A stretch of 64,000 nt of DNA from Actinomadura atramentaria DSM 43919 (GTDB taxonomy: Bacteria; Actinomycetota; Actinomycetes; Streptosporangiales; Streptosporangiaceae). Position numbers and translations under genes: made by a program. The notes beneath the pieces are model-generated. The model saw only the letters and a program-made list of their open reading frames with translations. It was not told where the DNA came from and did no database searches. Positions 1-64,000 of this stretch are shown here, one piece after another (the stretch's first letter is position 1; the number at the start of each line of letters is the position of its first letter). The stretch is from NCBI RefSeq assembly GCF_000381885.1, contig NZ_KB907214.1:248001-312000 (forward strand). Reading direction: 5' to 3'.

Positions 1-3000
1 CAAGTCCGGCAGATCGCCCGGAGGCAGGCTCGCCAGCAGCGATATCGGGAGCTGCGCGTGCGTGATCCGCGCGTCCCGCAGGAACGCCAGCAGCGGTTCG
101 CCGAGCAGCGGCCCCGGCTCGGGCAGGACGAGCGTCGCGCCGTTCAGCAGCGCCGAGCACAGTTCGATCAGCGACACGTCGAACGCCGGGGAGACGATGT
201 GCGACAGCCGGTCCCCCGGCCCGGCGGGGTGCGCGGCGACCAGGCCCGCGACGCCGCGATGCGTGACGACGGCGCCTTTCGGCTTTCCGGTCGAACCCGA
301 CGTGTAGATGACGTACGCCGCGCCGTCCACAGACGCTTCGCCCGGGCACGGCGGGCCGCCGCCCTCGATGCCGTCCTCGATGACCACGCAGACCGGACGC
401 GCGTCGTCGCGCAGTAAGGCGAGGCGTTCGGCGGGATGCCCGACGTCGAGCGGGAGATACGCCGCGCCCGTCTTCACCACGGCGAGGAACGCGACCACGA
501 ACTCCGCCGAACGCGGCAGCGCGACGCCGACGAGCCGTTCCGGCCCGGCCCCGGCCGCCCGCAACCGAGCCGCGAGCCGTTCCGCGCGGGCGTCCAGCTC
601 GGCGTAGGTCAGCGTCTCCGTCGGCGTTTCCAGCGCGACGGCGTCGGGGTCCTGCGCGGCGAACAGCGCCGGGATCGTCGCGGGCGGCGGCGCGGCGGGG
701 CTCGCGAGCAGCGCGCGGCGCTCGGCCGCGTCCAGCACCGGCAGCGCCCGGACGCGCCGCTCCGGGTCCGCGACGGCGGCGGCCAGCAGGCGGCGCAGCC
801 GGGCGGCGAGCGCCTCGGCGGTCGCGCGGTCGAACAGGTCCGTCGCGTACTCGACCGCGCCCGCGAGCCCGGTCGGCCGCTCGGCGAACGCGAACGTCAG
901 GTCGAAGCGCGTGCGGTCCGGCTCGACGGCGACCGGCGTCAGCCGCAGCCCCGGCACGCGGGGCGGCTCGGGCTCGGGCGGCTGGAACGCGAGCATCACC
1001 TGGAACAGCGGGTGGCGGTGCGGCGCGCGGGCGGGGGCGAGCGCGGCGACGAGCCGGTCGAAGGGGACGTCGGCGTGGGCGTGCGCGGCGAGGTCGGCGG
1101 CGCGGACGCGGGCCAGCAGCTCGGCGAACGTCGGGTCGCCGGACAGGTCCGTCCGCAGGACGAGCGTGTTCGCGAAGAGGCCGACGAGATCGTCCAAGGC
1201 CTCGTCCGGACGGCCCGCGACGGCCGTGCCGAGCGGGACGTCGTCCCCGCCGCCGTGCGCCGACAGCAGCACCGCGACCGCCGCGCGCACGACCATGAAC
1301 ACCGTGACGCGGCGTTCCCGCGCGAGCGCGGCGATCCCCGCGCGCAGGTCGTCGAGGTCGAACCGGACGACGCCGCCCCGGTGCGTCGGCGCGGGCGGGC
1401 GCGGGCGGTCGGCGGGCAGCGGGAGTTCGTCGGGGAGGCCGGCGAGGGCGTCCGTCCAGAACTCCAGCGACGCGGGCTCGGCCGCCGCGCAGTCGGCGTA
1501 CTGGACGGGCAGCGGCGGCCAGTCCGGCGCGGCCCCGCGCGCCCGCGCCGTGTACGCGGCGGCGAGGTCCCGCAGCAGCGGCCCGGTCGAGGACCCGTCG
1601 AACGCGATGTGGTGGACGACGAGCAGCAGCACGTGCTCCTCGGGCGCGACCGCGAACAGCTCGGCGCGCAGCGGCGGCGCGGCGCGCAGGTCGAAGTCGG
1701 GCGCGGCGGCGCGCAGCAGCGCGGGCAGGTCGCCGGGCGCGGCGTCGGTGACGGGCAGCGGCACGTCCGCCGCCGGGTGGACGAACTGGACGGGCTCGCC
1801 GTCCCGCTCGGGATAGGACGTGCGCAGCGGCTCGTGCCGCGCGACCACGTCCGTCAGCGCGGCGGCGAGCGCGGCCCGGTCCAGGCGGCCGTCGATCCGC
1901 ACCGCGATCCGCACGCAGTACTCGCCAGAGCCGCCGAGCCGGTCGAGGAACCACAGCCGCCGCTGCGCCGGGGACGGCGGCGGGTCGGGGCGCGGCGCGG
2001 CGACGCGCGGCGGGGGCGCGCCGCCGATCCGCGCGGCGAGCGCCGCGACGGTCGGGGCCTCGAACACGGCGCGGACCGGCACGTCCGCGCCGAGGACGGC
2101 CCGGGCGCGGCTCGCCAGCCGGATCGCCAGCAGCGAGTGGCCGCCGAGGGCGAAGAAGTCGTCGTCCACGCCGACGCGGGGCAGGTCGAGCAGTTCCGCG
2201 ACGAGTCCGCACAGCAGTTCCTCGCGGGCGTCGCGCGGCGCGCGGCCTGTCGCGGGGGGCGCGTCGGGCAGCGGGAGGGCGGCGCGGTCCACCTTGCCGT
2301 GCGGCGTCAGCGGGAACGCGTCGAGGGCGACGAACGCGGCCGGGACCAGCGGCTCGGGCAGCAGTTCGGCGGCGCGGGCGCGCAGCGCGGACGCGGCGGC
2401 GGCGCCCGTCGTGTACGCGGTGAGGCGGCCGTCGCGCGCCACGACCGCCGCGCCGGTCACGCCGGGGCAGCCGGACAGGACGGCCTCGATCTCGCCGGGC
2501 TCGACCCGGTGGCCGCGGATCTTGACCTGGCCGTCCGCGCGGGCGACGAACACGATCTCGCCGTCGTCGGTCCAGCGCGCGAGGTCCCCGGTGCGGTACA
2601 TGCGCGCGCCGGGCGGGCCGAACGGGTCCGCGACGAACCGCTCGGCCGTCAGCGCGGGGCGGCCGAGGTAGCCGCGCGCGACGCCCTCCCCCGCGTTATA
2701 CAGCTCCCCGACGACGCCGGGCGGGACGGGCCGCAGCGCCGCGTCCAGGACATAGCAGGCCGTGTTGTCCAGCGGACGGCCGATCGGGACCGTGTCCGGC
2801 ACCGGCTCGCCGGGGGCCAGGACGTGCGCGGTCGACCACACCGTGATCTCGGTCGGGCCGTACGCGTTGACGACCGTCAGGCCGGGGCAGCGCTCCCGGA
2901 CGTGCCGCACCGCCGCGACCGGAAGCGGCTCCGCGCCGACCCACAGCTCCCGGACGCCCGCGAACGCGTCCGGGACCTCCTCGGCGAGCACCTGGAAGAC

Positions 3001-5352
3001 ACCGGCCGTGAGATACAGCGCGGTGACGCCGTGTTCGGCGATCGTGCGGCCGAGCACCGCCGGGTCGGGGCGGCCGGGCGGGGCCAGGACGATCTCGCCG
3101 CCGTTCAGCAGCGGCACCCACACCTCGTAGGTGGACGCGTCGAAGGACTGCGCCGAGTGCGCGAGCACCCGCGCGTGCGCGCCGCCGCGCAGCCTCCGGT
3201 CGGCGGCGAGCGCGAGCACGTCCCGATGCGCCGCCGCGACGCCCTTCGGCACCCCCGTCGACCCGGACGTGAACATGACGTACACGAGGCCCCGCCCCTG
3301 TCCGCCGGGCGCTCCGAATCCGCCCGCGCCACGACCGGACACGCCGCAGCCGGACACGCCGGAACCCGACGTGCCGGTGCCGGACGCACCCGAGTCCGGC
3401 GCAACCGAAGCGGACGCGCCCGAGCCCGACGCGCCGGGAGCGAGCGTGTCCGAACCCGACGCACCCGGAACGGATGCGCCTGAGCGCAACGCACCGGGAG
3501 GGAGCGCTTCCGAGCCCAACGCGCCGGGAGCGGGCGCGTCCGAGCCCGACGCACCCGGAGCAAGCGCGCCCGAGCCCGACGCACCCAGAACGGGCGCGTC
3601 CAAGTCCGGCGTGCCGGGAGCAAGCGGGTCGGAGGCTGGCGTGCCGGGTGTGGCGGGGGTGGGCGGGGTGGTGATGTCGAGGACCGGGACCGTGCAGGGG
3701 AACGGGGGCGGCGTGTCGGTGAGGAGGGCTCGGGCGGACGTCGTGTCCAGTGCGGCGCGGAGGCGGGCGGGTGGGTGGCGCGGGTCGAGGGGGACGTAGC
3801 AGGCGCCCGCCTTCACGACGGCGAGGATCGAGACGATCAGGTCGGGCGTGCGTTCCTGGAGGATCGCGACGCGGTCCTCCAGTCCGACGCCGAGGGCGCG
3901 CAGCCGCGCCGCGAGCCGGGCGGCGCGGGCGTCGAGTTCCGCGTAGGTGAGCGTGCGGCGGCCCGCGCGCACGGCCACGGCGTCCGGGTGTTCGGCCGCG
4001 CGGGCGGCGAAGTGCGCGTCCAGCGTCCCGTCCGGGACGGGTTCGCGGGGCGGGTTGAACTCGCGCAGGACGCGCCGCCGCACCGCCGGGTCGAGGGCGT
4101 CGGCGCGGCCCAGCGGCGCGTCCGGCGCCCGGACGAACGCGTCCAGGAAACGCGCGAAACACGCCAGCAGCGCGTCGCCGTCCACCGGCGCGCGAGCGTC
4201 GAGGCGGAACCGCAGCGACGCGCCCGGCACCGCGACGAGCATCGCCGGGTAGTGCGCCCCGTCGTGCCCCTCGACGCCGGTGACGCGCAGCCCCGCGCAG
4301 TCCAGCGCCGCCGGGTCGGACGGATAGTTCTCGAACACCAGCAGCGCGTCGAACAGCGCCCCCAGCCCGGCGGCGCGCCGCACGTCCGCGAGGTTGGCGT
4401 GCTCGGCGTCCAGCAGCGCGAGACTTTCGGCGTGCAGCCGGGCGACCAGCGAGGACGGCGGCTCGGCCGGCTCCAGCCGCACCCGCACCGGCACGGTGTT
4501 GACGAACAGCCCGACCATCGCCCCCGCGTCCGGCACGTCCGCGGACCGCCCGGAGACGACCGCGCCGAACACCACGTCCGCGCGCCCCGTCGCGGCCCCG
4601 AGCGCCGCCGCCCACGCCGCCCGCACGGCCGTGTTGAGCGTGACGCCGTTTCCGCGCGCGAACGCCGCGAGCCGCGCGGTGAGCGTCTCGTCCAGCGAGA
4701 GGGAGGCCGTGCGCACCGGCCCGGTCGGCGTGCCGGACGGGACGAGCAGCGTCGGCCCGTCCAGCCCGGCGAGCGCCCGCGCGTGCGCGGCGACGTCGGC
4801 GGCGGCGTCGCGCCCCGCCAGCCACGCCAGGTGCGCGCGGTGCGGAACCGGCGGCGGCAGCGCCCGCGACCCGTCGTACAGGGCGAACAGGTCGCGCAGC
4901 AGCGTCGGCATCGACCAGCCGTCGAGGATCAGGTGGTGCTTGGTCAGCACGAGCCGGTGCTCGTCCGCGCCCGTCCGGACCAGCGCGGCGCGCAGCAGCG
5001 GCGGACGGCCGGGCGCGAACCGGCGCGCGCGGTCGGCGGCCAGAAACGCAGGAAACGACGCGGGCCGCCCAGTGAAATCCAGGAGACGCCACGGCACCGC
5101 GACGTCCCGGTACACGGCCTGCACCGGCCGGTCCAGCCCGGCGTGCCGGAACGCGGCGCGCAGCGCGGGATGCCGCGCCACCAGCGCGTCGAGCGCGGCG
5201 CGCAGCCGCCCGGCGTCCACCGGGCCGCGCAGCGTCAGGACGAGCTGCGTGACGTACGGGTCGGGGCCGTCGCGCTCCGCGAGGGTGTGGAACAGCATCC
5301 CCTCCTGCAGCGGCGTCAGCGGGAGGACGTCCTGTACGCGCGGTCTCGTCAC
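1..5352 (-). CDS. Nonribosomal peptide synthetase, modules 4-5 (C-A-T / C-A..., 3' end outside window)
   Basis: The start is GTG at 5352, three bases after the stop of the upstream NRPS, with a GAGGAG ribosome site inside that gene's last codons; 1784 codons are visible. Condensation domain: LPLTPLQEG near residue 8 and HHLILDGWS at 139. It follows an epimerase-ending protein, so it should accept a D-configured donor. Adenylation domain 1: FTSGSTG at about 694, with substrate-pocket residues read as D-A-Y-Y-W-G-A-V-W, which I cannot assign. The carrier has GGHS at about 1073. Second condensation domain: HHIAFDGSS at 1247. Second adenylation domain: [11 protein letters not shown] near 1683, cut off after its A4 region (pocket begins D-V-I-Q). 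Residues 565-684 are a ten-residue tandem repeat inserted between cores A2 and A3. The end of the assembly line, including any thioesterase, lies outside the window. Being an NRPS is certain; the substrates are not. Confidence 0.95.
3301..3660 (-). repeat. In-frame 30-bp tandem repeat array (12 units) inside an adenylation domain
   Basis: Twelve 30-base units in perfect phase encode ten-residue repeats of the type [30 protein letters not shown]. They sit between the A2 region (ending [11 protein letters not shown]) and the A3 core (VMFTSGSTG) of the first adenylation domain of this NRPS. Normal adenylation domains have only about 10-40 residues here. Units become more Gly/Ser-rich and diverge toward the A3 side. 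The frame is kept throughout. Confidence 0.9.
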
Positions 5353-5355
5353 GCC

Positions 5356-8300
5356 CTACTCCTCGTCGTCGGCTTCGAGCGCGGCCAGTTCGTCCGGCCG
5401 GAGCGCCACCAGCGGCGGCGCGGGGCGCCGGGCCGCGAGGCCGCGCAGCACGGTGAACCACGCGTCGGCGAGCGCGCGGACGGTGTGCGCGGGGACGATC
5501 CCCGGGCACCACGTCCACGTCGCCGAAAGGCGCGGCCCGGCGGGTCCGTCGCGGGTGACGGCGTTGACCTCGACGGCGTGCGCGGCGACCGCGCGCGGGT
5601 CGAGCCCGAGCGCCGCCGGGAGGTCCGGCAGCACGGTGAACGCCCCGAACCCGCCGCCGAACCGCCCGTGGTAGTTGAACCCGAGCCCCGGCCGGGGCAG
5701 CGCCGCGAGGACGGGCGCGGTGCGCGGGTTCAGGTGCCGCAGCAGCCCGTACCCGAGGCCGTCGCCGGGCAGTTCGGCGAGCTGCGCGGTGACGCGCGCG
5801 ACGGCGCGGTCCAGCGCCGGGCCGCCTTCGGCCGCCTCCCGCCACGGGACGTCGCCCGGGTCGAGCCGCACCGGGAACAGCGCGGTGAGCCAGCCGACCG
5901 TCCGCGTCAGGTCCGCGCCGTCGCGGCCGTGCCGTTCGACGTCCGCCAGCACCCCGCCCGGCCGCCCCCGGACGCGCGCGGCGGCCAGCGCGAGGCCGGT
6001 CAGCAGCTTCTCGGTGACGGCCGCGCCGAGCAGCGGCGCGGTCGCCGCCGCGTCCAGCGTCAGCGTGACGGACCGGGCCGCGGCGGCGGTGTCGCGCGCC
6101 GGGTCGGGCGCGCGGTCCCACGGGCAGCCGTCCCCGCCCTCGACGATCCGCCGCCACAGCGGCAGCTCCGCCTCGGTCTCCGGCGCGGCGGCGCGCTCGG
6201 CGAGCCGCGCCGACCAGGCCGCCAGCGGCGTCGGGACGGGCGGCAGGACGGGGCGGCGGCCCGCCGCGACGGCCGCCCACGCGTCGTCCAGGTCGTCGAG
6301 CAGAATCCGCCACGACACCCCGTCCACGACGAGGTGGTGCGCCATCAGCAGCAGCGTGCCCGGTTCGCACCAGACGGCCTGGAACATCGCGCCCGCGTGC
6401 GGGGCGAGCCGGGCGCGCGCCGCCTCGGCCTCCGCGCGCGGGTCCGCCCCGGCGCGGACGCGCAGCAGCTCCGGATACGGCGCGTCGTCGGCGACGGCGA
6501 GCGCGCCGCCGGGCAGCAGCCGCGCGCGCAGCACCGGGTGCCGGTCGTGGACCGCGCGGAGCGCCGCCGCGACCAGCGGCGCGGTCGCCCCGGCGGGCGC
6601 GCGCAGCAGGACGGCCTGGTTGACGCCGTCGACCCGGCCGCGGTCCACGAGCGCGCGCATCAGCGGCGTCGGCGCGACGCGCCCGGACCCGCTTCCGGCG
6701 TCCGCCGGGGCGGCGGCGGGGATCGCCGCCGCGAGGGCCGCGACGGTCCGGTGCCGGAACACGTCCCGCACCGACAGCGCCAGGCCCGCGCGCCGCGCCC
6801 GGTTCACCAGCCGGATCGCGACGACGCTGTCGCCGCCGAGCGCGAAGAAGTCGTCCTCGACGCCGACGCCGGGCAGCGCGAGCGCGTCCGCGAACAGCCC
6901 GCGCAGCAGTTCCTCGCGGGCGTCGCGGGGCGCGCGGCCGGCCGGGTCGGGCGGCGCGGCGGGCGGGTCGGGCAGCGCGGCCCGGTCGAGTTTGCCGTTG
7001 GCGTTGAGCGGCAGCGCGGGCAGGACGACGAGCGCGCTCGGCACCATGTAGTCCGGCAGCGCGGCGGCCAGCCGCTCGCGGACGCCGGAGGCGTCCCCGA
7101 CGACGTACCCGACGAGCCGCGGCGCCCCGTCCGGCCCGGGCCGCGCGGCGACGGCGGCGCGGACGACGCCGGGGCACGCCGCCAGCCGCGCCTCGACCTC
7201 GCCCGGCTCGACGCGGAACCCCCGGATCTTGACCTGGTCGTCGGCGCGCCCCGCGAACTCCAGCTCGCCGCCGCGCAGCCGCGCGAGGTCCCCGGTGCGG
7301 TACATGCGCGCGCCGGGCGGCCCGAACGGGTCGGCGGTGAACCGCTCGGCCGTCGCGGCGCGGCGCGCGAGGTAGCCGCGCGCGAGCTGCGCGCCCGCCA
7401 GGTACAGCTCCCCGACCGCGCCGGGCGGGACGGGCCGCAGCCGCGCGTCGAGCACGTAGGCGCGCGTCCCGGCGATCGGCCGCCCGATCGGCGGCGGCCC
7501 GGTCCCGCCGGGCCGGACGGCGCGGACGGTCGCCTCGATCGTCGCCTCGGTCGGCCCGTAGGTGTCGTGGAACGCGCCCGGCAGGACGCGGTGGAACTCC
7601 TCGACCAGGTCGGCGGGCACCTCCTCGCCCCCGCACATCACGATCCGCAGCGACCGGCAGCCCGCCGCGCCCGGTTCGGCGAGGAACGGCCGCAGCATCG
7701 ACGGGACGAAGTGGACGGCCGTGACGCGCTCCCGCCGGATCAGCCCCGCCAGGTACGCGGGGTCGCGGTGCCCGCCCGGCCGCGCGACGACGACCGCCGC
7801 GCCCTCGGCGAGCGGCCACAGCGCCTCCCCGACCGCGACGTCGAACCCGGCCGGGGCCTTGGCGAGCACGCGGTCGCCCGGCCCGATCCGGAACTCCGCC
7901 CGCCGCCACAGCAGCGTGTTGGCGAGCGCGCGGTGCGGGATCACGACGCCCTTGGGCCGTCCCGTGGACCCGGACGTGTAGATCACGCACGCGGGGTTCT
8001 CCGGATGCGGCGCGCGCGGGACGGCCCGCGGCCCGTCCGGCGCCACGACGGGAATCCCCAGGTCGAGCCCGATCCCGAGGTCGGCGGACGCGGCCGTGGC
8101 CCGGGCCCGTTCCGGCGGGAGGTCCGGGTCGATCGGCAGGAACGCCGCCCCGGCCCGCAGCACGGCGAGCTGCGCGACGACGAGTTCCGCCGAGCGCGGC
8201 AGCGCCACCGCGACGACCGTTTCGGGGCCCGCGCCGCGCCCCGCGAGGGCGGCGGCGAGCCGGTCCGCCCGGTCCAGCAGCTCGCCGTAGGTGAGGACGC

Positions 8301-11300
8301 CGTCCTCCGCGATGACGGCCGTGGCCTGCGGGTTCCGCGCGGCCGCCGCCTCGACCAGCTCCGGGACGGTCGTCGGCGCGGCCGGGCGCGGCCCGTCCAG
8401 CAGCGCCCCGCGCTCCCCGTCCGCCAGGACCGGGACGCGCGAGACCCGCCGCTCCGGTCCCTCGGCCAGCCCCGCCAGGACCCGCGTCAGCCGCGCGCCG
8501 AGCGCCGCGACCGTCGCCGCGTCGAACAGGTCGGGCCGGTACTCGATCTCCCCGGCCAGCCCGGCGGGCGCGCCGCGCGGGCCGCGCCGCTCGGCGAACC
8601 CGACCGTCAGGTCGAACTTGGCCGCGCCGACCCGCAGCGTCTCGGCCGCCACCCGGACGCCCGCCCAGTCGGCGGGCGGCGCGGGCGGCTCCTGCCGGGC
8701 GAGCATGACCTGGAACAGAGGCGTCCGGGCCAGCGAGCGCTCGGGGTTCAGGGCCTCCACGAGCCGGTCGAACGGGACGTCGGCGTGCGCGAACGCGGCC
8801 AGGTCGGCGTCGCGGACGCGGCGCAGCAGCGCGCCGACCGTCGGGTCGCCGGACACGTCGGTGCGCAGCACGAGCGTGTTCACGAAGAACCCGACGAGCC
8901 CGTCCAGCGCGGGGTCGCCGCGCCCCGCGAACGGCGTGCCGACCGGGACGTCGTCGCCCGCGCCGTGCCGGGACAGCAGCACCGCGAGCGCGGCCTGCAC
9001 GACCATGAACACGGTGACGCCGCAGTCGCGGGCGAGACGGTCCACGGCGCGGTGCAGGTCGGCGGGGACCGTCCACGGGACCGCCGCGCCCTCCCCGCCC
9101 GCGCCGCGCGGGCGGTCGGCGGGCAGCGCGATCTCGGCGGGGAGCCCGGCGAGCGCGGCCGTCCAGTACGCGAGCCGCTCGTCGGGCGCGGCGGTCTCCC
9201 GCTCCCACAGCGCGTAGTCGGCGTACTGGACGGGCAGCGGCGCCCACGCGGGCGCGCGGCCGTCCGCGCGGGCGGTGTACGCGGCGCCGAGGTCGCGCAG
9301 CAGCGGGCCGGTGGACCAGGCGTCCGCGACGATGTGGTGCAGGACCAGCAGCAGGACCGCGCCGTCGTCGTCGCGGAACAGGTGCGCGCGGATCGGCGGC
9401 TCCGCCGCGAGGTCGAAGCCGCGCCGCGCCGCCGCCGCCACGTCCGCGCGCGCCGTGCCGCGCTCGCGCCGCAGCGGCACCCGGACTGCGGCGGGGTCCA
9501 GGACGCGCTGGTCGCCGGACTCGGTGACGAGCGTGCGCAGCGCCTCGTGCCGGGCGACGACGTCGCGCAGCGCCGCCGCGAGCGCCGGTTCGTCCAGCGG
9601 GCCGCGCAGCGTCAGCGCGACCGGCACGTTGTAGTCGGCGGCGCGCGGGTCGAGCCGGTGGACGACCCACAGCCGCCGCTGCGCGGACGACAGCGGCACC
9701 CGCGCGGGGCGCGGCCGGGGGGCGAGCGGCGGGCGGGCGGCGCGGCCCGCGTCGAGCCGGGCGGCGAGGCGCGCGGGCGTCGGGGCCTCGAAGACGGCGC
9801 TCAGCGGAAGATCCGCGCCGAACACCGCGCGGACGCGGCCGAGGAGGCGGGACGCCAGCAGGGAGTGGCCGCCGAGGTCGAAGAACCCGTCGTCCGCGCC
9901 GACGTCCTGAACGTCCAGGACGTCGGCGAACAGCCCGCACAGCAGGTCCGCGCGCGGGTCGGCGGCGATCCGGCCGCCGCCGCGCGCGCCGGGCTCGGGC
10001 AGCGCGGCCCGGTCGACCTTGCCGTTCGGGGTGAGCGGCAGTTCGTCCAGCGGGACGAGCAGCGACGGGACGAGGTAGGCGGGCAGCGACCGCGCCGCGC
10101 GTTCGCGCAGGTCCCGCAGGTCGCCGCCGACGACGTACGCGACGAGCCGGTCGTGCTTCGCCGCGACCGCCGCCGCCGTGACGCCGGGGCACCCGGCGAG
10201 GAACGCCTCGACCTCGCCGGGCTCGACGCGGTGGCCGCGCACCTTGACCTGGTCGTCGGCGCGGCCCGCGAACTCCAGCTCGCCGTCGCGCCAGCGCGCC
10301 AGGTCGCCCGTGCGGTACATGCGCGCGCCGGGCGGGCCGAACGGGTCCGCGACGAACCGCTCCGCCGTCAGCGCCCGGCGGTCGAGGTACCCGCGCGCGA
10401 CGCCCGCGCCGCCGACGTACAGCTCGCCGGTCACGCCGGGCGGGACGAGCCGCAGCGCGTGGTCCAGCACGTACGTCCGGACGCCGGGGAACGGCCGCCC
10501 GATCGGCGGGACGCCCGCTCTCCCGTCCAGCCGTGCGCTCATCGTCGCGCACACCGTCGTCTCGGTCGGCCCGTAGGAGTTGAACAGCGCCCGGCCCGCC
10601 GCCCAGCGCGCCGCCAGGCCCGGCGGGGCGGCCTCGCCGGCCAGGTTCAGCGTCGTGCCGGGCAGGTCGGCGGGGTCCAGGACGGCGAGCAGCGCCGGGG
10701 GCAGCGTCGCGTGCGTGACGCCGCGCGCCGCGACGACCCGCGCGACCTCCGCGCCGCCGCGCAGGTCCGCGTCGCCCGCGACGACCAGCGCCGCGCCCGC
10801 GAGCCACGCCATCAGCAGCTCCGACACCGACGCGTCGAAGCTCGGGGACGCGAACTGCAGCACCCGCGACGCCGCCGTCACCCCGTACCGCGCGATCTGC
10901 GCCCCGGCCAGCCCCGGCAGCCCGGCGTGCGGCACGACGACGCCCTTCGGCCGCCCCGACGACCCGGACGTGTAGATCACGTACGCGGGATGCTCCGGAC
11001 GCGGCGGGACGGGCCGCGCCCCCGGCTCGTCCGGCGCGTCCACCGGGACCTCGTCGCCCACGACGAGCACCGGCCGCGCGTCCTCCAGCATGAACGCCAG
11101 CCGCTCCGCCGGATACGCGGGATCGAGCGGCAGGAACGCCGACCCCGCCTTCCAGACCGCCAGCACCGCGACGAGCTGCTCCACCGACCGGGGCAACGCC
11201 ACCCCGACGACCCGCTCCGGCCCGGCCCCGCGCGCCACGAGCACCCGCGCCAACCGCTCCGCCCGTACATCCAACTCCCGATAACCGACCACCCCCTCGG

Positions 11301-14300
11301 GCGCGTCGATCGCCACCGCCTCCGGAGCCCGCGCGACCTGCCGCGCGAACAGGTCCAGCACGGTCCCCCCTGGCGGGACCTCCGACGCGGCACCAGCCCG
11401 CGCACCGGACAACGGCCCAGCCCCCGCAGACGGCGGCGCAGGCGGCGGGGCGGCGATCAAGGCTTGGCGTTCGGTGGTGGACAGGGCGTCCACGCGGTGG
11501 AGGGGGCGGTTCGGGTCGGTCGCCAGGATTCGGGCGAGGCGGACGTAGCGGGCGGCGATGTCGGCGGCTTCCGCCGGGCCGTAGGCGTCCAGGCGGTGGC
11601 CGATGCGCAGGTGGAGCCCGTCGCCGCCGGACGGCAGCAGCGCGCCGGGGATCGCCGCGAGCGACAGCGGGTAGTGCGCGGCGTCGCGGCCCTCGACGCG
11701 CGTGACCCGCACGTCCGACGCCGCGGGGATGAACCCGTCCGCGCCCACCGGGTAGTTCTCCAGCACCGCGACCGTGTTGAACAGCGTGTCCGCGCCCGCG
11801 AGGCGCGCCAGGTCGGGAAGGCGCGCGTCGTGCGCGTCCAGGAGGCGGGCGGCGCGGTCGCGCAGGTCCGTCAGGATCTCCAGCAGCGTGGCCGCGGGGG
11901 CGAGGCGGACGCGGACCGGGAGCGTCGCCGCGTACAGCCCCACCGCGTCGGCCGCCCCCGGCGCGTCGGCGGGGCGGCCCGCGACGATCCCGCCGAACAC
12001 CACGTCGTCGCGGCCGGTGAGGATGCCGAGCAGCACGCCCCACAGCCCCTGCACGACGGTGTTCAGCGTCAGGCCGCGCCGCCGCGCGAGGTCCCGCAGC
12101 GCGTCGGTCGTCGCGGCGTCCAGCTCGACCAGGTGCTCGGCGGGGCGGCGCGGGCCGGGGCGGCGGCCCTCGGGGACGAGCGTCGGCCCGTCCAGCCCGG
12201 CCAGTTCCGCGCGCCACGCGCGGTCGGCCGCCGCCCGGTCCCGCGCGGCGAGGCGCGCCAGATGGTCCCGGTACGCGGGCGCGGGCGGCAGCGTCCCGCC
12301 CGAGTACAGCGCGAACAGCTCGCGGAGCAGGATCGGCATCGACCAGCCGTCCAGCACCAGGTGGTGGTGGGTGAACAGCAGCCGGTGCCCGGCGTTCACG
12401 CGGACGAGCGCGAACCGCAGCAGCGGCGGCTGCGCGGGGTCGAACGGCGCGGCGCGCTCGGCGGCGGCGAGCGCGGCGGCCTCGTCCGGGCGGCCGCGCA
12501 GGTCCGCCTCGCGCCACGGGACGGGCACGTCCGCGCGGAGCACCTGGACGGGCGGGTCGCCGGGGTGGAAGGACGCGGCGAGGTTCGGGTGGCGGCGCAG
12601 CAGCGCGGCGGCGGCCCGCCGGAGCTGCGCCGCGTCCAGTTCGCCCTCGATGTCCAGGATGAATTGGACTGTGTAGGCGTCCTCCTCGTCGTGCGTCAGG
12701 TGGAACAGCAGTCCTTCCTGCAGCGGCGTCAGCGGGAGGACGTCCAGGACCCGGCGGCCCGGCGCGAGTTCGGCGAGGCGGTCCGCGCCGATCCCGGCGA
12801 GGGGGACGTCGGCGGGGATCAGCGCGTCCGCACCGGGCTCGTCGGCGCGGTCCGCGAGCGCGGTGAGCGCGGCGAGCCAGGCGCGGGCGAACGCCTCGAC
12901 CTGCCCGTCGGGGAACAGATCGGGCGGAAACGTCCAGGCGGCGGTGAGCCGGTCGCCGTCGACCAGGGCGTCGATCGTCAGCGCGTGCGCGACGGGCGCG
13001 TCCGGCGCGGCGCCGCCCAGCAGCGGGTCGGTCTCCGGCGCGGGCGCCCAGTCGGCGTCGGCGCGCGCGAACCGGCCCAGGTAGTTGACGGCGACGCGCC
13101 GCGTCGGCACGTCGAGCGCGGGCGCCCCGACCCCGCCGTGCGGGACCTCGCGCAGCCGGGCCTTCACGCGCGCGACCGCCGCGTCCGGCGCGCCGCCGCC
13201 CGGGTCGAGCCGCACCGGGTACAGCGTCGTGAACCAGCCGACCGTCGCGGACAGGTCCAGCCCGGCCAGCTCGCCCTCGCGGCCGTGGCCCTCGACGTCC
13301 AGCAGCACCGGGCGGCCCCCGCCGACCGCGAGCGCGACGGCCGTCAGCACCAGCTCGTGCGGCGACGCGCGGAACGCGGCGGTCGCGCGGTCCAGGACGC
13401 GCGCGGTGACGTCGGCGGGCAGCGCGACGCGGACCGTCCGGCACGTCGCGGCCGTGTCGCGCGGGCCGGGGTCGCGCAGGCCCGGCGCCACCGCGTCGCC
13501 CGCCAGCGCGGCCTGCCGGCTTGCCGCGTCGCCGCCGAGCCGCGGCAGCGCCCGCGCCCAGTCGCGGAACGGCGCGGTCGCCCGCAGCGGCGGCTCGCCG
13601 CGCCACGCCGCCCGCAGGTCGGCGGCGATGATCGACCACGAGACGGCGTCCACCGCGAAGTGGTGCGCGACGAGCAGCAGCCGGGCGTCGCACCACACCG
13701 CGCGCAGCACCGGGCCGCCGCGCGGGTCGAGCGTCCGCGCCTCGGCGGCGGCGTCCGGGAGCGGCGCGGTCGCGCGGCGCAGCACGTCGGCGGCGCGGAC
13801 CGCGCCGGGCGGGGCCGCGCTCAGCGTCCGGCCGGTCAGCCGGACGCGCAGCATCGCGTGCCGGTCGAGGACGGTCTGCAGCGCGGCGGCGAGCCGGTCG
13901 AACGTCGCGTCCGCCGGGACGCGCAGGACGACCGCCTGGTGGTAGCCCGTCAGCGGGACGCCGCCGTCCAGCAGCGCCCGCATCAGCGGCGTCGGCGGGA
14001 ACTCGCCCGTGCCGTCGCCCGTGCCGCCCGTCGTCGCGCGGCGCGCCGCCGGGCGGGCCGCCGCCGCGACGGCGCGCGGCGTCCGGTGCTCGAACACCGC
14101 GCCCGGCGACGTCTCCAGCCCCGCCGCGCGCACCGCCCGGACCAGCGCGAGCGCCAGGATGCTGTCGCCGCCCAGCTCGAAGAAGTCGTCGTCCGGCGCG
14201 GCCGCCGTCCCCAGGACCTCGCCGAACGCCTGCCGGACGGTCTCCTCCGCCGAGCCCGCCGGCCGTCGCGCGACGGGCTCCGGGCGCGGGACGGGCAGCG

Positions 14301-17300
14301 CCGCCCGGTCGAGCTTGCCGTTCGGCGTCAGCGGGAACCGGTCCACCGGCACCAGCGCGGACGGGACGAGCGGCGCGGGCAGCGTCCCGCGCAGTTCGGC
14401 CAGGACGTCCGCCGCGTCGAACCCCGCGCCCGGCACGACGTAGCCGACGAGCCGCCGGTGCCCCGCCGCGTCCGTGGTCGCGACGACGGCCACGTCCGCG
14501 ACGGACGGCCGCGCCGTCAGCGCCGCCTCGACCTCGCCCGGCTCGATCCGGTAGCCGCGCACCTTCACCTGGTCGTCGGCGCGGCCCGCGAACTCAAGGC
14601 CGTCCGGCGTCCACCGGACGAGGTCCCCGGACCGGTACATGCGCGCGCCCGGCGGCCCGAACGGGTCCGCGACGAACCGCTCCGCCGTCAGTCCCGGCCG
14701 CCCGAGGTACCCGCGCGCGACGCCGCCGCCCGCGACGTACAGCTCCCCGACCTCGCCCGGCGGGACGGGCCGGAGCGCCGAGTCCAGCACCCGTACGGCG
14801 AGATCGGGCAGCGCCGCGCCGATCGGGCTCCCCGCCCGGTGCGTTTCCCGGTCCAGCGCCTGCGCCGTGACGTGGACGGTCGTCTCGGTGATCCCGTACA
14901 TGTTCACGAGCACGGGCACGTCCGGCCGCCGCCCGTACCACTCCGCGAGCCGCGCGACGTCGAGGGCTTCTCCACCGAGCACGACGGTCCGCAACGCGAG
15001 CCGCCGCCCGTCGTCCGCCCGCACGAGCCCGTAGAACGCGGAGGGCGTCTGGCTCAACACCGTGACGCGCTCATCCGCGAGCAGCCCCAAAAAATCCTCC
15101 GGCGACCGACTGACCGCATAAGGCACGACAACGAGCCGCCCCCCGAACAACAACGGCCCCCACAACTCCCAAACAGAAAAATCAAACGCACAGGAATGAA
15201 ACAGCGTCCACACATCCCCGGCCCCGAACCCGAGCAGCCCCCGCGCCACCCCGAACAACCGCACGACATTCCGATGCGTGACGACAACGCCCTTGGGCCG
15301 CCCGGTAGACCCGGACGTATAAATGACATAAGCGGCGTTGTCCGCCCCCAACCCGCCCGCCACCCCACCGCACACCTCGTCGCGCCCGCCCCCGCACCCA
15401 GACCCACCGCGCGCCCCACCCCCAGAGACCGGACGAGCCGTGTTCTCACACGACCCGCCCGCCCCACCCCGCGCCCCACCACTCAGCCGGTCACGGCCTG
15501 CGGCATCGTCCCCACGCAGATCAAACGACGAGCCACCCGCACGCCCCTGCACCCCACCGCAACCCGAGGCGTCGCCCTTGCTCGGGTCGTCCGCCTCGCC
15601 CTGCGGATCGCCGCGCAGCCCGCCAGGACCCGACGCATCGTCCTCGCGCGGACCGAACCCCGGAACACCCGCATCGCCCCGTACACCGCCGCGCGAGCGG
15701 TCGCGGCCTGCGGCATCGGCCCCGCACAGACCAAGCGACGAGCCGCCCGCCTCACCCTGCACCCCAACGCGCAGCCCACCGAAACCCGAGGCGTCGCCCT
15801 TGCCCAGGTCGCCCGCCGGAACACCCGCCTCGCCCTGCGGGTCGCCGCGCAGCCCGCCAGGACCCGACGCATCGTCCTCGCGCGGACCGAACCCCGGAAC
15901 ACCCGCCTCACGCCGCGCGCCGCCGCACGGGCCGCCGGAATCCGAAGCGTCGTCCTCGCTCAGGTCGCCCGCTGGGGCGCCCCCTTCGCTCGGCGCGCCG
16001 CCGCGCGGGCTGGTGGAGGTTGGGGCGTCGTCGTCGCGTAGATCCAGCGTCGGGACGCCCGCATCGGCGGCCGCGCGGGCGGCGGCGGGGTCGCCCATGT
16101 GGACGAGCAGGGCGGGAGCGGCGTCGGTCAGCGTGAACCGCAGCCGCTCCGGCGGATGGTCGAGGTCGAGCGGGACATAAGCGGCCCCGGCCTTCAACGT
16201 CCCGATGATCGCCGCGACGAGGTCCACCGACCGGGGCAGCGCGAGCGCGACCCGCCCCTCCACCCGCGCTCCCGCCGCCACGAGGCGCGCCGCCAGCCGC
16301 TCGGCCCGCGCATCCAGCTCCGCGTACGTCACCGAGACATCCCCGCACGTCACGGCCACCGCGCCCGGCAACCGAGCAACCTGCGCGGCGAACAACTCCG
16401 GCAACGTCGCACCACAACCCGCCCCGCACCACTCGGCCCACACATCGCCCCGGCTTTCACCACCGCCTGCGCCGCACAGCGCAACATCGCACTCGCCGCA
16501 CGACGCAACACCGCGCCCACTGCACAACGCGGGGCCAGGCTCGCCGCGCAACGCGCCATCGTGCTCGCCGCAGGACGCGGCACCGCATTCACCGCACAAC
16601 GCAGGGCCAGGCTCGCCGCACGACGCGGAACCGCGCTCGCCGCACTCGCCGCAGGACGCGGCACCGCATTCGCCGCACAACGCTGGACCGCGCTCGCCGC
16701 GCGGCGGGGCGCAGCACGCGCAAGACGCGGCGTCATGCTCGGCGCCCGGCGCAACGTCACGCTCAGCGCAAGGCACGACGTCACGCTCAGCGCCCGGCGC
16801 GGCGGCACGCTCAGCACGCGGCGCAACGTCACGCTCAGCGCACGGCGGGACATCACGCTCGGCACGCGGCGCGACGTCACGCTCCGCACGCGGCGCGGCG
16901 GCACGCTCAGCGCAAGGCGCAACGTCACGTTCGACGCGCGGCGCAACGTCACGCTCCGCGCGCGGCGCGGCGTGCGGTTTGGTCGGGGCGGCAGAACACC
17001 CCGCAGTGAGAGTCCGTTCATTTTCTGTCGAGACGTCGAGGCGGCCGAGTGGGGTCTCCGGGTCGGCCGATGCGAAGGCGCGCAGGAATTCAGTGAAACG
17101 CGTCCGGTGGGCGTCGGCGGCTGCGGAGGAATAGCGCGCCGGGTTGAAATCCAGGTCCAGGCGAATGGCGTCCGCGTCGTCGTGAACGGTCAGCAGCACG
17201 TCGTCCACCGGCCCGGCCGCGAGGTTGTGCGCCGTCGCCGCGCGGCCGTGGAAGAGCACCGGCCCGCCGAAGCCCACCACGTTGACGACCGGCCCGACCA

Positions 17301-18315
17301 GCGCCCGTCCCTGCCCGAGAATGCCCAGTTCACGCCGGATGTCCTCGTGCCGGAACCGCTGGTGGCGCAGCATTTCCCCGGTTTCCCGCGCGACGTCCGA
17401 CGCCAGCGCGCCGACCGTCGTCCACGGCGAGACGGACGCGCGCAGCGGCAGAACCGTCGAGTACATCCCCGGCACGCGCTGCGCCAGCGGCGTCGCGCGG
17501 CCCGACACGGTCACGCCCACCACGACGTCCCGCGCGCCCGTCACCCGGTGCAGGTACGCCGTGAGCGCCGCGACGAACACCCGCGCGCGGCTCGCCCCGG
17601 CGACCCGCGCGATCCGCCCGAGCCCCACGAGCGAAGGCCGGGGCAGCACCGCGCGCCGCCGCAGCGCCGACCGCGAAGCCGAGGCCGACACGGCGGCCAA
17701 CGACGGCACTTCGGCGACCCCGGCGAGCCGATCCCGCCAGAACCGCAGATCCGCCTCCCGACGCGGCGACGCCCGGTACGCCGCTTCCTCCGCCAAGCGG
17801 TCCGCCTGCGCCGCGAACGGATTCGGCGGCACCGGCGCACCGGCGGCGAGCGCGTCGTACACGGCGGCCGCCCGCCGCGCCAGCAGCACGAACGTGAACC
17901 CGTCGGTGACGGCGTGATGCGCCCCCTGGAACCACAGGAAACGTCCGTCCGCGACCTCGACCAGCGCCGTCCGCACCAGCGGCCCCCGCGCCAGGTCGAA
18001 CGGCCGCGCCAGCTCCGCCCGCATCCACGCGACCGCCGCCTCCAACGGCTCCGACGAGAAGTCCAGCAGCGGGACGTCCACGTCACCCGCCGCGAGAACC
18101 TGCCGCAGCCCGTCCGCCGTCTCCACGAACCGCACGCCGAACACCCCGGCGTCCGCCACCGCCCGCCGCACGGCCGCGACGAAGGGCAGCGGATCGACGC
18201 CGCCGACGTCCAGGTACTCCCCGACGTTGTAAACCGTGCTCTCCGGGTCCAGCCGCTGCGCGTACCAGACCCCCGCAGCCCCAGCAGCGACCGGCGCGAC
18301 TTCAGAAGACGTCAT
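5356..18315 (-). CDS. Trimodular nonribosomal peptide synthetase (C-A-T-E / C-A-T / C-A-T-E)
   Basis: 4319 residues. ATG at 18315 is preceded by GAGGTGAG and lies one base after the aminotransferase stop. Module 1: condensation domain with HHAVTDG at 133, resembling EntF/DhbF starter condensation domains (RHQRF...LVGPVVNV, then LAAGPVDD). It is followed by a repeat linker (about 450-615), an adenylation domain with A3 near 998, carrier GGDS at 1385 and epimerase [10 protein letters not shown] at 1551. Its pocket reads D-F-W-S-V-G-M-V-H, the threonine type. Module 2: C (HHLVLDGWS near 1984), A (A3 near 2447; pocket D-A-S-T-N-A-S-V-C, unassigned), carrier GGHS at 2818. Module 3: C (HHIVADAWS at 2993, with Ala for the usual Gly), A (A3 near 3446; pocket D-V-G-H-M-G-T-I-E, unassigned), carrier GGDS at 3830, epimerase [10 protein letters not shown] at 3993. 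Predicted contribution: D-(allo)Thr, X, D-X. Repeat insertions at about 450-615 and 763-992 are exceptional. Confidence 0.95.
15500..16029 (-). repeat. In-frame 78-bp tandem repeat inside module-1 adenylation domain
   Basis: Five full 26-residue units, two shortened 22-residue units and one degenerate unit, each beginning DA(S/A/P). The typical unit end is [12 protein letters not shown]. The non-repeated adenylation-domain sequence just before unit 1 reads [12 protein letters not shown], so the array looks like an amplification of the host domain's own A2-A3 loop. A further 50 or so Gly/Cys-rich residues follow before [10 protein letters not shown]. The insert spans residues 763-992, about 230 residues where roughly ten are normal. 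Confidence 0.9.
16471..16695 (-). repeat. 24-bp tandem repeat, Cys-rich eight-residue units in C-A linker
   Basis: Nine units of 24 bases (one carries 9 extra bases) encode octapeptides of the form GECGAASC and GEPGPALC. They lie in the linker between the first condensation and adenylation domains of the trimodular NRPS. The stretch contains more than a dozen cysteines, which is unusual for an NRPS linker. Confidence 0.88.
16727..16966 (-). repeat. 24-bp tandem repeat, [12 protein letters not shown] units in C-A linker
   Basis: Ten units of exactly 24 bases encode the octapeptide consensus VAPRAERD (variants [24 protein letters not shown]). The array sits directly upstream in the protein of the Cys-rich array and shares its eight-residue period, although the consensus differs. 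Together the two arrays lengthen the C-A linker by about 165 residues. Confidence 0.9.
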
Positions 18316-18316
18316 C

Positions 18317-19621
18317 TCACCTCGCCCCCCGCACCCACGCGGCACCGCACGAAGGAGACGCAAGCTCCCCCAGCACCGCCCGCAACCGCGTCAGCGCCCG
18401 CGCCACCGGCGGCGCGGCCACCGGATCGGCCGCGCGCAGCACCGCACGACGCTCCTTGGGCGTCGCGCCGTGCAGAAGACTCGTCGCCGCGCGGAACCGC
18501 AGAGCCCCCGGATCGTCCCCGAAGTTGTGGCCCCCGAGAACCGCCACCCCGAAGTCGTCCAGAAGCATCCGCTGCAAAGACGGAGAATCCACGACCCCCC
18601 GCGAAGCCAGCACCGGCCGAAGCGCCTCCAGATCCGGATACAGATAAAAGCCCCCGCCCGGCTCAGGACAGCGAGCCCCCGCAGCCCGGAACAACGAAGC
18701 CACCGCAGCGGTGACCGCCCCGTGCAGCCGCGCGCTCGCCCGGACGTGGTCGCGCACCTCCGGCGGCTCCGCGAACGCCACCCGCGCGACCTCCTGCTGC
18801 GGCCCCGCCAGCGCCGACCAGCTCTCGCTCGCCAGCGCCGTCACCCGCTCCCGCAGCGTCCGCCCGCCGGAACCGTCCGGGAACCGGACGACCCCGACCC
18901 GCCACCCGCCGAGCGACAGGCTCTTGCTCAGCCCGGTCAGCACGACGGTCCGCTCCGGCAGCGCCTCCGCCGGGCTGAGCACCGCCGCCGCCGGATCGTG
19001 CAGCAGGTCCCGGTAGATCTCGTCGGACACCACCAGCAGCCCGAACCGCGCCGCGACCGCGCACACGTCCCGGACGAGGCCCGGCGGCGCGAGCGCACCG
19101 GTCGGGTTGTCGGGCAGCGTCAGGACGAGCAGCCGCGGATCGGCCCCCGCCGCCCGCGCCGCCGGGACCGCGCGCGCGAGCCCGTCCGGGTCGGGGACGC
19201 CGCCGCAGCCCTCCGGCGCCCGCACGCGGACGGCCCGCCGTCCGAGCAGCCGCGTCTGCGGCGCGTACGTCACCCAGCACGGCGTCGGCAGCACCACGTC
19301 CCCCGGCACCGCCGCCAGCACGGCCAGCAGCAGCGCCTTGGCCCCCGGCCCGAGCAGCACCTGGTCCGGCGCGGTCGGCAGCCCGCGCCGCGCGAAGTAC
19401 CCCGCCGCCTCGGCCCGCACCACCGGACGCCCCGCGACGGGCCCGTAATCCTGGTGGACGGCCCCCGCCGCGAGCCGGTCCACCAGCACGCGCGGCGGCG
19501 GCAGCCGCGACTCCCCGAACCCGAGGTGCAGCACGTCCTGCCCGGCCGCGACCCGCTCCCGGACGTGCTGGTCCAGCAGCAGGTTCGGCGACACGACGGG
19601 CCGGCCGCGTGGGTGCGCCAT
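18317..19621 (-). CDS. PLP-dependent aminotransferase, class I/II
   Basis: 434 residues. ATG at 19621, two bases after the oxygenase stop; the stop is one base before the NRPS start. Fold-type I signatures are visible: a glycine-rich PLP phosphate region ([10 protein letters not shown]), the carboxylate-binding NPTG (LTLPDNPTG), the DEIYRD segment, and the Schiff-base lysine in [15 protein letters not shown]. The C-terminal half keeps a substrate-arginine candidate in [10 protein letters not shown]. The family moves an amino group between an amino acid and a 2-oxo acid. Its position in the middle of the NRPS operon suggests that it makes or modifies a non-proteinogenic building block, for example by aminating an oxidised precursor made by the neighbouring P450/oxygenase. 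The substrate cannot be read from the sequence. Confidence 0.88.
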
Positions 19622-19623
19622 CG

Positions 19624-21753
19624 TCAGCTCCAGTACAGCAGCGGCTCGGCGGGCCCGCGCGACGCGATGAACGCCGCCGTCCCCACCCGGGGCTCGTCGG
19701 CCGCCGCCGCGACCGCGTGCAGCAGCACCGAGCTGAACATGATCAGATCCCCGACGGCGGGCCGGAACGTCAGCGCGGCGGGCCCCACCGACTCCGGCTC
19801 CAGCCCCTCGACCTCGACGATCACCGCCCGCTCCGCCTCCGTCGGCTCCCGCAGCCACAGGTGCAGCTCGCCGCCCCGCTCCGGCGTCGCCAGATACACG
19901 TTCGCGGTGAGCTGCTCCCGGATACCCGCGATCTCCGGCGCGTCGGTCTCCTGGTCGATGCGGTCGTTGTGCGGGAAGAGCTGCGACCCGCCCGGCCGGA
20001 ACACCCGCAGCGCCCCCACGAAGCACGGCTGCCCGCGCAGCGTCAGCAGCCGCGCGCCGCCCGGCCACAGCTCCTCCAGCAGCAGCCGCAGCCGGTCGAT
20101 CGGCGACGGGTACGGCGCGAACAGCGCCCGCGACGCCCGCGTCGAGTCCGGCGCGGCCCGGTGGTACTCCGCCACCCGCTCCGGGTCCCACGCCGTGTCG
20201 ACGTGCGGCGTGAACACCCGCCCCACCGACCCGCTCTTCGCCTTGTGGTAATTGCCCAGCTCGGGATGGTCGAGGGCGCGCGCGGCGGCGGCGCGCGCCG
20301 CGTCCGCGGGGAAGAAACCCCGCACGTGGATCGCCGCGAGCCGCCGCCGCAGCAGCGCGTCCAGCGTGTCCGCCGTCAGCTCGTGCGCGACGACGGGCGC
20401 GGCGCGCGGCGGCAGCGCGGAATCGGTGGCGGGCATGGCCGGCCTCCCTCGGTGTGTTCGGCTGCGGACCTCGATCGGCAGCGCGCGCGGCCCCCGGAAC
20501 GCGCCGCCCTCGACGGGCCCCGGCGGCCCGGCGAGCCGGACGTCGGACGTCCGGTCCAGCAGCACGTCCAGCGCCGTCGTCAGTTCGAGCCGCGCGAGCG
20601 GCAGGCCGAGGCACAGGTGCGCCCCGAACCCGAACGTCAGCGCGCGCGGCGCGCCGCGCGTCCAGCGGCCGGGGTCCCACCGGTCCGGCGCGGCGTAGGC
20701 GCGGTCGTCGCGGTTCGCCCCGGCCAGCAGGACGTGCAGCACCGCGCCCGCCGGGACCTCGACGCCGCCGATCACGGCGTCCTCGGTCGCGAACCGCAGC
20801 GTCGAGTGCAGCGGCGGATCGCGGCGCAGCGTCTCCTCGACGGCCGGGCCGACCAGCGAGCGGTCCGCGCGCAACGCCGCCAGCCGCCCCGGCTCCGCGA
20901 GCAGCGCCAGCAGCAGGTTCCCCAGCGCGCGGACGGTCGTCTCCGTCCCCGCCGCGATTAGCAACAGCACAAGCCGAACAAGCCCTCGCTCGTCCAACCC
21001 GTGGTTGGCCAGCCCGTGGTTGGCCAGCCCGCGCCCGGCCGGTCCGCGCTCGTCCAGTCCGCCCCCGGCCGGCCCATGCCCGGCCAACTCGCGCTCGGCC
21101 GACCCGCGCCCAGCCGCCCCATGTCCGATCGGCCCGCGCTCGTCCAACCCGTGCCCGGCCTCGCGCAGCAGCCGCGCCAGCAGCCCCGTCTCGGCGCGGT
21201 GCCCGCGGACGAGCCCGGCGATCCGCTCGTCCAGCCGGTCCCGCGCGGCCAGCGCCGCCGCCAGGTTCCCCGCCGGACGGTCCAGGTAGCGGATCACCGG
21301 ACCGAGCGCCGCGTAGACCTCCGCCGCCCGCGCCGCCGGAATCCCGAGCACGCCCGCGACGACCCGCGCCGGGACGACCGCCGCGAACGCCGCGACCGCG
21401 TCCACCGGCCCCCGGTCCACGAGCGCGTCCACCGCCCGCTCCACCACCGGCCGGACGAGCGTCTCCCCGTACCCCGCGACGGTTCGCGCCCGGAACTCCG
21501 GCGCGACCGCCCGCCGCAGCGCCCGGTGCCGCGCCCCCTCGGTGTCGAGCAGGTTCGGCCCGAACACCTGCCGCGTCGCGCGGAACGGATGCGTCCCGCC
21601 CACGCCGGGCGTGGTCAGCGCCTCGACCGCCGCGTCGTACCGCGCGACGAGATACGTCCCCGCGTCCGACCGCACGACCGGCCCCAGCTCCCGCACCGCC
21701 GCGTAGTACTGCCACGGGTCGTCGCGGGGACCGGGCGGCGGCGGCAGGCTCAT
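19624..21753 (-). CDS. Cytochrome P450 joined in frame to a 2-oxoglutarate/Fe(II) oxygenase
   Basis: One uninterrupted 709-residue frame from ATG at 21753. Residues 1-439 are a P450: I-helix AAGTETT, ExxR in VEETLRR, heme-cysteine loop FGFGAHLCLG. Residues 440-709 are an oxygenase with the iron ligands H-N-D (LFPHND) and a distal histidine (SVLLHAV), followed by an arginine (EPRVG) that could bind 2-oxoglutarate. The carboxylate ligand argues for hydroxylation or desaturation rather than halogenation. At the junction an internal ATG (20436) has its own GGGAGG site about six bases upstream, yet there is no stop codon before it. The gene may therefore make a fusion, a separate oxygenase, or both. 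Residues 202-256, just before the I-helix, are an 11-unit repeat. Tight spacing to the carrier-protein gene suggests oxidation of a carrier-bound amino acid (inference). Confidence 0.9.
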   Translation of the reverse strand: MSLPPPPGPRDDPWQYYAAVRELGPVVRSDAGTYLVARYDAAVEALTTPGVGGTHPFRATRQVFGPNLLDTEGARHRALRRAVAPEFRARTVAGYGETLVRPVVERAVDALVDRGPVDAVAAFAAVVPARVVAGVLGIPAARAAEVYAALGPVIRYLDRPAGNLAAALAARDRLDERIAGLVRGHRAETGLLARLLREAGHGLDERGPIGHGAAGRGSAERELAGHGPAGGGLDERGPAGRGLANHGLANHGLDERGLVRLVLLLIAAGTETTVRALGNLLLALLAEPGRLAALRADRSLVGPAVEETLRRDPPLHSTLRFATEDAVIGGVEVPAGAVLHVLLAGANRDDRAYAAPDRWDPGRWTRGAPRALTFGFGAHLCLGLPLARLELTTALDVLLDRTSDVRLAGPPGPVEGGAFRGPRALPIEVRSRTHRGRPAMPATDSALPPRAAPVVAHELTADTLDALLRRRLAAIHVRGFFPADAARAAAARALDHPELGNYHKAKSGSVGRVFTPHVDTAWDPERVAEYHRAAPDSTRASRALFAPYPSPIDRLRLLLEELWPGGARLLTLRGQPCFVGALRVFRPGGSQLFPHNDRIDQETDAPEIAGIREQLTANVYLATPERGGELHLWLREPTEAERAVIVEVEGLEPESVGPAALTFRPAVGDLIMFSSVLLHAVAAAADEPRVGTAAFIASRGPAEPLLYWS
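20434..20452 (-). promoter_or_regulatory. Internal ribosome binding site and ATG for the oxygenase part
   Basis: On the minus strand the sequence reads GAGGGAGG, six bases (CCGGCC), then ATG at 20436, in frame with the P450. It looks like a normal gene start whose upstream stop codon has been lost. Confidence 0.6.
20986..21150 (-). repeat. In-frame 15-bp tandem repeat (11 units) inside the P450
   Basis: Eleven 15-base units in perfect phase encode pentapeptides such as GLDER, GPAGR, GLANH and GPIGH. They end directly at the native I-helix entry (GLDER-GLVRLVLLL). GLANH and its coding sequence occur twice in succession, and GLDER occurs three times. The array lengthens the loop before the I-helix by about 50 residues. 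Confidence 0.92.
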
Positions 21754-21756
21754 CGG

Positions 21757-21999
21757 TCAGCCGCCGAACGCGTCGTAGAGCGACCGCAGCGTGTAGAAGA
21801 CGTCCGGGTCGTGGTCCTCCGCGCGGATCTCGACGCCCAGGACCCGCTCGGCGAACGCGATCAGCTCCACCATCCGCAGCGAGTCGACGAGCCCGAGCGC
21901 GAGCAGGTGGTCGTCCTCCCCGATCCGCTCCACGCCCAGCCGCCGCGCCGGGTCCGCGAGATAGTCCCGCGTGCGCGCGTAGAACTCGTCCCGCGTCAT
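21757..21999 (-). CDS. Stand-alone acyl/peptidyl carrier protein
   Basis: 80 residues. ATG at 21999 overlaps the stop of the adenylation gene by four bases (ATGA), and three bases separate its stop from the P450 start. The phosphopantetheine serine is in LGLVDSLRMVEL (Ser40), the DSL motif of small discrete carrier proteins, in a typical four-helix length. It should be loaded by the overlapping adenylation enzyme and present the bound acyl or aminoacyl group to the P450/oxygenase, then to the first condensation domain. The partnership is inferred from overlap and order. Confidence 0.9.
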   Translation of the reverse strand: MTRDEFYARTRDYLADPARRLGVERIGEDDHLLALGLVDSLRMVELIAFAERVLGVEIRAEDHDPDVFYTLRSLYDAFGG

Positions 22000-23543
22000 C
22001 CCGCCACCGCCTCGTCCAGCGACGCGAGCAGGGCCGCGCGGTCCACCTTCCCGTTCGCGTTGACCGGGATGCCGTTCACGAACCGCAGCACGCGCGGCAC
22101 CATGTACGCGGGCAGCTCCGCCAGGCACGCCGCCCGCAGCGCCGCCTCGCTCACCCCGCGCGGCGCGACGACGAACGCCGCGAGCCCGTCCGCGACGGCC
22201 AGCACCGCCGCGCCCTCGACCCCCGGATACGCCAGCAGCCGCCGCTCGACCTCGGCGGGCTCGACGCGGTTGCCGAGCACCTGCACCTGCGCGTCCCGCC
22301 GCCCCGCGAAGTACAGTTCGCCGTCCGCGCCGAGCCGCGCGAGATCGCCCGACCGGAACACCCGCTGCCCCGACTCCGGGCACCGCGGGTCCGGGACGAG
22401 CGCCGCCCGCGTCGCCTCCGGGTCCGCCCAGTACCCCGAGAACAGCGCCGCGCCCCGCAGATGGATCTCGCCGACCGCGCCGGGCTCGGTGACGGGCGCG
22501 CCGCGCTCGTCCAGCAGCATCATCTCCGCCCCCGGATGCGCGGGCCCGATCGGCAGCCCCGCGTCCGGCACGGCCTCGGGGATCTCCGCGAACGAGCACG
22601 CGATCGACTCCGACTGCCCGAACACGTTCACCATCCGCGTCCGGGGCAGCAGCGCCCGCAGCCGCCGGAACTCCGGCACCGGGAACGCCTCCCCGCCCAC
22701 GATGATCTGCCGCAGCCGGTCCCGCAGCCCGCCCAGCTCGGCGGGCGCGTGCCGCAGCACCGGCCGCCACACCGACGGCACCCCGTCCACCTGGGTGACC
22801 CCGGCCGCGTCGAGGAACGCGACGAACCGCCGGGGCTGCCGCAGCAGCCCGCGCGGCACCGGGACGAGCGCCGCGCCGCCGCCGAGCGCCTGGCCGAGGT
22901 CGAGCATCGTCATGTCGAACTGGAACGGCGACACCGACGCGACCCGCCCGTCCGCGCCCGGCGCGCACTGCGCCAGCATCCCCCGGAAGAACGCCAGGAC
23001 CGCGCGGTGGCTCATCACGATGCCCTTGGGCCGCCCGGTCGTCCCGGACGTGAACACGACGTACGCCGGATCGGTCTCCACGACGCGGAACGGCACCGCC
23101 GCCCCCACGACGGGACCGCGCAGAACGCGCACTCCGGCGTCATCGAACGTCCCGGCGCCCGCGCCGTCCGGCGCCTCGTCCAGCCGCCCGGCCCCCGCCG
23201 CCAGCAGCAGCGACGGCCGGGTGACGGCGATGATCCGCCGCAGCCGCGCGGTCGGCAGCTCCGGCGAGACGGGCACGAACGTCAGCCCGGCCCGAGCGCA
23301 CGCCAGCAGCACGACCACCGCGGCCGCCGACGTGTCGGACTCGATGAGCACCCGATCGCCCGGCGCGAGCCCCAGCCCGTCGAGGACCGCCGCCGCCCGC
23401 GCCACCCGGCCCCGCAACTCGCCGTAGCTGATCTCGACGAACCCGCCGGCGACGGGCTGCACGACCGCCGTCCGCTCCGGCCCCGCGCCCGGCGAGCCGA
23501 GCAGGAATCCGTCGATCAGCTCGCCGGCGGCGCTGCGGGCCAC
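21996..23543 (-). CDS. Stand-alone adenylation (AMP-forming) enzyme
   Basis: 515 residues. GTG at 23543, with GAGGGGGT upstream. ANL-superfamily cores are in order: A3 VVFTSGTTGRPKG, A4/A5 with the amino-acid-anchoring Asp in FQFDMTMLDL, A5 NVFGQSES, A7 FRSGDLARL, A8 GRRDAQVQVLGNRVEP, and A10 with the catalytic lysine in NANGKVDR. Pocket residues read D-M-L-D-I-G-V-A-C, which I do not recognise; the Asp suggests an amino-acid rather than an aryl substrate. There is no fused carrier, but the next gene overlaps and encodes one. It is the first gene of the NRPS operon, so this A/carrier pair probably supplies a tailored starter or extender unit. Confidence 0.9.
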   Translation of the reverse strand: MARSAAGELIDGFLLGSPGAGPERTAVVQPVAGGFVEISYGELRGRVARAAAVLDGLGLAPGDRVLIESDTSAAAVVVLLACARAGLTFVPVSPELPTARLRRIIAVTRPSLLLAAGAGRLDEAPDGAGAGTFDDAGVRVLRGPVVGAAVPFRVVETDPAYVVFTSGTTGRPKGIVMSHRAVLAFFRGMLAQCAPGADGRVASVSPFQFDMTMLDLGQALGGGAALVPVPRGLLRQPRRFVAFLDAAGVTQVDGVPSVWRPVLRHAPAELGGLRDRLRQIIVGGEAFPVPEFRRLRALLPRTRMVNVFGQSESIACSFAEIPEAVPDAGLPIGPAHPGAEMMLLDERGAPVTEPGAVGEIHLRGAALFSGYWADPEATRAALVPDPRCPESGQRVFRSGDLARLGADGELYFAGRRDAQVQVLGNRVEPAEVERRLLAYPGVEGAAVLAVADGLAAFVVAPRGVSEAALRAACLAELPAYMVPRVLRFVNGIPVNANGKVDRAALLASLDEAVAG

Positions 23544-23891
23544 GACACCCCCTCGGTCCGGGAGGCCAGGGGACGCGCCGCCGTATCACGATCCGATCTC
23601 GATCGCTCGGCGCCGCCCCCGGGCCCGAGGATTGACGCCGCCGACGCTAACCGGGACGATTACGCACCGTCAACGGCAATCAACGCATCGCGGTCCCGTC
23701 AGCGCCGCGTGGCGACAACGCCACAGAGACCACCCATGACCAGGACTTTCACCGGAACCCGCCGACCGCGCCGCCGCCACCCGACACCCGCGGCTTTAGC
23801 CATTCTTTACCGCGCCGACCGACCCACCGACATGTACGAAACTAAAAGGAATTCGCCCGACAAACCCGCCGACATACCGCCCGAAAAACGG
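23544..23891. other. Intergenic region between the NRPS operon and the DUF1707 gene
   Basis: 348 bases without a gene. It is less GC-rich than its surroundings, especially 23800-23880. It holds the operon promoter (23644-23673). I found no obvious iron-box, dyad operator, tRNA or att-like repeat. It marks the boundary between conserved ribosomal-locus DNA and the biosynthetic cluster. Confidence 0.7.
23644..23673 (-). promoter_or_regulatory. Candidate promoter of the NRPS operon
   Basis: Minus strand: -35 TTGACG (23673-23668), 18-base spacer, -10 TAGCGT (23649-23644), close to the actinobacterial housekeeping consensus. The predicted start near 23637 leaves a leader of about 90 bases before the GTG at 23543. 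Confidence 0.6.
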
Positions 23892-24350
23892 TCAGCGCCG
23901 CCGACCCCCGAGCGTCGCCGCGAGCAGCGCCACACCCCACGGCCCCGCCACCCAGAGCCACCACGGATAGACCACGTTGCCCGCCAGCGCCAACGCCAGC
24001 CACACCACGAAGTTGATCCCGCTGACCATCGCCCACCCGGACCACGCCAGCGCCCCGACCCGGCCCCCCACGACACCGCGCTCGCGGTCCTTCGTCAACG
24101 ACCGGTCGTACCGCTGCCCCGCCGGAACCGGATACGCCGGGGAGTCGAAATCCTCCTCCGGCAGGTCCGCCGTCAGCTCCGCCAACTCGCCCAGCGTGCG
24201 CGCCGCGTACACCGACTCGATCCGCTCCCGCAGCTCGTCGGTGGTCAAGCGCCCGACCGCGCAGTGCTCCCGCAGGCTCGCCGCGACCCGGTCGCGGTCC
24301 GCGTCCGACGCGCGCATCCGCGGGTCCGGCTCAGAGTTCGCCGACGCCAC
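23892..24350 (-). CDS. DUF1707 membrane protein
   Basis: 152 residues from GTG at 24350, preceded by GAGGGGGAG. The N-terminal DUF1707 module (RASDADRDRVAASLREH...RLTTDELRERI...LGELAELTADLP, residues about 12-64) is followed by a basic linker and two hydrophobic segments (WSGWAMVSGINFVVWLALAL and a Trp-rich helix), ending in GGRRR. DUF1707 is a small actinobacterial N-terminal domain of unknown function, usually ahead of membrane segments. It lies 15 bases after map and probably belongs to the end of the spc transcript. It is the last conserved-locus gene before the NRPS cluster. Confidence 0.88.
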   Translation of the reverse strand: MASANSEPDPRMRASDADRDRVAASLREHCAVGRLTTDELRERIESVYAARTLGELAELTADLPEEDFDSPAYPVPAGQRYDRSLTKDRERGVVGGRVGALAWSGWAMVSGINFVVWLALALAGNVVYPWWLWVAGPWGVALLAATLGGRRR

Positions 24351-24365
24351 CGGACTCCCCCTCGG

Positions 24366-25202
24366 TCAGGACGGCGCGTCCCCGCCGGACGCGTCCAGTC
24401 CCAGCTTGGCGAACCACTCCCGGCCCTCGTCAAGGGCCGTCAGCACCCGCGGCCCCGCCGGCGTCACCGCGAACGTGTGCTCGAAGTGCGCCGAGTGCCG
24501 CCCGTCCGCCGTGACGACCGTCCAGCCGTCGTCCAGCTCGACGGTCTCCTTCGTGCCGAGGTTCACCATCGGCTCGACCGCGAAGCACATCCCCGCCTCC
24601 AGCACCGGGCCGTGCCCCGCCGCGCCGTGGTTGGGGATCAGCGGGTCCATGTGCATCTCGGTGCCGATGCCGTGCCCGCCGTAGCCCTCGACGATCCCGT
24701 ACGCCCCGCGCTCGCGGACGTACGTCTCGACCGCGTTGGACATGTCCGTCAGCCGTGCCCCGACAAGCCCCGCCGCCAGGCCGTGCCACAGCGACGCCTC
24801 GGTGACCTCCAGCAGCGTCGCCTGCTCCTCGGTGATCTCCCCCACCGGGACGGTGATCGCGGAGTCCCCGTGCCAGCCCTCGACGATCGCGCCGCAGTCG
24901 ATCGAGACGACGTCCCCGTCCCGCAGCACCTTGTCCGCGCGCGGGATGCCGTGGACGATCTCCTCGTTGACCGACGCGCAGATCGTCCCGGTGAACCCGT
25001 GGTACCCCTTGAACGACGGAACCCCGCCGTGGTCGCGGATGTACTGCTCCGCGACGGTGTCGAGGTCCAGCGTCGTGACGCCCGGCTTCACCGCGCCGCG
25101 CAGCACTTCCAGCGTGCGCCCGACGAGCAGGCCCGCCGCCCGCATCAGCTCGACCTGCTCGGCCGTCTTGATCTGGATCGCGGGCCTGCGCCGTCTGAAC
25201 AT
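24366..25202 (-). CDS. map: Methionine aminopeptidase type I
   Basis: Removes initiator methionine from nascent proteins. Two-metal active-site residues are visible: HGIP with upstream His, IDCGAIVEGWHGD, GYGGHGIGTEMH, and EPMVNLG...GRHSAHFEHT. I chose ATG at 25202 (MFRRRRPAIQIKT, 278 residues), which matches the usual start of related actinobacterial enzymes. An in-frame GTG at 25226 overlapping the adk stop (GTGA) would add eight residues and is also possible. Last classical gene of the spc operon here. Confidence 0.95.
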   Translation of the reverse strand: MFRRRRPAIQIKTAEQVELMRAAGLLVGRTLEVLRGAVKPGVTTLDLDTVAEQYIRDHGGVPSFKGYHGFTGTICASVNEEIVHGIPRADKVLRDGDVVSIDCGAIVEGWHGDSAITVPVGEITEEQATLLEVTEASLWHGLAAGLVGARLTDMSNAVETYVRERGAYGIVEGYGGHGIGTEMHMDPLIPNHGAAGHGPVLEAGMCFAVEPMVNLGTKETVELDDGWTVVTADGRHSAHFEHTFAVTPAGPRVLTALDEGREWFAKLGLDASGGDAPS

Positions 25203-25222
25203 GTCTCCCCCCGACCGGCCGG

Positions 25223-25873
25223 TCACTTCTCCAGCGGCGCCAGCGCGCCCAGCGCCCGCCGCGTGACCTCCTCGACCGAACCGGTCGCCTCGATCTCGAC
25301 GAGGACGCCCTCGTCGCCGTAGAACTGCACCAGCGGCGCCGTCTCGCGGCGGTACACCTCCAGCCGGTGCCGGATGACCTCTTCCTTGTCATCGTCCCGC
25401 TGGAACAGGTGCCCGCCGCACTCGTCGCAGACGTCGTCGTGCTTGTCGTCGAAGTCGACGTGCGAGATCTCGCCGCACGAGTCGCACATGCGGCGGCCCG
25501 ACAGCCGCCGGACGACTTCTTCCTCGTCCACGACGAGGTCCAGCACGACGTCGATGCGGGTGTCCCACTCGGCCAGCATCTTCTTCAGCGTCTCCGCCTG
25601 GGGGACGTTCCGGGGGAACCCGTCCAGGAGGAAGCCGTCGCGGGCGTCGGGCTCGCCGAGCCGGTCACGGACCATCGCGATCGTCACCTCGTCGGGGACG
25701 AGATCGCCGCGGTCCATGTACTCCTTGGCCTTGCGGCCCAGCTCGGTGCCCTCGCTCACGTTCGCGCGGAAGATGTCACCGGTCGAGATCTTCGGGATCG
25801 ACAGATGCGATGCGATGAACTGGGCCTGCGTCCCCTTGCCCGCTCCCGGGGGGCCCACCAAGACGATGCGCAT
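25223..25873 (-). CDS. adk: Adenylate kinase
   Basis: 216 residues. Catalyses ATP + AMP to 2 ADP. P-loop GPPGAGKGT at residues 7-15, AMP-binding STGDIFR and GFPRN, LID-domain arginines. The LID carries four cysteines (CDSC...CDEC), so it is the zinc-stabilised form. The start codon directly follows the secY stop. This secY-adk-map order is the standard spc distal order. Confidence 0.97.
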
Positions 25874-27172
25874 CTACCGGAGGAAGCCCTCGTAGTTGCG
25901 CTGCTGGAGCTGAGATTCGATCTGCTTCACGGTGTCCAGTCCCACGCCGACGATGATGAGAATGCTCGTCCCGCCGAAGGGGAAGTCGTTGCTGGTCTTG
26001 AGCAGCGAGAACGCGACCATCGGGATCAACGCGACGAGCCCCAGGTACAGCGCACCGGGTGTGGTGATCCGGGTCAGCACGTAGTCGAGGTACTCGGCGG
26101 TCGGCCGGCCCGGACGGATGCCTGGGATGAACCCACCATACTTCTTCATGTTGTCGGCCACTTCAGTGGGGTTGAAGGTGATGGCCACGTAGAAGTACGT
26201 GAAGAAGATGATGAAGACGAAGAAGACCGCCATGTGCCAGGCGTTGTCCTGCTGCAGGTAGGGCTGGACCTTCTGGAGCCACTTGGTGTTCGGCCAGAGC
26301 TGCGTCGCGAGGACCGGCAGGTACAGCAGCGACGAGGCGAAGATCACGGGGATGATGCCCGCCTGGTTCACCTTCAGCGGGATGTAGGTCGACGTCCCGC
26401 CGTACATCCGGCGGCCGACCATCCGCTTGGCGTACTGCACCGGGATGCGGCGCTGCGCCTGCTCGACGAACACGACGCCCGTCATGATGGCCAACCCGAC
26501 CAGGATGACGATCGCGAACGTGAAGCCGCCCTTGGACTTGTAGATGCTCCAGAACTGCGCGGGGAACACCGCGACGACCTGGGTGAAGATCAGGATCGAC
26601 ATGCCGTTGCCGACGCCGCGGTCGGTCACCAGCTCGCCCAGCCACATGATGATCGCCGTACCGGCGGTCATACAGATCACGATCGTGACGATCGTGAACA
26701 CCTTGGTGTTGTAGAGCACGTCGTCGGCGCCGGAAATGCCCTGGAACAGGTTGCCCGTGCTCGCCATCGCGACGATGCCCGTCGCCTGGAGGATCGCCAA
26801 GCCGACCGTCAGGTACCGCGTGTACTGGGTGATCTTCGTGGTCCCGGCCTGGCCCTCCTTCTTCAGGGCCTCCAACCGGGGGATCACGACCGTCAGCAGC
26901 TGCAGGATGATGCTCGCCGTGATGTAGGGGTAGATCCCGAGGGCGAACACCGACAGCTTCAGCAGCGCCCCGCCGCTGAACAGGTCGACCAGCCCGTAGA
27001 GCTGGCTGCTCGACTTGGCCTTCTCGGCCGTGTCCGCCAACACCTTGGTGTTCACGCCGGGGGCCGGCAGCAGCGCGCCGATCCGGAACACCACGATCAT
27101 CGAGAGCGTGAACAACAGTTTCTTACGCAGGTCAGGCGTACGGAAAGCCCGAGCGAACGCGGTCAGCACCAT
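25874..27172 (-). CDS. secY: Protein translocase subunit SecY
   Basis: 432 residues with ten predicted membrane segments. Forms the SecYEG channel. Typical markers: GVNTKVL near the N-terminus, plug-region DLFSGGAL, TM2 ALGIYPYITASIILQLL, the cytoplasmic loop before TM5, and the C-terminal ESQLQQRNYEGFL. AGGAGG lies just upstream of the start. It is separated from rplO by about 190 bases, more than other genes here, and could have its own promoter. Confidence 0.97.
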   Translation of the reverse strand: MVLTAFARAFRTPDLRKKLLFTLSMIVVFRIGALLPAPGVNTKVLADTAEKAKSSSQLYGLVDLFSGGALLKLSVFALGIYPYITASIILQLLTVVIPRLEALKKEGQAGTTKITQYTRYLTVGLAILQATGIVAMASTGNLFQGISGADDVLYNTKVFTIVTIVICMTAGTAIIMWLGELVTDRGVGNGMSILIFTQVVAVFPAQFWSIYKSKGGFTFAIVILVGLAIMTGVVFVEQAQRRIPVQYAKRMVGRRMYGGTSTYIPLKVNQAGIIPVIFASSLLYLPVLATQLWPNTKWLQKVQPYLQQDNAWHMAVFFVFIIFFTYFYVAITFNPTEVADNMKKYGGFIPGIRPGRPTAEYLDYVLTRITTPGALYLGLVALIPMVAFSLLKTSNDFPFGGTSILIIVGVGLDTVKQIESQLQQRNYEGFLR

Positions 27173-27268
27173 TCCTCCTGCGCGACTGACGTATGCATGG
27201 CAGCCGTGGGGCCGGTTTCAGGTCCAGGGACGGCGGGGAGACCACAGAGGGTCACCCTCGCCGCTGCG

Positions 27269-27274
27269 ACTCTA
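27269..27274 (-). promoter_or_regulatory. Possible secY-adk-map promoter (-10 only)
   Basis: TAGAGT on the minus strand, in the unusually long rplO-secY gap, matches the actinobacterial -10 consensus. No good -35 lies 17-18 bases upstream, so this is weak. Confidence 0.3.
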
Positions 27275-27364
27275 ACAGCAGATGTGACCGGGGCCGCACC
27301 CCCGCGCGCCACGACCTTACGGCCCTTGGCACGCGGTGAGCACGGCCCCAGCATCAGGTGAGCG

Positions 27365-27826
27365 TTACAGCTCGTCGGCGGTTCCGCCGGCGGCGGCGAT
27401 CTTCTCCTTGGCCGCGCCGGAGAAGGCGTGCGCCTTCACCTGGACGGCCACCGAGATGTCGCCGGTGCCGAGGATCTTGACCGGACGGTTCCGGCGCACC
27501 GCGCCCTTCGCCGCCAGGTCCTCCGCCGTGACCTCGCCGCCCTCCGGGTAGAGCTCCGCGAGCTTGGCCAGGTTCACGACCTGGAACTCGACCCGGTTCG
27601 GGTTCTTGAAGCCCTTGAGCTTCGGAAGCCGGCGGATCAGCGGCATCTGGCCGCCCTCGAAGCCGACGGGAACGGTGTTGCGCGCCTTCGTGCCCTTGGT
27701 GCCGCGACCGGCCGTCTTGCCCTTCGACGCCTCGCCGCGGCCCTTGCGGGTCTTCGGGCGGTTGGCGCCGGGGGCCGGACGCAGGTCGTGGACCTTGAGC
27801 GGGCCGCCCTGGTTGGCGTCCGCCAT
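27365..27826 (-). CDS. rplO: 50S ribosomal protein L15
   Basis: 153 residues. Conserved N-terminal basic, glycine-rich stretch ([19 protein letters not shown]) and [14 protein letters not shown] signature, C-terminal globular domain of normal length. Binds 23S rRNA late in 50S assembly. Two bases downstream of rpmD. Confidence 0.97.
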
Positions 27827-27828
27827 GA

Positions 27829-28011
27829 TCAGTCCACCTCCTCGACGGCGACCAGGTGGTTCACCGTCCGGATCATGCCGAGCACCTCGGGGCGGTCCTC
27901 GCGGACGACGCTCTGCCCGATCTTCTTCAGGCCGAGGGTGCGCAGCGTGTCACGCTGGTTCTGCTTCTCGCTGATCACGGACTTGGTCTGCGTGATCTTC
28001 AGCTTCGCCAT
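27829..28011 (-). CDS. rpmD: 50S ribosomal protein L30
   Basis: 60 residues, [13 protein letters not shown] start, with the L30 signature [17 protein letters not shown] at 28011 shares one base with the rpsE stop (TGATG), indicating coupling. Confidence 0.97.
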
Positions 28012-28628
28012 CAGCCCGCCACCTCCTGCCGGGGCTCGCTGCCCGCGGCGCGGGCGCGCAGCATCGCGGCCGGGGCGACGTCCTCGATCGGCAGGCCGCG
28101 CTTGGCCGCGATCTCCTCCGGCCGCTTCAGCGACTTCAGGCCCGCGATCGTCGCGTGGACGATGTTGATCGCGTTGTCGCTGCCCAGCGACTTGCTCAGC
28201 ACGTCGTGGATGCCGGCGCACTCCAGCACCGCGCGCACCGGGCCGCCGGCGATGACGCCGGTACCGGGGGCGGCCGGACGGAGCAGGACCTCGCCCGCCG
28301 CGTCGCGCGCCTGCACCAGGTGCGGGATCGTGCCCTGGATGCGCGGCACCTTGAAGAAGTGCTTCTTGGCCTCCTCGACGCCCTTGGCGATGGCCGCGGG
28401 CACCTCCTTGGCCTTGCCGTAGCCGACGCCGACCGTGCCGTTGCCGTCACCGACGATCACCAGGGCGGTGAAGCTGAAGCGACGCCCGCCCTTGACGACC
28501 TTGGCGACGCGGTTGATCGCCACGACCTTCTCGATGTACGACTGGCCCTTGTCGGCGCCACCGCGGCGGTCGTCGCGGCGGTCGCGACGGTCGCCACCCT
28601 GACCGCCGCCGCGCCTCTGCGCTGCCAT
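28011..28628 (-). CDS. rpsE: 30S ribosomal protein S5
   Basis: 205 residues from ATG 28628 (MAAQRRGGG). S5 double-stranded-RNA-binding domain ([22 protein letters not shown]), GYGKAKEVP and the C-terminal domain. The first 30 residues are a Gly/Arg/Asp-rich low-complexity tail, an actinobacterial feature. Functions in decoding fidelity. Confidence 0.97.
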
Positions 28629-28662
28629 CAGTGGTTCCTCTTCTCGTTCGTCGTCGGGACCG

Positions 28663-29049
28663 TCACAGCTCCAGGCCCCCCTCGCGCGCGCCGTCCGCGA
28701 CGGCGGCCACGCGCCCGTGGTACTTGTTGCCGCCCCGGTCGAACACGACCGCGGAGACGCCGGCCTCCTTGGCACGGGCCGCGACCAGCTCGCCGACCTT
28801 GCGCGACTTGGCGGTCTTGTCGCCGGAGTCGTTGCGCAGGTCCGCCTCCATCGTCGACGCCCAGGCCAGCGTGTGGCCCTTGTCGTCGTCGATGACCTGG
28901 ACGAACACGTGCTTGGTGGAGCGGGTCACGACCAGGCGCGGACGCGCGGCGCTGCCGACGACCTTCTTCCGGACCCGCAGGTGCCGGCGCCTGCGGGACT
29001 TGGCCCGCGCCGACGTGGCCTTTCCGGCCAGGGTCTTGGTGCCTGCCAT
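28663..29049 (-). CDS. rplR: 50S ribosomal protein L18
   Basis: 128 residues. Basic N-terminus ([12 protein letters not shown]), [20 protein letters not shown], and C-terminal [12 protein letters not shown]. Binds 5S rRNA. Confidence 0.97.
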
Positions 29050-29104
29050 GACTACTTACCAGCCTTTCCGACCCTTGAGTACCCGTGACGGATCTGCTCG
29101 CCCA

Positions 29105-29641
29105 TCACTTACCGGCCTTTCCGACCTTGCGACGGATCTGCTCGCCCTCGTAGCGCACGCCCTTGCCCTTGTACGGGTCGGGCTTGCGCAGCTTCCGGAT
29201 GCGGGCGGCGATCTCGCCGACGAGCTGCTTGTCGATTCCCTCGACGGTCAGCTGGGTCGGCTTCTCCACCGTGAAGGTGATGCCCTCCGGCGCCTCGAAC
29301 GGGATCGGGTGGCTGTAGCCGAGGGAGAACTCCAGGTTCTTGCCCTTGGCCACGACGCGGTAGCCGACGCCCTGGATGACCAGGGTCTTCTTGTAGCCCT
29401 CGGTCACGCCGACGACCATGTTGTTGATCAGCGACCGGGTGAGTCCGTGGAGCGCCCGGACCGTGTTGACGTCGTTGGGCCGGCTGACGGTGACCTGACC
29501 GTCCTCCAGCGCGACCTCGATCGGCTCGGCGACGGTGTGCGACAGCGCGCCCTTCGGCCCCTTGACGGAGACGTCGCGGCCGTCGATCTTCACCTCGACG
29601 CCGGCGGGCACGGCCACGGGGAGACGTCCAATGCGAGACAT
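29105..29641 (-). CDS. rplF: 50S ribosomal protein L6
   Basis: 178 residues. [15 protein letters not shown] start, two tandem L6 folds, and the C-terminal [19 protein letters not shown] signature. Located near the L7/L12 stalk base. Confidence 0.97.
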
Positions 29642-29657
29642 ATCTGAGCCCTCCCCT

Positions 29658-30056
29658 CTACCAGACGTAGGCGAGGACTTCGCCGCCCACGCCGCGCTTG
29701 CCGGCCTGCCGGTCCGTCATCAGGCCGGAGGACGTCGAGATGATCGCGACGCCCAGTCCGCCCAGGACCTTCGGCAGGTTGTCCTTCTTCGCGTACACCC
29801 GCAGACCGGGCTTGGAGACGCGCTTGATGCCGGCGATCGAACGCTCACGCGTCGGCCCGAACTTCAGGTCGATCACGAGCTTCTTGCCGACCTCGGCGTC
29901 CTCGACGCTCCACCCCGAGATGTAGCCCTCCTGCTGGAGGATCTCGGCGATGTGCGCCTTGATCTTCGAGTACGGCATCGCGACGGCGTCGTGGTACGCC
30001 GAGTTCGCGTTACGCAGACGCGTCAGCATGTCCGCGATCGGGTCGGTCATCGTCAT
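29658..30056 (-). CDS. rpsH: 30S ribosomal protein S8
   Basis: 132 residues. [18 protein letters not shown] start and C-terminal [15 protein letters not shown] signature. The central 16S rRNA binder; in many bacteria it also represses the spc operon. Confidence 0.97.
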
Positions 30057-30157
30057 GGCCTACTGGCCCTCCCTCGCCACGGTTTCCTCTTCCGGACCTT
30101 TGGCGCGGTCATGGACGCCTTCGTCAGGCGCCCGGTGGTTATTTACCAGCCGGAGGA

Positions 30158-30182
30158 CCGGCCCCCGCCGCGCGGGGGCCGG
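30158..30182 (-). other. Intra-operon hairpin between rpsN and rpsH
   Basis: Perfect 11-bp stem (ccggcccccgc with its complement) and a 3-base loop in the 130-base rpsN-rpsH gap, which is the largest in this part of spc. There is no U-rich tail. It could be an RNA-processing, stability or S8-binding element rather than a full terminator. Confidence 0.4.
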
Positions 30183-30186
30183 GTCG

Positions 30187-30372
30187 CTACCAGCTCGACT
30201 TGGTGATGCCGGGCAGCTCGCCCCGGTGCGCCATCTCGCGGAAGCAGATCCGGCACAGGCCGAACTTCCGGTAGACGGAGCGCGGACGCCCGCAGCGCGA
30301 GCAACGAGTGTACGCGCGCACGCCGAACTTGGGCTTCCGGGCCGCCTTGGCGATCAGCGACTTCTTCGCCAT
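30187..30372 (-). CDS. rpsN: 30S ribosomal protein S14, zinc-ribbon type Z
   Basis: 61 residues. Two CxxC pairs ([20 protein letters not shown]) bind zinc. The short C+ form marks the primary S14; actinobacteria often hold a second, zinc-free copy elsewhere. Confidence 0.97.
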
Positions 30373-30409
30373 CTACTCTCCTTGTTCCAATCCTCGGCCC
30401 GAGAGGGGC

Positions 30410-30982
30410 TCAGGCTTCCTTGAACGGGAAGCCGAGGAGCTTCAGGAGCGCCCGGCCCTCGTCGTTGGTCTTCGCCGTCGTCACCACGGTGATGTCCATC
30501 CCGCGCTGCCGGTCGACCTTGTCGGGGTCCACCTCGTGGAACATGACCTGCTCGGTCAGCCCGAAGGTGTAGTTCCCGTTGCCGTCGAACTGCTTCGGCG
30601 ACAGACCGCGGAAGTCGCGGATGCGCGGGAGCGCCGTGGACAGCAGGCGGTCCAGGAACTCCCACATCCGGTCGCCGCGCAGCGTCACGTGGCAGCCGAT
30701 CGGCATGCCCTCGCGGAGCTTGAACTGGGCGATGGACTTCTTCGCGCGGTTCACCATCGGCTTCTGGCCCGTGATCAGGGTCAGGTCGCGGACGGCGCCC
30801 TCGATCAGCTTGGCGTCCTTCGCCGCGTCGCCGACGCCCATGTTGACCACGATCTTGGTCAGCCCGGGGATCTGCATCACGTTGGCGTAGCCGAACTGCT
30901 CCTGCATCGCCTTCGCGATCTCCTCGCGGTAGCGGAGCTTGAGCCTCGGCTGGGGGCGCTGCTCGGTCACGGTCTCGGTCAT
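30410..30982 (-). CDS. rplE: 50S ribosomal protein L5
   Basis: 190 residues from ATG 30982 (MTETVTEQ). Signature [14 protein letters not shown], then [26 protein letters not shown], ending FPFKEA. Binds 5S rRNA and contacts P-site tRNA. Two bases after rplX. Confidence 0.97.
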
Positions 30983-30984
30983 TC

Positions 30985-31293
30985 TCAGATCTCCTTGCCG
31001 GAACGGCGCGAGATCCGGACCTTGGTGCCGTCGTCGTTCACGCGGTACCCGACGCGGACGGGCTTGCCGTCCTCGACCAGGGCCACGTTGCTGACGTGGA
31101 GCGGCGCCTCGACGGTCACGCGCCCGCTCTCCTTGCCGGCCCGCTGCGCGTCGGCCTTGATGTTCTTGGTGATGATGTTGACGCCCTCGACGACCACGCG
31201 CTCGCGGCGCACGTCGACGCGCAGGACCTTGCCCGTGGCGCCCTTGTCCTTGCCGGCGATGACGATGACCTCGTCGCCCTTGCGGATCTTCAT
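30985..31293 (-). CDS. rplX: 50S ribosomal protein L24
   Basis: 102 residues from ATG 31293 ([18 protein letters not shown]), the normal family start. It shares one base with the rplN stop. A GTG one codon upstream is a less likely alternative. KOW motif present; assembly initiator of the 50S subunit. Confidence 0.96.
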
Positions 31294-31661
31294 CACAGCA
31301 CCTCCGGCGCGAGCGAGACGATGCGCATGAACTTCTTCTCGCGCAGTTCACGGCCGACCGGGCCGAAGATGCGGGTACCGCGCGGGTCGCCGCCGTCCTT
31401 GATCAGGACGGCCGCGTTCTCGTCGAAACGGATGTAGGAGCCGTCCGGGCGCCGGCGCTCCTTGCGGGTGCGCACGACGACCGCCTTGACGACGTCACCC
31501 TTCTTGACACCCGCGCCGGGAAGGGCGTCCTTCACCGTCGCGACGATGACGTCGCCGACTCCCGCGTAGCGCCGACCCGAGCCGCCGAGAACCCGGATGC
31601 AAAGGATCTCCTTCGCACCCGTGTTGTCGGCGACCTTGAGTCGCGACTCCTGCTGGATCAC
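31293..31661 (-). CDS. rplN: 50S ribosomal protein L14
   Basis: 122 residues. [18 protein letters not shown] start and [18 protein letters not shown] signature. First gene of the classical spc order, about 105 bases after rpsQ. I saw no strong promoter in that gap. Confidence 0.97.
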
Positions 31662-31766
31662 GTTGACTCCTGTTCGTCACACCGGTTCTTGGCCTGCGGC
31701 CAAGCCTGGTGGAACCAGTGGCTCTGTCTGTTCGCGGGACGTCCGCCCCGCGGGGGCCCGAAGGCC

Positions 31767-32042
31767 CTACTTGGCCTTCTCGAGGATCTCGACCACGCGC
31801 CAGCGCTTCGTCGCCGACAGCGGCCGGGTCTCCATGAGACGGACGCGGTCGCCGACGCCACACTCGTTGGCCTCGTCGTGCGCCTTGTACTTCGTCGTGC
31901 GGCGGATCACCTTGTGGTAGCGACGGTGCGTGATGCGGTCCTCGACGGACACGACCACGGTCTTGTCCATCTTGTCGCTGACCACCAGGCCCTCCAGGAC
32001 CTTGCGGGTCGGCCGCTGGGCGGTCTCGGTCTGCTCACTCAT
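31767..32042 (-). CDS. rpsQ: 30S ribosomal protein S17
   Basis: 91 residues. [19 protein letters not shown] and the [21 protein letters not shown] signature. Start overlaps the rpmC stop by four bases. Confidence 0.97.
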
Positions 32043-32284
32043 TCGTTCCCGCCCTCCGCGGCGTCCTCGGCGACCGTGACGATGCCGAGCTCGCGCTCGT
32101 TCATCACGGTGTAGATGCGGGCGATCTCGCGCTTCACCGTGCGCAGCCGCCCGTGGCTCTCAAGCTGGCCGGTCGCGGCCTGGAAGCGGAGGTTGAACAG
32201 CTCCTCCTTCGCCTCCTTCAGCTTGGTGACCAGGACGTCATCGGGCTCGGTCCGCAGCTCGTCGGCGGTAAGACCCTTGGCCAT
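32039..32284 (-). CDS. rpmC: 50S ribosomal protein L29
   Basis: 81 residues. [21 protein letters not shown] and [18 protein letters not shown] signatures, with a short actinobacterial C-terminal tail. Located by the exit tunnel; overlaps rplP by one base. Confidence 0.97.
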
Positions 32285-32703
32285 CAGGACTCACCCACCT
32301 CTCGCTTCACGATCTTGCACTTCATCGGCAGCTTGTGGATCGCGCGGGTCAGGGCCTCGCGGGCGATCTGCTCGTTCGGGTACGAGATCTCGAACAGCAC
32401 GCGACCCGGCTTGATGTTCGCCACCCACCACTCGACCGAGCCCTTGCCGGAACCCATGCGGGTCTCGGCGGGCTTCTTCGTCAGCGGACGGTCCGGGAAG
32501 ATGTTGATCCAGACCTTGCCGCCACGCTTGATGTGGCGGGTCATCGCGATACGCGCGGCCTCGATCTGCCGGTTCGTCACGTACGCCGGCTCGACGGCCT
32601 GGATGCCGTACTCGCCGAACGTCACCTTCGTGCCGCCCTTGGCCATCCCCCGGCGCTTCGGGTGGTGCTGCTTGCGGTGCTTGACCTTACGAGGGATCAG
32701 CAT
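32284..32703 (-). CDS. rplP: 50S ribosomal protein L16
   Basis: 139 residues. [19 protein letters not shown] start, [18 protein letters not shown] and [13 protein letters not shown] signatures. Organises the A-site tRNA elbow. Confidence 0.97.
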
Positions 32704-32711
32704 CGGTTACT

Positions 32712-33575
32712 TCAGCTCCCCTCACCACTCGCAGCGGGAGCGCCGGCCTCGGCCGAGGCGGGAGCCTGCTGCTCTGAACTCTGCTGCTGACGCGCGCCGC
32801 CGCGCTCGCCGCCACGCTCGCCACCGCGGGCGCCGCCGCGGCCGCCGCGGCCGCCGCCGCCGCGCCGGTCGCCGCCACGGCGGTCCCGGTCACCGCGACC
32901 GCCGCCCGCGGCGCGCTGCTGCGCGGCCTTGGCCTCGCGCTCGGCGCGGGTCGGGGCGGCCTCGCCCTTGTAGATCCACACCTTCACGCCGATGCGGCCG
33001 AACGTCGTACGGGCCTCGTAGAACCCGTAGTCGATGTCGGCCCGCAGCGTGTGCAGCGGGACCTGGCCCTCGCGGTAGAACTCCGACCGCGACATCTCGG
33101 CGCCGCCGAGACGCCCGCCGCACTGGACCTTGATGCCCTTGGCGCCGGACTTCATCGCGGACTGGATCGCCTTGCGCATCGCGCGGCGGAACGCCACGCG
33201 GCTCGAAAGCTGCTCGGCGACGCCCTGCGCGACGAGCTGCGCGTCGATCTCGGGGTTCTTGACCTCGAGGATGTTCAGCCGGACCTGCTTGCCGGTCAGC
33301 TTCTCCAGGTCGCCCCGGAGCCGCTCGGCCTCCGCGCCGCGGCGGCCGATGACGATGCCCGGCCGCGCCGTGTGGATGTTGACCTCGACACGGTCCCGGG
33401 TGCGCTCGATCTCGACCTTGGAGATGCCCGCCCGGTCCATGCCCTTCTGCAGCATGCGCCGGATCTGGACGTCTTCCTTGACGTAGTCCTTGTAGAGCTT
33501 CTCGGCGAACCACACGCTCTTGTGGTCGGTGGTGACGCCGAGCCGGAACCCGTGCGGGTTGATCTTCTGACCCAC
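32712..33575 (-). CDS. rpsC: 30S ribosomal protein S3 with long Gly/Arg-rich tail
   Basis: 287 residues from GTG 33575, which overlaps the rplV stop (TAGTG). KH domain and core are conventional ([38 protein letters not shown]). After about residue 218 comes a 70-residue low-complexity extension: repeated GGxRGG and GGERGG, then Gln/Ala/Ser-rich. Typical S3 is 210-280 residues. Forms part of the mRNA entry helicase. Confidence 0.97.
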
Positions 33576-33952
33576 TACCGGGCCCTCCTCGTCTTCTTGC
33601 CGCCGCCGGCCGCCGCTTCCTCACGCGACTCCACGACCACGGTGATGTGGCTGGTCCGCTTGTTGATGCGGTAAGCCCGGCCCTGGGCGCGGGGGCGGAA
33701 GCGCTTGAGCGTCGGCCCCTCGTCCACCCACGCACGGCTCACGACGAGCGTGCCGGTGTCGAGCTTGAAGTTGTGCTCGGCGTTGGCGATGGCACTCGCC
33801 AGCACCTTGCCCACCGGCTCACTCGCAGCCTGGGGGGCGAACCGCAGCACCGCCTGAGCCTCCGCGGCGGGCAGGCCGCGGATGAGGTCCACCACGCGGC
33901 GGGCCTTCCTGGGCGTGACGCGGATGAACCGCGCCTGGGCCCTGGCTTCCAT
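33575..33952 (-). CDS. rplV: 50S ribosomal protein L22
   Basis: 125 residues. [24 protein letters not shown] start region and [23 protein letters not shown] signature with the macrolide-tunnel beta-hairpin intact. Confidence 0.97.
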
Positions 33953-33983
33953 CGCTACCTCTCTCCTACGATCTACTGCCCGC

Positions 33984-34265
33984 TCAGCCGCGACGGCTGC
34001 GACGGTCTTCCTTGACGTGGCTGCGGAAGGTGCGGGTCGGCGCGAACTCGCCGAGCTTGTGCCCCACCATGGCGTCGCTGATGAACACCGGGACGTGCTT
34101 GCGCCCGTCGTGGACGGCGATCGTGTGCCCGATCATCTCCGGGACGATCATGGAGCGCCGCGACCACGTCTTGATGACGTTCTTGGTGCCCTTCTCGTTC
34201 TGGGCGTCCACCTTCTTCTGAAGGTGGTCGTCCACGAAGGGACCCTTCTTCAGGCTACGTGGCAT
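33984..34265 (-). CDS. rpsS: 30S ribosomal protein S19
   Basis: 93 residues. [15 protein letters not shown] start, [20 protein letters not shown] and [16 protein letters not shown] signatures. Located in the 30S head, contacts S13. Confidence 0.97.
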
Positions 34266-34277
34266 GACTGGCGACTC

Positions 34278-35111
34278 CTACCGCTTCTTCTTGCTGCGCC
34301 GACGGACGATCAGCCGGTCGCTGGACTTGTTCGCCTGGCGAGTACGGCCTTCCTTCTTGCCCTTGGGGTTGACCGGGTGGCGACCACCGGAGGTCTTGCC
34401 CTCGCCACCGCCGTGCGGGTGGTCGATCGGGTTCATGGCGACACCGCGGACGGTCGGGCGCTTGCCCTTCCACCGCATGCGGCCGGCCTTGCCCCAGTTG
34501 ATGTTCGACTGCTCGGCGTTGCCGACCTCGCCGACCGTGGCGCGGCACCGGACGTCCACCATGCGCATCTCGCCGGAGGGCATGCGCAGCGTGGCGTACT
34601 TGCCCTCCTTGGCCAGGAGCTGGACGCCCGCGCCCGCGCTGCGGGCGATCTTGGCGCCGCCGCCGGGCCGCAGCTCGATCGCGTGGACGACCGTACCCGT
34701 CGGGATGTTGCGCAGCGGGAGGCAGTTGCCGGGCTTGATGTCGCTGCCCGCGCCGTTCTCGACGCGGTCGCCCTGCTTGAGGCCGTGCGGCGCGAGGATG
34801 TAGCGCTTCTCGCCGTCCGCGTAGTGCAGCAGCGCGATGCGGGCGGTGCGGTTCGGGTCGTACTCGATGTGCGCGACCTTCGCCGGGATGCCGTCCTTGT
34901 CGTGCCGGCGGAAGTCGATCACGCGGTAGGCGCGCTTGTGCCCGCCGCCCTGGTGCCGGGTGGTGATGCGGCCGTGGTTGTTGCGCCCGCCCTTCTTCGG
35001 AAGGGGACGCAGCAGCGACTTCTCCGGCTCGCGGCGCGTGACCTCGACGAAGTCGGCCACGCTCGATCCGCGACGACCGGGAGTCGTCGGCTTGTACTTA
35101 CGGATGCCCAT
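34278..35111 (-). CDS. rplB: 50S ribosomal protein L2
   Basis: 277 residues. [18 protein letters not shown] start, [15 protein letters not shown], and the peptidyl-transferase-proximal [14 protein letters not shown] with its conserved histidine. Basic C-terminus RRRSKKKR. Confidence 0.97.
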
Positions 35112-35153
35112 CTTTTTCGTTCATCCCTTATTTCGCTCCGGTGGCCCGGGCCG

Positions 35154-35456
35154 TCAGGCCCCGCCGCCGAAGATGTCGATCGGCTGCTCACCCTCGGCCA
35201 GGCTCACGATGGCGCGCTTGGTGTCCTTGCGCTTGCCGTAACCGAACCGGGTCCGCTTGCGCTTGCCCTGGCGGTTGAGCGTGTTCACCCCCGCGACCTT
35301 GACGCCGAACACGGCCTCGACGGCCTGCTTGATCTGCGTCTTGTTGGCGTCGGTGCGGACGAGGAAGGTGTACTTGCCCTCGTCCAGCAGCCCGTAGCTC
35401 TTCTCCGAGACGACCGGCGCGATGATGATGTCGCGCGGGTCGGCGATCTTGGCCAT
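35154..35456 (-). CDS. rplW: 50S ribosomal protein L23
   Basis: 100 residues. Conserved [26 protein letters not shown]. Docking site for trigger factor and SRP at the tunnel exit. Confidence 0.97.
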
Positions 35457-35467
35457 TGCGACCCGCC

Positions 35468-36070
35468 TTACTTCTTCGTCACGCGCGCGATGAACTCGTC
35501 GTACGCCTTCTGCGTGAAGACGACGGCGTCGTTCACCATCACGTCGTAGGTGTTGAGCTGGTCGGAGACGAGGAGGTGTACCGACGGCTCGTTGCGCAGG
35601 CTCTTCCAGGTGACCTCGTCCTCGCGGTCGAGGACCACCAGGACGCGGCGGGCGTCGGTGACGCCGCGCAGCGCGGCCACGGCCGTCTTCGTCTTCGGGG
35701 TGTCGCCCTCGGCGAGCGCGTCCACCACGTACACCAGGCCGTGCGCGGCCCGGTCGGACAGCGCCGCGCGGAGCGCCGCGGCCTTCATCTTCTTGGGCGT
35801 CCGCTGCGAGTAGTCGCGCGGCTGCGGCCCGTGGACGATGCCGCCGCCCGCGAACTGCGGGGCGCGCGTCGAACCCTGGCGGGCGCGGCCGGTGCCCTTC
35901 TGGCGGTACGGCTTCTTGCCGCCGCCGGACACGTCGCCGCGCGTCTTGGTGGCGTGGGTGCCCTGCCGGGCCGCCGCCTGCTGGGCCACCACGACCTGGT
36001 GGATCAGCGGGACGCTCACCTTCGCGCCGAAGATCTCCTGCGGCAGCTCGACGTCGATCTTGGTGGTCAC
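35468..36070 (-). CDS. rplD: 50S ribosomal protein L4
   Basis: 200 residues from GTG 36070 ([15 protein letters not shown]), overlapping the rplC stop by four bases. Tunnel loop [21 protein letters not shown] and [16 protein letters not shown] present. In many bacteria L4 autoregulates the S10 operon. Confidence 0.96.
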
Positions 36071-36717
36071 TTGCCCGTCCCCTTCACTGCGTCGCGGACG
36101 AGGACGACGCCGCCGTTGGGACCGGGGACCGCGCCCTTGATGAGCAGCAGGCCCTTCTCGGCGTCGATCGCGTGGATCGTCAGGTTCTGCACGGTGGTGC
36201 GCGCGTTGCCGTGGCGACCCGCCATCCGCAGGCCCTTGAAGACACGGCCGGGGGTGGCGCAGCCGCCGATGGAACCCGGCGAGCGGTGCTTGCGCTGGGT
36301 GCCGTGCGACGCGCCGAGGCCCTTGAAGCCGTGGCGCTTCATGACACCCGCGGTGCCCTTGCCCTTGCTGGTGCCGGTCACGTCGATCCGCTGACCGGTC
36401 TCGAAGACGCCGGCGGTGATCTCCTGGCCGAGTTCGTACTCGGTCGTGTCGTCCAGGCGCAGTTCGGCGAGGTAGCGGCGCGGAGTCACGCCCGCCTTCT
36501 CGAAGTGACCCTTGCTCGGCTTGTTCACCTTGCGGGGGTCGATCTGGCCATACCCGATCTGGACCGCGGCGTAGCCGTCGCGGTCCTGCGTGCGGATCTG
36601 GGTGACGACACACGGCCCGGCCTGGACGACGGTCACCGGGACGACCCGGCCCTCATCGTCGAAGACCTGGGTCATGCCGAGCTTCTCGCCCAGGACGCCC
36701 TTCCTCTGCGTACTCAT
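36067..36717 (-). CDS. rplC: 50S ribosomal protein L3
   Basis: 216 residues. [25 protein letters not shown] start region and [22 protein letters not shown] signature. Early 50S assembly protein. Confidence 0.97.
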
Positions 36718-36732
36718 CTCTCGGTGCGTCCC

Positions 36733-37041
36733 TTAGAGCTTGATCTCGATGTCAACGCCGGCCGGCAGGTCGAGCCGCATCAGCGAGTCGACCGTCTTGG
36801 GCGTCGGGTCGATGATGTCGATCAACCGCTTGTGCGTGCGCATCTCGAAGTGCTCGCGCGAGTCCTTGTACTTGTGCGGCGAGCGGATGACGCAGTACAC
36901 GTTCTTCTCGGTCGGCAGCGGCACCGGGCCCGCGACCTTGGCGCCCGTCCGCGTCACCGTCTCAACGATCTTCTTCGCGGAGGTGTCGATGACCTCGTGG
37001 TCGTAGGCCTTGAGCCGGATGCGGATCTTCTGTCCCGCCAT
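36733..37041 (-). CDS. rpsJ: 30S ribosomal protein S10
   Basis: 102 residues. [19 protein letters not shown] start and [35 protein letters not shown] signature region. First gene of the S10 operon, after the tuf terminator. Confidence 0.97.
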
Positions 37042-37122
37042 GGTGGCCTCGGTGTCCTTTGCTGGTAGTGCCGCTTTGGGGTCAGCCCCACTCGCGCGGG
37101 GCGCGTGAGTCCGGTCCCGGAT

Positions 37123-37157
37123 CGGCGGCCCAGTTCCACAACCGAACTGGGCCGCCG
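37123..37157 (-). terminator. Terminator hairpin between tuf and rpsJ
   Basis: Perfect 14-bp inverted repeat (cggcggcccagttc and complement) with a 7-base loop, 17 bases after the tuf stop. It separates the str and S10 operons. There is no U tract, as is usual in actinobacteria. Confidence 0.65.
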
Positions 37158-37173
37158 GGGTCCGACGAACTCG

Positions 37174-38367
37174 TTACTTGTTGATCTTGGTGACGCGACC
37201 CGCGCCGACGGTCCGGCCACCCTCGCGGATGGCGAACTTCAGGCCCTCCTCCATGGCGACGGGCTGGATCAGCTCGACGCTCATCTCGGTGTTGTCGCCC
37301 GGCATGACCATCTCGGTGCCCTCGGGGAGGGTCACCACGCCGGTGACGTCGGTGGTCCGGAAGTAGAACTGCGGACGGTAGTTGTTGAAGAACGGCGTGT
37401 GGCGGCCGCCCTCGTCCTTGGACAGGATGTAGACCTGCGCCTCGAACGCGGTGTGCGGGGTGTTGGTGCCCGGCTTGATGACGCACTGGCCGCGCTCGAC
37501 GTCCTCGCGCTTGATGCCGCGGAGCAGCAGGCCGACGTTGTCGCCCGCCTGGCCCTGGTCGAGGAGCTTGCGGAACATCTCGACACCGGTGACGGTGGTC
37601 TTGGCCGCCGTCTCCTTGATGCCGATGATCTCGACTTCCTCGTTGACGTTGACGACGCCGCGCTCGATGCGGCCGGTGACGACCGTGCCGCGGCCGGTGA
37701 TCGAGAAGACGTCCTCGATCGGCATCAGGAACGGCTTGTCGGTGTCGCGGACCGGCTCGGGGACGTTCTCGTCGACCGCGGCCATCAGCTCGAGGATCGA
37801 CTGGCCCCACTTCTCGTCGCCCTGGAGCGCCTGGAAGGCGGAGACGCGCACGACCGGCACGTCGTCGCCCGGGAACTCGTACTCGGAGAGCAGCTCGCGG
37901 ACCTCGAGCTCGACGAGCTCCAGGATCTCCTCGTCGTCCACCATGTCGCACTTGTTCAGCGCGACGACGATGTAGGGGACGCCGACCTGGCGGGCCAGGA
38001 GCACGTGCTCCTTGGTCTGCGGCATCGGGCCGTCGGTGGCGGCGACCACCAGGATGGCGCCGTCCATCTGCGCCGCACCGGTGATCATGTTCTTGATGTA
38101 GTCGGCGTGCCCGGGGCAGTCGACGTGCGCGTAGTGACGCGACTCGGTCTGGTACTCGACGTGCGCGATGGAGATGGTGATACCGCGCTCGCGCTCCTCC
38201 GGCGCCTTGTCGATGTCCTCGAACGGCGTGAAGGGGTTGATGTCCGGGTGCGCGTCGTGCAGCACCTTGGTGATCGCCGCGGTAAGCGTGGTCTTACCGT
38301 GGTCGATGTGACCGATGGTGCCGATGTTCACGTGCGGCTTGGTCCGCTCGAACTTGGCCTTAGCCAC
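37174..38367 (-). CDS. tuf: Elongation factor Tu
   Basis: 397 residues from a GTG start. Delivers aminoacyl-tRNA to the ribosome. G-motifs [27 protein letters not shown] present, with effector threonine in RGITIS and domains 2 and 3 complete. Last gene of the str operon. Confidence 0.98.
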
Positions 38368-38448
38368 TGTTGCTCCTTGTTGCGATCCTGGCCGGACGAC
38401 CGGCCGCTTCGATGTGTGCTGCCTGGTGATCTGTGACTAGGCCGGGTG

Positions 38449-40560
<2,112 letters not shown>

Positions 40561-40602
40561 TTTCGTCCTCGCGTCGTCTCGTCGTGTCGTGATCCGCCGG
40601 GG

Positions 40603-41072
40603 TTACCAGCGGTAGTGGGCGAAGGCCTTGTTCGACTCCGCCATCTTGTGCGTGTCCTCGCGCTTCTTGACAGACGCGCCGAGTCCGTTGCTGGCGTCGA
40701 GCAGCTCGTTCATCAGCCGCTCCATCATGGTCTTCTCGCGACGCTGCCGGGCGTAGAGCACCAGCCAGCGCAGGGCCAGGGTGGTGCTGCGCGCCGGCCG
40801 CACCTCGACCGGGACCTGGTAGGTCGCACCGCCGACGCGGCGGCTCTTGACCTCGATGGTCGGCTTCACGTTGTCCAGCGCGCGCTTCAGCGTGACGACC
40901 GGGTCGTTGCCGGTCTTCTCGCGAGCGCCCTCCAGGGCCTCGTACACGATGCCCTGGGCGATGGACCGCTTGCCGTCCAGCAGCACCTTGTTGATCAGCG
41001 CGGTGACCAGCGGCGAGTTGTACACCGGGTCAGCGATCAGCGGGCGCTTGCCAGGTGATCCCTTGCGCGGCA

Positions 41073-41073
<1 letters not shown>
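40603..41073 (-). CDS. rpsG: 30S ribosomal protein S7
   Basis: 156 residues. [20 protein letters not shown] start and [15 protein letters not shown] signature. Start shares one base with the rpsL stop. Confidence 0.97.
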
Positions 41074-41447
<374 letters not shown>

Positions 41448-41740
41448 CGCGTCTCCGTCTTCCCTCGTACCGAGCCGGTAAGTCTTGTTCTGCCTGAGCA
41501 CCACTCGCGTGGAACCCGTCATCACCACCTCATGGGAGGCTGTGACCTGCCGGTTTCCCGACCTCTCCGACCCACGCGGTCGGGCGTGTCGCCCTTCAGC
41601 GGTGCCGTGGAGGCCACGCCAGAAACGACACAGACCGCCCAGCCCACAACGGGGCCAGATCAAGCCGGGGAGTGATTGCGGCGCCGCGGACCTGCCTCGA
41701 GCGCACGCAGACGACCCGCACACGGCGGGCACGAGGAAAG

Positions 41741-41769
41741 AGGTTACCCAGCCCCACGCGAAAGGTCAA
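41741..41769 (-). promoter_or_regulatory. str operon (rpsL) promoter
   Basis: Minus strand: -35 TTGACC (41769-41764), 17-base spacer, -10 TAACCT (41746-41741). Predicted start near 41734 gives a leader of about 285 bases before rpsL. Confidence 0.7.
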
Positions 41770-41780
41770 AACGAATCACT

Positions 41781-41800
41781 GTGGGGGGACGACCCCCCAC
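41781..41800 (-). terminator. Hairpin upstream of the str promoter
   Basis: Perfect 8-bp stem (gtgggggg and complement) with loop acga. On the minus strand it is followed by a T-rich stretch before the -35 of rpsL. It probably stops transcripts coming from the Pro/Gln-rich gene. Confidence 0.5.
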
Positions 41801-42106
41801 GCCCCCCGCGGCGCGGGCGATGCGTCCTCGCTCCGCTGGCGCTCCGCTGCGGTGCATCCCCCGCGCTGCGGCCGCCCGGCCGCTCACCCGGGGCTCGCGG
41901 CCGTGCGGCCGCGGGTGGCCCTGCTGGTCGCTGCGTGGAAGCTTTCGTTCGCGTCTTGTTTCGATCAGGTCTCTCGGGGTGCCCTTGGGGGTTTCTCGGG
42001 CACCGGTCTGGAAGCCCTGTCGGCGGGAAGGCTACATGGTCACGCGGCTCCGCGCAGCCTCCCCGCCCGCCGTGTCGCCGTCCGAACGGCTCCCGCAGGG
42101 CCTCTC

Positions 42107-43447
42107 CTACATGAAGGCGACGGCCGCCACGATGATGATGACCAGCACGATCGCCGCGCCGCCGACGATCATGTAGAGGGTCTTGTTGCTCTTCTCGCCC
42201 TCGTTTCCGGCGGGGTAGCCGGGCTGCTGCCCGTGTTGCTGCCCATGCTGCCCATGCTGCCCGTACGCGCCCGGGGCCTGCTGGCCGTAGGGGGACTGCT
42301 GGCCCTGCGGGTAGCCGGGGAACTGCTGCTGCTGGTCGCCGGGCTGGCCGTACTGGCCGGGGTAGCCCTGCTGCGGGTACTGCTGCTGGCCCTGCTGCGG
42401 CTGGCCGTACTGCTGCTGCCCGTACTGCTGTTGCTGGCCGTACTGCTGCTGGCCCTGCTGGCCGTACTGCTGCTGCGGCTGCTGCTGGGTCTGGGCGTAC
42501 GGGGTCTGCTGCTGGTTCTGCTGCGGCGCGCCCCACTGCTGCTGGCCGACGTCCATCCGGGTCGCGTCGGCGCTCTGGGGGGCCGGGGCGGCGGACGGGT
42601 CGAACGTCTGGGTCGGCTGGGCGTCGTCCACCGGGTTCTCGGCGGTGCGCGGCTCCTCGGCGGCGGCCGCGGGCGGCGCGCCGAAACCGGAGTCGGGCGG
42701 CGGGACCATCATCGTGCGCTCGTGGTCGCCGCCGGACTCGCCGGCCTGGTCGGGGGCCTGCCACTGCTGCGGCTGCTGCGGCGCGGGCCGTCCCGCGCCC
42801 TGCGCGACGGGGACGTCGGGGCCGGGCGACCAGTGCAGCGTGGCCTGGTCGTCCACGGCGGGCCGGGCCTGCTCGGGCTCGGGCTGGCCGGGCGCGCCGG
42901 GGCCGGGGACGATCATCGTCCGCTCGGCGACGGGCTCGCCCGCGGGCGGCTGCTGCTCGGGCGCGCCGGGCTGCCCGCCGAACGGGGGCGGCGGCGGGGC
43001 CTGCCCGAACCCGGGCTGCCCGCCGAACGGCTGCTGCTGGTTGTAGGAGTGCTCCTGCGTCGGCCCGTCCGCGACGGGCGGCTGGCCGCCGAACTGCGGC
43101 GCGGGCGGCTGGCCCGGCCCGGCCTGCGGGCCGCCGACGACCGGCATGCCCTCGACCATCGTCGGCGGCGCGGGCGGCGGCGCCGGGCGCTGCGGCTCGG
43201 GCGCGGGCGGCTGCTGATGCTGGGGCGCGGGCTGCTGCGGCGGCTGGTTCTGCGGGGCGGGCGGGCGGCCGCCCGCGGCGTTGCCGCCGAGCTGGGGGGC
43301 GCCGAAGACGACCGTCCGGTCGCCGACGGGCCGCAGCGCGGGCTCGGGGGCCTGCCCGGCGGCGTCGCCGCCGTCCGGCCGCTGCTGGTTCTCCGGGTCC
43401 TCGGGCGACGGCCGGCCCGGTCCCTGCGTGCCGTCCTGCTCGGTCAT
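42107..43447 (-). CDS. Pro/Gln-rich protein with C-terminal membrane anchor
   Basis: 446 residues from ATG 43447 (MTEQDGTQG), with GGAG eight bases upstream. About 420 residues are low-complexity: first Pro/Gly/Ala-rich, then (residues about 315-405) Gln/Tyr/Gly-rich with many QQQYGQ repeats. The C-terminus is EKSNKTLYMIVGGAAIVLVIIIVAAVAFM-like: a lysine/asparagine linker and one hydrophobic helix with almost no tail. This means tail-anchored topology with the disordered part probably cytoplasmic. Three copies of [DE]RT followed by hydrophobics and Pro (DRTVVFGAP, ERTMIVPGP, ERTMMVPPP) resemble phospho-threonine/FHA docking sites. Function unknown; a scaffold or Ser/Thr-kinase substrate is plausible. 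No homologous fold is recognisable. Confidence 0.85.
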   Translation of the reverse strand: MTEQDGTQGPGRPSPEDPENQQRPDGGDAAGQAPEPALRPVGDRTVVFGAPQLGGNAAGGRPPAPQNQPPQQPAPQHQQPPAPEPQRPAPPPAPPTMVEGMPVVGGPQAGPGQPPAPQFGGQPPVADGPTQEHSYNQQQPFGGQPGFGQAPPPPPFGGQPGAPEQQPPAGEPVAERTMIVPGPGAPGQPEPEQARPAVDDQATLHWSPGPDVPVAQGAGRPAPQQPQQWQAPDQAGESGGDHERTMMVPPPDSGFGAPPAAAAEEPRTAENPVDDAQPTQTFDPSAAPAPQSADATRMDVGQQQWGAPQQNQQQTPYAQTQQQPQQQYGQQGQQQYGQQQQYGQQQYGQPQQGQQQYPQQGYPGQYGQPGDQQQQFPGYPQGQQSPYGQQAPGAYGQHGQHGQQHGQQPGYPAGNEGEKSNKTLYMIVGGAAIVLVIIIVAAVAFM

Positions 43448-43615
43448 CGTCGGGCTCCTTAGCGCCGCTTCGGGGACTGTTTCCCGTCCCAAGCCTGCCC
43501 CGGCGGTTCGGGATAGTGCAAACTCACCGACTCTATAGACGCACGTGACACTACGCCGGTTCGTCCCAAGATAGAACCAGCAGGATACGGCCCCATAAAC
43601 CGGCGCATCGGCGGC

Positions 43616-43647
43616 TTGACCTTCGAGTCGGGTCGAACGCCTACCGT
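43616..43647 (+). promoter_or_regulatory. MerR-type promoter with operator in a 20-bp spacer
   Basis: TTGACC (43616-43621), 20-base spacer, TACCGT (43642-43647). The spacer contains the dyad TTCGA-N6-TCGAA (43622-43637). Overlong spacers with a central dyad are the hallmark of MerR-activated promoters. The -10 ends seven bases before the ATG, so the mRNA is probably leaderless. Confidence 0.65.
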
Positions 43648-43654
43648 CGCGTCC

Positions 43655-44377
43655 ATGACGATGCGGATCTCACGGCTCGCCGAACGCACCGGTGTGCCGG
43701 CGACGACATTGCGCTTCTACGAGGACGTCGGGTTGCTGCCCGCCGCCCGAACTCCGTCCGGCTACCGCGTCTACGACGAGGACGCCGTCGCCCGGCTGGC
43801 CTTCATCCGCGCGGGCAAGCGGCTGGGCCTGCCGCTGGAGGAGATCGGGGAGCTGCTGGCGGTCTGGGCGGACGGGCCGTGCGCGGACGTCAAGGCGGAT
43901 CTGCGGCCCCGGATCGAGGCCCGGCTGGCGGACGCCGGGCGGCGGGCCGTGGAGCTGGCGGAGTTCACCGCGTCACTGCGCGCGGCGCTCGCCCACCTGG
44001 ACGCGCTGCCGGACCGGACGGACCGGTGCGACGCGGCCTGCGATGTCCCGCCCCGGAACGCCCCGCCCCCGGACGCCCCTGCCCGGGACGCCCCGGTGGC
44101 GTGCTCGCTCGGCGGCGCGGACCGGGCCGCACGGGCGGACGCCTGGCGCGCGGCCCTGGACGGCGCGGTGCGCACGGCGATCGACGGCGGCCTCCGCCTC
44201 ACCCTCCCGGCGCCCCGCGCCGCCGCCGTCGCGGAACTGGCGGTCGCCGAACAGGAGTGCTGCCCGTTCTTCGACTTCACCCTCCGGTTCGACGTCCCGG
44301 ACATGCGGCTAGAGGTACGCACCCCCGCCGAGGGCCTACCGATGCTGACCGAGCTGTTCGACGCCGACCCCGCTTGA
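43655..44377 (+). CDS. MerR family transcriptional regulator
   Basis: 240 residues from ATG 43655 (MTMRISRLAERTGVP); ATG 43661 is an alternative. The N-terminal MerR winged helix-turn-helix reads RISRLAERTGVPATTLRFYEDVGLLPAARTPSGYRVYDEDAV, followed by the dimerisation helix (ARLADAGRRAVELAEFTASLRAAL). Cysteines in the effector region (GPCADVK, DRCDAACD, ACSLGG, QECCPFF) suggest metal or thiol sensing. A C-terminal part with EQECCPFFDFTLRFD occurs in other actinobacterial MerR proteins. Its own promoter carries the operator, indicating autoregulation. No obvious target gene is adjacent on this strand. Confidence 0.88.
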   Translation: MTMRISRLAERTGVPATTLRFYEDVGLLPAARTPSGYRVYDEDAVARLAFIRAGKRLGLPLEEIGELLAVWADGPCADVKADLRPRIEARLADAGRRAVELAEFTASLRAALAHLDALPDRTDRCDAACDVPPRNAPPPDAPARDAPVACSLGGADRAARADAWRAALDGAVRTAIDGGLRLTLPAPRAAAVAELAVAEQECCPFFDFTLRFDVPDMRLEVRTPAEGLPMLTELFDADPA

Positions 44378-44486
44378 CGTACGCGAACCTCGCGGACGAA
44401 GCACCCCACCAGCTCCCGCAGCTTGAGCCGCTGGCGCGGCCAAGCAGCCGGACGAATACCCCGTAACCCAGGTCATCCGCACGACC

Positions 44487-45101
44487 TCACCCGAGCGAAA
44501 CGACGCGGTAGTCCACCAGCCGCATGAGGAGCTGCCCGGCCTGCACCCACCGCAGCCGAGAATCCCCGAACGCCAACGTCGCCGTGTCCTTGATGAACGC
44601 CCCACCCAGCCCCGGCACGCACAGAACCCCGAACACGCCGTGCAGCACCGCCCGCGTAGCCCGCACGGCGACATGCCCGTCCCGCAGATGCGGGCACACC
44701 TCCACGGCCCGCCGCGCACACCCGAGGCACAACGGCGGATGCGCGGTGATGATCGACTCAGGCCAAGGCCCCACCGCGTACTCCTCCGCCGACTGCAACC
44801 AGACGGCGTCCTCGCCGCAGGGCACGGCGCACACCTGGCACAGCAGCTTGCGCATGGCCCGCCGCTGCCGAAGGACATGGAGTTCCCCCAGCACGGGCCG
44901 TCCCTGCCCAGGGCTGACGGACATCCGCATCCACAGAATCCCGTCCCGATCCCGATCGACCGGCGTCTCGTCCGCGTACCCGAGCCGCCCCCGCCGAACG
45001 ACCAGCGAATACGGCTCCATTCCCTCCGAAGACCAAGCCGCGACGTACGGCACGATCCCCCATCGGGCCTGACTCGCTACGCGACGCTGCGGTGCGGACA
45101 T
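44487..45101 (-). CDS. Conserved hypothetical protein with two Cys knuckles
   Basis: 204 residues from ATG 45101, GGGGG upstream. The central part has CQVCAVPCGED and CLGCARRAVEVCPHL, two CxxC pairs that may bind zinc, then a beta-rich C-terminal part (VAVRATRAVLHGVFGVLCV). Similar proteins are common and uncharacterised in streptomycetes and relatives. Its promoter contains two copies of the palindrome also found at the gntR promoter, so it is very likely repressed by the neighbouring GntR-UTRA protein. Function unknown. Confidence 0.8.
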   Translation of the reverse strand: MSAPQRRVASQARWGIVPYVAAWSSEGMEPYSLVVRRGRLGYADETPVDRDRDGILWMRMSVSPGQGRPVLGELHVLRQRRAMRKLLCQVCAVPCGEDAVWLQSAEEYAVGPWPESIITAHPPLCLGCARRAVEVCPHLRDGHVAVRATRAVLHGVFGVLCVPGLGGAFIKDTATLAFGDSRLRWVQAGQLLMRLVDYRVVSLG

Positions 45102-45137
45102 GTCGAACCCCCGTCTGCCGGCAAGACGTTTGGCCAG

Positions 45138-45178
45138 TGGCCTAGGCCAATTATTGGCCTAGGCCACTGGCCGGTCAA
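45138..45178 (-). promoter_or_regulatory. Promoter overlapped by two GntR palindromes
   Basis: Minus strand: -35 TTGACC (45178-45173), 17-base spacer, -10 AATAAT (45155-45150). TGGCCTAGGCCA lies in the spacer (45155-45166) and again just past the -10 (45138-45149). Together they form a perfect inverted repeat with 19-bp arms and a 3-bp centre (45132-45172). Occupancy would block RNA polymerase. Confidence 0.75.
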
Positions 45179-45194
45179 GACTTTCCGGGGAACA

Positions 45195-45233
45195 CGCAGA
45201 GGCCGATCCCGTGCGAGGGGACCGGCCTCTGCG
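45195..45233 (-). terminator. Terminator of the gntR gene
   Basis: Perfect 11-bp stem (cgcagaggccg and complement) with a 17-base loop that can pair further, starting seven bases after the gntR stop. Confidence 0.6.
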
Positions 45234-45240
45234 GGGACGT

Positions 45241-45990
45241 TCAGCGCGGTTCGACGCCGTATGCGTAGGTCGTCCAGCGACCGGGCGGCGCGATGCCCTC
45301 CTCGAAACTGAGCGGCCGGTCTTCGTCGTCCCACACGGTGTGCTGGACGACGAGCACCGCGCTCGGATCGGGCAGCGCCAGCTCGCGGATCTCGTCCGGC
45401 GTCGCGAGGCGGGCGGCGATCCGGTCCTGGCCGTGGCGCATCCGGCGTCCGGTGGCCTCCTCCACGTACGCGGCGGTCCCCTGGAGAATCCGCTCGGTCG
45501 CGGTCAGCAGCGGTGCCGCGCCGGCGAGTTCACCGGCGAACCACGATGTGGAGCAGGAGACGGGCGTGTCCCCGGCGTACGTGACGCGGTGCCTGCGAAC
45601 GACCTCGGCGTCCGCGTCCACGTGCAGCGCCGCCGCCACATCGGCCGGGGCGGGCACCAGCCCGGCCTCGACCACGCGCGCGTGCTCGCCGGGCGAGTAG
45701 ATCCGGCCCGTGCGCCGGACCGTGCCGTACCGGTCACCCGCGCTGCGGTGGAGCGGCGGCCGGGCCGTGACGACCGTCCCCGAGCCTTGCCGGGCCTCGA
45801 TCAGGCCCTCGGTCCGGAGCGCGGCGAGCGCCTTCGTCGCCGTCGCGCGGGAGACGTTCCAGGTCTCCGCGATCAGACGCTCGGAATCCACCTTGTCGCC
45901 GGGCCTGAGCTCGCCGTCGATGATCCGCCGCTTGAAGTGATCGGCAATCTGGCGGTAAGGCGGCTTCTGCCGCTGCACCTGCGGAGACAT
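45241..45990 (-). CDS. GntR family regulator, HutC/UTRA subfamily
   Basis: 249 residues from ATG 45990 (MSPQVQRQKPPYRQIADHF), AAGGGA upstream; a TTG six codons earlier is less likely. N-terminal winged helix (YRQIADHFKRRIIDGELRPGDKVDSERLIAETWNVSRATATKALAALRTEGLIEARQGSGT) is followed by a UTRA effector domain (about 80-245; ERILQGTAAYVEEATGRRM...DRPLSFEEGI). UTRA domains bind small molecules that release the DNA. TGGCCTAGGCCA in its own upstream region and twice in the next gene's promoter is the probable operator. It is divergent from purC, so purC may also be controlled. Confidence 0.9.
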   Translation of the reverse strand: MSPQVQRQKPPYRQIADHFKRRIIDGELRPGDKVDSERLIAETWNVSRATATKALAALRTEGLIEARQGSGTVVTARPPLHRSAGDRYGTVRRTGRIYSPGEHARVVEAGLVPAPADVAAALHVDADAEVVRRHRVTYAGDTPVSCSTSWFAGELAGAAPLLTATERILQGTAAYVEEATGRRMRHGQDRIAARLATPDEIRELALPDPSAVLVVQHTVWDDEDRPLSFEEGIAPPGRWTTYAYGVEPR

Positions 45991-46016
45991 GGGGGTTCCC
46001 TTCGCCAACCTACTAG

Positions 46017-46028
46017 TGGCCTAGGCCA
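46017..46028. promoter_or_regulatory. GntR operator in the gntR-purC divergent region
   Basis: Third copy of the perfect palindrome TGGCCTAGGCCA, 27 bases upstream of gntR and 64 bases upstream of purC. A -10-like TACCGT (46033-46038) for purC lies directly beside it. Confidence 0.65.
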
Positions 46029-46091
46029 GTGCTACCGTAGCCGCACGAACGGGCCGACGCGATCCGCAGGCCGTCGATCGGAAGGGGAACA

Positions 46092-46928
46092 GTGGAGCTG
46101 GTTCACTCGGGCAAGGTCCGGGACGTCTATGCGGACGGCGACGACCTCGTGCTCGTCGCCACCGACCGCGTGAGCGTCTACGACGTCGTGCTGCCCACCG
46201 AGATCCCCGACAAGGGCAAGATCCTCACGCAGCTCTCGCTCTGGTGGTTCCGGCAGCTCGCGGACGTCGTGCCCAACCACGTCATCTCGGCGACCGACGT
46301 GCCCGCCGAGTGGGCGGGGCGGGCGATCCGGTGCCGGCGGCTGGAGATGCTGCCCGTCGAGTGGATCGCGCGCGGCTACCTCGCGGGGCTGGGTTTGAAG
46401 GAGTACGAGAAGTCCGGCGCGGTGTCGGGCGTCGCGCTGCCGTCCGGGCTGGTCGAGGCGTCGAAGCTCCCCGAGCCGATCTTCACGCCGACGACGAAGG
46501 CCACCGAGGGCCACGACGAGTTCATCACCTACGCCGACGTGGTCGAGGAGATCGGAGCGGACACCGCCGACCGCCTGCGCGACGTCACGCTGGAGGTCTA
46601 CCGGCGCGGGGCGGCCATCGCCGCCGAGCGCGGCATCATCATCGCCGACACCAAGCTGGAGTTCGGCCGGGCCGCCGACGGGACGCTGGTCCTGGGCGAC
46701 GAGGTGCTGACGTCCGACTCGTCCCGCTTCTGGCCCGCCGCCGACTGGGAGCCCGGCCGCCCGCAGCACGCGCTCGACAAGCAGTTCGTCCGCGACTGGT
46801 CGGCCACCGTCACCGGCTGGGACCGCACGCCGCCCGGCCCGGAGATCCCCGAGGACGTCGTCGCCGCGACCCGCGCCCGCTACGTCGAGGTCTACGAGAC
46901 GCTGACGGGCGAGCGCTGGGAATCCTGA
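46092..46928 (+). CDS. purC: SAICAR synthase (phosphoribosylaminoimidazole-succinocarboxamide synthase)
   Basis: 278 residues from GTG 46092, AAGGGGA upstream. De novo purine step: CAIR + aspartate + ATP to SAICAR. Signatures: HSGKVRDVYADGDDLVLVATDRVSVYD, LPVEWIARGYLAGLG, IADTKLEFG, LGDEVLTSDSSRFWP. Full length. It stands alone, away from other pur genes in the window, and its promoter region contains a GntR palindrome. Confidence 0.97.
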   Translation: MELVHSGKVRDVYADGDDLVLVATDRVSVYDVVLPTEIPDKGKILTQLSLWWFRQLADVVPNHVISATDVPAEWAGRAIRCRRLEMLPVEWIARGYLAGLGLKEYEKSGAVSGVALPSGLVEASKLPEPIFTPTTKATEGHDEFITYADVVEEIGADTADRLRDVTLEVYRRGAAIAAERGIIIADTKLEFGRAADGTLVLGDEVLTSDSSRFWPAADWEPGRPQHALDKQFVRDWSATVTGWDRTPPGPEIPEDVVAATRARYVEVYETLTGERWES

Positions 46929-46979
46929 CGCCGACGACGCGAACCGCTGAACCTCAACCGCGACGACCAGCGCTGAACA

Positions 46980-47014
46980 CGGGGCGGCCGACTCACTGCG
47001 AGCCGACCGCCCCG
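46980..47014 (+). terminator. Terminator after purC
   Basis: Near-perfect 11-12 bp GC-rich stem (cggggcggccg with one mismatch) and an 11-base loop, about 50 bases after the purC stop. Confidence 0.55.
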
Positions 47015-47196
47015 AGCGCTAGTACCTTTCCGGCGACACCACCCTTTCCAGCCGCGCCGCCAGATCCGCATCGCGAGGGCGCTGGACGGACGCGCCGGGC
47101 GATGCGCCGCACCGCGCCCCCTTCTTAGCCTCGAAGCCGTCCGGGCCACGACGCGCGACGACCCGCTCCTCGCGCGCCGCGAGAGAGGGAACGCAC

Positions 47197-47748
47197 GTGA
47201 CCGCTACCAGCACGCCCATCGCACGCCGGGCGATGCACCGCTACACGCGTCGGAACCGCGAGCACCAGGGCGGCGGCGGGCCGTTCGACTTCGAGGTCCG
47301 CGCGCTCGGCATGACGCCGCGCGTCGAGTCGGCGATCGGCCGCGTACAGGCCCCGGCCGAAGTCAGCGCCGTCCTCGGCACGGACGACGTCGTCTCGCGC
47401 GCACGCCGGATGTTCGCCGACGACGTCCCCGTGCAGCTCGCCACCAGCTACATTCCCGCCGACATCGCGGCGGGCACCGCGCTGGAGCAGCAGGCCACCG
47501 GCCCCGGCGGGATGATCAGCCGCCTGGCCGACCTCGGGTACGCGCAGGTCCGCATGACCGAGCGCATCACCGTCCGGCCGCCGACCGAGGCGGAGGCCGA
47601 CTTCTTCGCGATGTCGGCGGACCAGGCCGTCTACGAGATCGTCCACGTCGGCCACGCCGCCGACCGCGCTGTCGAGGTCTGCCACCACGTCCTGCCCGCC
47701 CACCGCTGGGTCCTCGACTACGAATGGAACCCCGACGCGGCGAACTGA
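47197..47748 (+). CDS. UTRA-domain protein lacking a DNA-binding domain (first copy)
   Basis: 183 residues from GTG 47197, AGAGGGA upstream. A short basic N-terminus (IARRAMHRYTRRNREH) runs straight into a UTRA fold (DFEVRALGMTPRVESAIGRVQAPAEVSAVLG, then ARRMFADDVPVQLATSYIPADIA, MISRLADLGY, ERITVRPPTEAEADFF). The GntR winged helix is absent. It could sense the same ligand as the nearby GntR-UTRA protein, or act as a heterodimer partner. Such small UTRA proteins occur in other actinobacteria; their role is unknown to me. Confidence 0.82.
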   Translation: MTATSTPIARRAMHRYTRRNREHQGGGGPFDFEVRALGMTPRVESAIGRVQAPAEVSAVLGTDDVVSRARRMFADDVPVQLATSYIPADIAAGTALEQQATGPGGMISRLADLGYAQVRMTERITVRPPTEAEADFFAMSADQAVYEIVHVGHAADRAVEVCHHVLPAHRWVLDYEWNPDAAN

Positions 47749-47767
47749 GCCGCGCCGCATGGCGGAG

Positions 47768-47797
47768 ACTGAAGGCGGCAGGGTCGCCGCCTTCAGT
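47768..47797 (+). terminator. Terminator after the first UTRA gene
   Basis: Perfect 12-bp stem (actgaaggcggc and complement) with a 6-base loop, 20 bases after the stop. Confidence 0.6.
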
Positions 47798-47816
47798 CCG
47801 GGTTCGGGAGGGATGC

Positions 47817-48344
47817 ATGGCCGAGGGTTGGATCAGCACGTCGATGCCGTACGTCGTGCCGGGCGAGCGCGGGCGGCCGGACGCGTGGACCGCGCAGGGC
47901 ACGGAAGCCGCGCGGACGACGCAGCGCGTCCTTCACGCGGGCCGCGTTCCGATGCCCGAGGACGTTGGTCGGTTGCTGGATCTTCCCGACGCCGAGGTCA
48001 TCGTTCGCCGCCGGGCCATGTACGTGAACGACCGGCCCGTCGAGCTGACGGACTCCTACTTCCCACTCTCGATCGCCGCCGGAACCCGGCTGGCCGAGCC
48101 GCGCAAGATCCCCGGCGGCGCGGTGCGGCTGCTCGCCGACCTCGGGCACGTCGCGCACCGCGTCCACGAGGACGTGACCGTCCGCCCGCCCGACGACGAC
48201 GAACGCGCGCTCCTCGACCTGCCCGCGAACGAACCGCTGCTGATCCTCACCCGCCTCACGCTCGACACCGACGACCGCCCCTTCCAGGCCGACGTCATGG
48301 CGATGCCGAACGGCCACCTGCGCTACGAACTCACGATCGGCTGA
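47817..48344 (+). CDS. UTRA-domain protein lacking a DNA-binding domain (second copy)
   Basis: 175 residues from ATG 47817, GGGAGGG upstream. UTRA fold with the N-terminal strand region (QRVLHAGRVPMPEDVGRLLDLPDAEVIVRRRAMYVNDRPVELTDSYFPLSIAAGT), VRLLADLGHVAHRVHEDVTVRPPDDDERALLDLP and a C-terminal QADVMAMPNGHLRYELTIG. No winged helix. It is clearly related to the previous gene in layout (ADLGY/ADLGH, TVRPPT/TVRPPD) but divergent. The two copies plus the complete GntR-UTRA make three UTRA proteins within 3.1 kb. Confidence 0.82.
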   Translation: MAEGWISTSMPYVVPGERGRPDAWTAQGTEAARTTQRVLHAGRVPMPEDVGRLLDLPDAEVIVRRRAMYVNDRPVELTDSYFPLSIAAGTRLAEPRKIPGGAVRLLADLGHVAHRVHEDVTVRPPDDDERALLDLPANEPLLILTRLTLDTDDRPFQADVMAMPNGHLRYELTIG

Positions 48345-48346
48345 CC

Positions 48347-48477
48347 ATGCCCGACGCCGCTCCTCCCCGTGACGGGCGGTGCGTTGCACTCCGTGAGCGT
48401 CGTCGTGGACGAGCGCTGGCGCGCGCTGGTCGTTCAGCGGCAGGACGACAAAGGCCGGGGTTCGTGCTGGCCTACGT
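48347..48477 (+). pseudogene. NUDIX hydrolase N-terminal remnant
   Basis: An ATG three bases after the UTRA stop begins MPDAAPPR. The recognisable sequence continues in another frame from 48366: PVTGGALHSVSVVVDERWRALVVQRQDD. This resembles the N-terminal strand of NUDIX hydrolases (HSVSVVV...GRVLxxQRRDN) that often follow UTRA/GntR genes in streptomycetes. The NUDIX box itself is missing, because the frame ends against the tetR gene. A frameshift plus truncation makes it a relic. Confidence 0.5.
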
Positions 48478-49068
48478 CTACCGCCGGGGGGCGTGGGCGG
48501 TGAGGACCAGGTCTATGAGGGCGTCGATCGCTTCGTCGTCGACCGGGCGGGTCGAGAGCAGGTGGCGGTAGTAGAGGGTGCCGCAGAGGACTTCGGCGGC
48601 GAACTCCAGGTTCAAGTCGGGGGCTAGTTCGCCGCGTTGCCGGGCTCGGGTGATGCGGGCCAGGGTGCTTTTCTCGACGTTGGCCAGGAAGCGTTCGTGG
48701 AGGGCCGCGCGCAGGGTCTCGTCGGCCTGGGCCTCCGCGATGATGGCGCGGTAGACGGGGCCGATGGGCGGGCTCGCCAGGGCGGTGCCCGATCGGACGA
48801 ACTGCTCCCGCAGGTCCGCGCGGAGGTCGCCGGTGTCGCGGTAGTCCAGGTCGCTCTGCCACACCCGGCTGAGCGCGTCGAGCAGGAGCGCGGGCAGGGA
48901 CGGCCAGCGGCGGTAGACCGTGTGCTTCCCGACCCCGGCGCGGCGGCTGATCGCCTCGATGCTCAGGCCCGCGTAACCGACCTCGGCGGCGAGGTCGAGG
49001 GTGGTCTGGAGCAGTTCCTCGGTGCGGACGGCGCCGCGGCGGCGCGGGGCGGCGGGGGTGGCGGACAT
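48478..49068 (-). CDS. TetR family transcriptional regulator
   Basis: 196 residues from ATG 49068. N-terminal helix-turn-helix (RTEELLQTTLDLAAEVGYAGLSIEAISRRAGVGKHTVYRRWPSLPALLLDAL) and a C-terminal ligand domain of the TetR_C_11 type (DLRADLREQFVRS...GPVYRAIIAEAQADETLRAALHERF). It is divergent from the DUF1801 gene, with a perfect CGGCACG-N3-CGTGCCG dyad between them. It probably represses itself and that gene. Confidence 0.92.
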   Translation of the reverse strand: MSATPAAPRRRGAVRTEELLQTTLDLAAEVGYAGLSIEAISRRAGVGKHTVYRRWPSLPALLLDALSRVWQSDLDYRDTGDLRADLREQFVRSGTALASPPIGPVYRAIIAEAQADETLRAALHERFLANVEKSTLARITRARQRGELAPDLNLEFAAEVLCGTLYYRHLLSTRPVDDEAIDALIDLVLTAHAPRR

Positions 49069-49081
49069 GGCGGCAGTTTAT

Positions 49082-49128
49082 CGGCACGAGCCGTGCCGTT
49101 GACAAGTGTCGCAGGTCGTGGGCAGGAT
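49082..49128 (+). promoter_or_regulatory. TetR operator and DUF1801 promoter
   Basis: Dyad CGGCACG-AGC-CGTGCCG (49082-49098) abuts -35 TTGACA (49099-49104). After an 18-base spacer comes CAGGAT (49123-49128). The dyad is 14 bases upstream of the tetR start, so it can block both directions. Confidence 0.65.
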
Positions 49129-49191
49129 TCACGCCATGATCGGCGGCGCCCGCCGACCACGTCAGCACGTGTCCACCGGAAGGACCCCGCC

Positions 49192-49644
49192 ATGAGCGGA
49201 ACTCAGAACAGCAAGCACGAGGGCTTCTCCGCCGAGGAGCGGGCCGCGATGAAGGACCACGCGCAGGAGCTGAAGAAGGCCGCCAGGCGCGGCTCGCGCG
49301 CGGAGAAGGCCGCCGAGGCGGTCCGCGACGTCCTCGCCAAGATCGCGGAGATGGACGGCTCCGACCGCGTCATGGCCGAGCGCGTCCACGCCGTCGTCAC
49401 CGAGAACGCCCCGGTCCTCGCGCCGAAGCTCTGGTACGGCATGCCCGCCTACGCCCGGGACGACAAGATCGTCTGCTTCTTCCAGAGCGCCGCGAAGTTC
49501 AAGGCCCGCTACGCCACCCTCGGCTTCAACGACGCCGCGAAACTCGACGACGGCGCCATGTGGCCCACGGGCTTCGCCCTCACCGAGGTCACCCCCGAGG
49601 TGGAGAACCGAATCGCCGAACTCGTCAAACGAGCGGTCGCCTGA
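49192..49644 (+). CDS. DUF1801 (iron-chaperone-like) protein
   Basis: 150 residues from ATG 49192, GGAAGGA upstream. Lys-rich N-terminal helix (SAEERAAMKDHAQELKKAARRG) and a DUF1801 domain (MAERVHAVVTENAPVLAPKLWYGMPAYARDDKIVCFFQSAAKFKARYATLGF). The fold is shared with bacterial frataxin-like YdhG/Fra proteins, but the biochemical role is not established. Likely under the divergent TetR. Confidence 0.88.
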   Translation: MSGTQNSKHEGFSAEERAAMKDHAQELKKAARRGSRAEKAAEAVRDVLAKIAEMDGSDRVMAERVHAVVTENAPVLAPKLWYGMPAYARDDKIVCFFQSAAKFKARYATLGFNDAAKLDDGAMWPTGFALTEVTPEVENRIAELVKRAVA

Positions 49645-49653
49645 CCCGAGAAA

Positions 49654-49696
49654 ACGGCGAGGCCCCTCCCGGAGAACCCGGGAGGGGCCTCGCCGT
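49654..49696. terminator. Bidirectional terminator hairpin 1
   Basis: Perfect 19-bp inverted repeat with a 5-base loop, preceded by AAAA on the left, in the 95-base gap between the convergent DUF1801 and rpoC genes. Confidence 0.8.
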
Positions 49697-49700
49697 GCGA

Positions 49701-49734
49701 GTGCCCGGGGCCGCGCCGATGCGCGGCCCCGCAC
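49701..49734 (-). terminator. Terminator hairpin 2 after rpoC
   Basis: Stem of about 14 bp (gtgc, two-base bulge, ggggccgcgc) with loop cgat, six bases after the rpoC stop. It is the first of two hairpins met by polymerase leaving rpoBC. Confidence 0.7.
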
Positions 49735-49739
49735 AACAA

Positions 49740-53618
<3,879 letters not shown>

Positions 53619-53638
53619 CGTGATTCCCCTTGTGTTGA

Positions 53639-56600
53639 TCAGACCTCGTCGACGCTCAACGCACCCTCGTTCGGGCGCCGAGACAGGTCGATGCCGAGCT
53701 CCTCCGCCGCGCGGAAGACGTCCTCGTCGGTGTCGCGCATCTCGATGGACATGCCGTCGCTGGAGAGCACCTCAACGTTCAGGCACAGCGACTGCATCTC
53801 CTTGATGAGGACCTTGAAGGACTCGGGAATCCCGGGCTCGGGGATGTTCTCGCCCTTGACGATCGCCTCGTACACCTTGACGCGGCCGAGGACGTCGTCG
53901 GACTTGATGGTGAGCAGCTCCTGCAGGGCGTAGGCCGCGCCGTACGCCTCCAGCGCCCACACCTCCATCTCACCGAAGCGCTGGCCGCCGAACTGGGCCT
54001 TACCGCCGAGCGGCTGCTGGGTGATCATGGAGTAGGGGCCGGTGGACCGGGCGTGGATCTTGTCGTCCACCAGGTGGAGCAGCTTCAGGATGTAGATGTA
54101 GCCGACCGAGATCGGGTCCTTGTACGGCTCGCCGGTGCGGCCGTCGAACAGCCGCGCCTTCCCGCCGGGGCCGACCATCCGGTTGCCGTCGCGGTTGGGC
54201 AGCGTGCTGGAGATCAGCCCGGTGACGTCGGTCTCGCGCGCGCCGTCGAACACCGGCGTGGCGGTGTTCGTCCAGGCCGGGGCCTCGTCCACGCCCAGCT
54301 CCTTGAGCTGGCGCTTCCAGTCGGCGTCGTCGCCCTCGACCTTCCAGCCGCGCGAGGCGACCCAGCCGAGGTGCGTCTCCAGGACCTGGCCGACGTTCAT
54401 GCGGCCGGGCACGCCGAGCGGGTTCAGGACGATGTCGACCGGGGTGCCGTCCTCCAGGAACGGCATGTCCTCGACCGGCAGCACCTTGGAGATGACGCCC
54501 TTGTTGCCGTGGCGGCCCGCCAGCTTGTCGCCGTCGGTGATCTTGCGCTTCTGCGCGACGTACACCCGGACCAGCTCGTTGACGCCGGGCGGCAGCTCGT
54601 CGCCCTCCTCGCGGGAGAACACCCGGACGCCGATGACCTTGCCCTGCTCGCCGTGCGGCACCTTCAGCGACGTGTCGCGGACCTCGCGCGCCTTCTCACC
54701 GAAGATCGCGCGCAGCAGCCGCTCCTCCGGGGTCAGCTCGGTCTCGCCCTTCGGGGTGACCTTGCCGACGAGGATGTCGCCGGGCCGGACGTCCGCGCCG
54801 ATGCGGATGATGCCGCGCTCGTCGAGGTCGGCCAGGACCTCCTCGGAGACGTTCGGGATGTCCCGGGTGATCTCCTCGGGGCCCAGCTTGGTGTCGCGGG
54901 CGTCGACCTCGTGCTCCTCGATGTGGATCGAGGACAGGACGTCGTCCTGCACGAGGCGCTGCGACAGGATGATCGCGTCCTCGTAGTTGTGGCCCTCCCA
55001 CGGCATGAACGCCACCAGGAGGTTCTTGCCGAGCGCCATCTCGCCCTGGTCGGTGCAGGGGCCGTCCGCGACGACCTGGCCGACCTCGACGCGCTGGCCC
55101 TCGTCCACGATGGGCTTCTGGTTGAAGCAGGTGCCCTGGTTGGAGCGCTTGAACTTCGCGACGCGGTAGGTCGTCCGGGTGCCGTCGTCGTTCATGACGG
55201 TCACGTAGTCGGCCGAGACCTCCTCGACGACGCCGGCCTTCTCGGCGACGATGACGTCGCCCGCGTCGACCGCCGCGCGGTACTCCATGCCGGTGCCGAC
55301 CAGCGGCGCCTCGCTGCGCAGCAGCGGGACGGACTGGCGCTGCATGTTGGAGCCCATCAGCGCGCGGTTGGCGTCGTCGTGCTCCAGGAACGGGATCATC
55401 GCGGTGGCGACCGAGGTCATCTGCCGCGCGGAGACGTCCATGTACTGGATCTCCGACGGCGCGACCAGCTCGACCTCGCCGCCCTTCTTGCGGGCCAGGA
55501 CCTTGGACTCGGCGAACGCGCCGTCGTCGGTCATCAGCGAGTTGGCCTGCGCGATGGTGTAGCGGTCCTCCTCGTCGGCGGTGAGGTAGTCCACCTGGTC
55601 GGTGACCACGCCGTCGACGACCTTGCGGTACGGCGTCTCGACGAACCCGAACGGGTTGACGCGGCCGAACGCGGCGAGCGAGCCGATGAGGCCGATGTTC
55701 GGGCCTTCCGGCGTCTCGATCGGGCACATGCGGCCGTAGTGCGACGGGTGGACGTCCCGGACCTCCATGCCCGCCCGCTCGCGGGACAGACCGCCGGGGC
55801 CCAGCGCCGACAGGCGGCGCTTGTGGGTCAGCCCGGCCAGGGGGTTGGTCTGGTCCATGAACTGGGAGAGCTGGCTGGTGCCGAAGAACTCCTTGATGGA
55901 CGCCACGACCGGCCGGATGTTGATCAGGGTCTGCGGCGTGATCGCCTCGACGTCCTGGGTCGTCATCCGCTCGCGGACGACGCGCTCCATCCGGGCCAGG
56001 CCGAGGCGGACCTGGTTCTGGATCAGCTCGCCGACCGTGCGCAGGCGCCGGTTGCCGAAGTGGTCGATGTCGTCGACCTCGATCGGCACGGGCACCGCGC
56101 CGAGCGTGCCCTCGTCCTCGCCGGCGTGCAGCCGGACCAGGTACTCGATGGTGGCGACGATGTCGTCCTCGGTGAGCGTGCCCTGGTTCATGTCCAGGTC
56201 GAGCCCGAGCTTCTTGTTCACCTTGTAGCGGCCGACCTTGGCGAGGTCGTAGCGCTTGGGGTTGAAGTACAGGTTCTCCAGCAGCGTCTGCGCGGACTCG
56301 CGCGTCGGCGGCTCGCCCGGCCGCAGCTTGCGGTAGATGTCGAGCAGCGCGTCGTCCTGGGTGGACGTGTGGTCCTTCTCCAGGGTGACGTTGATCGACT
56401 CGTAGGCGCCGAAGCGCTCGCGGATGCGCGCCTCGTCCCAGCCCAGCGCCTTGAGCAGCACCGTGACGGGCTGCTTGCGCTTGCGGTCGATGCGCACGCC
56501 GACGTTGTCGCGCTTGTCGATCTCGAACTCGAGCCAGGCGCCGCGGCTGGGGATGACCTTGCAGCCGTAGATGTCCTTGTCGCTGGCCTTGTCGAGCGCG

Positions 56601-57112
56601 CGGTCGTAGTACACGCCCGGCGAGCGGACGAGCTGGGAGACGACGACCCGCTCGGTGCCGTTGATGATGAAGGTGCCCTTCGACGTCATGAGCGGGAAGT
56701 CGCCCATGAACACCGTCTGGCTCTTGATCTCACCGGTGGTGTTGTTGATGAACTCCGCCGTGACGAACATCGGGGCGGAGTAGGTCATGTCCTTGTCCTT
56801 GCACTCCTCTACGGAGTACTTGGGCGGCTCGAAGCGGTGGTCCCGGAACGACAGGGACATGGTGCCGGAGAAGTCCTCGATGGGACTGATCTCCTCGAAG
56901 ATCTCTTCGAGGCCGGACTGGGTCGGAACGCTCCTGCCTCCGGCATTCTGCTCCTCGACCCGGGACTTCCACTTCTCGTTTCCCAGCAGCCAGTCGAACG
57001 AGTAGGTCTGCAGAGCAAGGAGGTCCGGGACTTCGAGCGGCTCCTTGATGCGCGCGAAGGAGACGCGGTTCGGACCGGTTGCGGTAATCGAGGCGTTGCG
57101 CGAGGCTGCCAA
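53639..57112 (-). CDS. rpoB: RNA polymerase subunit beta
   Basis: 1157 residues if translation starts at TTG 57112 ([13 protein letters not shown]). That start matches the family N-terminus and has GGAAGGACC about six bases upstream; an in-frame GTG at 57151 would put that site inside the gene. All beta-subunit regions are present. The rifampicin cluster reads [31 protein letters not shown]: the key His and Ser are wild type, with Thr and Ala at two positions usually Asn and Ser (E. coli 518 and 522). Confidence 0.97.
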
Positions 57113-57250
57113 GAGTGGTCCTTCCGAGGGCTCGCGGGTGACGACACGCACGCCAGACCACCCCGGTGCGAGACTGCCGAAAAAGCCAGTAAACGGGCGC
57201 GGGCAGGGTTGCTCTCACACGAGGATAGTCAGAGGGCAGCGCAAAGGGGC

Positions 57251-57279
57251 AGTGTAGCCGACCGCTACACCGCTTGCAA
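57251..57279 (-). promoter_or_regulatory. rpoB promoter, proximal
   Basis: Minus strand: TTGCAA (57279-57274), 17-base spacer, TACACT (57256-57251). A short dyad GTGTAG/CTACAC spans spacer and -10. Predicted leader about 130 bases. Confidence 0.6.
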
Positions 57280-57314
57280 GTACAGCATCGCAGTATGCAT
57301 CACAGTTGCCTGCG

Positions 57315-57343
57315 AGCATCGCCCCTCAGCCGCCGCTAGTCAA
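57315..57343 (-). promoter_or_regulatory. rpoB promoter, distal
   Basis: Minus strand: TTGACT (57343-57338), 17-base spacer, GATGCT (57320-57315). Good -35, weaker -10. Confidence 0.45.
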
Positions 57344-57437
57344 GACCGGACTTGGACTTTTCCCACCCTGACCTGCAGTGAGGAAGGCCATAGTTTACGG
57401 TCCTTCCGGCAACCCCGGCCCCGGACGCGGGAACGCC

Positions 57438-57470
57438 GAGAGCGGCCGCCCCGGCGGGGTGGCCGCTCTC
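57438..57470 (-). terminator. Terminator of the Mce operon
   Basis: Perfect 10-bp stem (gagagcggcc and complement); the inner loop can pair further (ccccg/cgggg). About 130 bases after the last Mce-associated gene. Confidence 0.55.
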
Positions 57471-57597
57471 CGGTCGTCTTCTTCGGCCTCTTCGCGCGAC
57501 ACGCCGCGCGTCGGCGTGTCGCGGGTGTCCGGGCGGCCCGTGGCCGCTCCGGCGCGGCCGGGGTGCGCAGGGGGCCGTTCGCGGCCGTCCGGCGGGG

Positions 57598-58845
57598 TCA
57601 GAGCACGACGATCCGGGAGGCGAGCCAGCGGTCGCCCTTCTTCACCATCGTGATCTTGATGCGGAGGCTCTCCGGGACCGGGGTCTCCTTGGTGTTCTTG
57701 GTGACCGACGTCCGGTTCGCGTAGACCAGGACGTCCACCTTGGACGACCCCGTCGTCATCGCGCCCGTCTTGACCACGGTCGTGGTCGAGACGGCCTGGA
57801 GGTCCACCGCCGTCGTGGTGAGCTGCTGGGCGAGCTTGTCGTACTGGGTGCGGAGCTGGCCCGTCGTCAGCGGACCGGTCGTCTTGATGTCGTCCTTGAG
57901 CGTCCGGTAGTCGTACGACGAGACGGCCTGGGCGACCCGGGCGGCGGCGGACGTGGCGTCCCGCGTGCCGCGCTCGACGGCCGCCTGGTGGCGGTCCTTG
58001 AGGAACAGCACGACGCCCGCGACGAGAAGACCCGCCACGACGATCGACAGCACCGAGATCAGCGGCACGCTCCACGACGAGAGCTTCGCCAGGAAGCCGG
58101 GCCGCTCGACGCGGTCGCGGTGCGCGCGGGCGCCGGCGGACTCGCCGTCCCGCTCGGCGTCCTCGGCCGCGAGGGCGGCCTTGGCGGCCTTGCGCGCGGC
58201 CCGGCGGGAGACGGGCTCGGGCTTGGTCGCGGGCGCGTCGTCCTTGTCGTCCTTGTCCTCGGACGCCTCGTCCGCGGACTCGTCCCCGGCCGTCTCGGCG
58301 GGCTTCCCGGCCCCGGCCGGCTCGTCCGCGGACTCGTCCTCGGCGGGCTCGGAAGCGGGCTTCACCTCGGCTTCCGCGGCCTCGTCTTCGGCGGCCTCGG
58401 AAGCGGGCTTCACCCCGCCTTCCACGGGCTCGGCGTCCTTGCCGCCGGGCTCCGCGTCCTCGCCGGCAGACTCGGCGTCCTTGCCGGGCTCCGCGTCCTC
58501 GCCGGCGGGCTCGGCGGGCTCGGCGGGCTCGTCGGCGGCGTCGTCCCCGGCGGCGTCCGCGGCGTCCTCGGCCGCCGCGACGGCCTCGGCGGCGACCTGC
58601 GCCAGCCGGGCGGCCTCACGGGCGCGCTCGGCGGCCTCCTCCGCCAGCGCGGCGACGCGCGCGGCCTCCGCCGCCCGGCGCGCGGCGCGGCGCGCCCGCT
58701 CGGCCTCGCGGGCGGCGTCCGCCGCCGACCCGGTCTCGGTCCCGGCCGTCTCGTCCGGCTTCTCCCCGGCGGTCTCCGTCACGACTCCCCCGTCGTCCTC
58801 CAGCTCGTCCGCGCGGGTCCGTCCGCCCCGCCCCCGGGTCGTCAC
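57598..58845 (-). CDS. Mce-associated membrane protein with long acidic N-terminal region
   Basis: 415 residues from GTG 58845, overlapping the previous stop (GTGA). Residues about 35-105 are an Ala/Glu/Arg coiled-coil-like segment, and 105-215 a low-complexity acidic Glu/Ala/Pro stretch with VKPASE repeats. Then one membrane helix (VPLISVLSIVVAGLLVAGVVLFL, about 265-287) and an extracytoplasmic Mas/Mam-type domain (SYDYRTLKDDI...KKGDRWLASRIVVL). Such proteins are thought to stabilise the Mce lipid importer. Confidence 0.85.
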   Translation of the reverse strand: MTTRGRGGRTRADELEDDGGVVTETAGEKPDETAGTETGSAADAAREAERARRAARRAAEAARVAALAEEAAERAREAARLAQVAAEAVAAAEDAADAAGDDAADEPAEPAEPAGEDAEPGKDAESAGEDAEPGGKDAEPVEGGVKPASEAAEDEAAEAEVKPASEPAEDESADEPAGAGKPAETAGDESADEASEDKDDKDDAPATKPEPVSRRAARKAAKAALAAEDAERDGESAGARAHRDRVERPGFLAKLSSWSVPLISVLSIVVAGLLVAGVVLFLKDRHQAAVERGTRDATSAAARVAQAVSSYDYRTLKDDIKTTGPLTTGQLRTQYDKLAQQLTTTAVDLQAVSTTTVVKTGAMTTGSSKVDVLVYANRTSVTKNTKETPVPESLRIKITMVKKGDRWLASRIVVL

Positions 58846-59360
58846 GGGACCAGCTCCAGGTCCGACACCAGCCAGCGGTCACCGTGCCGCTCCAGGTTCA
58901 TCTGCGCCCGCCAGGCGCGGGCCGCGGCGTTCTTGACCTTCTCGTTGGTCACCGTGTAGTCCATCGACACGATCACCTCGGCGGAGTCGTCGTCGATCGA
59001 GACGACCCCCGCCTGCGGGTTGCCGATGGTGACCTTCGCCTTGTTCTTGGTGAGCTGGTCGAGCAGCGTCTTGGTCTGCGACGCGAGCTGGTCGCGGAGG
59101 GTGCCGGTCGCGCCCGCGATGATGCGGTCCACGTCCTTCTGCCCGCTCTGGTAGTCGAGGGTGTTGAGGTTGACGCCCAGTTGCCGCGCGGCCTGCAGCG
59201 CGTGCTCGCGCCGCGTCGCCTTGGTGCTGCCCTCCCGGGCCCGGAGGCCCAGGACGGCGACCACCGAGAGCAGCGCGAGCGCCGCGACGACCAGCGCCAG
59301 GATCGCCGTCAGCCGACCCCTCAGGATTGGCTGAGCGGCCCCATCAGCAGCCACTTCCAC
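58842..59360 (-). CDS. Mce-associated membrane protein
   Basis: 172 residues. GTG 59360 has a strong GGAGGAGG upstream, so the 40-base overlap with the mceF end is probably real. One N-terminal membrane helix (LTAILALVVAALALLSVVAVLGL), then the Mas/Mam-type domain (LNTLDYQSGQKDVDRIIAGATGTLRDQL...RHGDRWLVSDLELVP). Periplasmic-side partner of the Mce complex by family knowledge. Confidence 0.85.
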   Translation of the reverse strand: MEVAADGAAQPILRGRLTAILALVVAALALLSVVAVLGLRAREGSTKATRREHALQAARQLGVNLNTLDYQSGQKDVDRIIAGATGTLRDQLASQTKTLLDQLTKNKAKVTIGNPQAGVVSIDDDSAEVIVSMDYTVTNEKVKNAAARAWRAQMNLERHGDRWLVSDLELVP

Positions 59361-60715
59361 GAAGCCTCCTCCCCCAGCTCGCGCACCCCGGCGGTCCGGG
59401 GCAGCGTGTAACGGGCCCCATCCGGCCCGTAAGCGATTCCGGTCGTCGGATCGTATCCGGCGTACTGCACCGTTTCGTCCGTTCCGGCCGCGGCGGTCTT
59501 GCCCTTCTTTCCGCCGGTCGCCCCGCCGGCGGGGAAGCCCGCGCCGTCCGTCGCGCCCGCCGGGACCTTCGGGTACGGCAGGAGCGCGTCCTGCGGGATG
59601 TTGCGCGGCCCACGCACGTCGGTCTGGGAGCTCTTGGGGAGCGTGCAGCCGTTGTCCAGGCGCGGTTCGCGGAGCGTGGTGTCCTGCGGCCAGCGCTTCT
59701 TGGTGCCCTCGTAGCCCTTGGTGCAGGCGGGCGGCGAGCCGAAGTTCAGCTCCAGGCCCATGTGCTGGGTGCCGTCGCCCGGCATGACGGTGAACGCGCC
59801 CGCCACGGTGACCGGGTACAGGATCAGCAGGGACCGCAGCCCGTTCACGCGGGACGCGATGATCTGGCCCGTCGTGGTGAGGTTCGCCAGCAGGACGGGC
59901 AGCGTCGGCTCCAGCCCCGTGACGAGCTTGTCGGTCTGCGCGACGGTGCCCGGCACCGCGTCGATCGTGCCCCGCAGCGCGGAGTCGTCCTTGCGCAGCT
60001 CGGCGGTGAGGGTGTTGAGGTTCCGCGCGAAGCCCTGGATGTCGGCGGCCGAGTTCCGCTGCGTGTCCAGGACGGTCCGGCTGTTGTCGAGCAGCTTCTT
60101 GGTGTCCGGGTACGCCTGGTCGGCGGTGTCGAGCAGCCGGTCGGTGTCGTCGAGGATCTTCTGCAGGTCGGTGGCCGAACCGGCGAACGCCTTGTCCAGC
60201 TCGTCCACGATCGTCCCCAGGTTCTTGGGGTCGACGGAGCCGACGAGCTTGTCCACGTTGCGCAGCAGGTCCGCGGTGGACACCGGCAGCTTCGTGTTCT
60301 CGCGCGGGATCGTGTACGGCCCGCCCTTGTCGAGCGTCGGCACGCCCTTGGCCATCGCCACCGACGGCTCCAGGTCGATGTACTGCTCGCCGATCGCGGA
60401 GCGGTTCGCGACGATCGCCTTCAGGTTCTCGCGCGGGATCTCCTTGCCCTTCTGCCGCTCCAGCAGCAGCTTGACGCGGATGCCGTCCTTGGTCAGCTCG
60501 ATCGGCCCGACCCGGCCCACCGGGACGCCCCGGTAGGTCACCTCGGCGTTGGTGAAGACGCCGCCGGAGTCGGTGAGGTCCACGTAGGCGACGTACTGCT
60601 TGCCGAGCAGGCCGCGCCCGAACCCGATGTACTTCACGGCCACGATCGAGACGCCCACGACCGTGATCACCGCGAAGACCAGGAGTTGGAACTTGACGCC
60701 GCGCTTGAGGATCAC
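59321..60715 (-). CDS. mceF: MCE family protein, MceF position
   Basis: 464 residues from GTG 60715, overlapping mceE by four bases. N-terminal membrane helix (FQLLVFAVITVVGVSIVAV), MCE domain (YVAYVDLTDSGGVFTNAEVTYRGVPVGRVGPI), long helical region, and a 160-residue Gly/Ala/Lys-containing C-terminal tail. Part of the hexameric substrate-binding tube of a lipid importer. Paralogue letter assigned from gene order. Confidence 0.9.
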   Translation of the reverse strand: MILKRGVKFQLLVFAVITVVGVSIVAVKYIGFGRGLLGKQYVAYVDLTDSGGVFTNAEVTYRGVPVGRVGPIELTKDGIRVKLLLERQKGKEIPRENLKAIVANRSAIGEQYIDLEPSVAMAKGVPTLDKGGPYTIPRENTKLPVSTADLLRNVDKLVGSVDPKNLGTIVDELDKAFAGSATDLQKILDDTDRLLDTADQAYPDTKKLLDNSRTVLDTQRNSAADIQGFARNLNTLTAELRKDDSALRGTIDAVPGTVAQTDKLVTGLEPTLPVLLANLTTTGQIIASRVNGLRSLLILYPVTVAGAFTVMPGDGTQHMGLELNFGSPPACTKGYEGTKKRWPQDTTLREPRLDNGCTLPKSSQTDVRGPRNIPQDALLPYPKVPAGATDGAGFPAGGATGGKKGKTAAAGTDETVQYAGYDPTTGIAYGPDGARYTLPRTAGVRELGEEASWKWLLMGPLSQS

Positions 60716-61959
60716 GAGAGGCCCCCCATCATCAGGCTGCCGAGGCCGCCGTCGCCGAGCGCGGCGGGCTTGCCCGCGCCCTTGGACGTCTTCTTCGTCG
60801 GGGTCGGAGTCGGGCTCGGCTTGGCGCCGCCGCCGCTGTTCGCGTCCGGCAGCGCGCCGACCGGCGACTGCGGCAGCGCCACGTTCGGGACCTTGAGCTG
60901 CGACGCCATCTGCTTGCCGGTGAGCGTCGGGTCGAGGTCGGTGCCGCCGAGCAGGTTCTGCGAGATCGAGTCGAAGTCGAGGTCGACGGTCAGCTTCACG
61001 TTGCCGTAGTCGCCCTTGACGACGTTGTTGAACGTCGCCGGGAACGGGAAGGTGATCAGCCCTTCCAGGTTCTTCGGCAGCGCGTCGCCCGCCTTGTTCA
61101 GGTTCTTGATCGTGACGTTCAGGTCCTTGAGGTTGGCGAGCAGGTCGTCGCGCGACCGGTTCACCACGTTCGTCGTCGTCCGGCTGAGCTTGTCGAGCGA
61201 CGTGAGCATCTTCGTCAGGTCCGCCCGGTTCTGGTTCAGGACGGTCAGCGCCGGGCCGGTCTTGTCGATCGTGTCCCTGATCGTCGCGCGCTCGGCGGAC
61301 AGCTTGGCCGTCAGCCGGTCGATGCTGTCCAGCGCGCGGGTGATCGCGGAGCGGTTCCGGTCGAGCGTGCCGACGAAGGTGTCCACCCGGCCGAGCACCG
61401 ACCTGATCGTCGATTCGCGGCCGTTCATCGCGGCCGTCAGCTCGTGGGTGATCGTGGAGACCTGCTCGATCCCGCCGCCGTTGAGCAGCAGCGACATCGC
61501 CGACAGGACCTCCTCGATCTCGGTGCCGCGCGAGGTGCGCGCCAGCGGGATCAGGTCGCCCGACGACAGCCGGTTCGCGCTCGGCTGCTCGTTCGGCGGC
61601 GGCGAGAGGGCGATGTACTTCTCACCGAGGAGGCTCGTCTGGTCCACCGAGGCGACCGCGTTGTCGGGCAGCTTGGCGTCCCGGCGGATCTTGACGGTGA
61701 CCAGGGCGTGCCAGCCGCCCGCGCCGCCCGCCAGGTCCACCTTCTCGACCTTGCCGACCGACACGTCGTTGACCTTCACCACCGACTGCGGGACGAGGTC
61801 CAGGACGTTCTGGAACTCGATCTTCACGGTGATGGGGCGGCTGCCGAGGCCTGGGCCGCCGGGCAGCGGGATCGACGAGACGCCGTTGAACCCGCAGCCG
61901 GACAGCGCCGCCGCCGCGGCGGTCGCCGCGACGCCGAGCCGGGTCGCGCGCCGGATCAT
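60712..61959 (-). CDS. mceE: MCE family lipoprotein, MceE position
   Basis: 415 residues from ATG 61959, overlapping mceD by four bases. Signal peptide with lipobox LSGC (Cys near residue 22), as in LprK/MceE. MCE domain (KIEFQNVLDLVPQSVVKVNDVSVGKVEKV), then long coiled helices and a Pro/Thr/Lys C-terminus. The lipid anchor distinguishes it from the other Mce proteins. Confidence 0.92.
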   Translation of the reverse strand: MIRRATRLGVAATAAAAALSGCGFNGVSSIPLPGGPGLGSRPITVKIEFQNVLDLVPQSVVKVNDVSVGKVEKVDLAGGAGGWHALVTVKIRRDAKLPDNAVASVDQTSLLGEKYIALSPPPNEQPSANRLSSGDLIPLARTSRGTEIEEVLSAMSLLLNGGGIEQVSTITHELTAAMNGRESTIRSVLGRVDTFVGTLDRNRSAITRALDSIDRLTAKLSAERATIRDTIDKTGPALTVLNQNRADLTKMLTSLDKLSRTTTNVVNRSRDDLLANLKDLNVTIKNLNKAGDALPKNLEGLITFPFPATFNNVVKGDYGNVKLTVDLDFDSISQNLLGGTDLDPTLTGKQMASQLKVPNVALPQSPVGALPDANSGGGAKPSPTPTPTKKTSKGAGKPAALGDGGLGSLMMGGLS

Positions 61960-63188
61960 TGGCCACCTCCGGGGAGGAACGCGCTGAGGTCGCGGGGCGT
62001 GCCCGTCTGCTTCGCGGTCGCGTTCGTCTTCTTCTTCGCGTTCGGCCCGTAGGCGTCCGGCGGGATCGGGACCGGGTCGTAGTGCGTGGTCAGCGCGGTG
62101 ATCCACGACAGGTCGAGGCTGAAGTCCGCCAGCGCCTTGCCGATGCCGTTGTAGGGGGTCACGAAGTCCATGCACTGCTTGGGCTCGGTGCCCACCGAGT
62201 AGGCGAGGGAGCAGATCCAGTCCGCGAGGTTGTCGAACTGCTTGAAGTTGTCGCGGGTGTGGATCGTCCCGCTGATCGGGTCGTAGGCCCGCGCGAGGTT
62301 GTTGATGGCGAGCGGCGCGTCGGTGAGGAACTCGGCCAGCGAGTCCTTCTCCTTCACCAGGACGCCGGTGATCTGGGCGAGCTGGCGGACGCTCGTGGAC
62401 AGGTCGTCGCGGTTGTCCTTGACGAACTTCTGGACGTTCCGCAGCGTCGGCCCGAGCGTGTTCAGCGCCGCCGTCAGCTCTTCCTTCTCGCCCGCGAGCT
62501 GTCCGGAGACGCCGTTGAGGCGGCTGCCGAACTCCTTGATCTGCGCGTCGCTGGCCTTCATCGCGTCGGTGATGATCCGCAGGTTCTCGACGGTCTTGGC
62601 GATGTCGCCGCGGTCCGCGCTGAACGTGCTGAGCATCTTGGACGTGTCGGAGATCGTCTGCCGGATGTCGTCGCCCTGGCCGTCGAGGTTGTTCGCGCCG
62701 ACCTGGAGCAGCCGCGACAGCGACCCGTTCTGGTTGGCGCCGTCGGGGCCGAGGGCCTTGCTGAGGTCGCTGAGGCTGCCGCTGATCTCGTCCACCTCGA
62801 CGGGGACGGCCGTGCGGGTGACGGGCAGGACGGTGTTGTCGGCGAGCACCGACCCGCCCTTGTAGACGGGCGTGAGCTGCACGTACCGGTCCGACACCAG
62901 CGTCTGGTTGACGATGACGGCCTGCGCGTTCGCCGGGACCTTGTACTTGGCGTCGTACTTCAGGTCCACGCGGACCGCGTCGCCCGTCGGCTTGACGGCC
63001 GTGACGCTGCCCACCGAGATCCCGAGGATGCGGACGTCCGCGCCCTTGTAGAGCCCGACGGTGCTGGTGAAGTACGCCGTCAGGTGCCGCTGCTTCGGTT
63101 CCCGCAGCAGCACCACCAGGACGGCCGCCACGATCGCGATCACGAGGACCCCGATCCCGGCGCGGAGGATGGTTGCTGAGTTGCGCAC
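61956..63188 (-). CDS. mceD: MCE family protein, MceD position
   Basis: 410 residues from GTG 63188. Membrane helix (GIGVLVIAIVAAVLVVLL), MCE domain (LTAYFTSTVGLYKGADVRILGISVGSVTAV), helical needle region, and a C-terminal segment with two cysteines (DWICSLAY, KQCMDF). Fourteen bases after mceC. Confidence 0.9.
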   Translation of the reverse strand: MRNSATILRAGIGVLVIAIVAAVLVVLLREPKQRHLTAYFTSTVGLYKGADVRILGISVGSVTAVKPTGDAVRVDLKYDAKYKVPANAQAVIVNQTLVSDRYVQLTPVYKGGSVLADNTVLPVTRTAVPVEVDEISGSLSDLSKALGPDGANQNGSLSRLLQVGANNLDGQGDDIRQTISDTSKMLSTFSADRGDIAKTVENLRIITDAMKASDAQIKEFGSRLNGVSGQLAGEKEELTAALNTLGPTLRNVQKFVKDNRDDLSTSVRQLAQITGVLVKEKDSLAEFLTDAPLAINNLARAYDPISGTIHTRDNFKQFDNLADWICSLAYSVGTEPKQCMDFVTPYNGIGKALADFSLDLSWITALTTHYDPVPIPPDAYGPNAKKKTNATAKQTGTPRDLSAFLPGGGQ

Positions 63189-63202
63189 GAAAAACCTGCC
63201 TG

Positions 63203-64000
63203 CTACGGGAGGAACGGCAACGGGTTGTCCTTGTTGCCGGACTGTTGGTTGCCGGACTGGGTGCTCTGGCTCGGCCCGCGCGTGCCGCTGCCGCCCTGCG
63301 GCTTGTCCGGGTCCTTGATGGACGCCGGGATGGGCAGCAGGTTCTGGATGTAGCTGTCGAACCAGCGGCCGGTGCCCGTCACGTCGGTGAACTGGCGGAC
63401 GAACGGCGCGTAGAGCTGCAGCGTGCGGTCCAGGTTGTCCTGGTTCTTCAGCAGGACCTTGCTGACGCTCTGCAGGTTCGCCAGCATCGGCTTGAGCTGC
63501 GCGTTGTTGTCCTTGATCAGCCCGTTGACCTGCTGCGAGAACAGCACCGTGTTGATCAGGAGCTGGTGGATCACGTCCCGCCGCGCCTGCACGGCCTCCA
63601 TGACCTTGTTGCTGTCCTGCACGAGCTTGGTCAGGTCGGCGTTGCGGTCCGCGATGAGGCCCGACACGGACTTGGCGTGCTGCGCCAGCTCGTGCAGCTC
63701 GTCGTCGCGGGACGCGACCGTGTTCGACAGGCGGCGCAGCCCCTTGAGGGACGCCTTGATCTCCTCCGGCGAGTTCTGGAACGTCTCCGACAGCGTGTCG
63801 AACGACTTCGCCAGCTCGGTGGTGTTGATCTGGCTGACGCGCTGCCCCAGCTCGCTGATCGCCGGGACGACCTCGAACGGCGTCGCGGTGCGCTCGATCG
63901 GGATGTTCTTCGCGAGCTTCCCGCCGCCGCGCGGGTCCAGCGACAGGTAGTGCTGGCCCAGCATCGTCTTGATCTTGATCTCGGCGCGGGTCAGCGACCC
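63203..64000 (-). CDS. mceC: MCE family protein, MceC position (5' end outside window)
   Basis: About 265 residues visible. The frame continues through the window edge (LTRAEIKIKTMLGQHYLSLDPRG), so the membrane helix and most of the MCE domain lie outside. What remains is the end of the MCE fold, the helical region (SDTL..., ADLTKLVQDSNKVMEAVQARRDVIHQLL) and a Gln/Ser/Gly-rich C-terminus. MceA, MceB and the YrbE permeases should lie upstream. Confidence 0.88.
   Translation of the reverse strand, partial: GSLTRAEIKIKTMLGQHYLSLDPRGGGKLAKNIPIERTATPFEVVPAISELGQRVSQINTTELAKSFDTLSETFQNSPEEIKASLKGLRRLSNTVASRDDELHELAQHAKSVSGLIADRNADLTKLVQDSNKVMEAVQARRDVIHQLLINTVLFSQQVNGLIKDNNAQLKPMLANLQSVSKVLLKNQDNLDRTLQLYAPFVRQFTDVTGTGRWFDSYIQNLLPIPASIKDPDKPQGGSGTRGPSQSTQSGNQQSGNKDNPLPFLP

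Follow-up and report, generated by a model that had tools for sequence, protein, structure and literature searches.

Modular PKS and NRPS enzymes carry Ala/Pro-rich repeat linkers, as seen in an orthologous PKS linker where a 15-bp array has 21.3 copies in genome G039 (L124, 5328-5647) and 11.7 copies in genome G035 (L130, 4018-4192). Insertions are also known within adenylation (A) domains, which are interrupted at a2-a3 in TioN and MarQ and at a8-a9 in KtzH and TioS (PMC11355689, PMC8949500). Passages of both papers describe a8-a9 as an insertion point of catalytic domains, and those of PMC11355689 describe a2-a3 as well. Intragenic repeats, according to passages of Persi, Wolf and Koonin 2016 (PMC5120217), diverge quickly under relaxed purifying selection, and horizontal repeat divergence is highest there in actinobacteria (a Streptomyces set).

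The NRPS operon described here carries six in-frame tandem arrays that share features with each of these systems. Like the repeats in the passages of PMC5120217, new copies within the protein diverge fast and under little constraint, but here they lie inside megasynthase catalytic domains and inter-domain linkers, several unrelated arrays occur in one operon, and an array-free syntenic orthologue is available for comparison. As in the interrupted A domains of the passages cited, alignments and motif distances place inserts at a2-a3 and a8-a9, and the A core remains recognisable. Unlike in those domains, what is inserted is a tandem repeat and not a catalytic domain, with disorder predicted where it was modelled (NRPS1 a2-a3); neither NRPS1 nor either of the two NRPS2 parts has a Pfam match to a methyltransferase, oxidase or ketoreductase. 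Low-complexity repeats in inter-domain linkers, of a length that varies between orthologues, are shared with the Ala/Pro-rich linkers, which lie between domains, whereas four of the six arrays here are inside domains (two a2-a3, one a8-a9 and one P450). The arrays are a real case, and an uncommon one, of an evolutionary process already known, partly at known permissive sites.

The window, the whole stretch of 64,000 nucleotides that was analysed, corresponds to G000:C7:248001-312000 of a 6.71-Mb draft genome whose genus is inferred to be Actinomadura. The NRPS operon measures about 32.5 kb, lies on the minus strand and extends leftward beyond the window edge to C7:239040; the frames opposite it on the plus strand are shadow frames, as judged from ORF translations. 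Its first gene (21996..23543) is an ORF for a standalone A protein, which scores 309.9 bits against NCBIfam TIGR01733, slightly under the cut-off of 317.4, and is 81% identical to a protein of Actinomadura rubteroloni (P0148). The end of ORF 21757-22968 was recognised by eye as a small carrier protein (PCP) frame (21757..22050, start approximate). It is followed by one ORF (19624..21753) encoding a cytochrome P450 and then, in frame, a 2OG-Fe(II)/WelO5-like oxygenase. These are two genes with a stop between them in G039 and one uninterrupted frame here, a possible gene fusion. An aminotransferase-like gene (18317..19620, start approximate) was recognised by eye from its translation. NRPS1 (5356..18363) is 4335 aa long, counted from its first start codon, and has the order C-A-T-E-C-A-T-C-A-T-E, in which both domain order and the C/E distinction are inferred from family matches and motifs. 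The window holds the N-terminal part of NRPS2 (1..5352); the whole gene (C7:239040-253352, 4770 aa) encodes four modules plus a thioesterase, PF00975, at its end. All of these genes are on the minus strand.

We scored the NRPS domains with A and C motif patterns that we take to be characteristic of them. The A3 motif occurs in seven of seven A domains by a loose pattern and in six of seven by a strict one, and there are seven PP-binding stretches in NRPS1 and NRPS2. A strict HHxxxDG pattern matched five of the nine condensation-family domains and does not resolve the other four. The catalytic motifs of C, A and T and the terminal thioesterase are present, which fits a putative functional assembly line.

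The operon is flanked by map/DUF1707 on one side and a metallophosphoesterase-like gene on the other, close to a rpsM-rpsK-rpsD-rpoA-rplQ-truA cluster (all names by eye). The same chromosomal place holds the operon in G039 too, and in the equivalent interval of G035 (3.2 kb) neither the NRPSs nor the A protein nor the P450/2OG ORF had a match at E 1e-15. An orthologue search over 150 genomes at E 1e-45 returned the own genome only, in a draw evidently without G039, which has an orthologue. Scanning contigs with P0010 turned up one P450, a distant one. No second strain of the species was among the matches listed for P0010, P0008 (residues 400-1120) and P0012 in 5.8 billion proteins, a search that scored only candidates sharing most words, with the best 120 of 1233 and the best 120 of 360 for two of the queries.

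The initial annotation had proposed four in-frame array sites in one NRPS operon, and TRF recovered all four, above codon shuffles. In the P450, an insert of 50 aa between helix H and helix I (21004..21153; TRF extent 20994-21160, periods 15 and 45) is built of 15-bp units. NRPS1 carries about 200 extra residues in its C1-A1 linker (16411..17028; TRF 16461-16973), with two 24-bp unit types in a 72-bp super-period, and about 230 in the a2-a3 loop of A1 (15337..16032; TRF extent 15591-15963), with 78-bp units. The a2-a3 insert of NRPS2 A1, about 115 aa (3310..3663), consists of 30-bp units and has a TRF extent of 3335-3634 with periods of 15, 30, 60 and 90. The restriction to four sites did not hold, as NRPS2 outside the window adds two arrays, one of 87-bp units in its third C-A linker (C7:245321-245724) and one of 42-bp units at a8-a9 of its last A domain (C7:240301-240735), together with a non-repetitive insert. 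All six arrays lie on the minus strand, one in the P450 H-I loop, two in C-A linkers, two in a2-a3 loops and one in an a8-a9 loop, and alignments and motif distances bear out the placement in loops and linkers adjoining conserved cores. The in-frame tandem arrays of the operon are real and continue past the window edge.

The best TRF score per array is 136-520. The maximum is 321 in NRPS1, at most 145 after codon shuffling; 520 in NRPS2, at most 131 after shuffling; and 152 in the P450/2OG ORF, at most 100 after shuffling (100 whole-gene shuffles each and a further 100 confined to 100-codon blocks, none of which reached the real maximum). As had been proposed, the basic periods (15, 24, 30, 42, 78 and 87) are all divisible by three and the ORFs stay open; frame-shifting units of the kind expected in phase-variable contingency loci are absent from the operon, since every period in it is divisible by three. 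The non-repetitive insert, a seventh site, adds 68 aa after A5 of the last A domain of NRPS2 (A5-A6). It was considered as a seventh array and rejected, as no TRF repeat of score at least 80 is present there.

Arrays had been described as missing from the window's remaining A domains, its C domains and its ribosomal genes. This holds at a TRF score of at least 100; below it there is a weak 21-bp array in an NRPS1 A-T linker (6928..6982, minus strand; 55 bp, 2.6 copies, score 82). Some arrays of the window beyond the operon are more than ordinary low-complexity tails. One (42368-42544, score 120; feature 42368-43269) is in a Gln/Pro-rich protein and another (58255-58698, score 167) in an Ala/Glu-rich protein, and neither protein has a Pfam match.

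Arrays of this kind could be an artefact of sequencing or assembly, and the assembly is a draft in 37 contigs. We consider this very unlikely. The long frames are open, the units match by only 67-84% when each array is represented by its best-scoring TRF row, and the longest exact internal repeat is 65 bp in one array and 18-39 bp in the other five. Ordinary short-read lengths exceed 18-65 bp, so a short-read assembly should resolve the arrays, although this is not proof. Genomes assembled into one contig, G014, G023 and G052 among them, have similar arrays as well.

In aligned residues, the proteins are 69% (NRPS1), 70% (NRPS2), 75% (P450/2OG) and 82% (A protein) identical to those of the syntenic operon of G039, a related genome of the same genus, and all six arrays fall in gaps of G039 in these alignments. 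Across 40 kb containing that operon, no TRF array in G039 reaches a score of 80. The P450 insert is missing from 14 P450 homologues. The A2-A3 distance is 278 residues in NRPS1 A1 and 167 in NRPS2 A1, against a median of 65 and a maximum of 109 elsewhere (643 A domains measured of 673 found, in 119 NRPS proteins among 1233 matches). At A5-A6 the distance is 108, against a 99th percentile of 49 (n = 393; maximum 155, one oddly parsed case), and at A8-A9 it is 232, against a median of 51 (n = 551). For the A-domain loops and the P450, homologues free of inserts point to insertion in this lineage and not to loss in G039; for the two C-A linker arrays, G039 is the one homologue that suggests the same polarity.

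A protein-level repeat scan found five segments in the 9105 residues of NRPS1 and NRPS2 and none in their G039 counterparts. Over the 807,308 residues of the 119 NRPS proteins it found two, one of them, in P0131, apparently in an A8-A9 loop. A protein-level scan of the genus sample also flags Arg-rich stretches that are likely ORFs in the wrong frame, and the segment counts of that sample were not used. The initial annotation had suggested a search of other clusters of the genus for repeats before A3. The A2-A3 distance is at most 103 across 164 A domains of the genus sample, and an array placed by eye in an apparent a2-a3 loop occurs in one further operon, in G062.

In an AlphaFold2 model of NRPS1 A1, residues 125-355 have a pLDDT of about 25 and no secondary structure, while the A core is folded and matches NRPS A-domain structures in the PDB. 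The P450 model is folded as well, with residues 202-247 below pLDDT 50 between helices H and I, where one short helix is predicted. These models come from shallow alignments (5 and 15 sequences) with mean pLDDT of 61 and 79, and in them both inserts (NRPS1 a2-a3 and P450) are predicted to be disordered.

Seven A8-A9 gaps of more than 110 residues occur in the 119 NRPSs, all in proteins with Pfam accessions that we take to be of methyltransferase type. Such proteins raise the question of whether the arrays are degenerate remnants of inserted catalytic domains, that is, decayed interrupted A domains, as a2-a3 and a8-a9 are sites of methyltransferase interruption in passages of PMC11355689. However, the inserts are short-unit tandem repeats, the modelled A-domain insert is without predicted structure, and no methyltransferase family matched NRPS1 or NRPS2 at E 0.001. 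We consider this origin very unlikely.

The units differ from site to site, and at two sites the sequence points to a local origin. In NRPS1 the first unit of the a2-a3 array is native sequence, VPTLDLRDD, and the P450 array repeats 5-aa units (HGLDE and RGLAN, for example), where G039 has a single GHGLDEHG at the equivalent spot. Higher-order units are also visible, for example two 78-bp copies with four differing bases.

Differences between neighbouring units at codon positions 1, 2 and 3 are 0.16/0.18/0.17 in the a8-a9 array, 0.23/0.25/0.25 in the NRPS2 C-A array, 0.22/0.34/0.33 in NRPS2 a2-a3 and 0.31/0.42/0.45 in NRPS1 a2-a3. A change at the second codon position always alters the amino acid, and second-position change is similar to or greater than third-position change in six of the seven arrays compared, with the NRPS1 C-A array split into its two unit types. 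The exception is the first C-A array of NRPS1 (0.20/0.23/0.35), in which the third position is ahead and some constraint may exist. Orthologous NRPS1 genes differ by 0.19/0.19/0.39, a clear third-position excess. Random NRPS1 codon pairs differ by 0.62/0.73/0.56, so base composition by itself puts the second position ahead of the third, and the comparison falls short of a formal test.

The enzyme cores keep their motifs and remain constrained. The dN/dS of aligned parts is 0.34-0.41 (Nei-Gojobori, base composition uncorrected), and a relative-rate test with NRPS outgroups assigned 638 changes to the own lineage and 557 to the G039 lineage (ratio 1.15). Relaxed selection over the whole operon, or decay of its cores, was considered as the main cause and rejected on these counts, with a mild own-lineage excess remaining.

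Selection for such linkers had been offered as one explanation of the arrays, which would then be adaptive spacers that alter domain motion, docking or solubility. The inserts do sit at hinges and surface loops, and catalytic insertions use the a2-a3 and a8-a9 points (passages of PMC11355689). Yet second-position divergence is high in six of seven arrays, which does not favour selection for the linker sequence; the units differ per site, a counterpart is missing in G039, and A2-A3 distances as long as these were seen neither in the 643 other A domains nor in the 164 of the genus sample. An adaptive role is therefore unlikely.

The initial annotation had also suggested a process specific to this cluster. 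In random stretches of the same genome (31 stretches of 20 kb at preset places, 620 kb of 6.71 Mb), there are 30 arrays of score at least 100, and arrays are found in other species of the genus too. Since similar arrays occur in random stretches, duplication of this kind is not peculiar to the cluster. Seven other large-genome species gave 13 arrays of score at least 100 in 380 kb, eight of them from G052; the idea that the genome of the window is unusually repeat-rich was dropped, as 30 in 620 kb and 13 in 380 kb do not differ significantly (p = 0.35). Forty NRPS stretches of nine other genomes, hand-picked from C-domain matches among those listed, contain 19 arrays in 781 kb.

Periods in the random stretches are divisible by three in 17 of 17 arrays labelled coding and in 5 of 13 labelled non-coding (Fisher p = 2e-4). 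Over all genomes sampled the counts are 29 of 30 and 8 of 22, where the label follows a rule of ORF and GC by codon position, so that some 'non-coding' arrays may be coding. The one exception is a coding-labelled array of period 22 in another genome (L075). The multiple-of-three rule therefore looks like a frame filter, as it is almost universal in coding arrays and not in non-coding ones. Another enzyme of the genome, a PCMT-family methyltransferase (L029, 10145-11734; G000:C8:110145-111734), has an internal array at about residues 174-302. Its homologues from G010, G035 and G014, which are 40-59% identical, can be aligned to either side but leave out about 172-312. At L029 16249-16626, the genome of the window also has 67 copies of a 5-bp unit in an array of 378 bp that is labelled non-coding.

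Probably, then, the arrays are intragenic minisatellites that arise from local tandem duplication active throughout the genus, pass a frame filter and are tolerated in surface loops, some of which are known insertion points. Replication slippage or unequal recombination, acting on DNA of very high G+C content, would have duplicated short pieces of linker or loop in tandem, repeatedly and at several levels, within the NRPS and P450 genes of a single lineage. The same process would yield arrays of any period genome-wide, while within genes almost only those with periods divisible by three would survive. Within enzymes, survival would be expected where the chain can bulge, as in the C-A linker, the a2-a3 and a8-a9 loops and the P450 H-I loop. 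In such bulges the amino-acid sequence would drift under little constraint, whereas purifying selection continues to act on the catalytic cores. The arrays would be near-neutral for enzyme function, and the operon is presumably expressed and working.

A uniform process with tolerance leaves the density in this operon unexplained, because there are six arrays of score at least 100 in 32.5 kb here and none in 100 kb of the other NRPS places of the genome (five stretches, all remaining condensation-domain places found in it), which have six weak arrays of score 81-95. The arrays are thus concentrated in this operon, although the process itself is not bound to the cluster. From the random sample about 1.6 arrays would be expected (Poisson p 0.006, post hoc). 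This operon is an array hot spot.

A cause at the level of the operon, such as local replication or transcription stress, a raised duplication rate or a past relaxation of length constraint, would account for this contrast and for the absence of arrays from the G039 orthologue. A second array-rich NRPS operon was found in G062 (C1:8945001-8985000; L150, L151), with five arrays of score at least 100 inside its NRPS genes. Judged by eye, they appear to lie in the a2-a3 and A1-A2 loops of A domains, within an E domain, at the end of a C domain and in a loop preceding A7. Arrays are also clumped over 47 NRPS stretches of ten genomes with this operon excluded (variance/mean 2.22, P about 1e-4 under uniform spread), but these stretches take in PKS and flanking genes, and random stretches of the genome of the window are somewhat clumped too (variance/mean 1.41, up to five arrays per 20 kb). 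The core enzymes, moreover, are not clearly relaxed at a rate ratio of 1.15, and the operon G+C of 0.773 is barely above the 0.70-0.77 of other NRPS stretches; high G+C as the cause was for the same reason not convincing. We regard an operon-level cause as possible, if doubtful. The G062 operon has a further array at the tail of a neighbouring ORF. A broader proposal, which we put forward still more tentatively, is that Actinomadura NRPS operons, differing by species, undergo bursts of in-frame tandem duplication in which many permissive loops grow together, those of A, epimerisation and P450 domains included.

The initial annotation knew of no earlier description, and we likewise found none in the literature searched, which includes few subscription journals; among the matches listed, no title or abstract opening described tandem-repeat arrays inside A domains. 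Loop lengths are treated in passages of PMC10212144, a paper in which the phrase 'tandem repeat' occurs once.

The operon is a natural example of long insertions inside A domains and a P450, partly at the points used by interrupted A domains and with an array-free orthologue to compare. It hints at where NRPS engineering may add sequence and offers a route by which A-domain insertion points could arise. It also poses the question of how single megasynthase operons collect arrays while their neighbours stay clean. If loop inflation does act operon-wide, it would supply unconstrained raw sequence at the places where catalytic domains elsewhere insert.
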